From Heterotrichella gracilis (lineage: Eukaryota > Sar > Xanthophyceae > Tribonematales > Xanthonemataceae), in the NCBI GenBank assembly GCA_032358255.1, contig JAULBX010005998.1, forward strand, positions 62,001 through 126,000: DNA of 64,000 nt, read 5' to 3'. Below, one piece after another: positions 1-64,000 of the stretch; positions within the stretch are counted from its first letter, which is position 1, and the number at the start of each line of letters is the position of its first letter. Under the pieces are notes generated by a model. The model was given only the letters and a program-made list of their open reading frames with translations. It was not told where the DNA came from and searched no databases. A program made the translations under genes and the position numbers.

Positions 1-163
1 TAAAGTATCCTTCATAGGCAGGGTGCCGAATGCAGACAATGGTGGGCCGACAAATAAGGGGGGGGCAAGGCGCACCAAACGAGGTAAACGTGGAGGAAAG
101 ACGAGATGCACCCCTTCGGGTGCGGGGTGCTTTCGGTGGGCGGGAGGTCATTTAAATGGGTTT

Positions 164-217
164 ATATAATATAATATAATATAATATAATATAATATAAT
201 ATAATATAATATAATAT
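164..217. repeat. ATAAT microsatellite
   Basis: About ten near-perfect units of ATAAT. It lies about 40 bases upstream of the first exon of copy A, so probably inside an intron of that gene. The bases to its left hold no exon I can recognise. Confidence 0.95.
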
Positions 218-255
218 GTACTGAAACATTTCAATTCCCCTCTTTACCTCTGCAG

Positions 256-3200
256 GTAGCTGCCCTATGTGCCTCTACAGCCAAGTGTTCCCACTTCACC
301 TTTGATCCCAAGTCACGCAAAGGGCGTCTGTACAACGCCAAAGAGTTTGTCAACATCGTACACTTTGGCGCTCTGGTAACCAAGACATTAATTGGCTCAA
401 AGCCCGCCACACGCGTCGTGGCCATGAAAGGTGCGCAAAGCATGCCCTGTCTGCTGCACCTCCCTGCGCACGTGGCCTATTAGGGTCGAAGGTTTAGGGT
501 TTAGGGGTAGTGTACACTCTGCACCCAGTGCGCCCTCCCTGATCGCTTGTCCCTGATTAGGGTTTCAGGTTTAGGGTTCAAGGGTGATGTACTCTGCACC
601 CGTTGAACCCTCCCTGAGGGCCTGTCCCTGGGGCAGGCTGCATCACGCTGAAAGAGATGTGCTGGCAACTTGCTGATGCTAGCAACGCATGCAGGGGACT
701 CTGAACCCCATACACAAGTACACTTGCAAAGCACTGGGGCCTTGCCAACAATTGGTAGCCATGACTCGATGTATAAGATGGCCATGATGGTACTGTGTGG
801 TGCCTACAGCTGGTTCTGCTGCACGATGTGGGCGCTGGTGTTTGCAACCTCCGATGCAACATCGTATGGCATTTCCTATTCCTTGAAATGAGGTCGTAAT
901 GCAGGTGTGACGCTGTACGCCAAGTACAAGAACCCATTGACATGCCGCAAGAACCAAGTGGTGCGCCCGTATCCCCAAACCCTAGTCCCAATCATTGTCG
1001 TGCTGTAAGAATCATTTAATCCCCAGTAGTGTGCCTATACTTTGGAACTCTTAGATGCAACACAGAGTCACGATATGGTATGCATGTGCATTCAATCCTG
1101 AACCCTGACCATGACCAAACTTAATCTAAGGAAGTAGTTACGCCTGCAAGCATCACTGCACCATTGGTGCCATGCATGGAAGAAGCGCTCTGGGCACCCC
1201 CTCTCAGACAATTGCAACTTGAACGGTCATCATATCATATTCATCACACCTGGACCCCCTGTTAAAAAACGAGATGTGCTTGCAAATGCGCACGCGTCAC
1301 ATCAGATCACATCATACATCTGAGTACACAATGTCTTCATCCCAATATTGCCGTCACGTGAGTCCCTTTGCTTAATACAAACAGGACATGCAGGGCAGCG
1401 GCATAACATTATGATCACATTATATAGCTTTAACACTAGCTTGGTGTTCAGGAGTTGCCATGTGAACCTATTTTCCTCTTGTGCGCCCTCTAATCTAAGA
1501 TATACGGAGCTTAAGCTGAAGCTCAACAGTTGTGTTTATTTCTATTTACATTGGTTTTCTTTCCGCAGGTGCGGTGGTCTTGCTTCAGGCCCATCAAGGC
1601 CAAACCCGTAGATGGTCGCATCTCAATTGGGGAGAGTGATTCAGTCCCTTTTGACCGCAAGTTCATTGTCTCCTATGCCTTGGGACTGGAGCAGTGCACC
1701 CCCTTCTGCTGGGCCTGCCCCCAGGGATGCAAAACATGTGACAAGAGCGTGACACCCTAAACCCCAAACGCCACATCCCTGATGTTGCACCTGGCCCCGG
1801 GGATGCAAGAAAGGTCACATTTGCGTGACACTGTAGATCCCAAACCCAGGTCTTTGCCAAATCGAATGCTGGGCCTGCCCCCTAGGATGCACACATGTGA
1901 TACATGCGGGCTAATGCTGGGCGTGCCCTTTGGAAGATGCAATGCAAGCATTATTGACCCAATCAAAGTGCACAGCTTTCACCAGACTCTCACGCAAATG
2001 TCTGATTAGCACCCCATGCAAGTCAACAAAAGCGCAGCACACCCTAGCAGATTGGTCTAGGTACCCTAATACCCTAACACCACAAACCCTGAGTGTAAAC
2101 CCTATATGAACGGCTTAAGTTGTTGTGGTGACACTCCTTCCTGCCGCATCTTCCCTGAACCCTATCCCTGCATCCCCTTGTTGCTACACTGCTTAGAACA
2201 TCTCCTCCAACACCCCTATGTCGCTGCCGCATGCAACTGTTTTCTGTTCTGGTCCATTTTTTTTCTACAGTTTCAGGGGCTTAATTATTTCCCTTACAGT
2301 TTCACATCGTTGAGTGGTCCACTTCACCAGTGGCTTGTATCTGCAGGCTGAACAGGTGCCATGAGTGCAAGAATGGGCTGCATGAAGTGGCCTCCTTGTG
2401 GGGACTCCCGTCGTCGTATTACGAGACTGCCGATTGCGGGTAAGCGCGCATGTACGCACACTACACTATATTCAGAAACAGGCCATGAAGCTGTATGCAA
2501 TTGCAATGCACCGGGGCTGGGCATATGTGTTGCTTGTCGTCTCTTTATGTATTTTCCCCCTCTGCCAGACAAAAAAAAATAGGAAGGAAAAAAAGTGGGT
2601 AAATGTATATGTGCCCCTGGGTGCCGTTTTATTAGGGATTTTTATGGTTTTATCAGGAGGACTTTAATATATCGCGTGGCGTGGTGTGGTATATTAAAGT
2701 CCTCCTGGTTTTATCATGTTGGTATTTGGCCTCTGAAGGTCCAATTACGTCCCTACCAAAACTGGCCGGATGCCCCCAAGGTGCCTTTGGTCGGCTACAT
2801 CACACCACCTCATTTTCAGCACGATATATGCGACATCATGTGATGGGCAGGGCACCATGGCGCCCTAATTATGCACCAGAAGCAACTCTTATCCACTGCC
2901 AATCACCAGGCCAGGCGTAATAGCAATGTGCTCTGCTGATTTGGTCTTTCTACCTGATCCACTGACAGTCCCACCTGAACTGATTGGTCCTCGTCCTCGT
3001 AACGCATGTGACACGAGAATGGTGATGATTATAGAACATGTCCAGGGGTGTGCAAATGTAATAACATTATAAGCTGTTAGTGATGTTGGCATAGTCCCAT
3101 AGTATGCCCCTGACTCGTACATGGATCTTGAGTTCAACAAATTTAAGGTCCAAAGTTAAAGTATCCAGGGAATTGCTGTTCTGGAGCTTTGATTATCGTC

Positions 3201-4939
3201 ATCAGATCGGTAGCAACTTGGCCCCTGCCCGCAGCTCGTGTGAGGATCGCAACGGCTGCTGCCCCTTTGTTCCGCCGGAGAATTGGGGATGCGCCAGCTG
3301 CCCTGGTCAGAGCGCCCTAGCTTTTGATTATCGCGTGTACGCAGAAGACATGATTGAAACGGTAAGGCAGCCATGCAATTTGCATCTTGCAGGGGCTTAA
3401 GATTAATGGCAGAGGCTGATCTTCAATTGCACGGCATTTCTAATTTCAAGCGTTGCATGCATGGAATGTGTGCATGTGGACGGCAAGCCTAACTCCGCCT
3501 GTGTGCTTTCCCTTCTCTGTCGTATTACGCCCACTTATTATTTCTTTATGATGCATAAACATTACAATATACATGCAGAAAGTTTATGTATTCCATTTGA
3601 TCAAACTCCTTTTCCTTGACTACGGTTGTTCACGCACAGGCTGGGTATTTATGTTTTGTTTATTACGTTTTTGTTGATCCCAGTCCTGAACCTATTGTGT
3701 ACACTGTGTCGCAGGCCCCAGTCGCGCCGGATTGTGTAGCGACTCGCTACGGACTGTATCCTTCGGAGGCTGGTATATTGTGCCAACCCAACCCGCGATG
3801 CTATATTCTGGTGAGCGGTGACTTTGAAGTCGTGGCATGTGCACAACCGCCATTGTTGCTGCAGTTCAGTATCGTGGATTCGTTCATGACTGCCACCAAA
3901 ATATTGTGTCGTGTTGCTAGAGTAGTATTACTATCTACTGGATGCCCAAGAATCCATGGTACTCGAGCTTGGTCATACAGTGGGGGGGTTCTCACCTGAA
4001 TATGGTAATACATGTATGCAAACCTGGTCAAATGACCGCCGTACACACAAATACATATGCAAATCGGTTCTGCATGTTTGTGCCATGTGTGGGGCATTTT
4101 TAACCTCGCATTTAATGCAGCCCATGCCCTATTCAGTGCAAGCACGGTCACTACAATGCCTTCAATGTGTGTGCAACCTGTGGGGTACATACCAAGCCAT
4201 GCGTACACTAACATGTTTATGACACACCACTTGTACATCACCATTGTCACTGCTTCAAATGTGCACCCCCCCCCCTCCCCAGAGGCCTGATGGATTGTCC
4301 TCCCCTTCGCTGACTGTCTACCCTGCTGGGATCGCCAACAACAATGCCTCTTGTAAAGCATTTGATGCTGCCCCCTTGGCCCTCCCTGGCCAGCCGCCCT
4401 TTGCCGGCCGCATTTACGCTGGGTTTGCCTTGAAAGGCGTACGCCGCTGCGTGTGCCGCGACCTGCCAGGCAGTCAAGACAACAAGGTGCGTTGGGACAG
4501 TTAATGCAACCTTCGCAGGGAAGTCTTGCCAGCCATATGCAAGCCTTGCTGCCATTTGTGCTGCCAGGATACGTTTGCACCGCCCTGCAGCAGTATCGTG
4601 TGTTATGTAACCAACCCCAAGCTGACACAGGTTTAGTGAATTAGTTGTGTCCCCCTGTTGCAGCTGGTGGTGGAGCTCAATGACTTTGGCGGAAAAAACA
4701 TGACACTCCAGGCATTTTCACTGCCCAAATGCACGGGCCGCGTTGCTGACCTGACTAGCGATGCAGTTCGGGTGCTCAAACGAGGGAGCTGCGCTAAGTC
4801 GTGGTATCTTGGCTGCAATTCAGCTGCGCTGCGTGGGACCCTGGCTGCATGCCAGTATTCTTGGCCGCGGATCTCAAGCGTCACTTTATGCGTCACTGAA
4901 CCAGGTGCATATATGTTTGGCCAGAGCCCATTGCCATAG
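256..4939 (+). CDS. Cysteine-rich extracellular protein, copy A (5' end outside window)
   Basis: I do not recognise the family. Eight exons are visible: 256-430, 905-960, 1569-~1737, ~2331-2439, 3235-3361, 3715-3810, 4283-4486 and 4664-4939. They match exons 3-10 of the complete copy at 51017-56475 in order, phase and sequence; that copy has a signal peptide, so this is probably a secreted or wall protein. The first exon (CSHFTFDPKSRKGRLYNAKE) vaguely recalls PAN/apple modules. Later exons carry dense cysteines (EQCTPFCWACPQGCKTC, CASCPGQ, RRCVCRDLPG). The 1737/2331 junction is uncertain: no donor here matches the phase used in copy B, and the chosen pair is simply in frame. Compared with copy B the last exon has about 17 extra in-frame residues (RGSCAKSWYLGCNSAALR region) and a short C-terminal extension. 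The signal-peptide and second exons must lie left of the window. Confidence 0.8.
2654..2707. repeat. Perfect 18-bp inverted repeat (hairpin) in an intron
   Basis: The arms at 2654-2671 and 2690-2707 are perfect reverse complements separated by an 18-base loop. The element lies in the intron between the exons ending at 2439 and starting at 3235 of copy A. It could be a small MITE-type remnant or an RNA hairpin. No flanking target-site duplication was identified. Confidence 0.85.
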
Positions 4940-5616
4940 TGTTAGCAAGCGAGCAATGAAAAACATTCAGCTTTGAAGAGGACCACTTTGTAATAATTGA
5001 GTTAATTCAATCGGAAAGGCCATCCGATGCCAAATTTGCAAAATCCTCACAATGAAAGTCTTGAAAGGTGACCTCCAAGAGTTAATTGAGCATGGGCATG
5101 CACTTTACATGCACCTTTTCTTTCCACAATAATTGTGAATCATTCTAATTGCACTGCATTAGAATGATTTGTGCCACACTGGGCAAATTTAGCCCTATCG
5201 AGTCAATGCAGGGGATTACTCAAATATTTCAAACACCAAGTGTGCGCCATACGCTATGAAGTTCATCACCATGAAGATACTTCCTGCTGACCAGTGCGAC
5301 ATTTACAGCGCACTGTATTTTCTGCAAGTGGACATGAATGTAAAGCACCTCAAAAATTCTCTCTCAGTGAAAACTTCGGTAATGTGAGTAGCTACTGGCT
5401 AGTAGCTGGCAGCGAGTAATCTAGTAAACGTTTTGTGCTAGTTGTTGTGCTGGCAATAGCAGAAGCGATGCCTATTGAACCGCTGTGGAAGTGCTTAGGC
5501 TGGAATGGAAGTTTAACTCGACATCAAATAGATGAAATATTGATGACATGTCATTGACTCGAGTTGGAATCATGATAACACAAAATCGAAAAAATTCAAT
5601 TGGCTAGCCTAAAGGT
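4940..5616. other. Intergenic spacer between convergent genes, with a small inverted repeat
   Basis: This AT-richer stretch separates the stop of copy A (+) from the stop of the GT8/DUF3431 gene (-). It holds both 3' untranslated regions. A 12-bp inverted repeat (5138-5149 with 5158-5169, 8-base loop) could form a hairpin. No coding signal is seen. Confidence 0.7.
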
Positions 5617-8600
5617 TCAGATCTCCAACGCGGAAGCAATATTGTGATCGAAAAACTGCCACGTTGTGTTTAGCGTCCGCAGATAACTCAACAACCCCAG
5701 ATTATTCTTGTTGCACCCCTTCTCCCGATACGCTTTCAGGGTTCCTGCCGGAATTCTCAGAGGCAACGGTAGCTTGGGATCATTATAGTACTTGTCATTG
5801 AAAAGCTCTGGAAACAACACGCCTGGCTCTCCCATAATGGTCTGCCACAAGACCTCCATCACCACCCCCGCATCATACCCCGTGGCAGTGACGTATTTGT
5901 ATGCAGCTTGGTACAGCTCTAATGGTCTGGCCACTACCCGCTCCCGGCGCACCATGAACTGGGCGCAGCATGGGCCCTGGAATTTAGGCGGCTCAGGACC
6001 CAGGAACTTGCCAATCCATTGCTCCCAGGCAGCTGCTTTTGCTTTTGACAGCACGACGCCTCGGTTCCTGGCCCATCCAGGTATCTTCTGGCCAAAGTGT
6101 CTCCAGTCCTGGTTCAGCAGCATGTTGAAGTTCTTGTACTCCGTCCTGAAGCATGTGTTTGCCATGATGGTGTCCAGGTGCGCCTCCTGGTGCCACGTGG
6201 GGGCCATGTGGCCGTGGATGAAGATCATCATGTCAGGCAGGCAGTAATAGTTGTTGACAATGAAAGACAGGAAGGCGCCTGCGTCCCGGCCAATGGCGGA
6301 GGGCCCGGTCTTGCATGTGGCAGACTCGGGGTTGCACACGTACACAGGGATGTTGAGGCCCAGGAAGGCTTCAGCTGCCTCTGGCACCACTGCGCGTGGC
6401 AGGATGACGGCCACCGGTGGAGGGGAGCAGCTGTCAGCACTTGTGGCATTGGTGTTATTGGGGGGCGCTGGCAGGAGGGGCGGGTCGTAGCCCTGCTGCA
6501 GCTCTGAGGCCATGATCTGCTCGTTGTCCTCCTCCACCTCTTGCAGCAGCGCCGTGGCATCGAGGGGGGTGGCCACCTGCACATACATCTAGTTTAAAAG
6601 TACTGGACATTTATGGCGATGTGTTCCATGGCGTGTCACCATGAACCCTTGCAGGGCAGCCTAGCGTGGTCTTGCCAGGGCCACGCAATTCAAACCCAGC
6701 CTGGTGCCCACAGAAAGAAAAACAAATGCTGCAAATGCTACTTTATTGCGCCACCTTAACAGGACAGTTTCTATTGCATTGTAGTGGGTTGGTAATTAGA
6801 GGTGCATGGCGGAGGATTCTCACCTGGTCACTAGGCTCCACCGGTTGGTTGATAAACTGCTGGACAGCGGTGGCAAATTCCATGGTCCCTAGAACCATTT
6901 GCAGCCCCCGCAGCTCGCTTCTTTTGTCCCCAGGTGGCCCCGTTGGCACCAGGAAGTATGCCCTGCTGGCCATGACTGTGTGCATGACCTCCTCGGATGT
7001 CATCCCCTGCAGGTTGTGGTCGTACACCGCAAGGGGGGCGCGCGCACGAAGGGAGGCGGGCTGGGATCTGGGGTGACAGGGAGGGGCAGAGGGTGAGATT
7101 GCTGATGGACCGGCCCTGGGTGCTGCCGGTGGGGCTGGTTGGGCTCGCCAATCATAATCCCACTCGACCAATAATTTAGAATGTAGACCAGAGGGTGGGA
7201 TTTTCTGCAACTTCCGACACCATCATGGACTTGATATATTTGCAGGCACATTCAAGGTCCAAAACAGCTCTTAAAATTAGATAACCACAAAAAAAATGGG
7301 GTGGGTGTGTCCAAGGCATGGGGCGTCAAAAAAATGTATGATGGTGTTCGTAATTTATATTTCTCACAACCTGCTTAGACAGGTTCTTTTTGTATGTTTA
7401 AAGCAATAAATTAATGAAATAGAAATGCAAAATACATACATATAATGAAATAGAAATGCAAAATATATGCATATAATGAAAGGAGCTGCACAGTTGTTGA
7501 CGGCCCCCGCTCCACAGCACATAGGATATTAGTTCATGGCATCTGACAAAATTTTGGACACATTGAAACTGTTCATCACTGGACCAGGTCAGGCTTCCAT
7601 AAGGAAGTGCACCTACTCGTAATGCTTCTTGCATTCTTCACACCCCTTGGTGCTGCAACCCGCACACAGCGCCGATGCCGCCCCCTGCCGCCATAGCCCC
7701 CCTTCTTGGTCCAGCACTTGTGTGATGAGTGCATTGTCTGCCAATTGCAGATGGCTGGAGTTGGCGGCGGACAGGGTGGCGGTGAGAGAGAGGTAGGTGG
7801 ACGGGGAGGGGGTGGCAAGGAACACATCTGCGGGGGGCGGAAAGAGGAGGTGTGAGGTGTGACCAGTCAGGTGTGGGGGTGGTGGGAGGGTGTGGCCAAG
7901 GAGACATGGTGGGAGCATTCGGCACAAGATGAAGAGAAGTGCGTAGGCAAAAAGTGATCCCCCACAGACCATAGAGAAGGGATACAGGGGGATGCACTCA
8001 CAAGCAAGCAGGGCTTGCTGTCTTGACAGTGCACCTGTTGAACCAATAACAATTGCCCATGCAGAGGTTGTTGGCACCGGCACATGCATGCCAACGCTCA
8101 TGCATAACAAATCTTATACAAATGCTCAGCAGACAGATACAGCACGGCATAATGTTTAGGGTTTAGGGTTTAGGGTTTGTGACGGGTCCCAGGCAGTAAG
8201 AAGACGCATGGTCGCCACACAGGTGCATCACGCCACCCGCCCTCCTACCTCCATTGATCATTCCCTCAGGTGCATTCGGATGATCTGCAATCCCCACTGC
8301 CCCCGCCGCCTCCCCGCACAGGTGAAACAGCTCCCCAAATGGGCGCAGCGCCACCGACCCCAGCGCCACATGCAGAACCCTGTCATACTCTTCCATCTGC
8401 CACACCCTGAGCCTGGACATGCACACACCCCAGCGCGCCCCCGCACACCCGGGCACTGATTTGGGGTGGCTCACGCCATAGATGAACTTGAGAACAGCGC
8501 CCCTGGGTGTTGGTGGTTTGGGTGTGGGTGTGGGTGTGCATTGGGACGTGACATTCCAGGCAAGCATGGCACGGGGATTATTGACAGATATCATGGCTTG

Positions 8601-9798
8601 TATTACATAAGTTATATGAGATACGGGTGTGATTTGCCCCCACGGCGCACAGTCCCTCGCCGGGACAAGTGCACGCATGTGACGTTTCCATTCCATGTGC
8701 TCCCCTCCCTGCCCCCCACCTCCTCTGCAGCTGCCCTGCTGCCTCCCACCCCGCCACCCCTGGCAGCAGCATCAGCACCACAAAATCGTGGTGCTCCAGG
8801 TGCGGGCGGAACACGCGCCAGCTCTCAAGGGTGGCAAGAACACCTGTGGTGGAGGGATGGGGGGTTAACACTTGCGGTACAAATGCGCATGGCAAAGTCT
8901 TCTTGCGGGCAAATATTTGCATGATTTGGGGCACAGCTACCCTAGCTAGGATTGTGGCGCAGGTACATTTGGTGTGGTACAAGCAGTCTAGTTGCATGCA
9001 TGCCCAACACTGACACTGGGCAAACCCTCACCCACCTTCATTGCAGAGTCATGTCACTAAATGGACCCAATGCAACCCAACCATGACAACAGGCCCCCCA
9101 TCCCCCCCCACCACCCACTCACGTGGCAGCGCCGCGTCGCTGTACATCAGCGTTGCCACCGCTGTGCGCCCCACACACGGGGGGTTCTCTGCCGCCACCC
9201 ACTGGGGGGCACCGCTGGCATTGGAGGACAGGCAGGAGCCAGGAGGAGGGGGGTGCAGGTCCAGCCAGTGAAGCTGGGAGGGAAGGGAAGGAAAATGATG
9301 AAGGAAGTGGGGAGGCAATGGCCACTACTGCAGGTGGGGCCGAGTACGGGTAACAACAATGCACCTGTGGTTGTGGCCGATTTTGGAGGGTGTCACCCAC
9401 AAATTGGGTGACACCCAATGTGTGTGTGTGTGTGTGTGTGCAGACGTGTGAACAGCCAGTGCTCCTGAAATGCACTTGACACACCAGCGCCCTGTGCATA
9501 TTGAATTGCCAGCCGGTGCGATTGGTGTATGCAATGCATCCATGCCCGAAAACCCTAACCAAACCCTTACCGATGATCCCTACAACCTCATCCCCCACAC
9601 CCTTACCTGCTCGTTCCCACTGTGTGTTTCAGGCCCCTTGAGCGTCACGTGGTGGGCCCCCGCGCCATGCCCAGCACTGAACCCACTGTCCACCAGGATG
9701 CGCCATGCCATGAGACTTCCCGTGATCAGCAGCAGCAGGACCGCCAGGGGGTGGATAAAAGCCAAGGGGCGAGAGGGGGGGGCAGCGGGCCGGACCAT
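5617..9798 (-). CDS. Type II membrane protein: GT8-like glycosyltransferase region plus DUF3431
   Basis: Seven exons: 9607-9798, 9123-9273, 8720-8843, 8249-8502, 7644-7827, 6824-7067 and 5617-6576; the joined frame is 702 residues. Residues about 14-32 (FIHPLAVLLLLITGSLMAW) form a single signal anchor after a short basic tail, as in Golgi type II enzymes. Residues about 65-300 resemble GT8/glycogenin-type enzymes: a start motif (GRTAVATLMYSD), LESWRVFRPHLEHHDFVVLM, then SRLRVWQMEEYDRV, and later a LADNALITQVL segment. Where GT8 enzymes carry the metal-binding DxD after EYDRV, this protein reads LHVALGSVAL, so catalysis by this half is doubtful. Residues about 384-702 carry DUF3431, seen from IPVYVCN, NYYCLPDMMIFIHGH and TWHQEAHLD. 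The role is inferred to be glycan-related in the Golgi; the substrate is unknown. The start is the only ATG that puts the anchor at the N-terminus. Confidence 0.85.
8154..8178. repeat. Interstitial telomere-type repeat (TTTAGGG)
   Basis: About three and a half tandem TTTAGGG units inside an intron of the GT8/DUF3431 gene. The unit is the plant-type telomere sequence. Confidence 0.9.
9418..9441. repeat. GT dinucleotide microsatellite
   Basis: About eleven GT units in intron 1 (9274-9606) of the GT8/DUF3431 gene; it reads as CA on the coding strand. Confidence 0.95.
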
Positions 9799-12225
9799 GA
9801 TGGGCGGGGCTGTTGCTTCAGCAGGGTGGCGGGGGACGGATTCCGTCAGCGCTGGCTAGGCACTGGGGCTGGGTCATGGCGTGTGGGGAGTCCTGCCGTG
9901 CTATTGAACACCGCTAGCCCACCATCCCATGGCCAGGCACTGCGTGTGTGGCTGGTGGGCTAGCGGCACTTGCGGGTTGTGTTGTGGTAGCTGTAGCTGC
10001 GTCTCTTGGTACCTCACGTAAGCCAGAAGGTTGCAGGCCACGGGGGTGATTGTGATGGGGCCAGTGCTTGGTGCGGCTTCTGCCACGGCTTCAGCCCCTA
10101 CTGGTTTAGTGGTGCCTGGTGGGTAGTGGGCTGTGGATGCCTCCCTGTGAAGAAGTCAGCAGTGGTCACACACAGCTGGTGCTTGCAGCAGTGTCAAGTA
10201 CGAGGCAGGTTGCAAACTTAGCAAGAAAGGGGTGTGCGCACTGAACACAGAAGGAGGAGTGGGTGCAATAAAACTTCAGGGTGGCAAGATTGTTCCGGTT
10301 ACGTGCGCTGTGACTGGCACAGACAGCAACTGCACAGTTTGATACGCATTTAAAACTGCCTGTACTACACGCCTTTTCTTTCACTCCAGTGGTGGCTATG
10401 GTTACAGAGCTGGGGGGAATGGAACCCTGATGCCCAACAGTGGTCATTATCACTTATCAGACAATGCTGTAATGAGAGGATATGGGTTATCGTTCTGCAC
10501 CTTCCAACCACCAACAAAGGAGTGGAAGGTTTCAGTAGGCTGCTTACTGAGCTGTCAGCTGGATGAGATCATTGACACATTAGTAAGTGAACGAAGTGGT
10601 GATCACTAACCAGACCTTGGTGACTGTCACCGAAAGGTGTCGTCTAGAACTGTGCAACTCCCAACAACTAGATGCTTTTACAGAAGAGTAGTTCGGAAAA
10701 TTGGTAAAACCGACGTGGGTGCATGCATGCAATATACCAGGTGACTATGAAGGTGTTTGGGAAGGTGCCTGGGAAGGTGTTCTATGAAATCCCAGACCGA
10801 CCAGTAAGGTCACCTCTTCAAACCTCAGCCAGCCTTGCAGTCACATCCCCATCCCACCTATTGTGACGTCGATGTGAACCTTTGGAATAGGACTGAAACG
10901 TTGCAGCTAGTGGATTACAACCGCATAACACAGAAACCACGCTCTTCGATAGTATCGAAAATGCACAAGAAGCAAGCAAGAAACAGAGCTGCGCGTTGAA
11001 TTCACTCACGCCATGTACATGGCTGTGTACACACACACTCTCTTCAAGTCGTGGCGTCCAGCCGTTACGCACCGTATAACCTGCAACTTCTATTGCTGGG
11101 TTGAATCAGTTAGCGCGAGTGACGCATGTGTGACCGAAGCGCGTACCAACACTGATGCATGCACTTGGGCGGCGCGCGGCGGGGCGGGCGTCCAGGTTCC
11201 ACAGCCTGGCACTTGCCAGAATCGCATGTGTGGGTGCCCACAACGTGCCACTGAGAGTAACCCTGCTCCCTGTCTAGCGCCAAAGCCTCAGATTCGCGTG
11301 GGCAATATCTCGAGCACAGTTTTGTGCTGAAATTTACGGCAACAGCGGCCGGCATGCGAATGCCAGTCCAGCACCGGTCCACAGTGGTTGACCTTGGCAA
11401 CTAGCAGCCACAGTTCCTGGAAACAGTCCTTCAAATGTAGTATAACTACTATGGCATCACTCACTAAACTCGGTGTGTCAAAACCATCTGCCATTACCAC
11501 AATGACTAAAGTTCATATTGAATCAGTCAAATGGCTCCACAAAATTTACTGCACTAAGGCCCACCTTGAACAATCCCACAACGTACGCCACACACGACGA
11601 GGGGAGGGCTAGGACCTGTCCCCGAGTCAGGCCCCAGGGCCAAACTGGCTTCGGCCATTATGGTAGGGACACGTGAGGGAATGACCAGCCTCCGAGGCTG
11701 GCTCTCTCTCACTCTGTCTCTTCCTCAACCAACGCCCTCATTCTTGAGATGAGGAGCGTAGTTATTTATTTATTTATTTTATTTGTAGTATAACTTACAC
11801 CTCTCTTAAACCACACTATACCCACTGCCCAATTGGCAATCAAACAGATAGCTCAACACCCATAATAAATGGTTCTTGTGGTGTATCATCTCGTACCCTC
11901 AGTGTTGAAGGGCCGGCAAACCTTGACAAGCAGTGCTTAAGCAATTAAAATTCCTATCCATCATGTTTTTCTATCCAAAACAGTTCACGCAGCCCTGCAG
12001 AAGAGCTTACACCAGTTGCAGAACACGTAGCACACACCTCACTCCCACATGCACACCCATCGCAGCCCAGTGGTTGACCTCCTTATGCCTCTCCTCTCCC
12101 CTTCCCCCATAGTTTCCCATTCCCAAATCCCCCATGCGCGGGATGCAATCCAATGGAATTGCACCCCATCACCCTGCGCGAAAACTCTACAGACAGAAAC
12201 CCTGCTAATAACCCTCGTTCAAACC
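9799..12225. other. Intergenic region upstream of the GT8/DUF3431 gene
   Basis: This 2.4-kb stretch should contain the promoter and 5' untranslated region of the GT8/DUF3431 gene and the 3' untranslated region of the Rab24-like gene. Reading frames inside are short, lack consistent splice sites and resemble nothing I know. A possible retroposed repeat (11590-11785) is listed separately. Confidence 0.6.
11590..11785 (+). repeat. Possible SINE-like element with (TTTA)n tail
   Basis: A moderately GC-rich block ends in several TTTA units near 11760-11785, as many non-LTR retroposons do. Similar TTTA or TAAA tails occur near 38555-38575 and 50740-50755, but the bodies next to them are not clearly homologous. 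No tRNA-type promoter boxes were found, so the family is not assigned. Confidence 0.3.
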
Positions 12226-14575
12226 CTAGCAGCACGTGGACGGCGGTCGCCGAGGTGGCGGCGCCCACCCACTGCCACCCCGCGGGCTGTCCATCCCACC
12301 CCCCACCCCTATGCTTCCCCCACTGCTGAGCGCAGGCCTAGGCGCCGCCCCCGGTAGCATGGAGGTGCGCTGCGCCAGCAGGTGGATGATGCCCGCTTCT
12401 CGTCCCTGGGAGCTGGTTGGGGATGCAAGGCCATTGACATTGGGAGGGAGGGTACTGGACACATCCTCAGCCACGGTCTGGAACAGCGCGTCCAGCCCCT
12501 CCCCCGTTTTTGCCGACGTGTAGAACACCTTCGCGTGCACATGCTGGGAGAAGGCGAGGATGTCGGCCTCAGGCACTCGCGCCTCTCGGACGGAGCGGGT
12601 GGAGCGGCCTGGGAGTAGGGGATGCGTGTCAGGCGTGCCAGAGTAAGGAGGCGGGGTGTGAGGCTGCTCTAGGTGGAGAAATCCTACTTGGAAAACGCAT
12701 GGTACTGCAACTGTGACTGCAACAGGCACCGTATTTACCCTTACATGAATGCCGCTGTATCCCACGCCTAATCTACACCATGCCCACCCAGGTCCACTCA
12801 ACCCCGTTGTAATGAACGCCCAATACCGCCCAATACACACAAGGCTTCCCTCACAAGCTTGCCCACCCACCTGAGTGCACACTGCTGTCCCCTCCGGCCC
12901 TCTCCTCCCCTTGCTCCTCCTCCTCCAGGAGGTCTACCTTTGTGCATGCCAGGAACAGCGTGCAGTGAGGTTCATGCTCCCGTAGCTCACCCACCTGAGG
13001 TGCATGGGAAACTGTCAGCTGGTCAGGCAGTCGCATGTGCATGCACGTGGCAGAGCCTGGTGCTCGGATGGCAAGCCTTTTATGCAGGTTTTACCGTGCA
13101 ATCAGCAGCGTGACCAAAGTAGCAGGGGATTTGTAGGGGATCGAACAGCCTAGGAGCAGCACAAATGGCTGACTACTCCTGTGAATTGATGTTGAGATGG
13201 CTGGAGCCCATTCACCCTATGAGATGCATGGGCTGGAGTGGGCTTCGTTAGGATGCAGCAACTGCCATGCGCTTTGCACAGGGCAGTGCATAATGTGCTT
13301 GGCCTGTGAACTATGTGCAATGCTTGCAGCATGGGGATGGAAAGCTGTGTGTGGAGTCGCGCGCCATCCACAACATTAAGCCCCTGCCACTGCTGAGCCA
13401 CACTGCACACCCTTGTGGCCTGCATGTGCCAACATGTGGGTACTGGCATGCATGCTCACCCACATGCATCCCTTCCCACATGGCATGCAAGCCCATGCAC
13501 CTATCGAGAATGCTTGCAACCCTCATGCCCAGCCCGAATTTTACCAACCATGACCGCCAGAAATCCTCGATGCCATGCCAGTAGCACGACACTATCCCTC
13601 CCAACCCACCCACCAGACACATTGGCTGAGAAAATGCAAAATCTAGGGACAGGGAAGGGACCAAAGTTGCCAGCCTCCACGCCACGCACCCAGAACTTTG
13701 CCTTTTTGAAGCTCTGCTCATCATTGATCTGGAAGCACACGATGGCTGCTTTGGCCCCATGATAGTACACCCGGCTGAGGCTGTCGAATCGCTCAGCGCC
13801 GGCGGTGTCCCATACGCCCAGGGACACCACTTGGCCACTGCTCACCCTCTCCTGGTGAAGAGGGAGAGAATTTGAGGTGGGTTTGCAGTGCAATGAATGG
13901 CGGGGATAAGGGGAGTGGAGCATTGGGGTGGTGCGATGAATGGCCATGGGATGGTGGGTGATGGGAAGAGGTGTAGGGGGTTGTGTACCAGCTGGGTTAG
14001 GACAGGGAGAGACAACGGTGGAGGTTGGTGCGCTGGCAGGTCTCTGCACTATGTCCTTGGGTTGTGTTGAATATGTGCATGCCTACTGCAGTGGCTATGT
14101 TGAGCAGCTGCTTTTGCCAAATAATTTCTGGTGCACAGAATTGAGTTGTGGGTGGTGGGAGGGTGAGTAGTGAAGCGCGCAGCACAGTACCTTTTTGGCG
14201 GCAAACGCTGCACCGATCGTGTTTTTGGAGCACTCATCATAGACCCCCGTGATGTATCGGTCCAGCAAGCAGGATTTACCTGCAGGGTATTCCAGCGAAC
14301 ACTTCATGCATTGCTCCTTGGGTGGCTGGGACTGCTGTGCACCCCTGACATGCTGCAGTGATCTGTGCACTAGGTCTATCACTATAACGAGTCAAGGCAC
14401 TCAGGCAAGACGAGCGTGGAGCAAAGTTCTTGAAATACCCCTTAAGGCTGAAATGGGCTCACTCCTGAGTCAGGGCTCAGCATTATGCATAAAATTGCCT
14501 AATAAGGGTGCACCTACCTACGCTTTGCTGTCCCAGCATGACCACTTTGATGTCGAGTTTCAGTGGTCGAGCCAT
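12226..14575 (-). CDS. RAB24: Rab24-like small GTPase
   Basis: Five exons: 14518-14575, 14191-14279, 13690-13851, 12871-12994 and 12226-12608, giving 271 residues. Guanine-binding motifs are in order: P-loop GQQSVGKS (residues 15-22, split by intron 1), KNTIGAAF in switch I, WDTAGAE (63-69), TKVDLL and [23 protein letters not shown] followed by AKFW is the Rab24 signature, and the end reads PPSTCC, a double-cysteine geranylgeranylation signal. Rab24 proteins lack the catalytic Gln of WDTAGQE (Ser in mammals); here it is Ala, so slow GTP hydrolysis is expected. Known relatives act in late autophagy and endolysosomal traffic. The protein is longer than the usual ~200 residues because of an acidic insert after TKVDLL and a Gly/Pro-rich tail before the prenylation site. 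Its start is divergent from HINT across a 1.28-kb spacer. Confidence 0.9.
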
Positions 14576-15854
14576 CGCTACACTCGCAGAAGGGCATCCC
14601 CAGGTGAGGGAAGACTGTCCCCTCTGGAAGCTATGAGTGCTTTAGCCTCCCACCCTATCCATGTCAAGACGGCTGACTACAGGCAATTGTACCAGGGAAA
14701 GGCCATACGCCGCAACACAAAAGCCAGCTGTCAGTGACAAGGTTCTCAGGTAAGCGACGCCTGGCGAAGTATATGAGGCAACTACGGTATCACGGGTGTC
14801 GAGTATGAGGCTCAGACTGCATTGGGTGTCCCACAACTTCTCAGCCCGTTTAGTGTTTACGATGCATGCATATACCCAAACAGGACCAGGAGCCAGCCCT
14901 CTAACGAGTCGTGGCTAAACTACCCACGAACATAAACTTTGAACGTTTGAGGAGCTTGTCAACGTGAATGCGCCGTGGTGCAGGCAAGTTAGGGACTTCA
15001 TACCTCGCGGAAAGCAGGTGGCTCATATCACGGGGAGGAAACTGGCTTCCCCTTGCTAATGCATGCATTGTGCACCAAGCAATGCCCCAGTACTTGACCC
15101 AAACGCACTGGGAGAGCTTTACTCGGTAGGTGGTCGACAACACCTGACCTGAAAGCTTGGTTCTTGCTCCCAGCCTCCAGAATATGAACGCCGTCTCAGG
15201 TAAAGGATACTCTACCTGCAAGCTGCTGAGTGAAAGCTAGCTACATCCACAGTAACTTCCGGTGCTGTTGTTGAGGACAGTCACAGGTTGCTGTACTTTA
15301 TGTAATCTCATGTAGCTGTGGGGTTGCAGTTGTGTGGCCCAAGGTGGTCCCATGTGTCAGGTGCCCAACCTCCTGTTTCACTTGGTGTGTTGGTCTATTT
15401 AGCAACGGGGTTGGATAGGACTGGGCCCGTATAAAGTAGAGGTATTAGATACACCCTGCCCTGGACCCATTGGTTACCATCGACGTAACCTGGTTCTTAA
15501 TCCTCATGGTGCCCATTGCTGCTCCAGGGGCATTGGTTCGGCTTCAAGTTTGTGCAGTACAGAAGCCAACCTACAGCAGGTAAATCGGGTCAACGCAGGG
15601 TGTTCTGATACCAGCTGCAACCAGTGCACCCATAGTAGCGACCCCACTCAACTGCCTTGGCACCGATTAGCACCATGGCACCGAAACGAGCAGCTTCGAA
15701 AACACAAACCATCTGTCCAACAAATATTGCCTTGTACCTCCCATCCAGGTTTTCAGGCTATTGGGCAGCCAGGCAGGGTGCTTCCGCCCAGCCACATATA
15801 GGCGGTGGGACTCTCCCCGCCTCGCTCGGGCACCACACCCCTTGCGTGCGCACC
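14576..15854. other. Shared upstream region of the Rab24-like and HINT genes
   Basis: These 1.28 kb separate two divergently transcribed genes and should hold both promoters. I see no convincing TATA box, conserved element or additional gene. An in-frame upstream ATG at 15657 could lengthen HINT by 66 residues, but the encoded stretch does not resemble HINT or an obvious targeting peptide. Confidence 0.6.
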
Positions 15855-17139
<1,285 letters not shown>

Positions 17140-17961
17140 ATACCCCACGTACTACGCGATAAGCGGCACGGGTTGGCACCTTGGGCAGGGTGGCACCTCA
17201 GGGACGCTGTCGAGCCCTGCAAGGAACCGCTGGTACATGCGGCATCGCTGTGGTTGGCGGATGCTGGCTGATGAGGCGACTGTGAAGTGGTTAGTGTTGG
17301 AAACTGGCACCGGCAAGTAGCTTGCGGCAGCATCCCAAATATGGCACAGGTCCCACGGTGTGTGCTCAGTTTGTGCGGCGCACATGGCGTGTTGCATTGT
17401 TTGCCAGGCAGCAGCAGCAGCAGCAGCTGCCAGTCATTGCAATAATTGTATTGTGGGCTCACGTACTGCTTGGGTTTGCATGCCAACTAAAGAGTTGGGT
17501 GTATTGTTACACAGTGACTGTACATGTCAAGCTTGGTTGTACAAAAATGTTCTGGAATGTGACATACATCATTGATATACATTAACAATCGACAATTTCA
17601 TGATATAGATGCTGCAGCATTTAACGATGTATTTGTAGCAGCATCATACTATTATCAGAATGTGAGTGATATAATGATTAAGAGCATGCCAGGCACAATT
17701 TAGGCCCTAAGATAGCTGCGTAAGTAGTTAATCTCGAACCTGACTGTTTAAATTCACTGTAAGCTAAATCAATTCAAGCTGCAAGCGACATTGCTGTCAT
17801 GATACAAACCATCTCCCTGTCTGCAATGGAGCATTCACCTGATGCTGCTGCAATCACCATCCCAGGGGTATCCACACGTGTTGGTCATCTACCATCTGTT
17901 TAGCACACTGTGAGGCATACTTGCCTATCAGGCCTGCTTGCACCCCCCCGCCGCTCAGGGC
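17140..17961. other. Spacer between convergent HINT and RRP15 genes
   Basis: It contains the 3' untranslated regions of both genes. There is a short CAG-rich run near 17408-17430. No gene or repeat of note is seen. Confidence 0.7.
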
Positions 17962-19878
17962 TCACCACCCCGCGTCACCACCTGAGTCGCTGCCATCCAT
18001 GCCCTTTGGCACCCCCTCATCGCTGTCCGACTCCACCGCCTTATCCCAGTCCTTCATCTTTGAGGCGCCTGGGGACAAAAAGAAGTTGATATTAATCGGG
18101 GAAAAAATCCATTGACTTCTAATTGGCAAGGGTTACAGTGTAAAGCGGCTGGCACATGGGAGGTCAGGAAAAAATGGCGCGCACAGGTCTTGTGGCTTCA
18201 TGCTGGCTGTGCACATGGCAAGTCATTGAAATGGCCATCTGCCTTGGAACAGGCGCAGTACTTGGCATTGGCCTTCTCTCCTTCATGATCACTACTAATA
18301 ACCCCCCATCCAACACCCCTTGCCTCACCTGGCAGCCCAGTGAAGTCATCTCGCAGCACATCCCACCCATCCCCCTCGCCCTCCTCCTCATCTTGATCCT
18401 CTCCAGCGTCCCCCTTGGCCTTCCCTGGACCAGCCGACCTCCCCTGCAGCTCTGCCAGAAAACTCCCCTTGGTGGCCCCCGCTGACTTGGCCTTGAGCCC
18501 GCCTGCCGCCTCGCGCTGCGCCTTCTGAGCCTTTGCCACAGCATTAAACAGCCGGACCACACCCCTGCGCGTATCATTGTTTCAGCGTTAGGGTGTAGGT
18601 TGAAGGGTTTGAAATTGGACACCATACCCAAGTCATCCTCAGTATACAACAGCCCCACCCAGGTCATCCTCAGGTAAATGTGCACGCCAAAATCAAGTGT
18701 CCATGTCAGCACGCGTGGTGCTTAAGCGGGAGGGTCGCATGGTGCAGTATGCATATGGCTGACACCCCCGCGGTGGACAATGTGCACAGGAGGCAGTGCC
18801 CATGAAAGCCCGTGCGTCATGCCATGCCAGACCAGGCACATCCCCGCAACAAGGGTGGACCCACTGCTCTCTGGTCTGTGTCCTTTTGGGATGCACGCAT
18901 GTGCCCATAGGGCTTGCATGACCGCCTCACCCACCACAAGACCCACAAAATCCCACCCGCCACCACCTCCTCCACCCACCTTGTGGCCACCCGCTGCAGC
19001 GCCTTCTCAGCAGCATCCCGCTCCGGTTGCTGACCGCGCTTGGGGACGGTCTGCATGGGGGGTTGCAAAGAGTGGGTAATTGGGGTGTGGGGATGCAATG
19101 GCCTGCTCCGGAAATTAATTGCCAGCCTGCATGTGCAGTACATAGTGATGATCCCACAATAACCAAGTGCACCAACCTCCGCACACATCTCACCCAATGC
19201 ACCCCTCTCCCCCCGTCCCCAACCACCACCCCCTGCACTTTGAGATACTGCGCCCACAGTACAACAGACAATTGTTGTATGTTTCCTTCCTGTCCCTCCC
19301 CCCACCCCCCAGCACCAGCCACCCACCACGTGCCCCCTGCGCCGCATCTCCAGCCGCATCTGCCGGGCCTTGGCAGCCGCAGCCTCCTCCGCGTCCTCCT
19401 CCAGCCGCCTCTTGGTCACACTCTTGCTCTTGGCAAGCACTGCGCTCTGGCCCACGGTGCTCTGCTTGGTGCCGCTGCCCTTACCCAGCACGTGGGCAAA
19501 GGCGCGCGCCAGCTTGGCCTCCTTGGACTCGCGCAGGACGCTCCCGGAGGTGCCCTCATCCTCCGCGTCCCCGCCATATTCTGCAGGGGGAGTGGGGGTT
19601 CAGGGGGAGGTGACCGCAGTATGATGGGTTCCCGACCTCGTGCATATTGCATTGCAAGAGCGGCAGTGTGCGTTGCAAAGGGGTGCACTTCAAAGTTGGA
19701 GCCGCAGGGTCCTGTAGACAAGTGTGGTTTGGAGCAAGGCACAAAGTTTGACTCGGTACAAACACCAAAGTGTAGTCCCTTTTGAAAGCTGCCAAGGTTG
19801 CTGCCTATAGCAGGGTAGCCAGACCCTGCTGAGGGTTCACTGACCTAGGTCATCGCTTGGCTGCCGGTCCAGCGACAT
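17962..19878 (-). CDS. RRP15: RRP15, ribosomal RNA processing protein
   Basis: Five exons: 19845-19878, ~19327-19580, 18980-19050, 18329-18564 and 17962-18068, giving about 233 residues (the family is about 250-280). The family core is recognisable in order: SKEAKLARAFAHVLGKG, a basic Lys/Arg-rich helix (KRRLEEDAEEAAAAKARQ), RDAAEKALQRVATR joined across an intron to GVVRLFNAVAKAQK, then KGSFLAEL and WDVLRDDF. RRP15 is a nucleolar factor for 27S pre-rRNA processing and 60S subunit assembly. The first exon is small (MSLDRQPSDDL plus one base) and is placed by frame and by its acidic continuation. The end of exon 2 can fall at CAC or one codon later, a one-residue ambiguity. Confidence 0.9.
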
Positions 19879-21282
19879 CCCTCGCTAGCTGCGGTATGTG
19901 CAGCAATACCCTGGCGTAGGTTGTCTCGGCTCGGACTAGTGTTGCCAGGCAGGCAAGGCTGAGGCAGGGCGTGGCAAGGTGAAGGTAGCACAACACTCCT
20001 ATGGTCAGAGGAGAAGGAGCAAGAGGTAAACGTGGGGTATGCAGGAAGTGATGGGTTGGACAGTTATCCAACAGCACGGAGCACTTGAACCAAGGTACTG
20101 CACAAAACCCGTAACTCCTACATTGGTTGGCAGTACTATGTGCAGTGTTGGGCGTGCAGCACACCCTATTTTTACCACCCTAGGTATCAGCACGTACGAA
20201 AGAGACGCGTGCTTTGTATAAGCAGTGCAGTTGCCTTCCAAAGCGTTTTACGCGGGAGACTACGCATATGCATGCATGCACTCATACAATTTTGTAGGGG
20301 AAGCGTTTCCCACCGAATACACTTTGGGAAATAGATGAGCAAGCTCAAAGAAACAAAAGGGTCGTGTGCAGGGTTCGGAACGTACAACGCGAGAGAGCAC
20401 ACGGGTTTCGGCCTGTACCGAGAGGCGGCATGCAACAGCGCAATATGTTGCACCTGTGTGCACAGGACGGCACAGACACCCTCGTACCACGCACCTAATC
20501 CAATCTTCCAGCGTAGGCAGTTGCCAGCAGTAGAGAAGTGGATAGGACGTTCAGCAGCCCCTTGGCGTGGAGTGAACTTGGCGGCGTTGAATAACTCGGC
20601 AGTAACAGTGGTGGACTTGAGGGACCAAGACAGCAGTGGCACTTAGTGAGTAGCGTAGCGGCAATCAAAGCTCGGACAGGTGCGCGTTGAAGGCAGTTAT
20701 GATGTCTGCGTTTGCCTTTGTGCACCTTGCCAAAGGCCGCCTTTATATCGAAAAACGGCGGTCGGCGGTCCTATTGCGGCAGGCCAGGGATGTGTGCTGG
20801 CAATTTGCCAGTTGTTGAACACTTGAACAAGTATTTGGCTTCAATAGCACTTCTCGGGGGCCAGTTAAGAAATTTTGGGGCAGGGCCTTCAACTTACGGG
20901 GTACCCCAACTGGTCCCTGTGATAACAGTTGGCAACCAGTCATGCCGGCCTACACGCCCCGGTGGGGCTCACTGTGTCCAACTCAGAACAATGTCTCGTA
21001 CAGCGGAAGGATGATGATGTGCAATTACCCATCTGGCACTGTCCCATCCATGTGCATGACTTACTTTTGGCTAGACTGCCAAACAAGCAAGAATTCCCAG
21101 TCTGATGCCCCCGGCTTTGCTCGCAATGTTGATGCCTGAAGTAACTCCTGAATACCTGGTAACCACTGCTGACCACCACTGCCCAAGACCACACAGCAGT
21201 GCCTAAACCCCAACCCTGGATTAAGGGTTTGAAGGTGAATTCCTCCCCACAACGCAACAGGCCACAACCCCCTGCGCCAGCG
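19879..21282. other. Intergenic region between RRP15 and SLY1
   Basis: This 1.4-kb spacer lies upstream of RRP15 and downstream of SLY1, both on the minus strand. An open plus-strand stretch near 20820-21139 is listed as a separate uncertain feature. Otherwise I see nothing coding. Confidence 0.55.
20820..21139 (+). CDS. Possible cysteine-containing orphan exon or gene fragment
   Basis: An open frame of just over 100 codons runs from an upstream stop near 20817 to a stop at 21139. It has a protein-like composition rather than repeat-like or antisense bias, with segments such as GPCDNSWQPVMPAY, GSLCPTQNNVSYSG and YFWLDCQ. No neighbouring exon could be joined to it and no family is recognised. 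It may be a real exon, a gene fragment or chance. Confidence 0.22.
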
Positions 21283-24200
21283 CTAGAACGCCGACTGCCC
21301 CCCTAGCTTGGCTAGTTGCCCCACAAACTCCTCCCCAGACAGGAGCTCCGTGGCCCCGTAGATAACCCGCTTGGGCGGCTGCGCCCTGCCTGCCCACGTG
21401 ACAAGGGACTCGCACTCCAGGTAGTTCCCGCCACCGATCATGAACACAATGGCGTCCTTGAAGGGCCCCGCGGCCTTGGGGGTCTTGCCGGGGGGCGCCT
21501 TGGGATCGAGGATGAGGAAGTTGTCTGTTTCGGGTCCCTGGCGGCCGTCCATGAGTGCCTCCACAGCCACTGTGACCGCTGCCTGCTGCTCGCCTGCCAG
21601 CAAGCTCTTGACACCTGCATGGGGTGAAGGAGATTGAGCGCCCGGCACAGGCTCATGTGTGCTTTGTTGGCAGGGCTCATGTGCCATGCTGCGCATCTGC
21701 CAGCACCCAACCTTGCAGGAAATCCAAAACGCCTAAACCCTACCCATGCCCCCCACCCCTAAATCCCCTGCACCATCATCCAGCTGCGCAAAACCCTGCC
21801 CACCACCCCCACATCCCCGCACCAGAAATGCGTGCACCCCTGCTGATAGCCCCAACCCCACCTCCCCGCCCTCCCCGCACCTTTGGTCAGCTGCGTCAGC
21901 CCCTGGCCGAAGGTGGAGTTGGCCCAGTTGGCCAGGCTGCTGTTGCTCACAGTTCCCAGCGCAGACCCAATCCCCATGGTGTCAAGACCAGCCCCCGCGC
22001 TGGCGGGAGCCGCCAGCTTGCCCGTGAGGTTCATGCGGCGCATGGTGCGCACGTAGGCCAGCGCCGAGGTGTCTGCGCCCTCCTCCTTCAGGCACCGCTC
22101 CAGGGCTTCTAGGTCCGCAGCGGGGGGCAGGGTTTCGCAGGTGAGGAGGAACACCAGGGCGAAGCGCAGCTTGTCGGTGGGGGTGCCCTTGCCGGTCTGT
22201 AGTGTGTATGGGGGGATACAGTGAGTTACAGGGGAAGAGGGATGTCAGCGGCAAGGTGGCATGCGAGAAGAAAGGGATGGCAATTTTTACTTTTGTGTTC
22301 CTTTTCTAATTTTTCTTTACCGTAGTAAGTAAAGAGTAACAATGTTTTAATTTTATTTTGCAAATACAGTGACATACAAGAGATATCAGCTATTTCCCCG
22401 CCATACTCGAGTTGACCATAGCTTCACTCACCCTCGCCCACTTGTGCACCGTTGCCATGTCCGCCTTCCCCTGCAGCATGTCCTCCTCCATGTTGTAGTA
22501 CTGGTCCAGCGCCCGCCCCTTGATTGCGCGCAGCAGCTCTGTTGCAAGGTTGGTGTGCTTGTCCAGCACGCGCTTTTTCTCGGTCAGCTCGGGCAGCGAG
22601 GACACTGCGAGATGGAGGGGGAGGGTGGGTGGGAGGGTGATGGCGGGGGGCCGCCATGTGAGGGGCTATATAGCATGCGCAGGGGAGGGCAGGAGGGAGC
22701 ATGGGTGGGGGAAGGGCGGGGAATGACAAAGTATGGCTGTGGAGGCTCTCCTTGAGATTGTAAGTGGGTGATGTGGTGAGGTAAGGCGGAGGATGTGGGC
22801 TGCTCCAGGCGGGTTGGTGTTAGGGAAATGGCCCCTAAGAGGCGATGGAATGCAGAGGCAACAATGCCGATGCGTCCTGGTAAGCACTGTGATCCCTGCC
22901 ATGGCTTCCATTCCCAGCGCCTTGGCGGTGACTGCTGCAATGCACAGTGGTTGGCATGGCTGTGCACAATGTTTGACACCTCAACGCACCTGCCGCCATG
23001 AGGTTGCGGGTGTTTGCCTGCATGAGCTCGTTGGGGTCCATCATGGGGTCGATGTCTGCGCCGGTCTTGCGGTTCACCTCTTCCACTGCCTGCGCAAGAA
23101 GGGGGAAGGGGCTGTGGCTACCACAACTAATTCCCTGCCTGCAGTACCTGCACGCCCTCGCACCCTGTTTTTACTTGCCAAGATGGGCATTGACCATGAT
23201 TCTTACCATAAAACAACAAGAAAGGTAACCACAAATGATAAACAATAATGACGAGGCTGGCTCTCCAGTTATTCTGCTTCACACCGCACCCATAATATAC
23301 CACACATACTTGCGCTGCCAGGCCTCCCACCCCACCTCCCACCTGCTTGTACTTGTCCAGCTGGACCTCCACCTCCTGTGCCATTTTGGGGAAGGGGCTG
23401 CGGCCATTGGCCTGCCAAAACCAGTCATCCTCGCCAACCTGGGGCCAGGATTTGAGGATAATGAGGGGCAGATGGGAAGGACAATTCGCTTTTAACTAAT
23501 GATTGCGTTCCTGCCATGCTGGCGCCTGGCATGAAGTTGCATCTGATGCAAGATCCGTGGGTGCACCGTGGATGATCATCCATACAAAGTGGCACACCAA
23601 GCAACCAATGGTTTCTTGCCCATGAGTGCTTGTGATCTGCTGCACCGCCCACCCCTACCCACCTCCCACAAATGGTCGTGGGCCACTAAACTCCCACCCC
23701 CCACCGCCCAGTCTCCACTTGCAAGTGCTTGCGCACCGCCGCGTCCTAATCCCCCTACCCAAACCCCGCCTCCCATGGGTGCTAGTGCGCCACACAACCC
23801 CGGCCCCCACCCACCTCCCATGAGTGGTCGTAAACCATCGTACCTCACCCGCCACCGCCCATTCGTCTCCCTCAAGTGCTTGTGCACCGCCATGTCCCTT
23901 CCCACCCCCCCACCCAACCTCCACCTCCCATGGGTGCATGTGCGCCACCCAACCCCCATCAAGCCCCACCCACCTCCCACGAGTGCTTGTGCGCCGCTGC
24001 ACCTCGGCCCCCGCGCGCTGCATCCCCCGGCGCGGGCCCCGCTTCCCCTGCTGTGTTGACCCTGTTCAGCCGCATGCCCAGCGTGTCGTGCACCAGTGGC
24101 TTGTAGGTCCACGAATGTTGAAGCACAACCTACAACACAAGAATGTTGGTCACTGGACATGCAAGTTAGTTTTTTATATTTTATAAAACCATTTCAGCAA

Positions 24201-26268
24201 TACAGCCAGGTTTCAAAGCAGCGAGGTGACGCAAATCAGATGTTAATGTGATCAACAACTGGAGTGCAACGTGATTCCTTTTGTTCTGCGCGTGCCCGTT
24301 CGTACCGACAGCTCAAAGTTGCGGTCGAAGAGGCACATCAGCGGCCGCGTGAGCGATGCCGACAGGCCCGAGGTTGACTCCGTAAACAGGTTGTTGCGCT
24401 GCTGGAGGTGGTCAGAGATGCGCTTGGTCAGCTGGATGCCGATGGCCTCAGCGGCACCGCCCTGCGCAGGACAAGATGCAGGGTTGGTAAGATTTGATGT
24501 GGCGCAGGGTTTTGCTGTGCGGGCATGACCACGCATGAACGGCGTGCTGCCCCATGGTTCTCATGAGATGCGGGCAATTGGTCCAGAGCTGTGCCTGCTG
24601 TGCGCCCTTGCAGGAGATTGGCATGCAAGCGCTGATGGTGTATGCATGTGCAGCGTGCGTCGCTGCTGCATACGCTCGCAAGCAATGGGGAGTATTCCCT
24701 AATTCCAAGTCTTTCAGAGGCAGACTGGAAAGACATTCCGTTTGTTTTCACAGGCATCTGGAGCATGCATGCAATTCGCAATGCTTTCATGTCGATGCAG
24801 CTATGCGATTCGCACCTTTGGGCATCTGATGATTGGGATGACCCCCAGCGTGGCCACCACACAGAACAGCCCATCTACCACCAGCCGGATGGCCTCCTGC
24901 AATTCAGGGGGTTTGGGGGTGATGGAGTGGGTAATGGTGGGGACGGAATCAATGCCACATAGTGGACATGAGTGCTTCATATGACACGGCATGATGAGAC
25001 CACAACATGGGCCCTGCATTGCATGTGCATGCAAGCTGGCTTGGTGGCGTTGCCGGGCGTGGCTGCATCCGCATTTGCATGGGCGAGGGTGTCGTGTCAG
25101 GCAGGCCCTAAACCCTAAATTGTGACTTGACAAGCAGTGTGCGCAATCATGAGCAACTCATGCACCAGCTGCCAGACATTTCCTGGGTCTATACATTTGA
25201 CTGCCACCCAATGCACTGAGGAGGTCGTGATGGCAAGGCCATGGGTGGCCCCGCACCTGCACTTGGTGGTCGGTGGCTGTGGGGCTGTTTAGCTGCAGGT
25301 AGGTGTCTGCCAGTCCCAGGGAGAATAGGCCAGACTCCAGCGCGATGAAGGAAAGGTACTGGTCAAAGATCTTGCCGATCTTTTGCGCGGCGTTCTCCTT
25401 GACTAGCTGCATGGCCAGCCGCTCCATGAGCGGTCTGCTGACTGTGCACACAAAGTTGAGGTGCATGGCCTCGTACAGGCTGCGCTTGGTGTCCTCCGTT
25501 ATCCGCTGGATGTTGAACTCCGTGGCTGAGATGAAGTAGATGGCGGGCACATCTGGGATGGGCTGTCGGTCCTTTTCTATGAGCAGGTGGAGGGTGATCC
25601 CATGCTTGCGTAGGTCGTTGACTTTGAGCAGTGGGGCCAGGATGTCTTTGGTGTAGTCGTCCAGGACCAGGACTTTGTAGATCTCGTCACTGGTGTTTGC
25701 GATGATGGATGGCGTGCTGTTGAGGTGCAGCATGCGCACAACAGCGTCTGTGGGGTGAAGCCATGGGGGAGGTTAATGGCAGGTGCGGTGCCGTGCACAA
25801 GGCACATGCAGCGAGAAACGCGTTGGTGAAACTGAGATGAGCAAGCTAACAAAGTTGGAAAGATGGAGCAAGGAGGCTTCACCCTTTGCTCAGCAAGGGT
25901 AAAACATAGGTGCGCAATCACTCTAGGCATGGTCACACCCTTGTGAGATGATTGCAGCTGAGGCCAGTTGATGGTAGAAGGCATTCAGAAAAAACTGACA
26001 CCAAACTGGAGATACTCCATAGGTGCGTGGACAAACGACTGAGTGTGCATGTCGTTGAGGTCATGCTTCCATAACCCCATATGCATGCTTTCTTAAACAC
26101 ACCATTTTGGCACCAACGACCACCATCGCAGAGCCACGAATACGTTTGCTACCCTAATCAACACCGATCTGAGCCTTTGCAAGGTTCATTTGGCGGGGAA
26201 CGAGCCAACCCATCCTGTGGCATCCGGTGCGACGTACCAAGCTGTTTCTGCCGCAGATTGAGCCCCAT
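21283..26268 (-). CDS. SLY1: SLY1, Sec1/Munc18 protein for ER-Golgi vesicle fusion
   Basis: Ten exons: 26238-26268, 25257-25747, 24816-24896, 24306-24461, 23974-24129, 23343-23438, 22990-23089, 22432-22604, 21881-22196 and 21283-21614, giving 643 residues, close to human SCFD1. Recognisable order: LNLRQKQLDAVVRMLHLN, YKVLVLDDYTKDILAPLLKV, GITLHLLIEKDRQPIPDVPA, RLVVDGLFCVVATLGVIPII, HSWTYKPLVHDTLGMRLNRV, FWQANGRSPFPKMAQEV and the C-terminal FMIGGGNYLECESL. SLY1 clasps Sed5/syntaxin-5 type SNAREs in anterograde and retrograde ER-Golgi traffic and acts as a soluble protein at those membranes. The start is a 31-base exon whose frame continues exactly into exon 2. The donor of exon 5 is reused as a degenerate tandem repeat in the following intron (see repeat at 23659). 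Confidence 0.95.
23659..24000. repeat. Intronic minisatellite built from the SLY1 exon 5 donor region
   Basis: Seven degenerate copies of a motif like CCTCCCATGAGTGCTTGTGC start near 23659, 23711, 23770, 23811, 23867, 23929 and 23967, about 40-60 bases apart. The last copy spans the end of SLY1 exon 5 (HKHSWE) and its 5' splice site. The others lie in the intron and several keep a splice-donor-like sequence. Confidence 0.8.
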
Positions 26269-27372
26269 AGGAAAGCTCCTCCGCACGTATGCGCCCTCGC
26301 AACCGTTCAATGTCGTTCAATCGACATGCTTTGGTGCGATGCAGTAATGATCGTCGGTGTTGTCTGCCAAGCCTATGGAGTGTGTGTCCTGGGGGGTGAG
26401 TGCAGGAGTACCCGTAGCAATGAGCCAAACCAAGTGGTTGCGACGTCGTGTGCTGTTACAAGTGGTTTTCCTGCCAACTTTACAACTCAGCGTGGTATTT
26501 CAGGATCCATTCCTGTTGTGCACCCATCAGCGCAAGGGGGGTAATGTCTTTCTTTTTTGGTGCAAATACCAGGGCAAATATATTTGTTGTCAGCAAGTAA
26601 CTATTATCCTGTGGGTACAATTAGGCTGTTAGTACCACTCGATGGTAACAAATAACAAAGAATAGTTCAATTATACAATGGCAACACCACTCTTTTGCAT
26701 GCAACTTACCACGGTGCATGGCGATAAAACGCAGATTATTCCCAAGTGAGTAAAACAGGAAAGGGTTCCACCGCCAAAGGATTGAAAAATGTTATGACGG
26801 TAAAACGGCACAGCAACTACGCATGATGGGAAAGTAAGAACATTCCCAGTCGCACCACTAGTGATGCGTAAGTTAATAACACATCATGCCATGGCAGTGC
26901 CATGATGCCCATTCCGCTCGCACAACCAACAAACTTGGCTACATGGCAATCAAAACACAGTCCCATAGCAGTGCATAAATGGGTATTTGATGCTATGAGG
27001 TGGAAACGGTGATATTAAATATTTATGTCAAGTGAATTGCTGAAGCGTTATGCTCGGGTAAATTGTAAGAACAAAGCCGGCTCCCAGCGTTTAGGCTCAT
27101 AGAAAGGACAACAAAACCACCAAGACTGCTTCACACATTTGACCTTGCCTTTATTCATGGACGAAAAGCAATTTTGAGTAACTGCTTTATTTGCAAAAGA
27201 AATGAGCAGAAGAACTGAATGCACACGCAATGTATGCCTCGCAGTGTAGTAAAAAACATTAAAAAGGAGACTGAAAAGCATTAAAAACAACCCAAATGTA
27301 GCAAGCTCTGCCTCCACCATATTATTTGTCACCTTGTTGACATCAAGGAATCAATACCCTTGGCTAGGGTAT
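26269..27372. other. Intergenic region between SLY1 and the kinase array
   Basis: It should hold the SLY1 promoter and the 3' untranslated region of kinase 1. It is AT-richer near 26600-27350. No gene or structured repeat was recognised. Confidence 0.6.
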
Positions 27373-30300
27373 TCATTGCAGCACGCAGCACCTCCCTCCC
27401 CCGTCCCTCCCCTTCACCTCCCTCCCAAGCACCTTAAGCTCCCCTGATTCCGCCATGTCATTCAGCATCCCAACCACCTCCCCAGCCGAGGGCCTCGTCC
27501 CCGCGTCATCCGCCCAGCAGCGCCCAATGAGGGTGCGTAGGGATTCGGGCCAGGTTGCGGGAAGGGGCTGGCGCCTGCCCTCGAATGCCATCTGGCACGG
27601 GGGGAGTTGGTGCTGTTACAATTGGTGCTGTAGCAGTTGTGCTACAGTTGTGCGCATAGCATTGTGTTTATGTTCGCCATCTGCAATGTCATGTTTTGCC
27701 TGCACATTTGTCAACAATATGCACACTGCATTCATACCACATTGTGCCTGAAACACTCACATTTCAATGCATCCATAGTAGTCATTTGTGCGTGTTCAAC
27801 CCACCTCGTGCGCGTAAGCATACGTATCCCAGGAGCCACAGTGCCCTGCTGCCCGGCTCCCAACAATCTCCTTGGAAAACAGCTCATACATGATGATGCC
27901 AAGAGCAAAAATGTCGACCTGAGGAGGTGCAAGGGGTGGAAGTTTAGGTCAGTCCCAGACAGATATCAGCAACGTATGAAGACCCCTCAGCGGGGCAATT
28001 CATGGCCATGATGGCGTGGAAATAGCTGGTATGCGGAGATTTGCGCATGGGAATGGCCAGGATTTGACACCCCATGGCCACAGCGAGACCCCGCTGATGC
28101 AATGCCGCAGCTACTGCATTGCCACAGGCCCCCAAAACTGCCCACCACCTCCAATGTGCCCCCGCTCCACCACCACCACCAACTGCACCATTTCGTTGTA
28201 TGGTTCATGCTTGAGCACTTCTGGTGCCATGTACATCAGGCTGCCTGTCTCGCCAGTCATCTGGTAGCTGCTCTTGAGCACAGGCTGATTGGCCTGGCCC
28301 TGCTCCTGGGTGAGGAATTCTGACGAGATTATGTTGAGGGTGGGGGAGCGCAGGAAGGGGGAGATGGTGGGCCGCCGGGAGAGACCGATGCTGCTGCATG
28401 GTGGGGAGGGTATTATCACTACAATAAGAACAGCAACACATGGCTGTCAATCAAGAGCATGACTCATGATAACCCTAAATGCCCCTAATTGTCGACATGG
28501 TTTCTTTTCCCGTTTTTTAGAGCTGGCAGGGTGTCCACATATAAATCTAATGCCCCTAATGCCTAGCAACGTTTTATATCCCACTTTCAGAGCTGACAGG
28601 ATATACACATACATCCCTAACTCCCTACAGCGTTGGCTGGCCCTTACGTGGTCTCCTCCCCTGCCTCCTGCTTTCCCAAGAATACCAGTGCTGACAGGCC
28701 AAGGTCGGTGATCTTGGCATTGGCAGAGGTCAGGCGGGTACCTGGGAGTAGTGGGGAGGTTGGTACAAGTGGGTGACGAGGTGTGGGGGTCACTGCATGT
28801 GATGACAGGCTGCGGTTGATGGCAGTTGTGTCATCGCCACGCTAGGACAGGTAACAAACATATTAGCAGTTAGCAGCACATACCCGGCAGCACACTGCAT
28901 ATTGCAAACACACTGGTGGGAACACATTGGCCAGTGAGTGCATACCGGTGAGCAGGATGTTGCTTAAGTTGAGGTCCCTATGTTGACCCTAAACCCCAAA
29001 AAAGGGTGTGCGCACCTGTCAGCAGGATGTTGTCCAGCTTGAGGTCGCGGTGCACAATCTGGGTAAAATGGGGGAAGGGGCGATCAGGTTCACAACCAGT
29101 TTTTATTGGCACACAGTACTGAGCTGCCCTTTCAATCACTACAATCGCTGCAAATGCAAAGCCAGCTCTTTCGTGCACCAAACGAAGCAAATATGCCTGC
29201 CCAAACACCCAGTGGCACTCAGAAACAATGTAGCCAGAAGCAATGCAACCACCCCAAAGCGTCCGCACCCTTGACAGCTTTACCAAAGCACAGGCAAACA
29301 CAGCCCAACGGGCCTCGTCGCCGCTCTTCAACACCAAGCAAAAACCCTCCCTAAGGGTTTAGGGTTTAGGGCTCAGTTCGCCAAACCCACCATTGGCTGC
29401 GACCTGTGCAGGTATCGCAACCCCCGAGCAATCTGCATGCTCCACCGCAGGGCGTCCCGGTAGTCGTACAGCGCATGGTGCGCCTCCGCCATCTGCCTCC
29501 TCAACACCCGGGACAGCGGCCCGCCCCCGCACAGCTCCTGCACCACCCCCAGCGACCTGCGCACCGCCTCGTCGCAGGAGTCGTCCCCCACGCACACGCC
29601 ATACACCCGCACAATTGCGCTGCAGGGGTAGGGGGTGGGGCTCAGGGTTCTAGTGGCCGTTGGCCAACTGGGAGGGGAAAATGGCACCATGCGCTTGGTG
29701 ACATAGGGAAGGTAGATGCGAAAATGTGCGCCTCAGAATTAATTGGTGGGCACTTGCAGCGTTTGCCCGCACTCGTGCTATGCATGCTGCGACACCGCAG
29801 CCCTCCGTTTAGGGATTAAGGATCATGATGCACTCATGCTTTTGCGTGCTGCGGAATGGCTGCCTTGGTCCAGGGTTCAGGGTTTAGGACGATGCTCTAG
29901 GGTTTAGGGTTCTCACTCACTCGTGCTCTGCGTGCTGCAGCACCGCGGCCTCGGTGAGGTATGCCTTAAGGTCCTCCTCGTTATCAGCCAAATTACCCTT
30001 TAGGGTTTTCACAGCCACCATCAGCTTGGCCCCGTCCTTCTGGGTCCACCTGCATTGCTCCACAGTGCCAAACTCCCCTTGCCCCAAGTGGTTGACAAAT
30101 TCCAAGCTTTGCAGGGGGATGACGGTATCATCCCGAAATACTCGGTTCATGGGAACAGAATGCATCCAGTTGGGGACCGGCCGGCCCCCCGCCTCGGCAG
30201 ATGATTTCCGAGGCAGGAGGCGGGTAAACCCGCTGATTGCCCGTGCCACGCCCCAAGGGAGGTTGCTTCCCCGCCGCTGGATGGTGGTAGTGGTGGTGGT

Positions 30301-30630
30301 GGTGGTGGTGGTGGCGTCAGGGCTTTGGATTGGCCGTTGAGTAGGCGTGGATGTGGTGGTGATGGCGGTGGCATCGATAGGGCTCTGGGGTGGTGCAGAG
30401 GTGGTGATGGGGACGGTGTCATTGGGGTTTTGGGAGGCCTCCACAGGGGTCCTTCCTGCAGATGGTGCCGTATCATCCCGGGGATTCCAGGCTAGCAGGC
30501 TGGGCAACTCAAGATCGCCAGCCAGAGAGGCAGTGTAATCATCCACCACCGTCCGCACAGCCTGGTCACTGGCTGTGGTGGAGGCTGGCAAGGGGGGGCT
30601 TGGTACCCGCGTTATGAATGGGGAGGTCAT
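27373..30630 (-). CDS. TKL-type protein kinase with CaaX box, array copy 1
   Basis: Seven exons: 29921-30630, 29391-29619, 29016-29058, 28648-28741, 28189-28393, 27805-27918 and 27373-27591, giving 537 residues. A disordered N-terminus with a Thr run leads to the kinase domain: Gly-loop HLGQGEFGTVEQC, VAVKTLK with the ATP-anchoring Lys, helix-C Glu, HRDLKLDN, then DLG instead of DFG, TGSLMYMAPEV, VDIFALGIIMYELF and CWADDAGTRPS. The C-terminus RCCVLQ fits a CaaX box with Gln, favouring farnesylation, plus an adjacent cysteine that could be acylated. It is the most divergent copy: it lacks two introns present in copies 2-4 (before the Gly-loop and inside the activation segment), its subdomain-IX exon end is divergent, and an alternative catalytic-loop exon lies at 28946-28988. 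Activity is likely but the DLG change leaves doubt. Confidence 0.88.
28946..28988 (-). other. Duplicated catalytic-loop exon of kinase 1 (possible mutually exclusive exon)
   Basis: This 43-base stretch has an AG acceptor (TTTAG) and a GTATG donor and encodes GQHRDLNLSNILLT. It has the same length and phase as the main exon at 29016-29058 (IVHRDLKLDNILLT). Only 27 bases separate them, too short for an intron, so a transcript could use one or the other but not both. The variant loses the Lys of HRDLKxxN but keeps the catalytic Asp and metal-binding Asn. It may equally be a decaying exon copy. Confidence 0.65.
29353..29372. repeat. Interstitial telomere-type repeat
   Basis: Two to three TTTAGGG units in an intron of kinase 1; similar units recur near 29876-29912 in the preceding intron. 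Confidence 0.85.
30284..30316. repeat. Coding GGT/ACC trinucleotide run
   Basis: A trinucleotide run inside exon 1 of kinase 1 that encodes about ten consecutive Thr residues in the disordered N-terminal region. Copies 2-4 lack it, so it expanded after duplication. Confidence 0.9.
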
Positions 30631-32713
30631 AGTGGTGGTGGCTGCGGGTGCCGGTGCCGGTGGTGGCTATGGCTGTGGCTATTGGTGGGGAAGGTGGTGC
30701 TGACACCTGCAGGGGGTTTGTGTCGGTGTGGGACGAAGGGAGGCTGTGAGCGGGTGTGATCGCATTGACTTGTCACATGCCGGTGTCAGGCCAAAAGGGT
30801 AAACCTAAACCCGAAGCCCTGTACCATGCATAGTAATGTGGCGCCAAGGGGCGCGTTGGTTTGTGATGTGTTGGAGGTGCAAGGGATGCAGCTAGCTTGT
30901 TGTGGGTCACACATGGTACTGTTACACTGCAACACACACTAGGTAGCAACTTGCCTGTGGTGGCTCGCACCATCCAGAGACACATGAGGGGTTGGGGACA
31001 CTTCGCGTCCCGGCATCCAGTGGTCCTTTGCAAAGTTCACAGGGGAGGCAGTCTGGTGGGCGGGGGCGGGGCACAGTGTGTGGGTGCTGGCGGGTGTGTG
31101 CTGCCGCAATGTTTGCAGGTGGAGACCTGCAGGTGAGCCCATACGGCACCGTTTACGTCAAGGTGACTACTTGTCATTGACAACCCAATAACATGGCAGG
31201 ACGGCGCACCGTGTGAGCTGACGAGCCTGACGGTGTGCATGCACTATGGGGGTTGGGGTGGCATGCGCTATGTTGCACTAGGTGCACTAGGTTGCACACT
31301 GTACACGAACTTTTCACGCGTGAATACGAAAGCTAAGCACCGTTAGTTACTGGAATACACAAGGTGTGCAAGTATGTCTAGTCAGCCCAGATAGTACGCG
31401 TTCTTGTACCCACCGCTGGGTGAAACATGCATGCGGTGTGGCTACCTGTATATTAGGCCAGGTCTGCATGAATCAGCTGGGCCAGAGGGATTAAGGCTAG
31501 TGTCACAACCAAAGTCTGCAGGAAGTCGATGGGCGTAGTCATCACAGCCTTCTGCTGATTGAATTCTTATTCTTTTAAGATGGGCATATGCATGCGTGCA
31601 TGCCCCCGGCCCCGGTGGTTTGACTGTTGGCCTGGAATAGAAGGCTGGTGGGAGTTAAGACAGTGTCCAGGGATGGCGGCAATTAGCCCACTATCAACGC
31701 ACAGAGTCTGTGGCAGACCTAAGTGGGACACATTTCGAATTGCTGCATTTTTATCACATCCCCAGCAGTTCTTTCACTGTCCCCAGTCCCCACTTACCAA
31801 AGGGCTATGGCATGAGCCATAATCAGGTTCTTGCGTTAAGACTTACAAGCATGATGTCTGAGACAAACATGCAAGCTGCTGATATCATGGTAATGATGCA
31901 CAGCGTCACTTAAGGAAATTTATGAATGACACAGCAATGCCCCTAAACGTGTCACAGCAAACAACGGGGGAACCCGTTGTTTTCCCCAGGTTAATGTGAC
32001 TGTCAAATAAATCTTGTAAATCTTGTATTGTTCAAAACTTGTAACATTGGGCCCAGCACACACGTGAAAACTTGAGTGCTACGAAAAGCTAGCAACGTGT
32101 AAACAGCTTTTGGTTCCAACCAAAATACCACCTGCACAGTTGTGCACAAAAAGATGTGAGTTCAAGTAAGCGTGCGAGCACCACCCTTAACAGCTGATGG
32201 CCACATATGCCGATCCACAGCTGCATTCCCAGTGGATGTTTGCACTTGGCCCACGGACTGCGCATAACATTCTGAAAAATAAAGAAAACAAAGATAAATA
32301 TAACGAACGCCAAGGCATGAAAGGCGGCATAGCAACCTATAATCCCCCACTAGAAAATAATAAAAGAAGAAAGAGAACCTAAACCCCGGCGTAAAGGTCA
32401 CCAACAATACTCAACATTCACCATCCTGAGACTCGACAGAACAGTAACCCTGTCGTTTAGAGGCTTTGCAATGAAAACTGGTTTGCATAAGATGATTAAC
32501 CATCTAAGTACCATTGTTCAACATTAATTCTGAAAGCGAGAATGCTTCAGTGTGTTTAATCAACAGTCTTGTGAGCTCAGCTCCCTGAATACAACAGTCT
32601 CAGAATCGTGCACATTGATTCAACATAGTAAAAATTGCATGCACATTGATTCAATTAAAAAATAGTAAGATGAACTTATATTCTTCTCAGGCAATGTGTG
32701 CATCCTACTTCTG
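30631..32713. other. Upstream region of kinase 1, part of the duplicated unit
   Basis: Blocks within 31129-31560 are clearly similar to 36971-37430 upstream of kinase 2 (for example the stretches around 31217, 31320 and 31367), and the first of them also to 43711-43732 upstream of kinase 3. The region therefore belongs to the tandem repeat unit and probably contains the promoter. No gene was recognised. Confidence 0.65.
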
Positions 32714-35700
32714 TCATTGCACCACGCAACATCCCCCTCCGCCCCCTCCGCCCCCTCCATCCCTCCCCTTCACCTCATGCCCAAGCACCTTGAGATCCCC
32801 CGACTTTGATATTGCGTTTAGCATCCCAACCACCTCACCCGCAGAGGGCCTCGCCCCCGCGTCATCCGCCCAGCACCGCCCAATGAGGGTACGCAGGGAC
32901 TCAGGCCAGGTGTCCGGAAAGGACTGGCGCTTGCCCTGCAGGCAGGCCACCTGCACGGGGGGTATCAAATACTTAGATTAAGCGGTCACACGGCAACCGT
33001 TTTGCACATCCTTCATTCATGCGGCACGAATCATGCCAAGGTGCACTCCAGTAAGTCAAAGACCTAACCCTGACCCTTAAACAGCTCGGCATATCCTATA
33101 GCATGCCAACGTGCATCCCAGCGAGTCCTGGACGGAGTTGGACACACACACACACACACCATTGGCCAGCGCTGGTCCGCCCCCGAGGAAACCGTCAACC
33201 TGCGATACAATACTCAACACGCACTTCACATCCTGCACATGCACATGCAGCTGGCTCCACATAGCTATCCCACTGCCCACCCCACCTGCGCTGCGTACTG
33301 CTGCACCTCCCACGACTGCCCCTGAATGGCCACCCTGTTGATGATCATCTCTTTGCTGAATAGCTCGTACATGATGATGCCAAGTGCAAAGATGTCAACC
33401 TGGAGGGAGGAGAGGAGAATGAGTGTATATATATGATACATCACTGGGACTGTACATCCCTCGCACATGGCCATCCACGCCACCAGCAGCGCCACCAGTG
33501 GCTCCATGGCTTCCCCACCACTGCCACCACCACCCACTTACCGCACTGTTTCATTGTATGGCGCATGCTTGATACCCTCTACAAGCACCATCGCCACCAC
33601 AACCTCCGCCACACATGGCCTCTACCCCCGCCCACACACCACCACCACCACCCACCGCACCGTTTCGTTGTATGGTTCGTGTTTGAGCACCTCTGGTGCC
33701 ATGTACATCAGGCTGCCAGTCTCCCCAGTCATCTGGTAGCTGCTCTTCATGGCTAGCTTCGTGGCCTCCTCCACCTGCGCAATACAACTCACGGTGACAA
33801 TTGAGCCGCTTATGTACGCCGGGGGGGACAATCTGCTAGTGCTGCTGATATCACCCTATTACAAAGTAGGAACGAATGAAACCGAATTTTGCAGTGCATT
33901 CACGAAATGCTGTGTCTTGGTTATCCCTGCTGGGTTTCTTGGTTATCTCTGCTGGTGTGCATGGAGATAACATCATATCATGGCTCACCTGTGCCATTTC
34001 TGCCTTGAGGGTGGGTGGTTTGCGGAAATCAGACGAGATGATGTTGAGGGTGGGGGAGCGCAGGGGGATGGAGATGGTGGGCTCGCGGGTTAGGCCGTTG
34101 TTCCTGCAAGAGGGGCAATATTTATAATCATGGTGTTACTTCGAACTCCACTGCGGCAGTGTCCAAGTGCACTGCCCAAGTCCCACAGTGCATGCAGATG
34201 CTCTATCCACTTGAGGCTCGTGTCTACTTATGATGATAGGGTGTGTGCTCGTGGTTGGGCACAAGCCATAGACTTCCCCTGTAAGTGGGTTTGCGACAAG
34301 GCTGCCTTCCATGGTTTCCTCCCCCACAAGTGCTGACAGGATAAACACATGAAGACCCTAAACCCCCTAAACCCTTACATGGTCTCCTGCAGCCCATCCT
34401 GCTTTCCCGTGAACACCAATGCTGCCAGGCCAAAGTCGGTGATCTTGGCATTGGCGGAGGTCAGGCAGGTGTCTGTTGGGGTGGGGTGGGGTGGGGTGGG
34501 GTGGGGGGGGGGAGGTACCGGTGGGTGTGATGGGTGGTTGGGGCACTTCATTGGGCGACTGAGGGACATGTTGGTGCCAGTTGTTGTAATCCACATCCAA
34601 GCAAAGTGACACAATTGAGGGAGATGAAACAGCATGTAGGACTGCATTGGCAGGACCTATTATGTTTCCAGCTTGAGGTCCCTGTGCCCTTCACCCTACA
34701 TAAGGGTGTGCGCACCTGTCAGCAGGATGTTGTCCAGCTTGAGGTCGCGGTGCACAATCTGCAGTGGGGGACATGGGGTTCACAACCCGCCTGCGGCATT
34801 GCTGCCATGCTTTCATACATTCTGCTGCAACATGTTGACCATTCCCCTCAAAAGTCGCCAATGCACCAGCCTACGTGTTGCTGCATGGGTTGACTCCGTG
34901 ATTCCAAGATGCGCAATGCTGGGTCAACATGGCATGCGTGGCACTGTTGGTTAGTACTGTTGGCTGTTGGCAGTGGAAGTAGTGCAATCTGACAGCAGCC
35001 TGTGTAAGGTATGTGTAGGGTCTGTGTAGGGTCTGGAGACATTGGCCGCCACACACACCATTGGCTGCGAGCAGTGCAGGTAGCGCAGGCCGCGCGCAAT
35101 CTGCGTACTCCATCGCAGGGCGTCCCGGTAGTCATACTGTGCTTGATGCGCCTTCCTACTGTGCTTCCGCACAGCCCCTGACAAGGTCCCCCCCTCGCAG
35201 TATTCCTCCACCAGCTTGAGGGACTTGCGAGCAGTTTTCCCTGTAGATTTGTCTCCAAATGCCACGCCGTAGACCCGCACAATGGCGCTGCAGGAGGGGG
35301 AGTGGAGGGTGGGGTGCAGGGGAACGGATGGGGTGCCGTGGGTTGGGGTGGAGGTTGAGGATGGGGCACTCTGCAAGGATGGCCAGATGAGGGGCACTGA
35401 CGGGCAGGTGGAAATTGGCACTGCTGTGGCCCATGGGGACATAAGAGGTTGACTGCTAATCTTGTTAACGCAGGAGTGCATGTCATGCATATGTATATGG
35501 GGACAAAGCGCGGATGAAGCAGTACTGTGACGATTAAACGCACTCGTGCTTTGCGCGCTGCAGCACCGCCGCCTCTGTCAGGTATGACTTGAGATCCCGC
35601 TCGTGCTCCACCAAATGGCTCTTGAGGGTCTTCACAGCCACAGGCATGGTGGTCCCATTGGGGCGAGTCCAATTGCATAGCTCAACTGTGCCAAATACCC

Positions 35701-36463
35701 CTTCGCCCAGGAGCTTCACCGCCTGGTGGCAAGAGGAAACAAGATCAACAGCCTGGTGGCAAGAGAAGCATGCATTGAGAGGGACAGGCAGGAATGTACA
35801 CTCTGACAGATATTTACATGGGGATGGCACCAGGCAGCCGCGTATGCAAGACAGGCGTACAGGGATGTGGCCAGCGTTGGTGGATGCATTTTGCCTTGGG
35901 CGCGCTTGGAAGGTACGTTCCTTATGCGGCCAGGCCATTTGTGTGTGCCTCTGTCCATTTCTTGATTATATTCATCCATTCAGAAATGTACGAAAATTCT
36001 AATTTTTACAGTGTAGCGTCCTCACCTTGAGGTTCTCCACAGGGATGACCCCATCCTCTTTGAACACGCGGCTGACGGAGATGGTGTTGAGCCAGTCGGG
36101 GACAGGCACCACCAGCTGGTCCCCAGAGCCTTTTTTGGACAGCAGCCGCGCCAGACCCGAGAAGGCCTTGCTGCCAAGCCGTGTCATGCCTGCGCTGTTG
36201 CGACGCCCCACTGCAGGGTTCTGAGGCGCCACCGTAGGGTTCTGAGGCGCCAATGCAGGGTTTTGAGGCGCTGCTGCAGGGTTTGGATATGCAGGTGGCG
36301 CCTTATCAGCCTGAGAGGCCCAGGCTAGCAGGCTGGGCAGGTCAAGGTCGCCAGCCAGAGAGGCCTTGTAGTCTTCTATCATGGTCTGCACAGCCTGGTC
36401 GCTGGCTGGGGTGGAGGCCGGTGAGGGGGGAGCCGGTACCCCCCTTGCCAAAGGGGAGGTCAT
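32714..36463 (-). CDS. TKL-type protein kinase with CaaX box, array copy 2
   Basis: Nine exons: 36026-36463, 35544-35722, 35059-35287, 34716-34758, 34379-34472, 33989-34103, 33661-33774, 33286-33399 and 32714-32950, giving 520 residues. The N-terminal 146 residues are Pro/Ala-rich, with repeated APQNPA units, and end in VPDWLNTISVSRVFKEDG. Kinase motifs are complete: LLGEGVFGTVELC, VAVKTLK, HRDLKLDNILLT, TDFGLA, MYMAPEV, VDIFALGIIMYELF and CWADDAGARPS. The tail is a Gly run followed by CCVVQ, a CaaX box with Gln. Between DFG and APE lie roughly 80 residues, far more than the usual 20-35. A relic of the MAPEV-side exon lies in intron 7 and a relic of the catalytic-loop exon lies near 34661-34690. 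Confidence 0.9.
34478..34513. repeat. GGGGT/G-run tract at a splice acceptor
   Basis: Consecutive GGGGT units and a G run lie five bases from the acceptor of kinase 2 exon 5. On the coding strand this is the polypyrimidine tract; on the other strand it could form a G-quadruplex. Confidence 0.85.
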
Positions 36464-38914
36464 AGTGGTGGTGGCCGCAGGTACGGGTGGTGGCTGTGGC
36501 TGTGTACGGTGGGGGAGGTGGTGGTGTCACCTGCAGGGGGGGGGTGTTAGTATGGTTAGCAGGGAGGCTATGAGTGGGTGTGCATAGTCACATGCCAGTG
36601 GCAGGCCAGAAGCAACAGAAACCCTAAACCCTAAACCCTACACAGTAATTTTGCGCCATATGGCGTGCGTTGGATGTGACTTGTGTGCACTAATTGGAAA
36701 TTCAAGAGACGCAGCAGGTTTCTTGTGATTCACGCGTGGTACTGTACTCACACTCTAGGTTGCAATTGCCTGAGCTGGCTCGCACCACCCAGAGACACAT
36801 GCATTGGGGAAGAGGAATTGGGGAACAGCACCCGTCCCAGCGCGCAGCGGGTCCTAGCAAGCCCACAGGGGAGGTAGTCTGCCTCAGGCAGTCTGGTGAG
36901 CACCAGGCGGGACACCACCTGCAGTGTGGGTTGCTGGCAGGTGTGTGCAGCAGCAATGTGGCGGTGGTGGCCTGCAGGTGAGCCCATACGGCAGCTTTTA
37001 CGTCAAGGTGACAGGTCCATAACGTGGCACGGCGTCGCACCGTGTTACCTGACGAGCCTGACGGTGTTGCATGCATATGGGGAGGGGGCTGGCATGTGCT
37101 ACAGTTGCACTAGGTTACACGAGGTTTCACCTGCACCTGGCCTTTTCCCGCGTGAATACGACAGCTATGCACCGTCTGGTGCTGGTATAACACAAGTTGT
37201 GCAAGTATGTCTAGTCAGCCTAGGCAGTAGCGCTCTTACTAGTCACAAGCCGCTGCGTGAGACTTGAGCTGAGGGGCACGTGGAGTGGGTACCTGTAAAT
37301 AGTTGACCAGGTCTGCAGAAACCAGTTGTGCCAGAGGGGTTATGCCTCGTGTCAAGCCAAAGCCCGCAGGAAGTCGGTGGGCGTAGTCATCACAGCCGTC
37401 CGCTGTTTGAATTCATATTTAAGAATAAGATGGTTAAAGATGGGCATATGCATGCATGCACGCGTGCATGCCTACGGAGAATAGGCTGGTGGGGGTCTAG
37501 ACAGTGGCCAAGGATGGCTCAAACTGGCCCACTATCAGCGCACAGAGGGCCGACTTCCCACAAGTGCACAGGTGTGTTACCAGATATGGTGTTCGATATT
37601 CCTGAAGTTGCTGCATATTTTTCACATCCCCAGTCCCCACTTATTCCAAGTCCCACAAAGGTTTGGTCCATAACAGCCTTGACCATTGGTTGATGAGTGC
37701 CGGCCAGGTTGGTAAACGCCAACATTTCAATGCTTTTTGTCTGAGACAAACTTGCCAGCTGATAACATTGTGCTGATCACGCACTATTCCAGGAATCATA
37801 TAAAATACCTGTAAATATCAGAGTAATGCCGGAAACAATTCCACAGCAAACAACGGATTCTCCTGGTGTAATGTAACAAGCCGTACACCTATTGTCCACA
37901 ACTGGGACCAGCCCACACATGCTGAGTGCTAAAACAGCTAGCAACTGTTGCATGACTTGTGGGACCCAAGAGCACCTGTACACATGTGCACAAAAACGTG
38001 CGAATGCACATATGAATACACCACCACTAAAATCCATTGACCACATACGAGGATCCTCGCTGCATTCCCACTGGACTCTATATGTCACCTTGGCGCACGG
38101 ACTGCGCATATATGTGAATACAAGAGGGGGGGGAAAGAGAGGAAGAGGACACAATAAAAAAAATACCCTTCTTACGACATATATTTAAAACACATGCCCA
38201 GGACATGCGAGGGGGCAAAGCAAAACACCCCCATTGTCTCATTTATATTTATTTCAACACATTTGGGGATGCTGCTACGTGAACGACTGCAAAAAATTGT
38301 ACCAAAAGGTGACCAGACTGCCCGTAGGGATAGTGCGCAGCAATTATTTCAGTACATAAAATACTGAGAAAGATGTGGTTTGGGTACCCAGACCTGCGCC
38401 ACTTCCATGAAATAAAACACATCCATCACCTAGACCCCATATCAAAGGTCACATGCAATGCCCAACTATCACCCGGACATAAAGGAACATAGCCTTGCCG
38501 TCCAAAGGCATAGCCCTAAGCAGGTTGATAAGGCATTGAAAACTGAAAACAATTGAATAAATAAATAAATAAATACATATCTACAAATCTACGCAGCCTG
38601 TCCTGGAACAGGCGCATTGGAAGAGGCTTCAGCGAAGTGAAGGGCAGTGATCCACTGTTTCTCCTGCCATACATGCAAATAATAAATGCGCAATACTTAT
38701 ACACCAATTGTGCTGAAAAGCGCTTAAACAGCCTGTCCTGAGCCAGGGCCTGAGTCCCAGGTAACTCCCTGAATACAACTGTCTCAAAACGTGCAAATAT
38801 ATCAATACTCATTTCTTACACATGTCCACGTGTTGTTCAGGTAAAACCTAATAACTACAAAGTAATTGAATATTACTTCAGGCAATACAAAGTTATTCTG
38901 ACTTCCTGCTCCTG
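36464..38914. other. Upstream region of kinase 2, part of the duplicated unit
   Basis: The first kilobase is similar to the region upstream of kinase 1 (see 30631). It includes a telomere-type tract at 36619-36640 and an AAAT run near 38555-38575. Some short open frames occur but none has consistent splice sites or recognisable content. Confidence 0.65.
36619..36640. repeat. Interstitial telomere-type repeat
   Basis: Three tandem CCCTAAA units upstream of kinase 2. Confidence 0.9.
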
Positions 38915-41900
38915 TCATTGCACCATGCAGCACCCCCCTCCGACCCCTCCATCCCTCCCCTTCACCTCATGCCCAAGCACCTTGAGATCCCCTGAGTCCT
39001 GCATGTCAGTCAGCATCCCAGCCACCTCGCCCGCCGAGGGCCTCTTCGCAACGTCATCCGCCCAGCACCGCCCAATGAGGGTGCGCAGCGATTCAGGCCA
39101 GGTTTTTGGGAAGGGCTGGCGCTTGCCCTGATATGCCACCTGGCAGGGGAGGCAGCACGTATTTAGCACAAGGGTTCAACAAGCGGTCACATAGCGACGG
39201 CACATCCAGAGCCACATGAGCCGATCCAGCAGGGCAACCTACTGCCCTGCCCTAAACCCTAAACCTATTGCCCAAGGTCATCCACTTGCACAAACGAAGC
39301 CAGGACAGAACAGCTGGCCACGCCATGTGCAAGGCTGACTGCGCATGGTACTTGGCTGTATGCTGCTGGACGCTATGCTTGCGATGTGAAGCCAGGGGGC
39401 AAACAAGATGCTCCCTGATTGTGACAAGTCAGGGGCAAATGCAGCTGCTATGCGCCACACATGCACACACAGCTCCTCCCCACCCCACCTGAGCTGCATA
39501 GCGCTGCACCTCCCACGCCTGCCCCTGTACCGCCACCCTGTGGAGGATGATCTCCTTGGAAAACAGCTCGTACATAATGACGCCAAGCGCAAATATGTCA
39601 ACCTGGAGGGGAGGGCAGAAGAGGGATTCTAAAATTGCCACTGCTGTGCAATCCCCTTAGGATCACGGGAAGGGCCCCCGGGGGTGACCAACTGGGGAAT
39701 AGGGTCAGACATTTGAATGATCACCATATAGTATAAATGAGTAGCCACCACCTGGCACACGAGTCAGCTGCTTTTGCGGCTAATTATGTGTCCCTCTGCC
39801 ACTGTTCCAGTACTGCCATGTCCACATGTGCAACTCCTCCCCACCACCACCATTGGTCATGGCGTCGCACCAACACCAGTAACCACTAGCACCCCCACTG
39901 GCACCTTGGCCATGCACAACCAACACCAGCACCAACAACGCACCGTTTCGTTGTAGGCCATGTGCTTGAGCACTTCTGGTGCCATGTACATCAGGCTACC
40001 AGTCTCGGCAGTCATCTTGTAGCTACCCTTCATGGACATGTTTGCGTCCTCCGCCTGCGCAACACAGTTCAGAGTGACAAGCATGCTCCGCATAGGATGA
40101 CATCCAAAGGGGTACGCCATGATTGCACGCCATCCACTGGTACTTTGTGATGCACAGATGTTCATAAGTTGACGTTTTACACCCTGCTTGCCAGGTGCTA
40201 GTCCATGCGACTCCTGCCAATAAGCTCCTTTTGCAGATGATGCTTTTGATTTACTGCATTACAAAAGGTTGGCATTTCCCGTGTCATGGGGGGTTTCCTT
40301 ACCCCCCTGACAGGGGGAAGGGACGGGTAAGGGAGCGCAAGAGCCTTTCTTGTAAGAGTAAGTTGGAAGATGTACTTGGGAAGTATCTAACCAATCATGG
40401 CTTAGGGTTTGGGGTTTAGGGTTTAGGGTTTAAGATTGAGGCTCACCTGCGCCATATCTGGCGTGATATCGGTGGTGTGCTTGTGGAACTCTGACGACAT
40501 GAGGTTGAGTGTGGCCGAGCGCATGGAGAGGGAGGTGGTGTAGATGGTGGCCTTGCGAGTGATGCCGTCGCTACTGCGGAGGGGGTAAGGGGGGGTGGGG
40601 GGCCGGCAACAGGGGAGGGTTTGATAGAAGCAGGAGTGTGATTTATTGGAGGTCATGTGACTGTCCCAACTAATTGGGAAGCGGTCTAGGGGAGCACCCA
40701 GGGCCACATGGGCTGCTCTTGTTACTAAGGACCTGCAGGCTAGGCACATTCAAAAATGGTACAAACAATGCCAGGACAGGACTGAGTGGCGCATGCTTGT
40801 GCAAGGTTGATGGCTGATCTGGCTTTTGTGGCTGGTATGCGTGTAATAATAATAATGTAACTGTCCCAATACGCGGGTTTGCAACAGGGTGCACAGATGG
40901 AGCTGCACCTGTAGTCTGCATGCACAAGCAAAGAATCGAGCTAGCACCTTTGATATATGATGCATCCTGATGTATGGCCATGCCCAGTGCCTCAGGTGAC
41001 ATCGATGGCACCACAGCCAGTGTGGAAGGTGTCATACAATGATTGGCACCCACTGAGACCCCAAGCTACGCGCCACATGAAATCCTACCCCTACGCACTG
41101 CATGTGACTCCATCCGCAACATGTATAGAAGAATCAAGGACCTGCCACCATTCATATCCCAGCGCGGTGCGCAATGGTTCACCACATCCTTCTTGTCTAC
41201 AGAGACCACCGCTGACAGTCCTGATGTATATAACATGCATTCCCACTCGAAAGCAAGATTAGCACATACATTCCTAAGCCTTTAAACCCTTACATGATTT
41301 CCTCCCGGACATCCTGCTTTCCCATGAAGACCAGTGCCGACAGGCCAAAGTCGATGATCTTGGCATTGGCGGAGGTCAGGCGGGTGCCTAGGGAGTGTGG
41401 GGACGGGGTGGTAATTGGTACAGATGGATGCTGATGGGTGTTGCCAGTGCTTGAAGTGACAAAGCTGAGGCCCATGCCGCTCATGTGATCACGGCGCTAC
41501 CGCGTGCCACAGACAAGAGAGTTGCAACATCACGTAGGTGCAGCATTGACCAGACCTTATAGAATATTGTTGTCCCGTTGGCTTGTCCCTATGCCCTAAA
41601 CCCTAAAGAAGGGTATGCGCACCTGTGAGCAGGATGTTGTCCAGCTTGAGGTCGCGGTGAACAACCTACAGGGGGGGAAATGGGGAGCAGGGATTAAAAG
41701 TGTGCAAGGAACCCCAAGCCTGTGACATGCCGCCATGCTGGCATGCATTTGCTGAATATCCCCCTGAATTCCCAATCAATCGCAGCCGGTGTGACACGCT
41801 ATGCGGTGCTGCTTAAGAATCACGCCACATAGTGTGTAGGCGCACCATTGGCTGTGGTCCCTACAGGTATCAGTGATAGTGCAGCCCGCAAACAACCTAT

Positions 41901-43217
41901 CAAGGGTTCACAGATCAGGTGTCACTCGCGCCGCACCATTGGCTGCGAGCTGTGCAGGTAGTGCAGGCCGCGCGCAATCTGCGTGCTCCACCGCAGCGCG
42001 TCGCTGTAGTCGTACTGCGGGCGGTGCGCCTCCAGCATCTGCTTCAGGACAGTCTTGGACAGGGTCCCTCCCTCACAATACTCTTGCACCAGCTTGAGCG
42101 ACTTGCGCGCAGTTTCCTCGGAGGAGATGTCCCCAAAGGCCACCCCGTAGACCCGCACAATGGCCCTGCGGGAGGGAGCAGTGGAGGGTGAGGCGCAGGG
42201 AACGGGACTGGGGATGGGGGGTGAGATTAAAGGTGTGCAAAGGTAGAATGTGGTACAAGCTGAGGAAGTTTCCAGACTTAAGAGGGCATTGGAGCAGTAA
42301 TATGATCCAGGTGACTTTGAGTACAGCAACGGCACACCTGCTGCATGCATGGCGTAGCAAGCCACCTGGGCACACACTCCCTGGGTTCTAGGGTTCTCCT
42401 AGGGTTCTACAAGGGTTCCCAAATGCACTCATGCTTTGCCCGCTGCAACACCGCCGCCTCTGTCAAATATGACTTGAGGTCCCGTTCCCGCTCCATGACA
42501 TGGCTCTTGAGGGTCTTCACGGCCACGGTCAAGGTGGTACCGTTGTCCCGCGTCCACTTGCACTGCTCAACGGTGCCAAACTCCCCTTGGCCAAGGAACT
42601 TTACCACCTGGTGGCAAGAAACAATATCAGCAAGTAGAACCTTGTTGACGGAGGTATGTTGGTATCTGATAGCACGACAACGTCACCAATACTGGCCACA
42701 CCCCAGGTGTTTGGAAGCAACTCATGGTCCTCGTGGAATCCAATGGATGGGATCCCGCTGGGGCACGCGCATGGTAATAAAACACCCTCACCTTGAGGTT
42801 CTCTGCGGGAATGACCCCATCCTCTTTGAACATGCGGTTGACAGAGATGGTGTTGAGCCAATTGGGGACAGGCACCACCAGCTGATCCCCGGAGCTTTTT
42901 GTGGACAGCAGCCGCACAAGGCCAGTGAAGGCCGCGCTGCCCAGCCGGGTGATGCCTGAACTGGTGCGGCGCGGCACTGCAGGGTTTAGAGGTGCCACTG
43001 CAGGGTTTTGAGGCACTCCTGCAGGGTTTGTTTCTGCAGGTGATGCCTCATCAGCATCATGTGAGGTCCAGGCTAACAGGCTAGGCAGATCAAGATCGCC
43101 AGCCAAAGAGGCTTTGTAATGGTCCACCATGGTCTGCACAGCGTGGTCGCTGGCTGTGGTGGAGGCCGATGAGCGGGGTGCTGGTACCGCTCTTGCAAGC
43201 GGGGATTCTGACGTCAT
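38915..43217 (-). CDS. TKL-type protein kinase with CaaX box, array copy 3
   Basis: Nine exons: 42792-43217, 42429-42607, 41937-42165, 41623-41665, 41294-41387, 40447-40573, 39944-40054, 39489-39602 and 38915-39139, giving 515 residues. The exon phases are the same as in copies 2 and 4. The N-terminal 142 residues are disordered and share SLAGDLDLPSLLAW and VPNWLNTISVNRMFKEDG with copy 2. Kinase motifs: FLGQGEFGTVEQC, VAVKTLK, HRDLKLDN, DFGLS, MYMAPEV, VDIFALGVIMYELF and CWADDVAKRPS, so it looks active. The C-terminus is Gly-rich followed by CCMVQ, again a CaaX box with Gln. The activation-segment exon is the longest of the four copies. The catalytic-loop exon relic near 41575-41594 is heavily decayed. 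Confidence 0.9.
40402..40432. repeat. Interstitial telomere-type repeat
   Basis: About four TTTAGGG-like units in an intron of kinase 3, 15 bases downstream of a splice donor on the coding strand. Confidence 0.9.
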
Positions 43218-45204
43218 GTTGGTGGTGGCTGTGGGTGGTGGAGGCAGCTGTGGGCAGGGATGTGGTGGTGTGCAAGTGGTGTGAGAGGGCGGTATGCCAA
43301 CCTGGTGGGAAGGGAGGGTGTATAGGGTGTAAAGCGGTGTGCAGTGTCACATGGCCATGGTAAAATTAGGAAGCCTTAAACAACTGTGGCGTGGTCACCA
43401 CGTGTAGTTTGAGATGTATGTGGCAACCAGGTGCAAGGGGTGCATTGAGTAGTGTCTGGTGCGAGGCACATCATCTGCTCATGATCTGCACAGGCACAGG
43501 CACTCCGCGCTGGAGGTGGCCATGGACTCACTTGCTGGTGTGGTTGATCCGCAGCACACACCGTGCAGAGACACATGGGCGGTTGGGAACAGGGCCCACC
43601 CCCTAATCTGGTGGTGTTTGCAAGGGCACAAGGATGTAGCCTGCAGGTGGCGCTGGCAGCACAGTTGTGGGTGCTACCACGTCTACGCAGCTGCGAGTAG
43701 CAGAAAAAGCCTGCAAGTGAGCCCATACGGCACCAATACTAACATTGGCGGCCCAATGACAAAGCATGCTGTTGCACCATGTATACAATGGCATTGCATT
43801 GCATATGGGACTGCGCAGTACTATGTGAGTGTGCGCGTGTCTTCAGCTGCATAAGAAACACAGGCGGACTAGACAGATGTTGTTATATGTGAATCCGTGT
43901 GAGCAGGACTGGAAGGAAGTTGTTGGCGTAAAGTCGTCACTTCCTGATGGGAGTCTTTAGAGTCTTACTGTTCAAGATGCGGGGTGGCCCAGGCGTTGCT
44001 GGGTAGGCCCGGGGCAGAGGTTGTGGAGCCTGGTGTTCAATGGAGGTGTGAGGGATGGTTTGGCGTGGGCGAAGGAGTTGTGGGGTATGGCGGAGTTGGT
44101 GGCGCTGGGGGATGGCGGCTTGGGTGATGGTGGCGTTGGTGATGGGGGTGTAGGGGAGGGATTGGTGGGGATGGTGGAGTGGAGGCCGGTGGTATGGGCG
44201 GTAAAGTCGTCAGTGACGGCTGGGCACATCCGTTTTGGACCTGTTACTTGTTCAAGGTGCGGCACGCGGGCTGCGCACATCTGGCTGTCGCGCGCATCGC
44301 GGCCGCGGGCCCCGCGGCCTGGGCCATTGCCAGGAAATAACTTAAATTAATTGATAATAGCAGCTTTTTGGTAATATAAAGAAACCTGGACAGGCCCTGG
44401 GGCCTCTTACATCTTATCGCCCTTGATTTGGGTAGTACCAAATGTTTGATGAATGACACTGTGGCCGGCCTCCCAACAACTGTAGTACGGGTCTATGTGT
44501 TGACCTACGACAATCGCCGGTACCATCAGGCTATTGAGTCGTTTTGTTGATTCTTTGTTTTGTTAATCCATGACCACCACCTTCACACCACGCAATTGCG
44601 TAGGTTTGCCAACAAAAATTATTGTAAAATAGTGATTACGTAATCACTATTAGTCGTCGCCGCAGTGGGAATTAACGGCTTCGATATGAAGACAACAATA
44701 CCTCATTGCATGATGCCACCAGCGTGCCACTTTTCTGGCAGAAATTGCGCAAAAACCCACGGGGAACCACAAGTAAAACCGTTTCATCAGACTGCTCCGC
44801 AACTCTTGCAACGCATGAGTGTAGATAATAATATAAGTGCCACCCAAATATTGTTCAACGACTTTGGCTTCACCTTGGATCCAATGATCTTCAAGTCACG
44901 TGGAGAGAGAGAGCAAAACAATAAAAGAACAACTTGACAATCAGAGCCACACCCAAGTGGCCGCAAAGAAAACCCTCACAGATTCCTGCCAACACAGCGC
45001 AGTACCATGTGCCACCAGCAACATGGCGGAAAAGCAATAGAAAAGGACATACCATACCCCGATAACCTGTATATGCAACACAGGAATCATGCAGCACCGG
45101 CCAACATTTGCGGCCTCAAATAATTATAAAAGCCACTAACCTAAAAGACTTTGATAAATCCATAGTGATAAATCATCCTGCAGTAGCGCTGCAAAGGGTT
45201 TCTG
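43218..45204. other. Upstream region of kinase 3 and downstream region of kinase 4
   Basis: A short block at 43711-43732 matches the upstream regions of kinases 1 and 2. Near 44020-44180 is a GGTGATGG-type low-complexity stretch that opens long frames on both strands, which argues against coding. A perfect palindrome lies at 44628-44651. No gene is recognised. Confidence 0.6.
44628..44651. repeat. Perfect 24-bp palindrome
   Basis: The half-site AATAGTGATTAC at 44628-44639 is followed directly by its reverse complement at 44640-44651, with no loop. It could be a dimeric protein-binding site or the end of a small transposon; nothing else around it decides. Confidence 0.9.
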
Positions 45205-48200
45205 TCATTGCACCACGCAGCACCCCCCTCCGCCCCCACCGCCCCCTCCATCCCTCCCCTTCACCTCATGCCCAAGCACCTTGAGCTCCCCTGATTCCGC
45301 CATGTCACTCAGCATCCCAACAACCTCGCCCGCAGAGGGCCTCTTTGCCACGTCATCCGCCCAGCACCGCCCAATGAGGGTGCGCAGGGACTCGGGCCAG
45401 TTTTCGGGGAAGGGCTGGCGCTTGCCTTGGTATGCCACCTGGCAGGGGGCAGCATGCACTTAGCAAGGGTCAACAGCAATAGCATAGTGACGGCACGCCC
45501 AGGGCCACACGAGCTGACCTGATCCAGCAGGACCATAGTTGGTGGAAGGCCAACCACTGACAACAACGATAACAGACCAGAACGCCACGTGCAATGCTGG
45601 CTATTACTTGGTTGCATATTGCTGAAGTGCATGTTACTACCGATGCGAGGCGCTTGCGATGTCAATGTTGTGTGGCCTGTTCCGTGCACATGCAGCTGCT
45701 ATCGCCCCACATGCACACCCAGCTCCTTTCCACCCCACCTGCGCTGCGTACTGCTGCACCTCCCACGATTGCCCCTGTATGGCCACCCTATTGATGATCA
45801 TCTCCTTGGAAAACAGCTCATACATGATGATGCCAAGCGCAAAGATGTCAACCTGGAGGGGAGGGCAGAAGGGTGAGATGCCAGTGCTGTGCAAGTATTG
45901 GGATCACGGGAGGAGGGTGAACTATTGAGGGGTAGGCTATGCCGAGTAGTACGTAATGGTACCAGCGGCACAAGAGTCTGCTGCTTTCATGGCTAATTGA
46001 AGAGTCTCTCTGCCGCGCGCCCAGTGATGCAAGGCACGTCCACGTTTGCCACTCCCCACCACCACATTCATCACCATGGCCACGCACGCAACCACTACCA
46101 CCAGCACCACCACATCCTCCTTCACCCATCAGAACTTGACCACGTACAACCAACACCACCAACAATTACTCACCGTTTCGTTGTAGGGCATGTGCTTGAG
46201 TACCTCCGGTGCCATGTACATCAGGCTGCCTGTCTCACCAGTCATCTTGTAGCTGGATTTCATGGACATTTTTGTATCCTCCTTCACCTGCGCAACACAA
46301 TCCATGGTGACATGCATGATAGAATGCATCCAAAAGCAGTGATATACACGCCATTCAGCTGGATGACAGCTCACTAGACTGATGCCAATAACTTCCTGTG
46401 TAAATGGCCCTCATATCTCAATGCACCTCTGTGCTAGCCCCGTTGTAAGATTAAGCTGGGGGTATACATTCGGCTATGTGTAGGACATATGGTACTAGGA
46501 ATGCAGCCCGCAGCCAACCCTGGCTCACCTTTGCCATCTCAGCCTTGATGTCGGTGGTTTGCTTGCGGAACTCTGATGACATGATGTTAAGTGTGGCCGA
46601 GCGCATGGGGACAGAGGTGGTGGCCTTCCGAGTGATCCCGTCGCTGCTGCAGGACGGTGAACAGGAGGGGATTTATTAGCGGGAGGGGAGGTTTGGACCA
46701 AACAGGAGCATGCCATGGCTGTGCACAGGCTCTCCCTGCAGGTTGATTTGCAACAAACAGGGCGCATGGGTGCAGATGCACATGAGGTCTGCATGCGGAT
46801 GCGGGGATTCAAGACTGCAATCCTTAGATATGGTTCAGCCCTGTCATAAGCCAGGATTGGATAAATGCCCGGTGCCGCAGATGACATCCCTGGTACCAAG
46901 TAGTCTGCTCATCTCTGCAGGGACCGCATGCATTCCTACCCCCATGCATTGCAGGCGCTGTATGCCCAGGCACTGGCACTGGCTCCATGCGCGGCAAGGG
47001 CTCATACCCATGCATTGCTTGTGACTCCATCTGCACTATGAACAGGGCACCATGAAAGGAGCATGGGCTGTCTCCATGCATATAACTGTGCAATCATCCT
47101 CACCCCCCCCCCCCACCCCCCCACTCACTTCCTTATTGCCCATGAACACCAGCGCTGACAGCGTATACGAATGTAAACCCTAAACCCTAAAACCCTTACA
47201 TGATTTCCTCCAGCCCATCTTGCTTTCCCATGAAAACCAGCGCTGACAGGCCAAAGTCAGTGATCTTGGCGTTGGCGGAGGTCAAGCGGGTGCCTGAGGT
47301 GGAGAAGAGCAGGGGGAGGTTGTTACAGGTAGGTGAAGGGCGGTGCACAGCACTGAATGTGGGACGAAGCTGCAGCCAAAGGCACTTGTGCATGCAGCAG
47401 TAATATGCTAGCAATGCCCCGCATGAGGTACCTGAACCCTAAACCCTACACACGCGTGTGCACACCTGTCAGCAGGATGTTGTCCAGCTTGAGGTCGCGG
47501 TGAACAACCTGCAAAGGAGCAACATGAGGGTTCAAAACTGCGCAAGGAACTCCATAAGCATATGGCGGCCAGAAAGTTCTGCAATGACGCCGAATACCCC
47601 TTCGGCTTCACTCAGAGCAACAGACTACGAGGTGAAATGACCAGGTGACAGGGAAAACCTCTGCCGCAACCATATCCCATGAGGAACGTGGCGTTGTCTG
47701 CCAGCAGTGCAGGTAGCCCAACATTCAAGCAGACTATTCATGTTTCAGGGATCAGGTCGCACATGCGCCGCACCATTGGATGCGAGCAGTGCAGATAGCG
47801 CAGGCCGCGCGCAATCTGCGTGCTCCACCGCAGGGCATCTGTGTAGTCGTACTGGGGGCGGTGCGCCTCCATCATTTGCTTCAGCAGCGCCCGCGACATG
47901 GGCCCACCCTCGCAGTACTCCTGTACCAGCTTGAGCGATTTGCGCGCAGTTTCCTCGGAAGAGTTGTCCCCAAAGGCCACGCCGTAGACCCGCACAATGG
48001 CGCTGCAGGAGTGGGGAGTGGAAGGTGAAGTGCAGGGGATGGGCTGGGGGTGAAGGGTGGGAATGGAGGTGGGAATGGGAGGCGGAAGGTGATGGCATTG
48101 CGAGGAAGCGCAGGTAAGGGGCGTTGTCTGGGTCATTGAATGTGGCACATGCTATGGGAGTTTTGAATAGCCTACCATGATGCCACAGTGCAGACGGTGC

Positions 48201-49170
48201 AGCATGCGAATCCGGCACTTGAACGCTGCACCCCTGCTGCATGCATGGAACAACTGAGCATACATCATGGCGGCACCCATGTCCCACACAATGCACATTT
48301 TCGCAAGGATTCCCTGGGGTTTCAAAAGGGTCCAGGGTCCAGGACTGCACTCACTCGTGCTTTGCACGCTGCAGCACCGCCGCCTCTGTCAAGTATGATT
48401 TGAGATCCCTTTCCCGCTCCATGACATGGCTCTTGAGGGTCTTCATGGCTACAGTCATGGTGGTACCGTCGTCCCGCGTCCATTTGCACTGCTCAACGGT
48501 GCCAAACTCCCCTTGGCCAAGGAACTTGACCACCTGGTGCGAAAGGAAGCACTGTCAGGAACCATGCTGGCAGCTGTGCGCATGGGGCTGGCTTCTGGTA
48601 GCACGCTACTGGCCACACGCAAAGTTTGGTTTAATCTCAGTGGATGGGATCCCGATGGTAATAAAACAACCTCACCTTGAGGTTCTCCACAGGGATGACC
48701 CCATCCTCCCTGAACACACGACTGACAGAGATGGTGTTGAGCCAGTCGGGGACAGGCATCACGATGTGGTCCCCAGAGCCTTTTTTGGACAGCAGCCTCG
48801 CCAGGCCCGTGAAGGCCTTGCTGCCCAGCCGGGTCATGCCGCTGTTGTGACCGGTGCTGGTGTGGGGCTGGCCGCTGCTGCTGTGGGGACGCGCAGCGAG
48901 CGCCTCCTCCTGGGAGGTGGTGCGGTCACGCCCCGGGAGTGGGTAGGTGGGTAGGCGGGGGAGCTCCTTAGGTACCACATCCTCCTCCTCTGTAGTGTTG
49001 GGGGCAGTGAGGAGGGCGCTGTTCTGTGCGGTGGCGGGGGCAGTGGGGAGGGAGTTGTCCTGTGGGGTGGGCTCCGCCTGCTCCTGGAAGGGTCCAGCTG
49101 TGGCTTGAGAGTCCTCATGGGTGGGGGTGATGGGGTCTGGGAGGACACCGGAGGACCACGGGGAGCTCAT
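45205..49170 (-). CDS. TKL-type protein kinase with CaaX box, array copy 4
   Basis: Nine exons: 48676-49170, 48355-48533, 47774-48002, 47466-47508, 47200-47293, 46529-46646, 46174-46287, 45739-45852 and 45205-45438, giving 539 residues. All kinase landmarks are present: FLGQGEFGTVEQC, VAMKTLK (Met before the ATP Lys), helix-C Glu, HRDLKLDN, TDFGLS, MYMAPEV, VDIFALGIIMYELF and CWADDVAKRPS. A nine-Gly run leads to CCVVQ, a CaaX box with Gln. About 85 residues separate DFG and APE. The N-terminal ~100 residues are unlike copies 1-3 (they lack the SLAGDLDLPSLLAW block and are rich in Glu, Thr and Pro), while MTRLGSKAFTGLARLLSKKG onward is shared. The start is the first ATG after a TGTGGC repeat in the presumed 5' untranslated region. 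Confidence 0.92.
47131..47161 (-). other. Relic of kinase exon 5 in the following intron
   Basis: On the coding strand this stretch reads LSALVFMGNK, nearly the same as LSALVFMGKQ of the real exon at 47200-47293. It is a truncated tandem copy without usable splice sites. Confidence 0.7.
47175..47199. repeat. Telomere-type repeat fused to a splice donor
   Basis: On the coding strand the intron begins GTAAGGGTTTTAGGGTTTAG, so the 5' splice site of kinase 4 exon 5 runs directly into telomere-type units. Kinase 2 has the same arrangement near 34351-34378. Confidence 0.85.
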
Positions 49171-49182
49171 GGTGTGGTGGCT

Positions 49183-49260
49183 GGTGGCTGTGGCTGTGGC
49201 TGTGGCTGTGGCTGTGGCTGTGGCTGTGGCTGTGGCTGTGGCTGTGGCTGTGGTTGTGGC
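49183..49260. repeat. TGTGGC hexanucleotide repeat
   Basis: About thirteen tandem TGTGGC units just upstream of the kinase 4 start codon, probably in its 5' untranslated region. Shorter relatives of this run occur at the same place upstream of kinases 1 and 2. Confidence 0.95.
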
Positions 49261-50636
49261 CCAGGAGGTGGCGTATGGTATGGTAAGTGCCTGCAGGAGT
49301 TTGTGGTAAAGTGAAGTATTGTGGTAGAGTGGGTTATTGGGGTCAAGTTATGGGCCACCAAGTGAAGCGTGCGCAGTTTCAGATTTGGTCCAATAGGTGC
49401 ATGATCCACGCAGCGGGTTAACATGCAGTTGGAGCCGCAGCTATTTTGAGCAAGTATTACCATGCAATGATCAAGCCCTGCACTCCCAAGGTGCCCATGC
49501 GCCCGCCAAAGCTCTACAACGCCTCTTCCTGACCAACCCAGGACTGTGCTCGTTGATATAGCCACTGCACTCACCTAGTTCAGGATCCTGCCGGGGTCTC
49601 GACAGTCAGATGCTCTACCGATGCTGCGGCTATGGCGACGGTGCCCAGTACAACAGCCCACTGCTCCCTGGCCTCACAAGCAAGCATGCTGTGGCTAATC
49701 AGACATCTGAGCGAATCACAGGCCTGCATGCATACCAAATGGCTCACGTGGATCACAAGAAGAGGACCACGAGGCAGCCTAGACATGGACTATGACTAAA
49801 CTTGCGCAAGTACCATCAAGTACTGGGTTTTCAAAAACAACGATGCCTCGATGAAGCCCACCATGGAGTGTTGGCGGCAAACTTTGGCGACTGCTCCAGA
49901 GATTGTCGGGCATTTTTGACATGGTTGCGCAGTGCATCGCGGAAAAGGACTACCCGAGAATACAAGTGGCTGTGCACGTGCAAGAACGAGGTTTGTAGCA
50001 CGCAACGCACGTGTGAGAAAGCATCGATGGCGTGGCCATCCCACATGTGCATGCAAGTGCACAGGAGGCGAACCGCAGGCTATTGAAAACACTCTCCGGT
50101 AGGGTATACGCGACTCGGGAAGACAGGCACGAACCAGCCTTCCCCGATGCAACTGTGGGTCGCAACACAGGCAGCAAACTACGCAACTGACGTATCGCTG
50201 TGCACTCTTGATTACCGGGGCCCAAGTGAGGTTGGGTGAGTGCATGCACAAGCTATCAGGAAACAACTAAGGTAGGGCAGCTCATATGTACTTCGGCTAC
50301 GAACCTCAGCAGGCTTAGAAAGTTGCTAGCGCAGGCATGGGGGCTGGGTCCTAGTTTGGTCTAATTAGCTTACCCAAGTGCACTTAGCCCCCCGATGAAA
50401 TCTCAGCTTTGACACACAACAAGGCGAGAAAGTCAGCCAGGCGCACAGCACGTTCTACCACTTGGTCGCCTGTTGCCGAGCAAGCTGGTCCGATGAGCTG
50501 CTGCAAGCTGTCCTGCAGGGACAGGTACAAGAAGATACAACCAAGGAGGTGTCAGGGGCGTGCTGTAGCGTCTAGGGCGGAACCACGTACATCAGATAGG
50601 TCGGTACAAGCTGCACATAACAGAGCAACCAGTCAT

Positions 50637-50720
50637 AATCGTGCACTCAAGTGTGACAACAGTCGAGCAGACGGCTCTGACAAGCTTGCTCTATCCGAGT
50701 GCCAGCCTGGCCAAGGGGGA
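50637..50720 (+). repeat. Dispersed repeat, left copy flanking copy B
   Basis: It shares a 21-base identical core (50656-50676) and weaker similarity over about 80 bases with 56743-56820, in the same orientation. The two copies bracket the gene at 51017-56475. Confidence 0.7.
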
Positions 50721-51016
50721 TTAGGATAAATTACAGAAACTCAATTAATAAATAAATACTCAGATAATTACTTGCAATTATTAATAAAGATAAAAAAAAT
50801 GATCAGTCATACCCTCTCCAGTTTGGCCCATTCCTGGCAAGCAATACGGAACGAAGTTTGGCAAATCACCAGAATCACACCATTATGAATAATAAGGGTT
50901 AAAAAATATGTGACATGTTTTAAACGCAGCCAATTTTGTTGAAGCATGACGTTCCACTGGCAATTCTAAGCAAAGGGGTTGTACTGTGCAAAACTGTTTT
51001 TTCCATAGCTCGCTTG

Positions 51017-54000
51017 CTATGCACTTGGCTCAGTGACGCATAAATTGACGCTGGAGATCTTTGGCCAAGAGGATTGGCACGCAGCCAGGGTCCCACTTAA
51101 AGTGAGCACCCGAACTGCATCGGCAGTCAGGTCAGCGACCTGGCCTTTGCATTTGGCCAGTGAAAATGTCTTGAGCGTCATGTTTGTCCCGAAAAAGTCT
51201 CTGAGCTCCATCACCAGCTGCAATGAGAGAGGCACAGCACGTTTAGTAAAGTGTGTCAAGTTAGGGTTGGGGAAACAACGCACGACAACAATGCATGGCG
51301 GCGTGCATATGCGTTGGCAACACAATTGGCAGCGAGGCTCCTGAGGCTGGCAAGTCCTCCCTGCATATGTTTGCAATGACTGTCGCAACGCACCTTGTTG
51401 TCTTCACTGCCCGGCAGGTCGCGGCACACGCAGCGGCGTACGCCTTTCAAGCCATACCCAGCATAGATGCGGTTGGCGAAGGGCGGCTGGCCGGGGAGGG
51501 CCAGGGGGGCTGCTTTGAAAGCTTTGCAGGAGGCGGAGTTTTTGGCAACCCCAGCGGGGTAGACAGTCAGCGATGGGGCCTCCACTTCAATACTCCCACC
51601 CTGTCCATATGGCCGCTGCGGAAGGGGTGGTGATTGCACGATTCAAGAGGGGATGACGGTGGTGGGCAAGGGGTTTGATGTGAACATGTTTCTGTACACA
51701 TGGCTGGGTGGATTTACCACAAAACACAAACACATTTAGGCCGTGGCATACGTGGAAGTGACAATGCACCTGCATACACTAAAACAGGCCATGTGATGCA
51801 ACATGCCAGGCCCTAGTGCTCCACACATGGCATAAACATGCACAACCGACCTGTATTTGATACGTCTGTACGACAATCATGTGCCACTAGATTCTTATGA
51901 CTGTATGATTCAGATGAGAATCCGCGGCCATACAAGTACCAGGCATGCATGAGTACCATATAGATTCCTGTACGCCAAATTCACTTTATAGACTTGAGGA
52001 AGATGACAGGAAATGGACACTTATATCCATGCTACTGTTACCTCCAACCTCAAATGCTCTTGTGCACATGGGCAGACTCCAAAGTCACCACTCACCAGAA
52101 GGTAGCATCGATACAAGGGAGAGCAGAGTCCCTCCGGAGGAAAGAGTCCGTAGCGAGTTTTTAAACAGTCCAGCGCAACTGGGGCCTGCGGCACAGGGTA
52201 CATATTAGGGTCAAGGACTGGGGTCATTTGAGTCCCCCGGGGGTACTGATACCACACCACCCATACCCCACAAAACAAACAGACCCACAATATAATACAT
52301 ACGCTCACTGTCCCTGAACAAGCAGTAAGAGTTGCACATTGCATGGCAGCAGCCTTACCAGATCAAACATATCTCCGACGTACGAGGCTTCGGTGCCCTG
52401 CCCAGGACAGCTATCGCATCCTGAGCAGCAGCCGGGAAAATCCTCGCACGAGCTGCAGGCAGAGGCAGAAATTGCTACTGATTTGGATGACGATAATCAT
52501 CCTTACAATAAACAGCAAATCTCATGTTTTAGTTAGTATAAAAACCTCTTACAAAAAAAGAGAGGTATACTAATATACTATTAGCAATAGCTTATTAGTA
52601 CACCCCATGGCATACGCAATATTCACCACCAATGCCACGGGTGTCATGGGTGACAAGGGCCGTTTTTGGTTCAGTTGGGACGTTCAGTGGACCAGTCTGA
52701 GATTAAACTACCGAATCAGCAAAGCACACTGCACATACGCTTGGCCTAGTAATTTGTGGTGGATATGAGTGGCTGATCATGCATCACCGGGGGCGCCATT
52801 GCGCAACCCCCAATGCCGCATATATCGTACCACAAATGACCTGCTGTGGATGGCAACCGACCAAACGTAGACCATGGGAGACCTTAAAAACCCTAAACCC
52901 TAAGCCATGGGAGACCTTGAAACCCAACACATAGACAATGGAGACAAGCTGGCCAGTCCTGGTTGGCACCGAGATGGACCTTGGAGGCCAAGTACCACCA
53001 TGATGTATCCTGACAAACCCTGACAACCAGGCGACCCACGTAAAGGGCTACACACAACCATTGTGGAGACTGAAGCAAAACACATGCTTAGACCCATTGC
53101 ATTGCAAATCCACCCGGTCCCATGGTTTTTTGAAAGAGAATGCGCGTTGGTGTGCCTGTTGTGCATGCATGCCGCTTACCCACAGTTGCCTATTTCGACA
53201 TACAACGACGGTAGTCCCCAAGAGGAGGGTATTCCATTCAGCCCATCCTTGCAGCTGTGGCACCTGTTCAGCCTGCAAATGCAAATGAGGTGGAACGGTT
53301 CAGCTGAACAATGTGAAGTCACAGAGGGAATTGGCAAGCCCCTTAAACTGTAGAAAAGGAACTGCTTTTACCCACAACAGGGATGTTGAAGGAGGTGCAC
53401 GGTTGGGGTTTAGGGTAGATATGGAGCGCGGGAAGGTTTGCCACCACAAGGGCTTCAGCGCAGCTGCTCATAGGGTTATTGATACTACACTTTAGGGTTT
53501 GTGTTGCATCATACATACTGCCTGGTCAACCCAGCTTTGGTTTAAACGGTTTGTCTCAGAGGCCAGAGGTTCAAATTACGATGGGGGCAACTGATTGCCT
53601 TTTCCCCCATGAACCTGTGTCAGATGAAATAGGCAGCACTGAAGTGCAGTGAGCAGCACAGCTGGCTGGTCACCGCCTGCCACACTGGAAACAGTGCCAG
53701 ACAAGCCGTGGCTCTTAGAATGAGGTGAGGCATACCCATGCATGCTATCCTGGCTACAAAGCTGGAGCGCCTATACTCACTAACATAGACCTGCAGGTGC
53801 AGTGGCCAAATGTTCAAGGGCAAGGTCATCCTGATGGGCACTCCTTTAAAGGGTCACTAGGGTTACGCTAGTAGGGTAACTAGGATCAACCAGCTAGGGT
53901 GTGCTGCATTTCGCCGATCACGGGGTGGAATTTAGAGATCTGCGCGGGCAGAGTGTCAGGTGGAATTGCCCGTGGACCAGGTCAATGTTGCTAGCAGTGC

Positions 54001-56475
54001 ATCCCGACGGGCAGGCCTAGCATCGGGGATAAGGTTTGGGGTTCAAGGTATTGTGCATGTGTCACATTTTTGCATCCCTGGGGGCTGGCGTAGCATCAGG
54101 GATTAGGGGTTGGTGTTCAAGGTGTCACGCACGCGTCACATTTCTTGCATCCCTGGGGGCAAGCCCAGCAAAAGGGGGTGCACTGCTCCAGCCCCAAGCC
54201 ATACTTGACGATGTACTTGCGGTCAAAAGGGATTGAAGCCCCACCCTCTCCCACGTAGATGACACCATCTTCGGGCAGGGCCTTAATAGGGCGATAGCAA
54301 GACCAGCGCTCCTGCGCAAAGAAAACCAAAGGAAAACATGGAAACACTAGCATTTTAAAACCATCTACATTTTTTCCATTCTCTCTTTGAATATACATGA
54401 TACACAAATCATTGCAGCTGCAGTCACCAGACAAGGCTATCTTATGATCACATAATCATACGCATGTATCTGGTGTGACGCACACGCATTTCCAGGCGCA
54501 GCTATACATAAAACAGGGTCGATGGTAACATGTATATGATGATTGTTTAAGTTTCCATTGCCTGCGAGGGAATGCCCAAAGGGGATACTTCCTTCCATGG
54601 CACGTATAATGCTGGCAGAGATGGTCGCAGGCTTATCACTTGATTAGTTCAAAATAGCTTAGATTAGAATACGTTAGCGTCCAAGGAGGAGACCTTGAAC
54701 ACCAACCCCTAATCCCTGCGTGAACCAAGATGTAACTCTAAGATGTAACTCAACCAAGATGTAACTCAACCAAGATGTAACTCTAAGATGTAACTCAGGG
54801 TTGCAAGATTTTTGGTATTGAAAGAAGTATGCACGTTGGTTCACGCAGCACGACACTAGGTCAGGGGTTAAAGGTTGGGGATAGGTGCGCACCACTTGGT
54901 TCTTGCGGCATGTCAATGGGTTCTTGTACTTGGCGTACAGCGTCACACCTACGTGAAGATCTCGCTATTACTCGAATATGAGAATCCTAGACGAAATCGC
55001 ATGGGATGCTTGCAAAGGTGAGCACCCACAATGCGGCAAAACAAGCTCTAGGCGCCACACAGTGCAACAAGTGCAGAGAGTATACTCCCCAAATCCTAAA
55101 CATTAGATCCTAATCAACAACCGGCGCGCAAGGGTGATGCAGCAGGTGATGTAGCAAATGCAGAGTATATTTAGCCCTAAACCTTAACCTTAAAACCCTA
55201 GTGCGGAACAGGTGCTCAGAGAGGTGCAATGATGCAGTGCATGCTTTGCGCACCTTTCTTGGCCACGATGCGTGTGACGGGCTTTGAGCCAATTATTTTC
55301 TTGGTTACCAGAGCTCCAAAGTTTATGATGTTGACAAACTCCTTGGCGTTGTACAACCTCCCAGTGCGTGACTTGGGATCAAAGGTGAAGTGGGTACACT
55401 TGGTTATAGATGCACACAAGGCAGATACCTACAGACATAACATAGAAAAGGGAGTGAAGCCTTGCTTACAAGTGCTCTGCAAAAGGATCACGAGACAAAC
55501 TTGTGTGATATGAACAGCCTCAATGAACACTTAATAAAACCCTAAAAACTGGCAACACAAAGATACAGATAGGCGGGTCTGCAAAGCCGTGGCTTTGGAG
55601 CCCCCCTGCACCTAATTTTGCCGTCCCACAGATACAGCTTGGAAATATGTGGGTAGAGTAGGGTGTAAGGGCCCAGTAAGGATACTTGTGCCTGGCCACT
55701 ACTTAATTACAAGAAAGCGCACTTTGTTCAGCATCTGTAGGATCTCTAGATCCTGAATCCTAACCATTTACGCGAGGCGCACCTTGTTCAACGAGGCAGT
55801 CAGCTTGCAGGCTGGCGCTGTCTTGCCGCATCCACCCTTGATGACGCACGTGGAGCTGCACGTGGGGTAGTCGATGGTTGTATTGGCAAAGGACAAGAAG
55901 CAGTAGCCTCCAGTGCAGGGCGTTCCTTTGAACTGGGCAGAGGCCTCCACATCTGCAATACCCAAAAAACGTGACTAGGCACATCAACAGCACTGATGGG
56001 TGGGACTGCTATGTTTGCTTGGTCCCCACGTACGCAAATATACATGTGTTGAAAGTGGCTGGTAGAGTTTGCCTTGGCATATTGTGGGCAGGGCAAATAG
56101 GGTAGGCGTGTCTGATGACGCAATGCTACTGTCAGTTGTGACCCTTCTAGGGTATCAGTTTTCAGCCTATGCTACCTGCTGGCAGCCTGCTAGACCCACA
56201 GGAGTGCAACGCTGAACTAAGTTGGACACAGAGCTAGGCGCGCAAAGACGTGCAAACACAAGTGCATGTTCTGGGATGTGTTGCATCTGGGTCAGTTGTA
56301 CACTACTTAGCTGACCCGTCTGGGTAAACGGTTGGGTGCGCAAGCGCGTGCGTGACAACTTACACCCCTCCTCGTTGTCGTCGGTAACGCTCCAGCACCA
56401 CGCTCTGTGCGGAATGATTAGCACAGCAATCCAGATGGCCCAAGTGCGCACTCCTATCCTGGCGCTTGAAGCCAT
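51017..56475 (-). CDS. Cysteine-rich secreted protein, copy B (complete)
   Basis: Ten exons: 56364-56475, 55783-55952, 55254-55428, 54893-54948, 54133-54311, 53180-53272, 52359-52452, 52096-52185, 51394-51615 and 51017-51217, giving 463 residues. Residues about 8-26 (GVRTWAIWIAVLIIPHRAWC) are a signal peptide; no later membrane segment is seen, so secretion is expected. About 33 cysteines are spread over all exons (for example PTCSSTCVIKGGCG, EQCTPFCWACPQGCKKC, CCSGCDSC, RRCVCRDLPG). Exon 3 (KCTHFTFDPKSRTGRLYNAK) is faintly PAN/apple-like. I do not recognise the whole family. Pherophorins were considered but their conserved domain pattern is missing. It is an inverted paralogue of copy A at the left end of the window, with identical exon order. 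It is divergent from the proline-rich membrane gene across 0.9 kb. Confidence 0.86.
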
Positions 56476-57383
56476 GTCTGGTTCCCGGTGCCTGTCGTTA
56501 GCTAGCTGAAGAGCGGGGCCGCGCGGGGCTCGGTTCCCTGAGAGTGCAGCGCATAGGCAGGGGTCCAGATTGGGCCAGTGGCAGCTGCAAAAGAGTGCAC
56601 AGCCTGGCACGGGTTATCACGGTGTCGTAACCCTTGGGTGCAACTCCATGCATGCATGCATATGCATGCACACAGCCACCTGCAGAACCACGGGTCGGAT
56701 AGATTGCGCAATGCAGAACAATCACCTGGTTGAACAACTCGTAATCGTGCAATCAAGCGGAACAACAGTCGAGCAGACGGCTAGACAAAGCTCTCGTGTC
56801 GGACCTGAGGGCCAAGGGAGATATATATAGGCTGTTCATCCCCGTGACACAGGAAATTCCGGTACGTTATTCAGTTATTTTTCGGCAACCCTCGCTTTCT
56901 TTTTGTGTCCATGTCAAGGACATGGTAGGGACTGAACACCGGAGCAAAGGGCAGCAATACCCTTCCCAACGCAGCCCTTTGTTCAGCAAGCAACCCTGTT
57001 GACAGTTGCAACTGCCTCCTGTAAACTCGGCGAATACGCGCTATACCCCAACAGACCCACCTCTGCAAGTAAGGGGGTTGACAGCTGGAAGTGGGCGTCC
57101 CGTATGGGTGCCTAGAAGGCTCACCACGCCTGCTTACGCAATAGATCTTACCTCTTGGTTGCTTCCAGCCGTTTTGGCTGCGAGCCGACAGTAATATTGG
57201 ACGGGTACCTGCCCAACTGTAACCAGGGCCCCGACCACACAGCCCGTCGTTGGCAACTACTTGGAGGCATAGGGCGCGTCTGGCGCTGAGTCAGCTCAAA
57301 ACCGACAACCCTATTGGGTAGGAGGGACGGTTGGAGCCATGCCTCGTCTCTGACGATCTTGCCGAGATAGTCCCCGAGCAGCC
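56476..57383. other. Shared upstream region of copy B and the proline-rich membrane gene
   Basis: These 0.9 kb lie between divergent starts and should hold both promoters. It contains the right copy of the dispersed repeat (56743-56820) and an alternating TGCATGCA run near 56648-56672. No further gene is seen. Confidence 0.6.
56743..56820 (+). repeat. Dispersed repeat, right copy flanking copy B
   Basis: Direct repeat partner of 50637-50720; the identical 21-base core is at 56762-56782. It ends in an AT-repeat stretch. Confidence 0.7.
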
Positions 57384-60300
57384 ATGCACAGCCGAGCTGC
57401 AGCGGCCCTGGTGCTGATCTGCCTATGGTGAGTGAGCCAGACCGTGGGGAAACTGTCGGTTTGGGCCTTTGGTATTGGATACGAGGACTGCCGGACGTTC
57501 TGGGTTGCTGTGGTGACAAAATGCAGTCGAGCCATGCCAGTATCCAGCGGGGAAGACACGGTTTCTCTACAGCTGCCCAAGGAGGAAACTAGTCACAAGT
57601 AGTGCACACATTGCAGTTGCAAACCACAGAGAGCTGCAATCCTTGAGGTTTCGCTCGGCGCGGGGGACGATCTTGGGTTTCCTCAGCTGTTGCTGGGTGC
57701 AACCAGGGCGGGTGGCCTATCATGAGTCAAGAGCCCAGTGCCAGCCACCTAGACTCTTGTTGCTGGGAGTTTTTTCACAGGCAGTACAAGGGTAGTGTGC
57801 ACAAGTAGGGTGCCCTGGTCTGTTTTCTCGTGGTTTTGGGTGCTGGTTGTTGCATCTTGTCCAGTACAGGCCATAGCAGGCTTACCAATAGTCGCTTTTG
57901 CCCACTCATTGAAGTCTTTTGGCTCTGCGTGGGGCCACATAGGTATTGCGGGGTATAGCTAGAAGAAGTATTTCAGGTTCACAGGTGACACTCTTGGCCC
58001 CAGCTCGCCCACACCTGATTCCCATGCACAGGCTACCCACTGGTATGTGCCTTTTAATGCCTGCATGAACTGCCCGGTTCTGTGGCACCTATGCCTGACA
58101 GCACAAGTAGCAAGCCAGCCCCCGATGCCCTCCGCTGCCCTGCCTCCCCTTTCCTAACTCACATTCACCCCCTGGTGCCACAGGTGCAGCAGCGCAGCGG
58201 CTGGAGTGGGCGCCCAATCACTAGGAGATGGCAGCTCACCCACGGTCAATAGGCCCATACTCAACCAGAGCCCTGATCAAATCTCGGGGCAGACCCCGGT
58301 GCCCACCCCAGTGCCAATCCCAGTGCCGACCCCAGTGCCAACCCCAGTGCCAACCCCGGTGCAGTCTCCAGTGCCAGCCTCTGATGCTGGAGGCTCATTG
58401 TCGCCACCACCCCCGCCACCTCCCCCTCCGCCTCCAGTGGCCCCACCACCGCCGCCACCTCCAGGTACTGATGCACATTCAGTGCTCGGTGGAGTACCCT
58501 GCAAAGGGTTTTGTGAAGAGCGTTGCTGCGTATGCAGTTGCCACACGGTGCAGCCAGATTAGGGGCAGGCATATGGGCAGAGACTTTGGCATGCATTCTT
58601 TTGCGCTGGTTTGTAGCACCTGGGTTTGGGTAGCTGGGGAGCGATTGGTGCCAACGCACCCGTTGCACAAAGTGCGCCCACATCGTGCCAACAAGGTTGG
58701 AGCCCCGCAAGTGGTCCTGCATTACTACCCTTGTTGGGTGATAGCACATTTACAGCTTGTAGGGCGCTTAATGCAAGCAGGATAGTGCAGGCTGCACTAC
58801 CCAATGGGTTTCATTGAAAGATGGGGCTTTCAGTCCATCCAAGCAATGGACCGTAATGCTAATTCACTACTGTAGTGCGAAGAGAAGGAGACAGTCAAGT
58901 GCACGCAGTCCTATGCAAGAAGCCACATCGCCACCGATGGAGCACCTTGGCTGTTTTACACAGCCTACTGACCCCCCGACCCTCCCCCCTTGTAGTGCAA
59001 CCGCCCCCTGGCCCACCACCGCCACCCAATGTGCCCCCACCCCCACCCCCGCCCCCGTTCTTCGATTCGCCGCCCCCACCCATCCCGCCGCCGCCGCCGC
59101 CCAACAGCCCCCCCCCTCCTGGCTCCACCTACGCCCTCCCCCCTGGTATGCTGCCGGCAGAGCTCAAGCAGCCGCCTGGCGCCGACACCCCGCCACTCAG
59201 CTGGTGGCTGGAGCAAGGGGGACAAGGAACAGGTGGGTGTCAAAAAGAAAGTCTTAAGCACGTTAGAAGGAAAGGTTGGGAGTGCACAAAGGCGGAGGGG
59301 GCGCGCCTGGCTGGCACTAGAGCACCAACCCCCCCTTATGCTATGTACCTCACTTGTACGTGGTACACATTTTAGATCACGGACAACCGGTTGGGCCCAG
59401 GGGTAGCAGGCAGGGTTGCACACGCAGCGCCAAGCAGTTGATGCCAAGGGCAGGCTGGGCATGTGCGGCGCCGCATTGGCATGGGGTGAAAAGCGGTTGA
59501 AGGGGTACCATGGGCAGGCTCCGTGGTAGCTGAGGGTGATGTGGGGTTTGAGAGGATGTGTCCTCATATGTTGCAGCAGGGGACATGGCTGCACAGGAGT
59601 TGCTGGGTTACCACTCCTGTTACTGTTGCTTGGGTTATTGAACAGTATATTGAGGCTCATTGGTGTTGAGGCAACGGCTGTGCAAGGCACAGTGCACAGT
59701 GTGGGCCGGTGCTATCGAAGGGAGTGGTTTAGGCAAGCAGGCAGGGAGGGTTGATGGGGCGGTGGTGGCCACAATGTGGGTTGTCGGCGTTGGTGGTGCC
59801 CCAGTGATGCATCCACAGTCTACTTGTGTCGCAGTATTTTGCCCAGCAAGCGGGGATTGTGACGTTGGTTATAAGCCTGAGCAGTGCGTTTGTGTAAAAG
59901 CAGCCAGCGTTACGACAAGGATATTCACCCCTCAACTTGACCATCCCAACCCTCCCTGTGCGCAGAGTTTGACCTAGGTAGCTTCCTGCTCTCGCCCACA
60001 TTGCCACCTCCTGCGGTGCTGAAGTCGCCACCTCAGCTGGCCCCAAGACCCGTTCTCAAGCCCACCACCCCCACGCCCGTCCCCAAACCGGTCCCAAAGC
60101 CATTGCCCAAACCCACCACCGCCTCACCGCCCGCCAAAGCAGCACCAGCACCAGCCATAGCACCCTCCAAGGTGCCCCCAGCCAGCAAACCCACCATAGC
60201 GCCAGTCGCAGCCCCAATCCCTGCGCCAGTGGTGAAGCCAGTCCCCAAGCCAGCGTCCCCTCCTAAAGCGGTCTTGGTCAAGTCCCCGCCCAAGAAACTG

Positions 60301-61957
60301 ATCCCCCCCACCAAGCCAGCCGCCGCGCCCAAGCCTGCCACAGCGCCTTCGCCGAAACCCTTGCCAAAACCCTCGCCCAAGCCTGTGGTCATTCCCCCCA
60401 AGAAGTCCCCAGTAGCGGCTGCTGTACCCATCGCAGCCCCCACCCCCACCCCTACCCAGCAGCCAGCACCAGTACCTGCTCCTCAGGCGGCTGTGCCCGC
60501 ACCTGCGGCAGCCATGCCAGCACCAGCACCAGCATCATCCAGTGGGGTGGTGGTGCCGGCGCCGGCGCCAGGGGTGGCTGTAGGTGTGGCCAGCGGCGCC
60601 TCCACGCCGCCTCAGGCATTGGCGGCCACGCCTGTACCCGCGTCTAGCAGCGGGACCAACGTCACCGCCATTGCAGCAGGTGGGGGGATTGAACTGCTGT
60701 GGTGGGCACATGCGCGGCACCACTTTACATATTCTTTGTATTCTCTATCTGTAATTTCAACGCTTTATGTACTTCCACTGTACCCTCAAGAACCAACCAT
60801 TTTTCGCACTTCTTCAATTATACTGATTTTTGACCCCCTCTCTCTTGGCAGGCATCATCGGTGCTGTGGGCGGCTTCTTCCTCATCCTGCTGGCACTGTT
60901 TGTGTTCCGGCGGCGCGGCACCCGCCGCACCACCGCCTCCAAGGCGCCCCCCTCTGACCTGGAGGACTCTGGCAAGCTGCATGACGACAAGCGCGACACC
61001 CCCTTCTCGGACTGGGACCCGCGCCCCGAGGAATGCGGGCCCATGATCAACCTAGCCACGCTGCCCTCGCGCGCATCCAAGGTGTGTGGCTGCGGCGGGC
61101 TGGATGGGATAGGGGTGAGTGGCCCGCATTTGGGGGGACGAGGTGCAGTGTGGGCGTGTATTTGTACATTTTCTCCCATGGCTATGTGGCTGCATGCATG
61201 GAGGGCCATAAACTGGCGTGCATTGGGAGGTGATGCTGCTCCATGCTGTGACTGCAAGCAATTAATGCAACACGCCGCAGCATCCATGACACGAGTCGCA
61301 GCATCTCTGAATTTCCATCCACCCCGGCGCTGATCCCCAATCCCCGCGACCACGCAGGCCGTCCACCCCGGCGATGACCCAGCCACCCTCAACGGCCCCA
61401 ACCCGCGCCCAGGCGACATCGTCCAGTGGGGCAACGGCGTGTACGACTCGGAGGACGTGGTGTACAAGTCGCCCTTCGTCATGTCGGCAGACCTGGACTT
61501 GGATGAGGAGCAGCCGGGCGAGCATGTGGTCAACGCGCGGCTGCAGCACGTGGAGCAAGGGGTGGCGCGGGGGCCCGACCGCGCCGGCATGGGGCTGTCG
61601 TCGGTGACGGCGCTGCTGGACATGCTGCCCGAGGCGAGCAATGAGAGCTCGCCGACGCGGCTGCGCGCGCAGCGCGCCGCGCTCGACAACGACTACTTTG
61701 AGTTTGTGCCGGTGGGCGTGGAGCCCAGCAGCTCGGAGCCGCTGCTGCGCAGCCACAGCCGGATCGCGGAGGAGGGCGTGGCGGGGTTGGTGCCGATGGC
61801 GCGCATCGCGTCCCAGGACATGGATGTGGCGCAGCACGGGGCCGACGAAGAGGGGGACATGCAGCGGCCTGTGTCGCGCAACCGCAGCCTGCAGCGACTG
61901 GCGGAGGCGGCGCAGCGGGAGCAGAACACGCGGAACCCTACGGTGTGGTTTCCATGA
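57384..61957 (+). CDS. Proline-rich single-pass membrane protein, wall-receptor-like without kinase
   Basis: Six exons: 57384-57427, 58184-58464, 58996-59232, 59966-60679, 60852-61081 and 61358-61957, giving 701 residues. A signal peptide (AAAALVLICLWCSSAAAG, split by intron 1) is followed by an ectodomain to about residue 425 made of PVPTPVP repeats, Pro runs and a Pro/Ala/Lys-rich segment (VPKPVPKPLPKP), typical of hydroxyproline-rich algal wall proteins. Residues about 426-444 (GIIGAVGGFFLILLALFVF) are a transmembrane helix followed by RRRGTRR, so the orientation is type I. The 250-residue cytoplasmic tail holds VQWGNGVYDSEDVVYKSPF and acidic and Ser-rich stretches but no domain I know. 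The layout resembles plant proline-rich receptor kinases without the kinase. A role in wall anchoring or sensing is inferred. Confidence 0.88.
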
Positions 61958-62936
61958 CCGCGCACCTCAGGGCAGCAAAACCCTTAAGCCTATCATATTA
62001 TGGGACTACGTCAACCTGCAATGGCAGAAGGTTGGCCATTGCGCGCAGGATGTCAAATGAATGTATCACACGCCTCCTGCCTGATGGACGGGGGGTGGCA
62101 ACTCCAGCAGGTCCCTGGCCCTGCTTTGTATGAACATTGATTACCACTAATGTGTCCACCAAAATGCTTTTGATTTCTCTGGGCTCACTTTTATCAGCAG
62201 TATCCCGGCATCATTGGTATGCTACCACTCAAACATTTTCTGGTGGCTGGACGTTGACGTGCTTGAAGCTGGCATCATGCATGGAGCAATATGGCCACAG
62301 TTTTCCTTGCACCGCACATGTGCAACAAGCAAATACGATAGAATCTGTGGGGCAACATATTATTAATCCCTTTTGGCGCTTGCTCAGCCTGGCAGTCAAG
62401 ACTGCACCCAGTCTGGTCGACTTGGCAATGCTTGCCCTTGCTTTGAGCTAAGTTAGCTTAGTAGCAGCTCCTCTTGCCATGCGGCTGCATGTATCTCAGA
62501 TATCCCGTTTGGGAGCTGTAAACATTTAAATAGAAAATAATTATAATATGTAATACATTGTACATTTTTCAAACAGGCATCATTGATCACCCCTGGAGGG
62601 CCTGAATTATTCACAAAGATTATGGATGTCATAATGAATGCCACAGGCTGGTCAATGGCATGACATGCCATGCCAAGAGCCAATTGGGTCAGGCCATGCG
62701 GCATGGTCCATTAAGGTGGTTGCAAAACTTAAAATGCCTAGAATTTCAAAAGAATAATCCGCGTAGATTGCAAAGTTTTGCAGCACAAATGCGGTGGCAA
62801 TCCGACCTGCTACTTGGGTTCAACTTGTCAGGCTTGCAGAAGCTGTTGTCAATGAACCCCTTCGATGGTGGGTTGGAGCCATCTTGGGGCAGGAGTGCAC
62901 CCGTGGTCTGGCCCAACCACCGGCTGCTGGTTGCGC
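61958..62936. other. Spacer between convergent genes
   Basis: It holds the 3' untranslated regions of the proline-rich membrane gene and the PHD-finger gene. No coding or repeat structure of note is seen. Confidence 0.7.
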
Positions 62937-64000
62937 TCATGCCCCATGGAGAGGGCACATGATGTACTTCCGGGTGAGCTGGCGGGTGCCTGGGGGCTTG
63001 CACCTGTCAGAAACGAACAAGGAGGGACGATCAGAAATAGCTGCCTCAGTCGCCTCTGGTTGGTATATACGCGCCATGGTGCAATGTGGCTCTCATCTTT
63101 GTTTTAACCTATTACTTTGGAACATGCAAGCGCACATTGGCCCAGCATCCAAATGGACCCACAGCCTCACCTGATGTGGTACCCCCTGGCGCACCCCACA
63201 CACTGCACCATGGGGATCCCGTCTCCAGACGCCCCGCACGCCGCGCAGTAGTGCACCGGGCATCGGAACGCCCTCCCGCCCTTGCTCAGCGTGGCCAGCC
63301 CGTTGCTAGCCAAGCACTCGCGGTGGTAGTGCCTGAAGCAGCCCCGCATGCAGCACTTCTCAAGGGGGGGAGAGTGGGGGTGGGGTGGGAGTGAGCAGGC
63401 TGAGCAGCCGTGGGTGGCTGTGGCGCAGGCGGGGCAGGTGGGGGCGGGGCGCGAGGGGTGTGGGGAGCAGCAGGCGGTGTGGAAGGTGCGCATGCAGGCG
63501 CCAGCGCATGTCCAGAAGCCGGTTTCAGAGCCTGCGGAAACAAATGAGGTTGTAAATTACACCTGTGTGCATCCATTTTTTTGCTGCAGCTCAGGATGCT
63601 GCTATAAACAAAATGAGCACATCTTCCTTTCCTTTTCCAACATGGTGGCTGTGCTGGAAGTTAAGGACCTTGTTGTCAGGAGAAGCGATTTCCAAGTCTG
63701 GAAGTTGCGGTTGAGCGCTGGCCTGGCTGCAGTGCTGACAATCATGCAATCAACCCCAATCCCCAACTAATATCCCCACTTGCATGCAATCCCCACCTGG
63801 TATCCCCGCTTGCATGCAGGTGAAGCACAGCACTGCCTCCTCGACCAGGGGCTGGCGCTTGGGAGCCCGGGGGTATGACACTGGCGCCACACGGGGAAGG
63901 CCCAGGTAAGCACCACCAGTACTGCCTGGTGTTGCTGCTGTGGCCATGGACCAAGGGGGAAGGGGTGTCATGGCGTGAAGGGGAGGGAAGGGGTATGCAG
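62937..64000 (-). CDS. PHD-finger protein, C-terminal part (NSD/EDM2-like), cut by window edge
   Basis: Three exons are visible: 63797 to at least 63971 (continuing beyond or near the window edge), 63171-63531 and 62937-63003. The first two join as VLCFTCMQAGIPG plus SETGFWTCAGACMRTFHTACC, a PHD finger with Cys pairs and the FH..C end. It is followed by CPACATATHGCSAC, CCMRGCFRHYHRECLA and FRCPVHYCAACGASGD, then MVQCVGCARGYHIRC and a final IMCPLHGA. Repeated zinc-binding units of this type occur in NSD methyltransferases and in plant EDM2, where they read histone marks. The SET or other domain that would decide the subfamily lies outside the window. The stop directly after PLHGA makes this the C-terminus; a longer splice form cannot be excluded. 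Confidence 0.78.
63766..63820. repeat. Imperfect tandem duplication across a splice donor
   Basis: The stretch around TATCCCCACTTGCATGCA is repeated as TATCCCCGCTTGCATGCA about 30 bases on, so one copy lies in the intron and one covers the end of the PHD exon. Confidence 0.6.

What the first reader, a model, noticed from the sequence alone, without database searches (positions are those of the whole stretch)
27373..49170. Tandem family of four protein kinases with conserved CaaX-Gln tails
Four head-to-tail paralogues all end in Cys-Cys-aliphatic-aliphatic-Gln (CVLQ, CVVQ, CMVQ, CVVQ) after a Gly-rich linker whose length varies from copy to copy. Conservation of the last five residues while the linker drifts argues for selection on the tail. 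CaaX with Gln is a known farnesyltransferase preference, and the extra Cys could be palmitoylated. Protein kinases with their own prenylation box are rare (LKB1 is the familiar animal case). I know of no described algal TKL family of this kind.
Basis: partly seen in the sequence, partly recalled or inferred. Interest (0 to 1): 0.82.

Follow-up and report, generated by a model that had tools for sequence, protein, structure and literature searches.

The report
Four kinases with farnesyl-type tails
A eukaryote, probably a green alga, carries four neighbouring copies of a protein-kinase gene whose proteins all end in a Ras-like lipid-attachment signal, which suggests that the kinases anchor themselves to a membrane.

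Summary
Four head-to-tail minus-strand genes splice cleanly (30 of 30 introns GT-AG) into 515-539 aa kinases with complete catalytic hallmarks, ending CCVLQ, CCVVQ, CCMVQ and CCVVQ. The tail is in frame with the kinase C-lobe in one exon. Of 2001 stop-bounded ORFs in the window, 4 end in CCaaX: these four.

The Gly linker is an imperfect 9-bp repeat, and the tail is no more conserved than the rest of its exon. Constraint is still supported: neutral simulation gives 1.6e-4 or less for all four keeping CCaaQ, and similarity is lost within about 12 nt after the stop.

Best reading: TKL-like kinases (best solved relatives TAK1, then CTR1), farnesylated on the second Cys and probably S-acylated on the first, like human INPP5A, which also ends CCVVQ (PMC12450637). 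Prenylated kinases are a known kind (LKB1, GRK1/7, oomycete GRKs, CaMKI-gamma). No TKL or algal example appeared in the rows listed by ten open-access searches. Orthologues, organism, expression and lipidation are untested. New variant of a known kind.

The parts
27373..30630 (-). kinase gene c1, 7 exons: 30630-29921, 29619-29391, 29058-29016, 28741-28648, 28393-28189, 27918-27805, 27591-27373; 537 aa; DLG in place of DFG; lacks two introns present in c2-c4
   Evidence: spliced model; hallmarks; Pfam kinase
27376..27390 (-). c1 tail CCVLQ (TGC TGC GTG CTG CAA), stop 27375-27373
27391..27402 (-). c1 linker GGGR
32714..36463 (-). kinase gene c2, 9 exons: 36463-36026, 35722-35544, 35287-35059, 34758-34716, 34472-34379, 34103-33989, 33774-33661, 33399-33286, 32950-32714; 520 aa
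32717..32731 (-). c2 tail CCVVQ (TGT TGC GTG GTG CAA)
32732..32758 (-). c2 linker, nine Gly codons, three imperfect copies of a 9-bp unit
   Evidence: read from the codons; not listed by the tandem-repeat finder
38915..43217 (-). kinase gene c3, 9 exons: 43217-42792, 42607-42429, 42165-41937, 41665-41623, 41387-41294, 40573-40447, 40054-39944, 39602-39489, 39139-38915; 515 aa
38918..38932 (-). c3 tail CCMVQ (TGC TGC ATG GTG CAA)
38933..38950 (-). c3 linker GGVGGG, two imperfect copies of the 9-bp unit
45205..49170 (-). kinase gene c4, 9 exons: 49170-48676, 48533-48355, 48002-47774, 47508-47466, 47293-47200, 46646-46529, 46287-46174, 45852-45739, 45438-45205; 539 aa; N-terminal region differs strongly from the other copies
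45208..45222 (-). c4 tail CCVVQ (TGC TGC GTG GTG CAA)
45223..45249 (-). c4 linker, nine Gly codons, three imperfect copies of the 9-bp unit

Best explanation
The locus is a tandem family of four TKL-like protein kinases, active by their sequence, that anchor themselves to a membrane. Shown by sequence: a complete set of kinase hallmarks with a long DFG-to-APE segment, a short post-kinase stretch ending KGRD, a flexible Gly-rich linker of variable length, and a C-terminal CC-aliphatic-aliphatic-Gln that is under constraint. Inferred: farnesyltransferase attaches a farnesyl group to the second Cys (the Cys of CaaX), the last three residues are probably removed and the new end methylated, and the first Cys is then S-acylated, reversibly, by a DHHC enzyme. 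The farnesyl gives weak membrane sampling and the acyl chain traps the kinase at a target membrane, so that location and acylation, rather than a recruiting GTPase or receptor domain, place its activity. The linker works as a spacer, so its length can drift. The four copies would share one localisation rule and differ mainly in their N-terminal regions and regulation.
For: Gene models with 30 of 30 GT-AG introns and consistent phases. Pfam Pkinase and PK_Tyr_Ser-Thr in 4 of 4 proteins, best E 1.7e-49 and 5.4e-48. Best PDB sequence matches are TAK1, then CTR1. Glycine loop, VAxK, alpha-C Glu, HRDLKLDN, D[FL]G, APE and the late Arg are in 4 of 4. CCaaX ends in 4 of 2001 ORFs, the four kinases. 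Over tail plus stop the six pairs are 16 or 17 of 18 identical, while from 12 nt past the stop 0 of 6 pairs reach z 2 against shuffles. Neutral simulation (assumed ancestor CCVVQ, assumed base composition): all four keep CCaaQ plus stop with probability 1.6e-4 (last-exon dS), 1e-5 (kinase dS), 0 of 400,000 runs (whole-CDS dS). The amino-acid replacements seen in the tail, V/M and V/L, stay within the motif. A small, flexible, hydrophilic linker of up to 11 residues before CaaX is described as part of the motif (passages of PMC1175975). Human INPP5A ends CCVVQ; farnesyl on Cys409 was known and palmitate on Cys408 was shown, and both are needed for proper targeting (abstract and passages of PMC12450637).
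Against: No lipid, transcript, protein or localisation data. No orthologue outside this array could be examined (no relative, only bacterial kinases, no genome held). The tail is not more conserved than the rest of its exon (tail pN 0-0.17, last-exon pN 0.06-0.14 over six pairs). Gene conversion between copies could lower tail divergence; the best topology differs between the last exon and the whole CDS. Right after the stop 2 of 6 pairs keep some similarity (z 2.2 and 3.2). Boxes ending in Gln are not always farnesyl only: one table lists RAP2C (CVVQ) with a 20-carbon lipid and PTP4A1 and PTP4A2 (CCIQ, CCVQ) with either (PMC7674641). TKL membership rests on best matches, with tyrosine kinases close behind.
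Confidence: 0.7

Rival explanations
1. The tail is a chance ending of one ancestral kinase, inherited by the duplicates and perhaps spread by gene conversion; no lipid is attached.
For: Four paralogues are one evolutionary origin, not four. Over the tail pN is like the rest of the exon. Chance C-a-a-X ends occur: 3 of the other 1997 ORFs in the window.
Against: The copies are old at silent sites (whole-CDS dS 0.42-0.85, last exon 0.24-0.60), the 3' flanks no longer align beyond about 12 nt, and neutral retention in all four is improbable. No other ORF ends in CCaaX (0 of 1997).
Confidence: 0.14
2. The two Cys are used without prenylation: S-acylation only (as in the yeast casein kinase Yck2), a disulphide, metal binding, or the C-terminus is a peptide ligand.
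For: C-terminal S-acylation of kinases is known for Yck2 and CK1-gamma (passages of PMC11417247). Sequence alone cannot tell which lipid is attached.
Against: The second Cys is exactly fourth from the end, a1 and a2 are aliphatic or Met in 4 of 4, and the terminal Gln is invariant, which fits CaaX and is not asked for by S-acylation. Same CCVVQ end as farnesylated INPP5A.
Confidence: 0.1
3. The tail is geranylgeranylated, or modified by either enzyme; the anchoring is the same in kind but stronger.
For: One table lists RAP2C (CVVQ) with a 20-carbon lipid and PTP4A1/2 (CCIQ, CCVQ) with either (PMC7674641).
Against: Gln is given as a farnesyl-favouring X (PMC12609287); the INPP5A paper states that its terminal Gln precludes geranylgeranyltransferase I.
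Confidence: 0.06

Closest known systems
CLICK-III / CaMKI-gamma
   Same: a protein kinase with a C-terminal CaaX box, prenylated and then palmitoylated on adjacent Cys; the lipids set location with little effect on catalytic activity (PMC10435254, abstract and passages)
   Different: a Ca2+/calmodulin-dependent kinase of animal neurons, not TKL
INPP5A (inositol trisphosphate 5-phosphatase)
   Same: ends CCVVQ like c2 and c4; farnesyl on the second Cys and reversible palmitate on the first (PMC12450637, abstract and passages)
   Different: a phosphatase, not a kinase
LKB1/STK11
   Same: kinase with a farnesylated C-terminal box ending in Gln, CKQQ (passages of PMC10320760)
   Different: a1 and a2 are not aliphatic and the box is described as prenylation-only; different kinase group (recalled)
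GRK1, GRK7 and oomycete GRKs
   Same: kinases with C-terminal prenylation motifs, also in unicellular lineages (passages of PMC3307776)
   Different: AGC-like kinase domain with an RGS-homology domain (recalled); no RGS match here at E 0.1
TAK1 (MAP3K7) and Arabidopsis CTR1
   Same: closest kinase domains of solved structure by sequence (best E 9.7e-31 and 4.5e-28; CTR1's species is recalled)
   Different: no CaaX tail and a shorter DFG-to-APE segment (both recalled)

Membership tests
TKL-group protein kinases | protein kinase domain with the catalytic hallmarks | tested here: met
   4 of 4 by Pfam and by motif; c1 has DLG
TKL-group protein kinases | groups with TKL rather than with other kinase groups | tested here: inconclusive
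   best PDB matches TAK1 and CTR1 (TKL, group name recalled), then tyrosine kinases (EGFR, JAK2, JAK3) among the 60 rows shown of 1095; Pfam's Pkinase and PK_Tyr_Ser-Thr score alike; no tree was built
CaaX proteins (FTase substrates) | Cys fourth from the C-terminus, a1 and a2 aliphatic, X suited to FTase | tested here: met
   CVLQ, CVVQ, CMVQ, CVVQ; Met at a1 in one copy
CaaX proteins (FTase substrates) | small, flexible, hydrophilic linker before the box | tested here: met
   Gly-rich linker after KGRD; criterion from PMC1175975; judged by eye, the predictor was not run
CaaX proteins (FTase substrates) | prenyl group attached in vivo | not testable with these tools
   needs labelling or mass spectrometry
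CaaX proteins (FTase substrates) | box conserved in orthologues | not testable with these tools
   no eukaryotic genome collection; searches gave no close relative
Dually lipidated CCaaX proteins (INPP5A, CaMKI-gamma type) | Cys next to the CaaX Cys | tested here: met
   CC in 4 of 4
Dually lipidated CCaaX proteins (INPP5A, CaMKI-gamma type) | S-acylation of that Cys | not testable with these tools
   needs an acyl-exchange assay
GRK family | RGS-homology domain with an AGC kinase domain | tested here: not met
   Pfam at E 0.1 lists only kinase or kinase-like phosphotransferase families for the 4 proteins; no AGC kinase among the 60 PDB rows shown of 1095
LKB1 | LKB1-type kinase domain | tested here: inconclusive
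   no LKB1 entry among the 60 PDB rows shown of 1095; no direct comparison was made

The most novel reading that the evidence does not exclude
These kinases are natural counterparts of engineered Raf-CAAX: Raf-like (TKL) kinases that carry a Ras-type anchor on their own C-terminus in a lineage that lacks a canonical Ras, so that the anchor replaces recruitment by a GTPase and acylation-deacylation of the extra Cys is the on-off switch. The tandem array would be a lineage expansion of such self-recruiting kinases. (Raf-CAAX, and the absence of Ras in green plants, are recalled.)
Probability: 0.15. Interest if true: 0.75.

Novelty: new variant of a known kind. Interest (0 to 1): 0.5.

Why it matters
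If the tail is lipidated, this is a TKL-like kinase family that needs no receptor domain or GTPase to reach the membrane. It would add a TKL family to the prenylated kinases that I could cite (LKB1, GRK1/7, oomycete GRKs, CaMKI-gamma). It offers a cheap test of whether a Ras-type anchor can be used by a kinase itself, with four natural copies that differ in linker length.

Tried and rejected
Alternative reading of the last exon: judged unlikely, because the tail is in one frame with the kinase C-lobe and the models need no intron there in any copy; no transcript was seen. N-myristoylation as a second anchor: rejected, since the modelled proteins start MTS or MSS. Linker drift as proof of selection: rejected as an argument (repeat). 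Tail more conserved than the rest of its exon: tested, not found. Relatives in viral contigs: 121 stretches matched a pattern, 0 were relatives. Relatives in prokaryote genomes: 63 stretches matched, 33 distinct loci, all with bacterial record titles, best E 2e-14, identities 21-56% (47% and above only over 34-38 residues); I read the table only. TGTAA, a polyadenylation signal of green algae (recalled), within 700 nt after the stop: 1 of 4 copies, so no support for a chlorophycean origin. Rfam at gathering scores: 0 matches in the window. Yeast FTase screen PMC10320760: its main text holds none of CVVQ, CVLQ, CMVQ; supplements could not be opened. Literature: ten searches of one open-access library; several matched more papers than were listed (for example 461 with 20 listed; 247 with 15 listed). 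No listed title or abstract start named an algal or TKL kinase with a CaaX box. Passages were seen of PMC12609287, PMC10320760, PMC1175975, PMC11417247, PMC3307776, PMC12450637, PMC7674641 and PMC10435254; no paper was read whole. Structure prediction was not run: the spliced proteins cannot be read from the window DNA in one piece, which that tool asks for. My note that all four copies carry a second catalytic-loop exon overstated it; one search bears it out for c1 and c2 only.
Full report
What is there. The minus strand from 49170 to 27373 holds four head-to-tail genes. I built spliced models by comparing the copies with each other and joining exons at GT-AG sites that agree in place and phase. 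All 30 introns are GT-AG (six in c1, eight each in c2, c3 and c4). The proteins have 537, 520, 515 and 539 residues. In a nucleotide self-comparison no part of the window outside the array matched the kinase genes (alignments of 60 bp or more), so no further copy was seen; a protein-level scan of the whole window was not made.

Kinase. Pfam's Pkinase and PK_Tyr_Ser-Thr match 4 of 4, with similar scores. A profile of the four against PDB sequences has TAK1 and CTR1 as best matches, followed by tyrosine kinases (EGFR, JAK2, JAK3; 60 of 1095 rows shown). I call the family TKL-like; no tree was built. The nucleotide-binding loop, VAxK, the alpha-C Glu, HRDLKLDN, DFG (DLG in c1), APE and the late Arg are in 4 of 4, so all look active. 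From DFG to APE there are 74-85 residues, long for a kinase (yardstick recalled).

Tail. The last exon runs from the kinase C-lobe through a conserved stretch ending KGRD to a Gly-rich linker and the last five residues: CCVLQ, CCVVQ, CCMVQ, CCVVQ. In the whole window 2001 stop-bounded ORFs have 20 residues or more; 7 end in a CaaX of farnesyl type and 4 in CCaaX, and these 4 are the kinases.

Is the tail selected? That is unfair: the linker codons are imperfect copies of GGA GGG GGC (three copies in c2 and c4, two in c3, a remnant in c1; read, not listed by the tandem-repeat finder), which probably change length by slippage in frame. Compared with the rest of its exon the tail is not special: tail pN is 0 to 0.17 in the six pairs, last-exon pN 0.06 to 0.14. 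A better control is sequence without coding constraint. Tail plus stop is 16 or 17 of 18 identical in the six pairs. In the 60 nt directly after the stop two of six pairs show similarity (c2-c3 z 2.2, c3-c4 z 3.2), and from 12 nt on none of six reaches z 2 (highest 1.9). A simulation of unconstrained evolution from CCVVQ, on trees fitted to synonymous distances and with an assumed base composition, gives for all four keeping CCaaQ and the stop 1.6e-4 (last-exon distances, tree length 0.73), 1e-5 (kinase distances) and 0 of 400,000 (whole CDS); for any farnesyl-type CaaX 1.5e-3, 7e-5 and 3e-5. So the end is constrained, although gene conversion between copies could weaken this: the best topology differs between the last exon and the whole CDS.

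How it works, most likely. Gln as X is given as farnesyl-favouring (PMC12609287), and a small flexible linker of up to 11 residues before the box is part of the motif (PMC1175975); both fit. Human INPP5A has the last five residues of c2 and c4; farnesyl on the CaaX Cys and reversible palmitate on the preceding Cys are both needed for proper targeting (PMC12450637). In the kinase CaMKI-gamma prenylation anchors to membranes and palmitoylation then moves it to rafts, with little effect on catalytic activity (PMC10435254). By analogy I infer farnesylation, then S-acylation, and control of location rather than of catalysis. That the terminal three residues are removed and the end methylated is inferred from the canonical pathway. 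Geranylgeranyl instead of farnesyl is possible: one table lists RAP2C, also CVVQ, with a 20-carbon lipid and PTP4A1/2 (CCIQ, CCVQ) with either (PMC7674641).

What is known. Prenylated kinases, or kinases with prenylation motifs, exist: LKB1 (CKQQ), GRK1, GRK7 and oomycete GRKs (PMC3307776), CaMKI-gamma. None of these is TKL (group names partly recalled). Ten searches of one open-access library showed no algal or TKL kinase with a CaaX box in the titles and abstract starts that were listed; the lists were capped and subscription journals are mostly missing, so this is weak evidence of absence.

Limits. The organism was not established: spliceosomal introns and TTTAGGG-type repeats suit a green alga but do not prove one, and TGTAA is near only 1 of 4 gene ends. 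No transcript or lipid data.

Verdict.

Noticed in passing
28932-28982 (-) in c1; about 28-54 nt into the intron after exon 34758-34716 in c2: A degenerate second copy of the HRDLKLDN exon lies just downstream in the following intron (c1 reads HRDLNLSNILLTGMHSL). Clear in c1 and c2, not convincing in c3 and c4: perhaps an old exon duplication in decay.
   Followed up: partly
c1 exons 30630-29921 and 28393-28189: c1 lacks two introns that c2, c3 and c4 share, at the start of the kinase domain and within the DFG-to-APE segment: intron loss or gain after duplication.
   Followed up: partly
48676-49170 (-): The N-terminal part of c4 has diverged strongly from the other three copies (dS 1.05-1.87), while its kinase part is closest to c3 (dS 0.39); suggests exchange between copies or a new 5' part.
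   Followed up: no
249-4911 and 51018-55435: A long inverted duplication (pieces of 69-86% identity) lies on either side of the kinase array. One translated piece looks Cys-rich; the two ORFs tested have no Pfam match at E 0.01.
   Followed up: partly
13507-14082 and 12232-12933 (-): Exon of a Ras/Rab-type GTPase (Pfam Ras) and, downstream, an ORF ending ...PPSTCC, which has no Pfam match of its own; joining the two into one gene with a prenylation-type end is inference.
   Followed up: no
21289-21732 and 25161-25772 (-): C-terminal and N-terminal parts of a Sec1/Munc18-type protein (Pfam Sec1), perhaps Sly1 (name recalled).
   Followed up: no
5623-6588 (-); 15949-16449 (+); 63173-63556 (-): DUF3431 protein, HIT-domain protein and PHD-finger protein by Pfam.
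   Followed up: no
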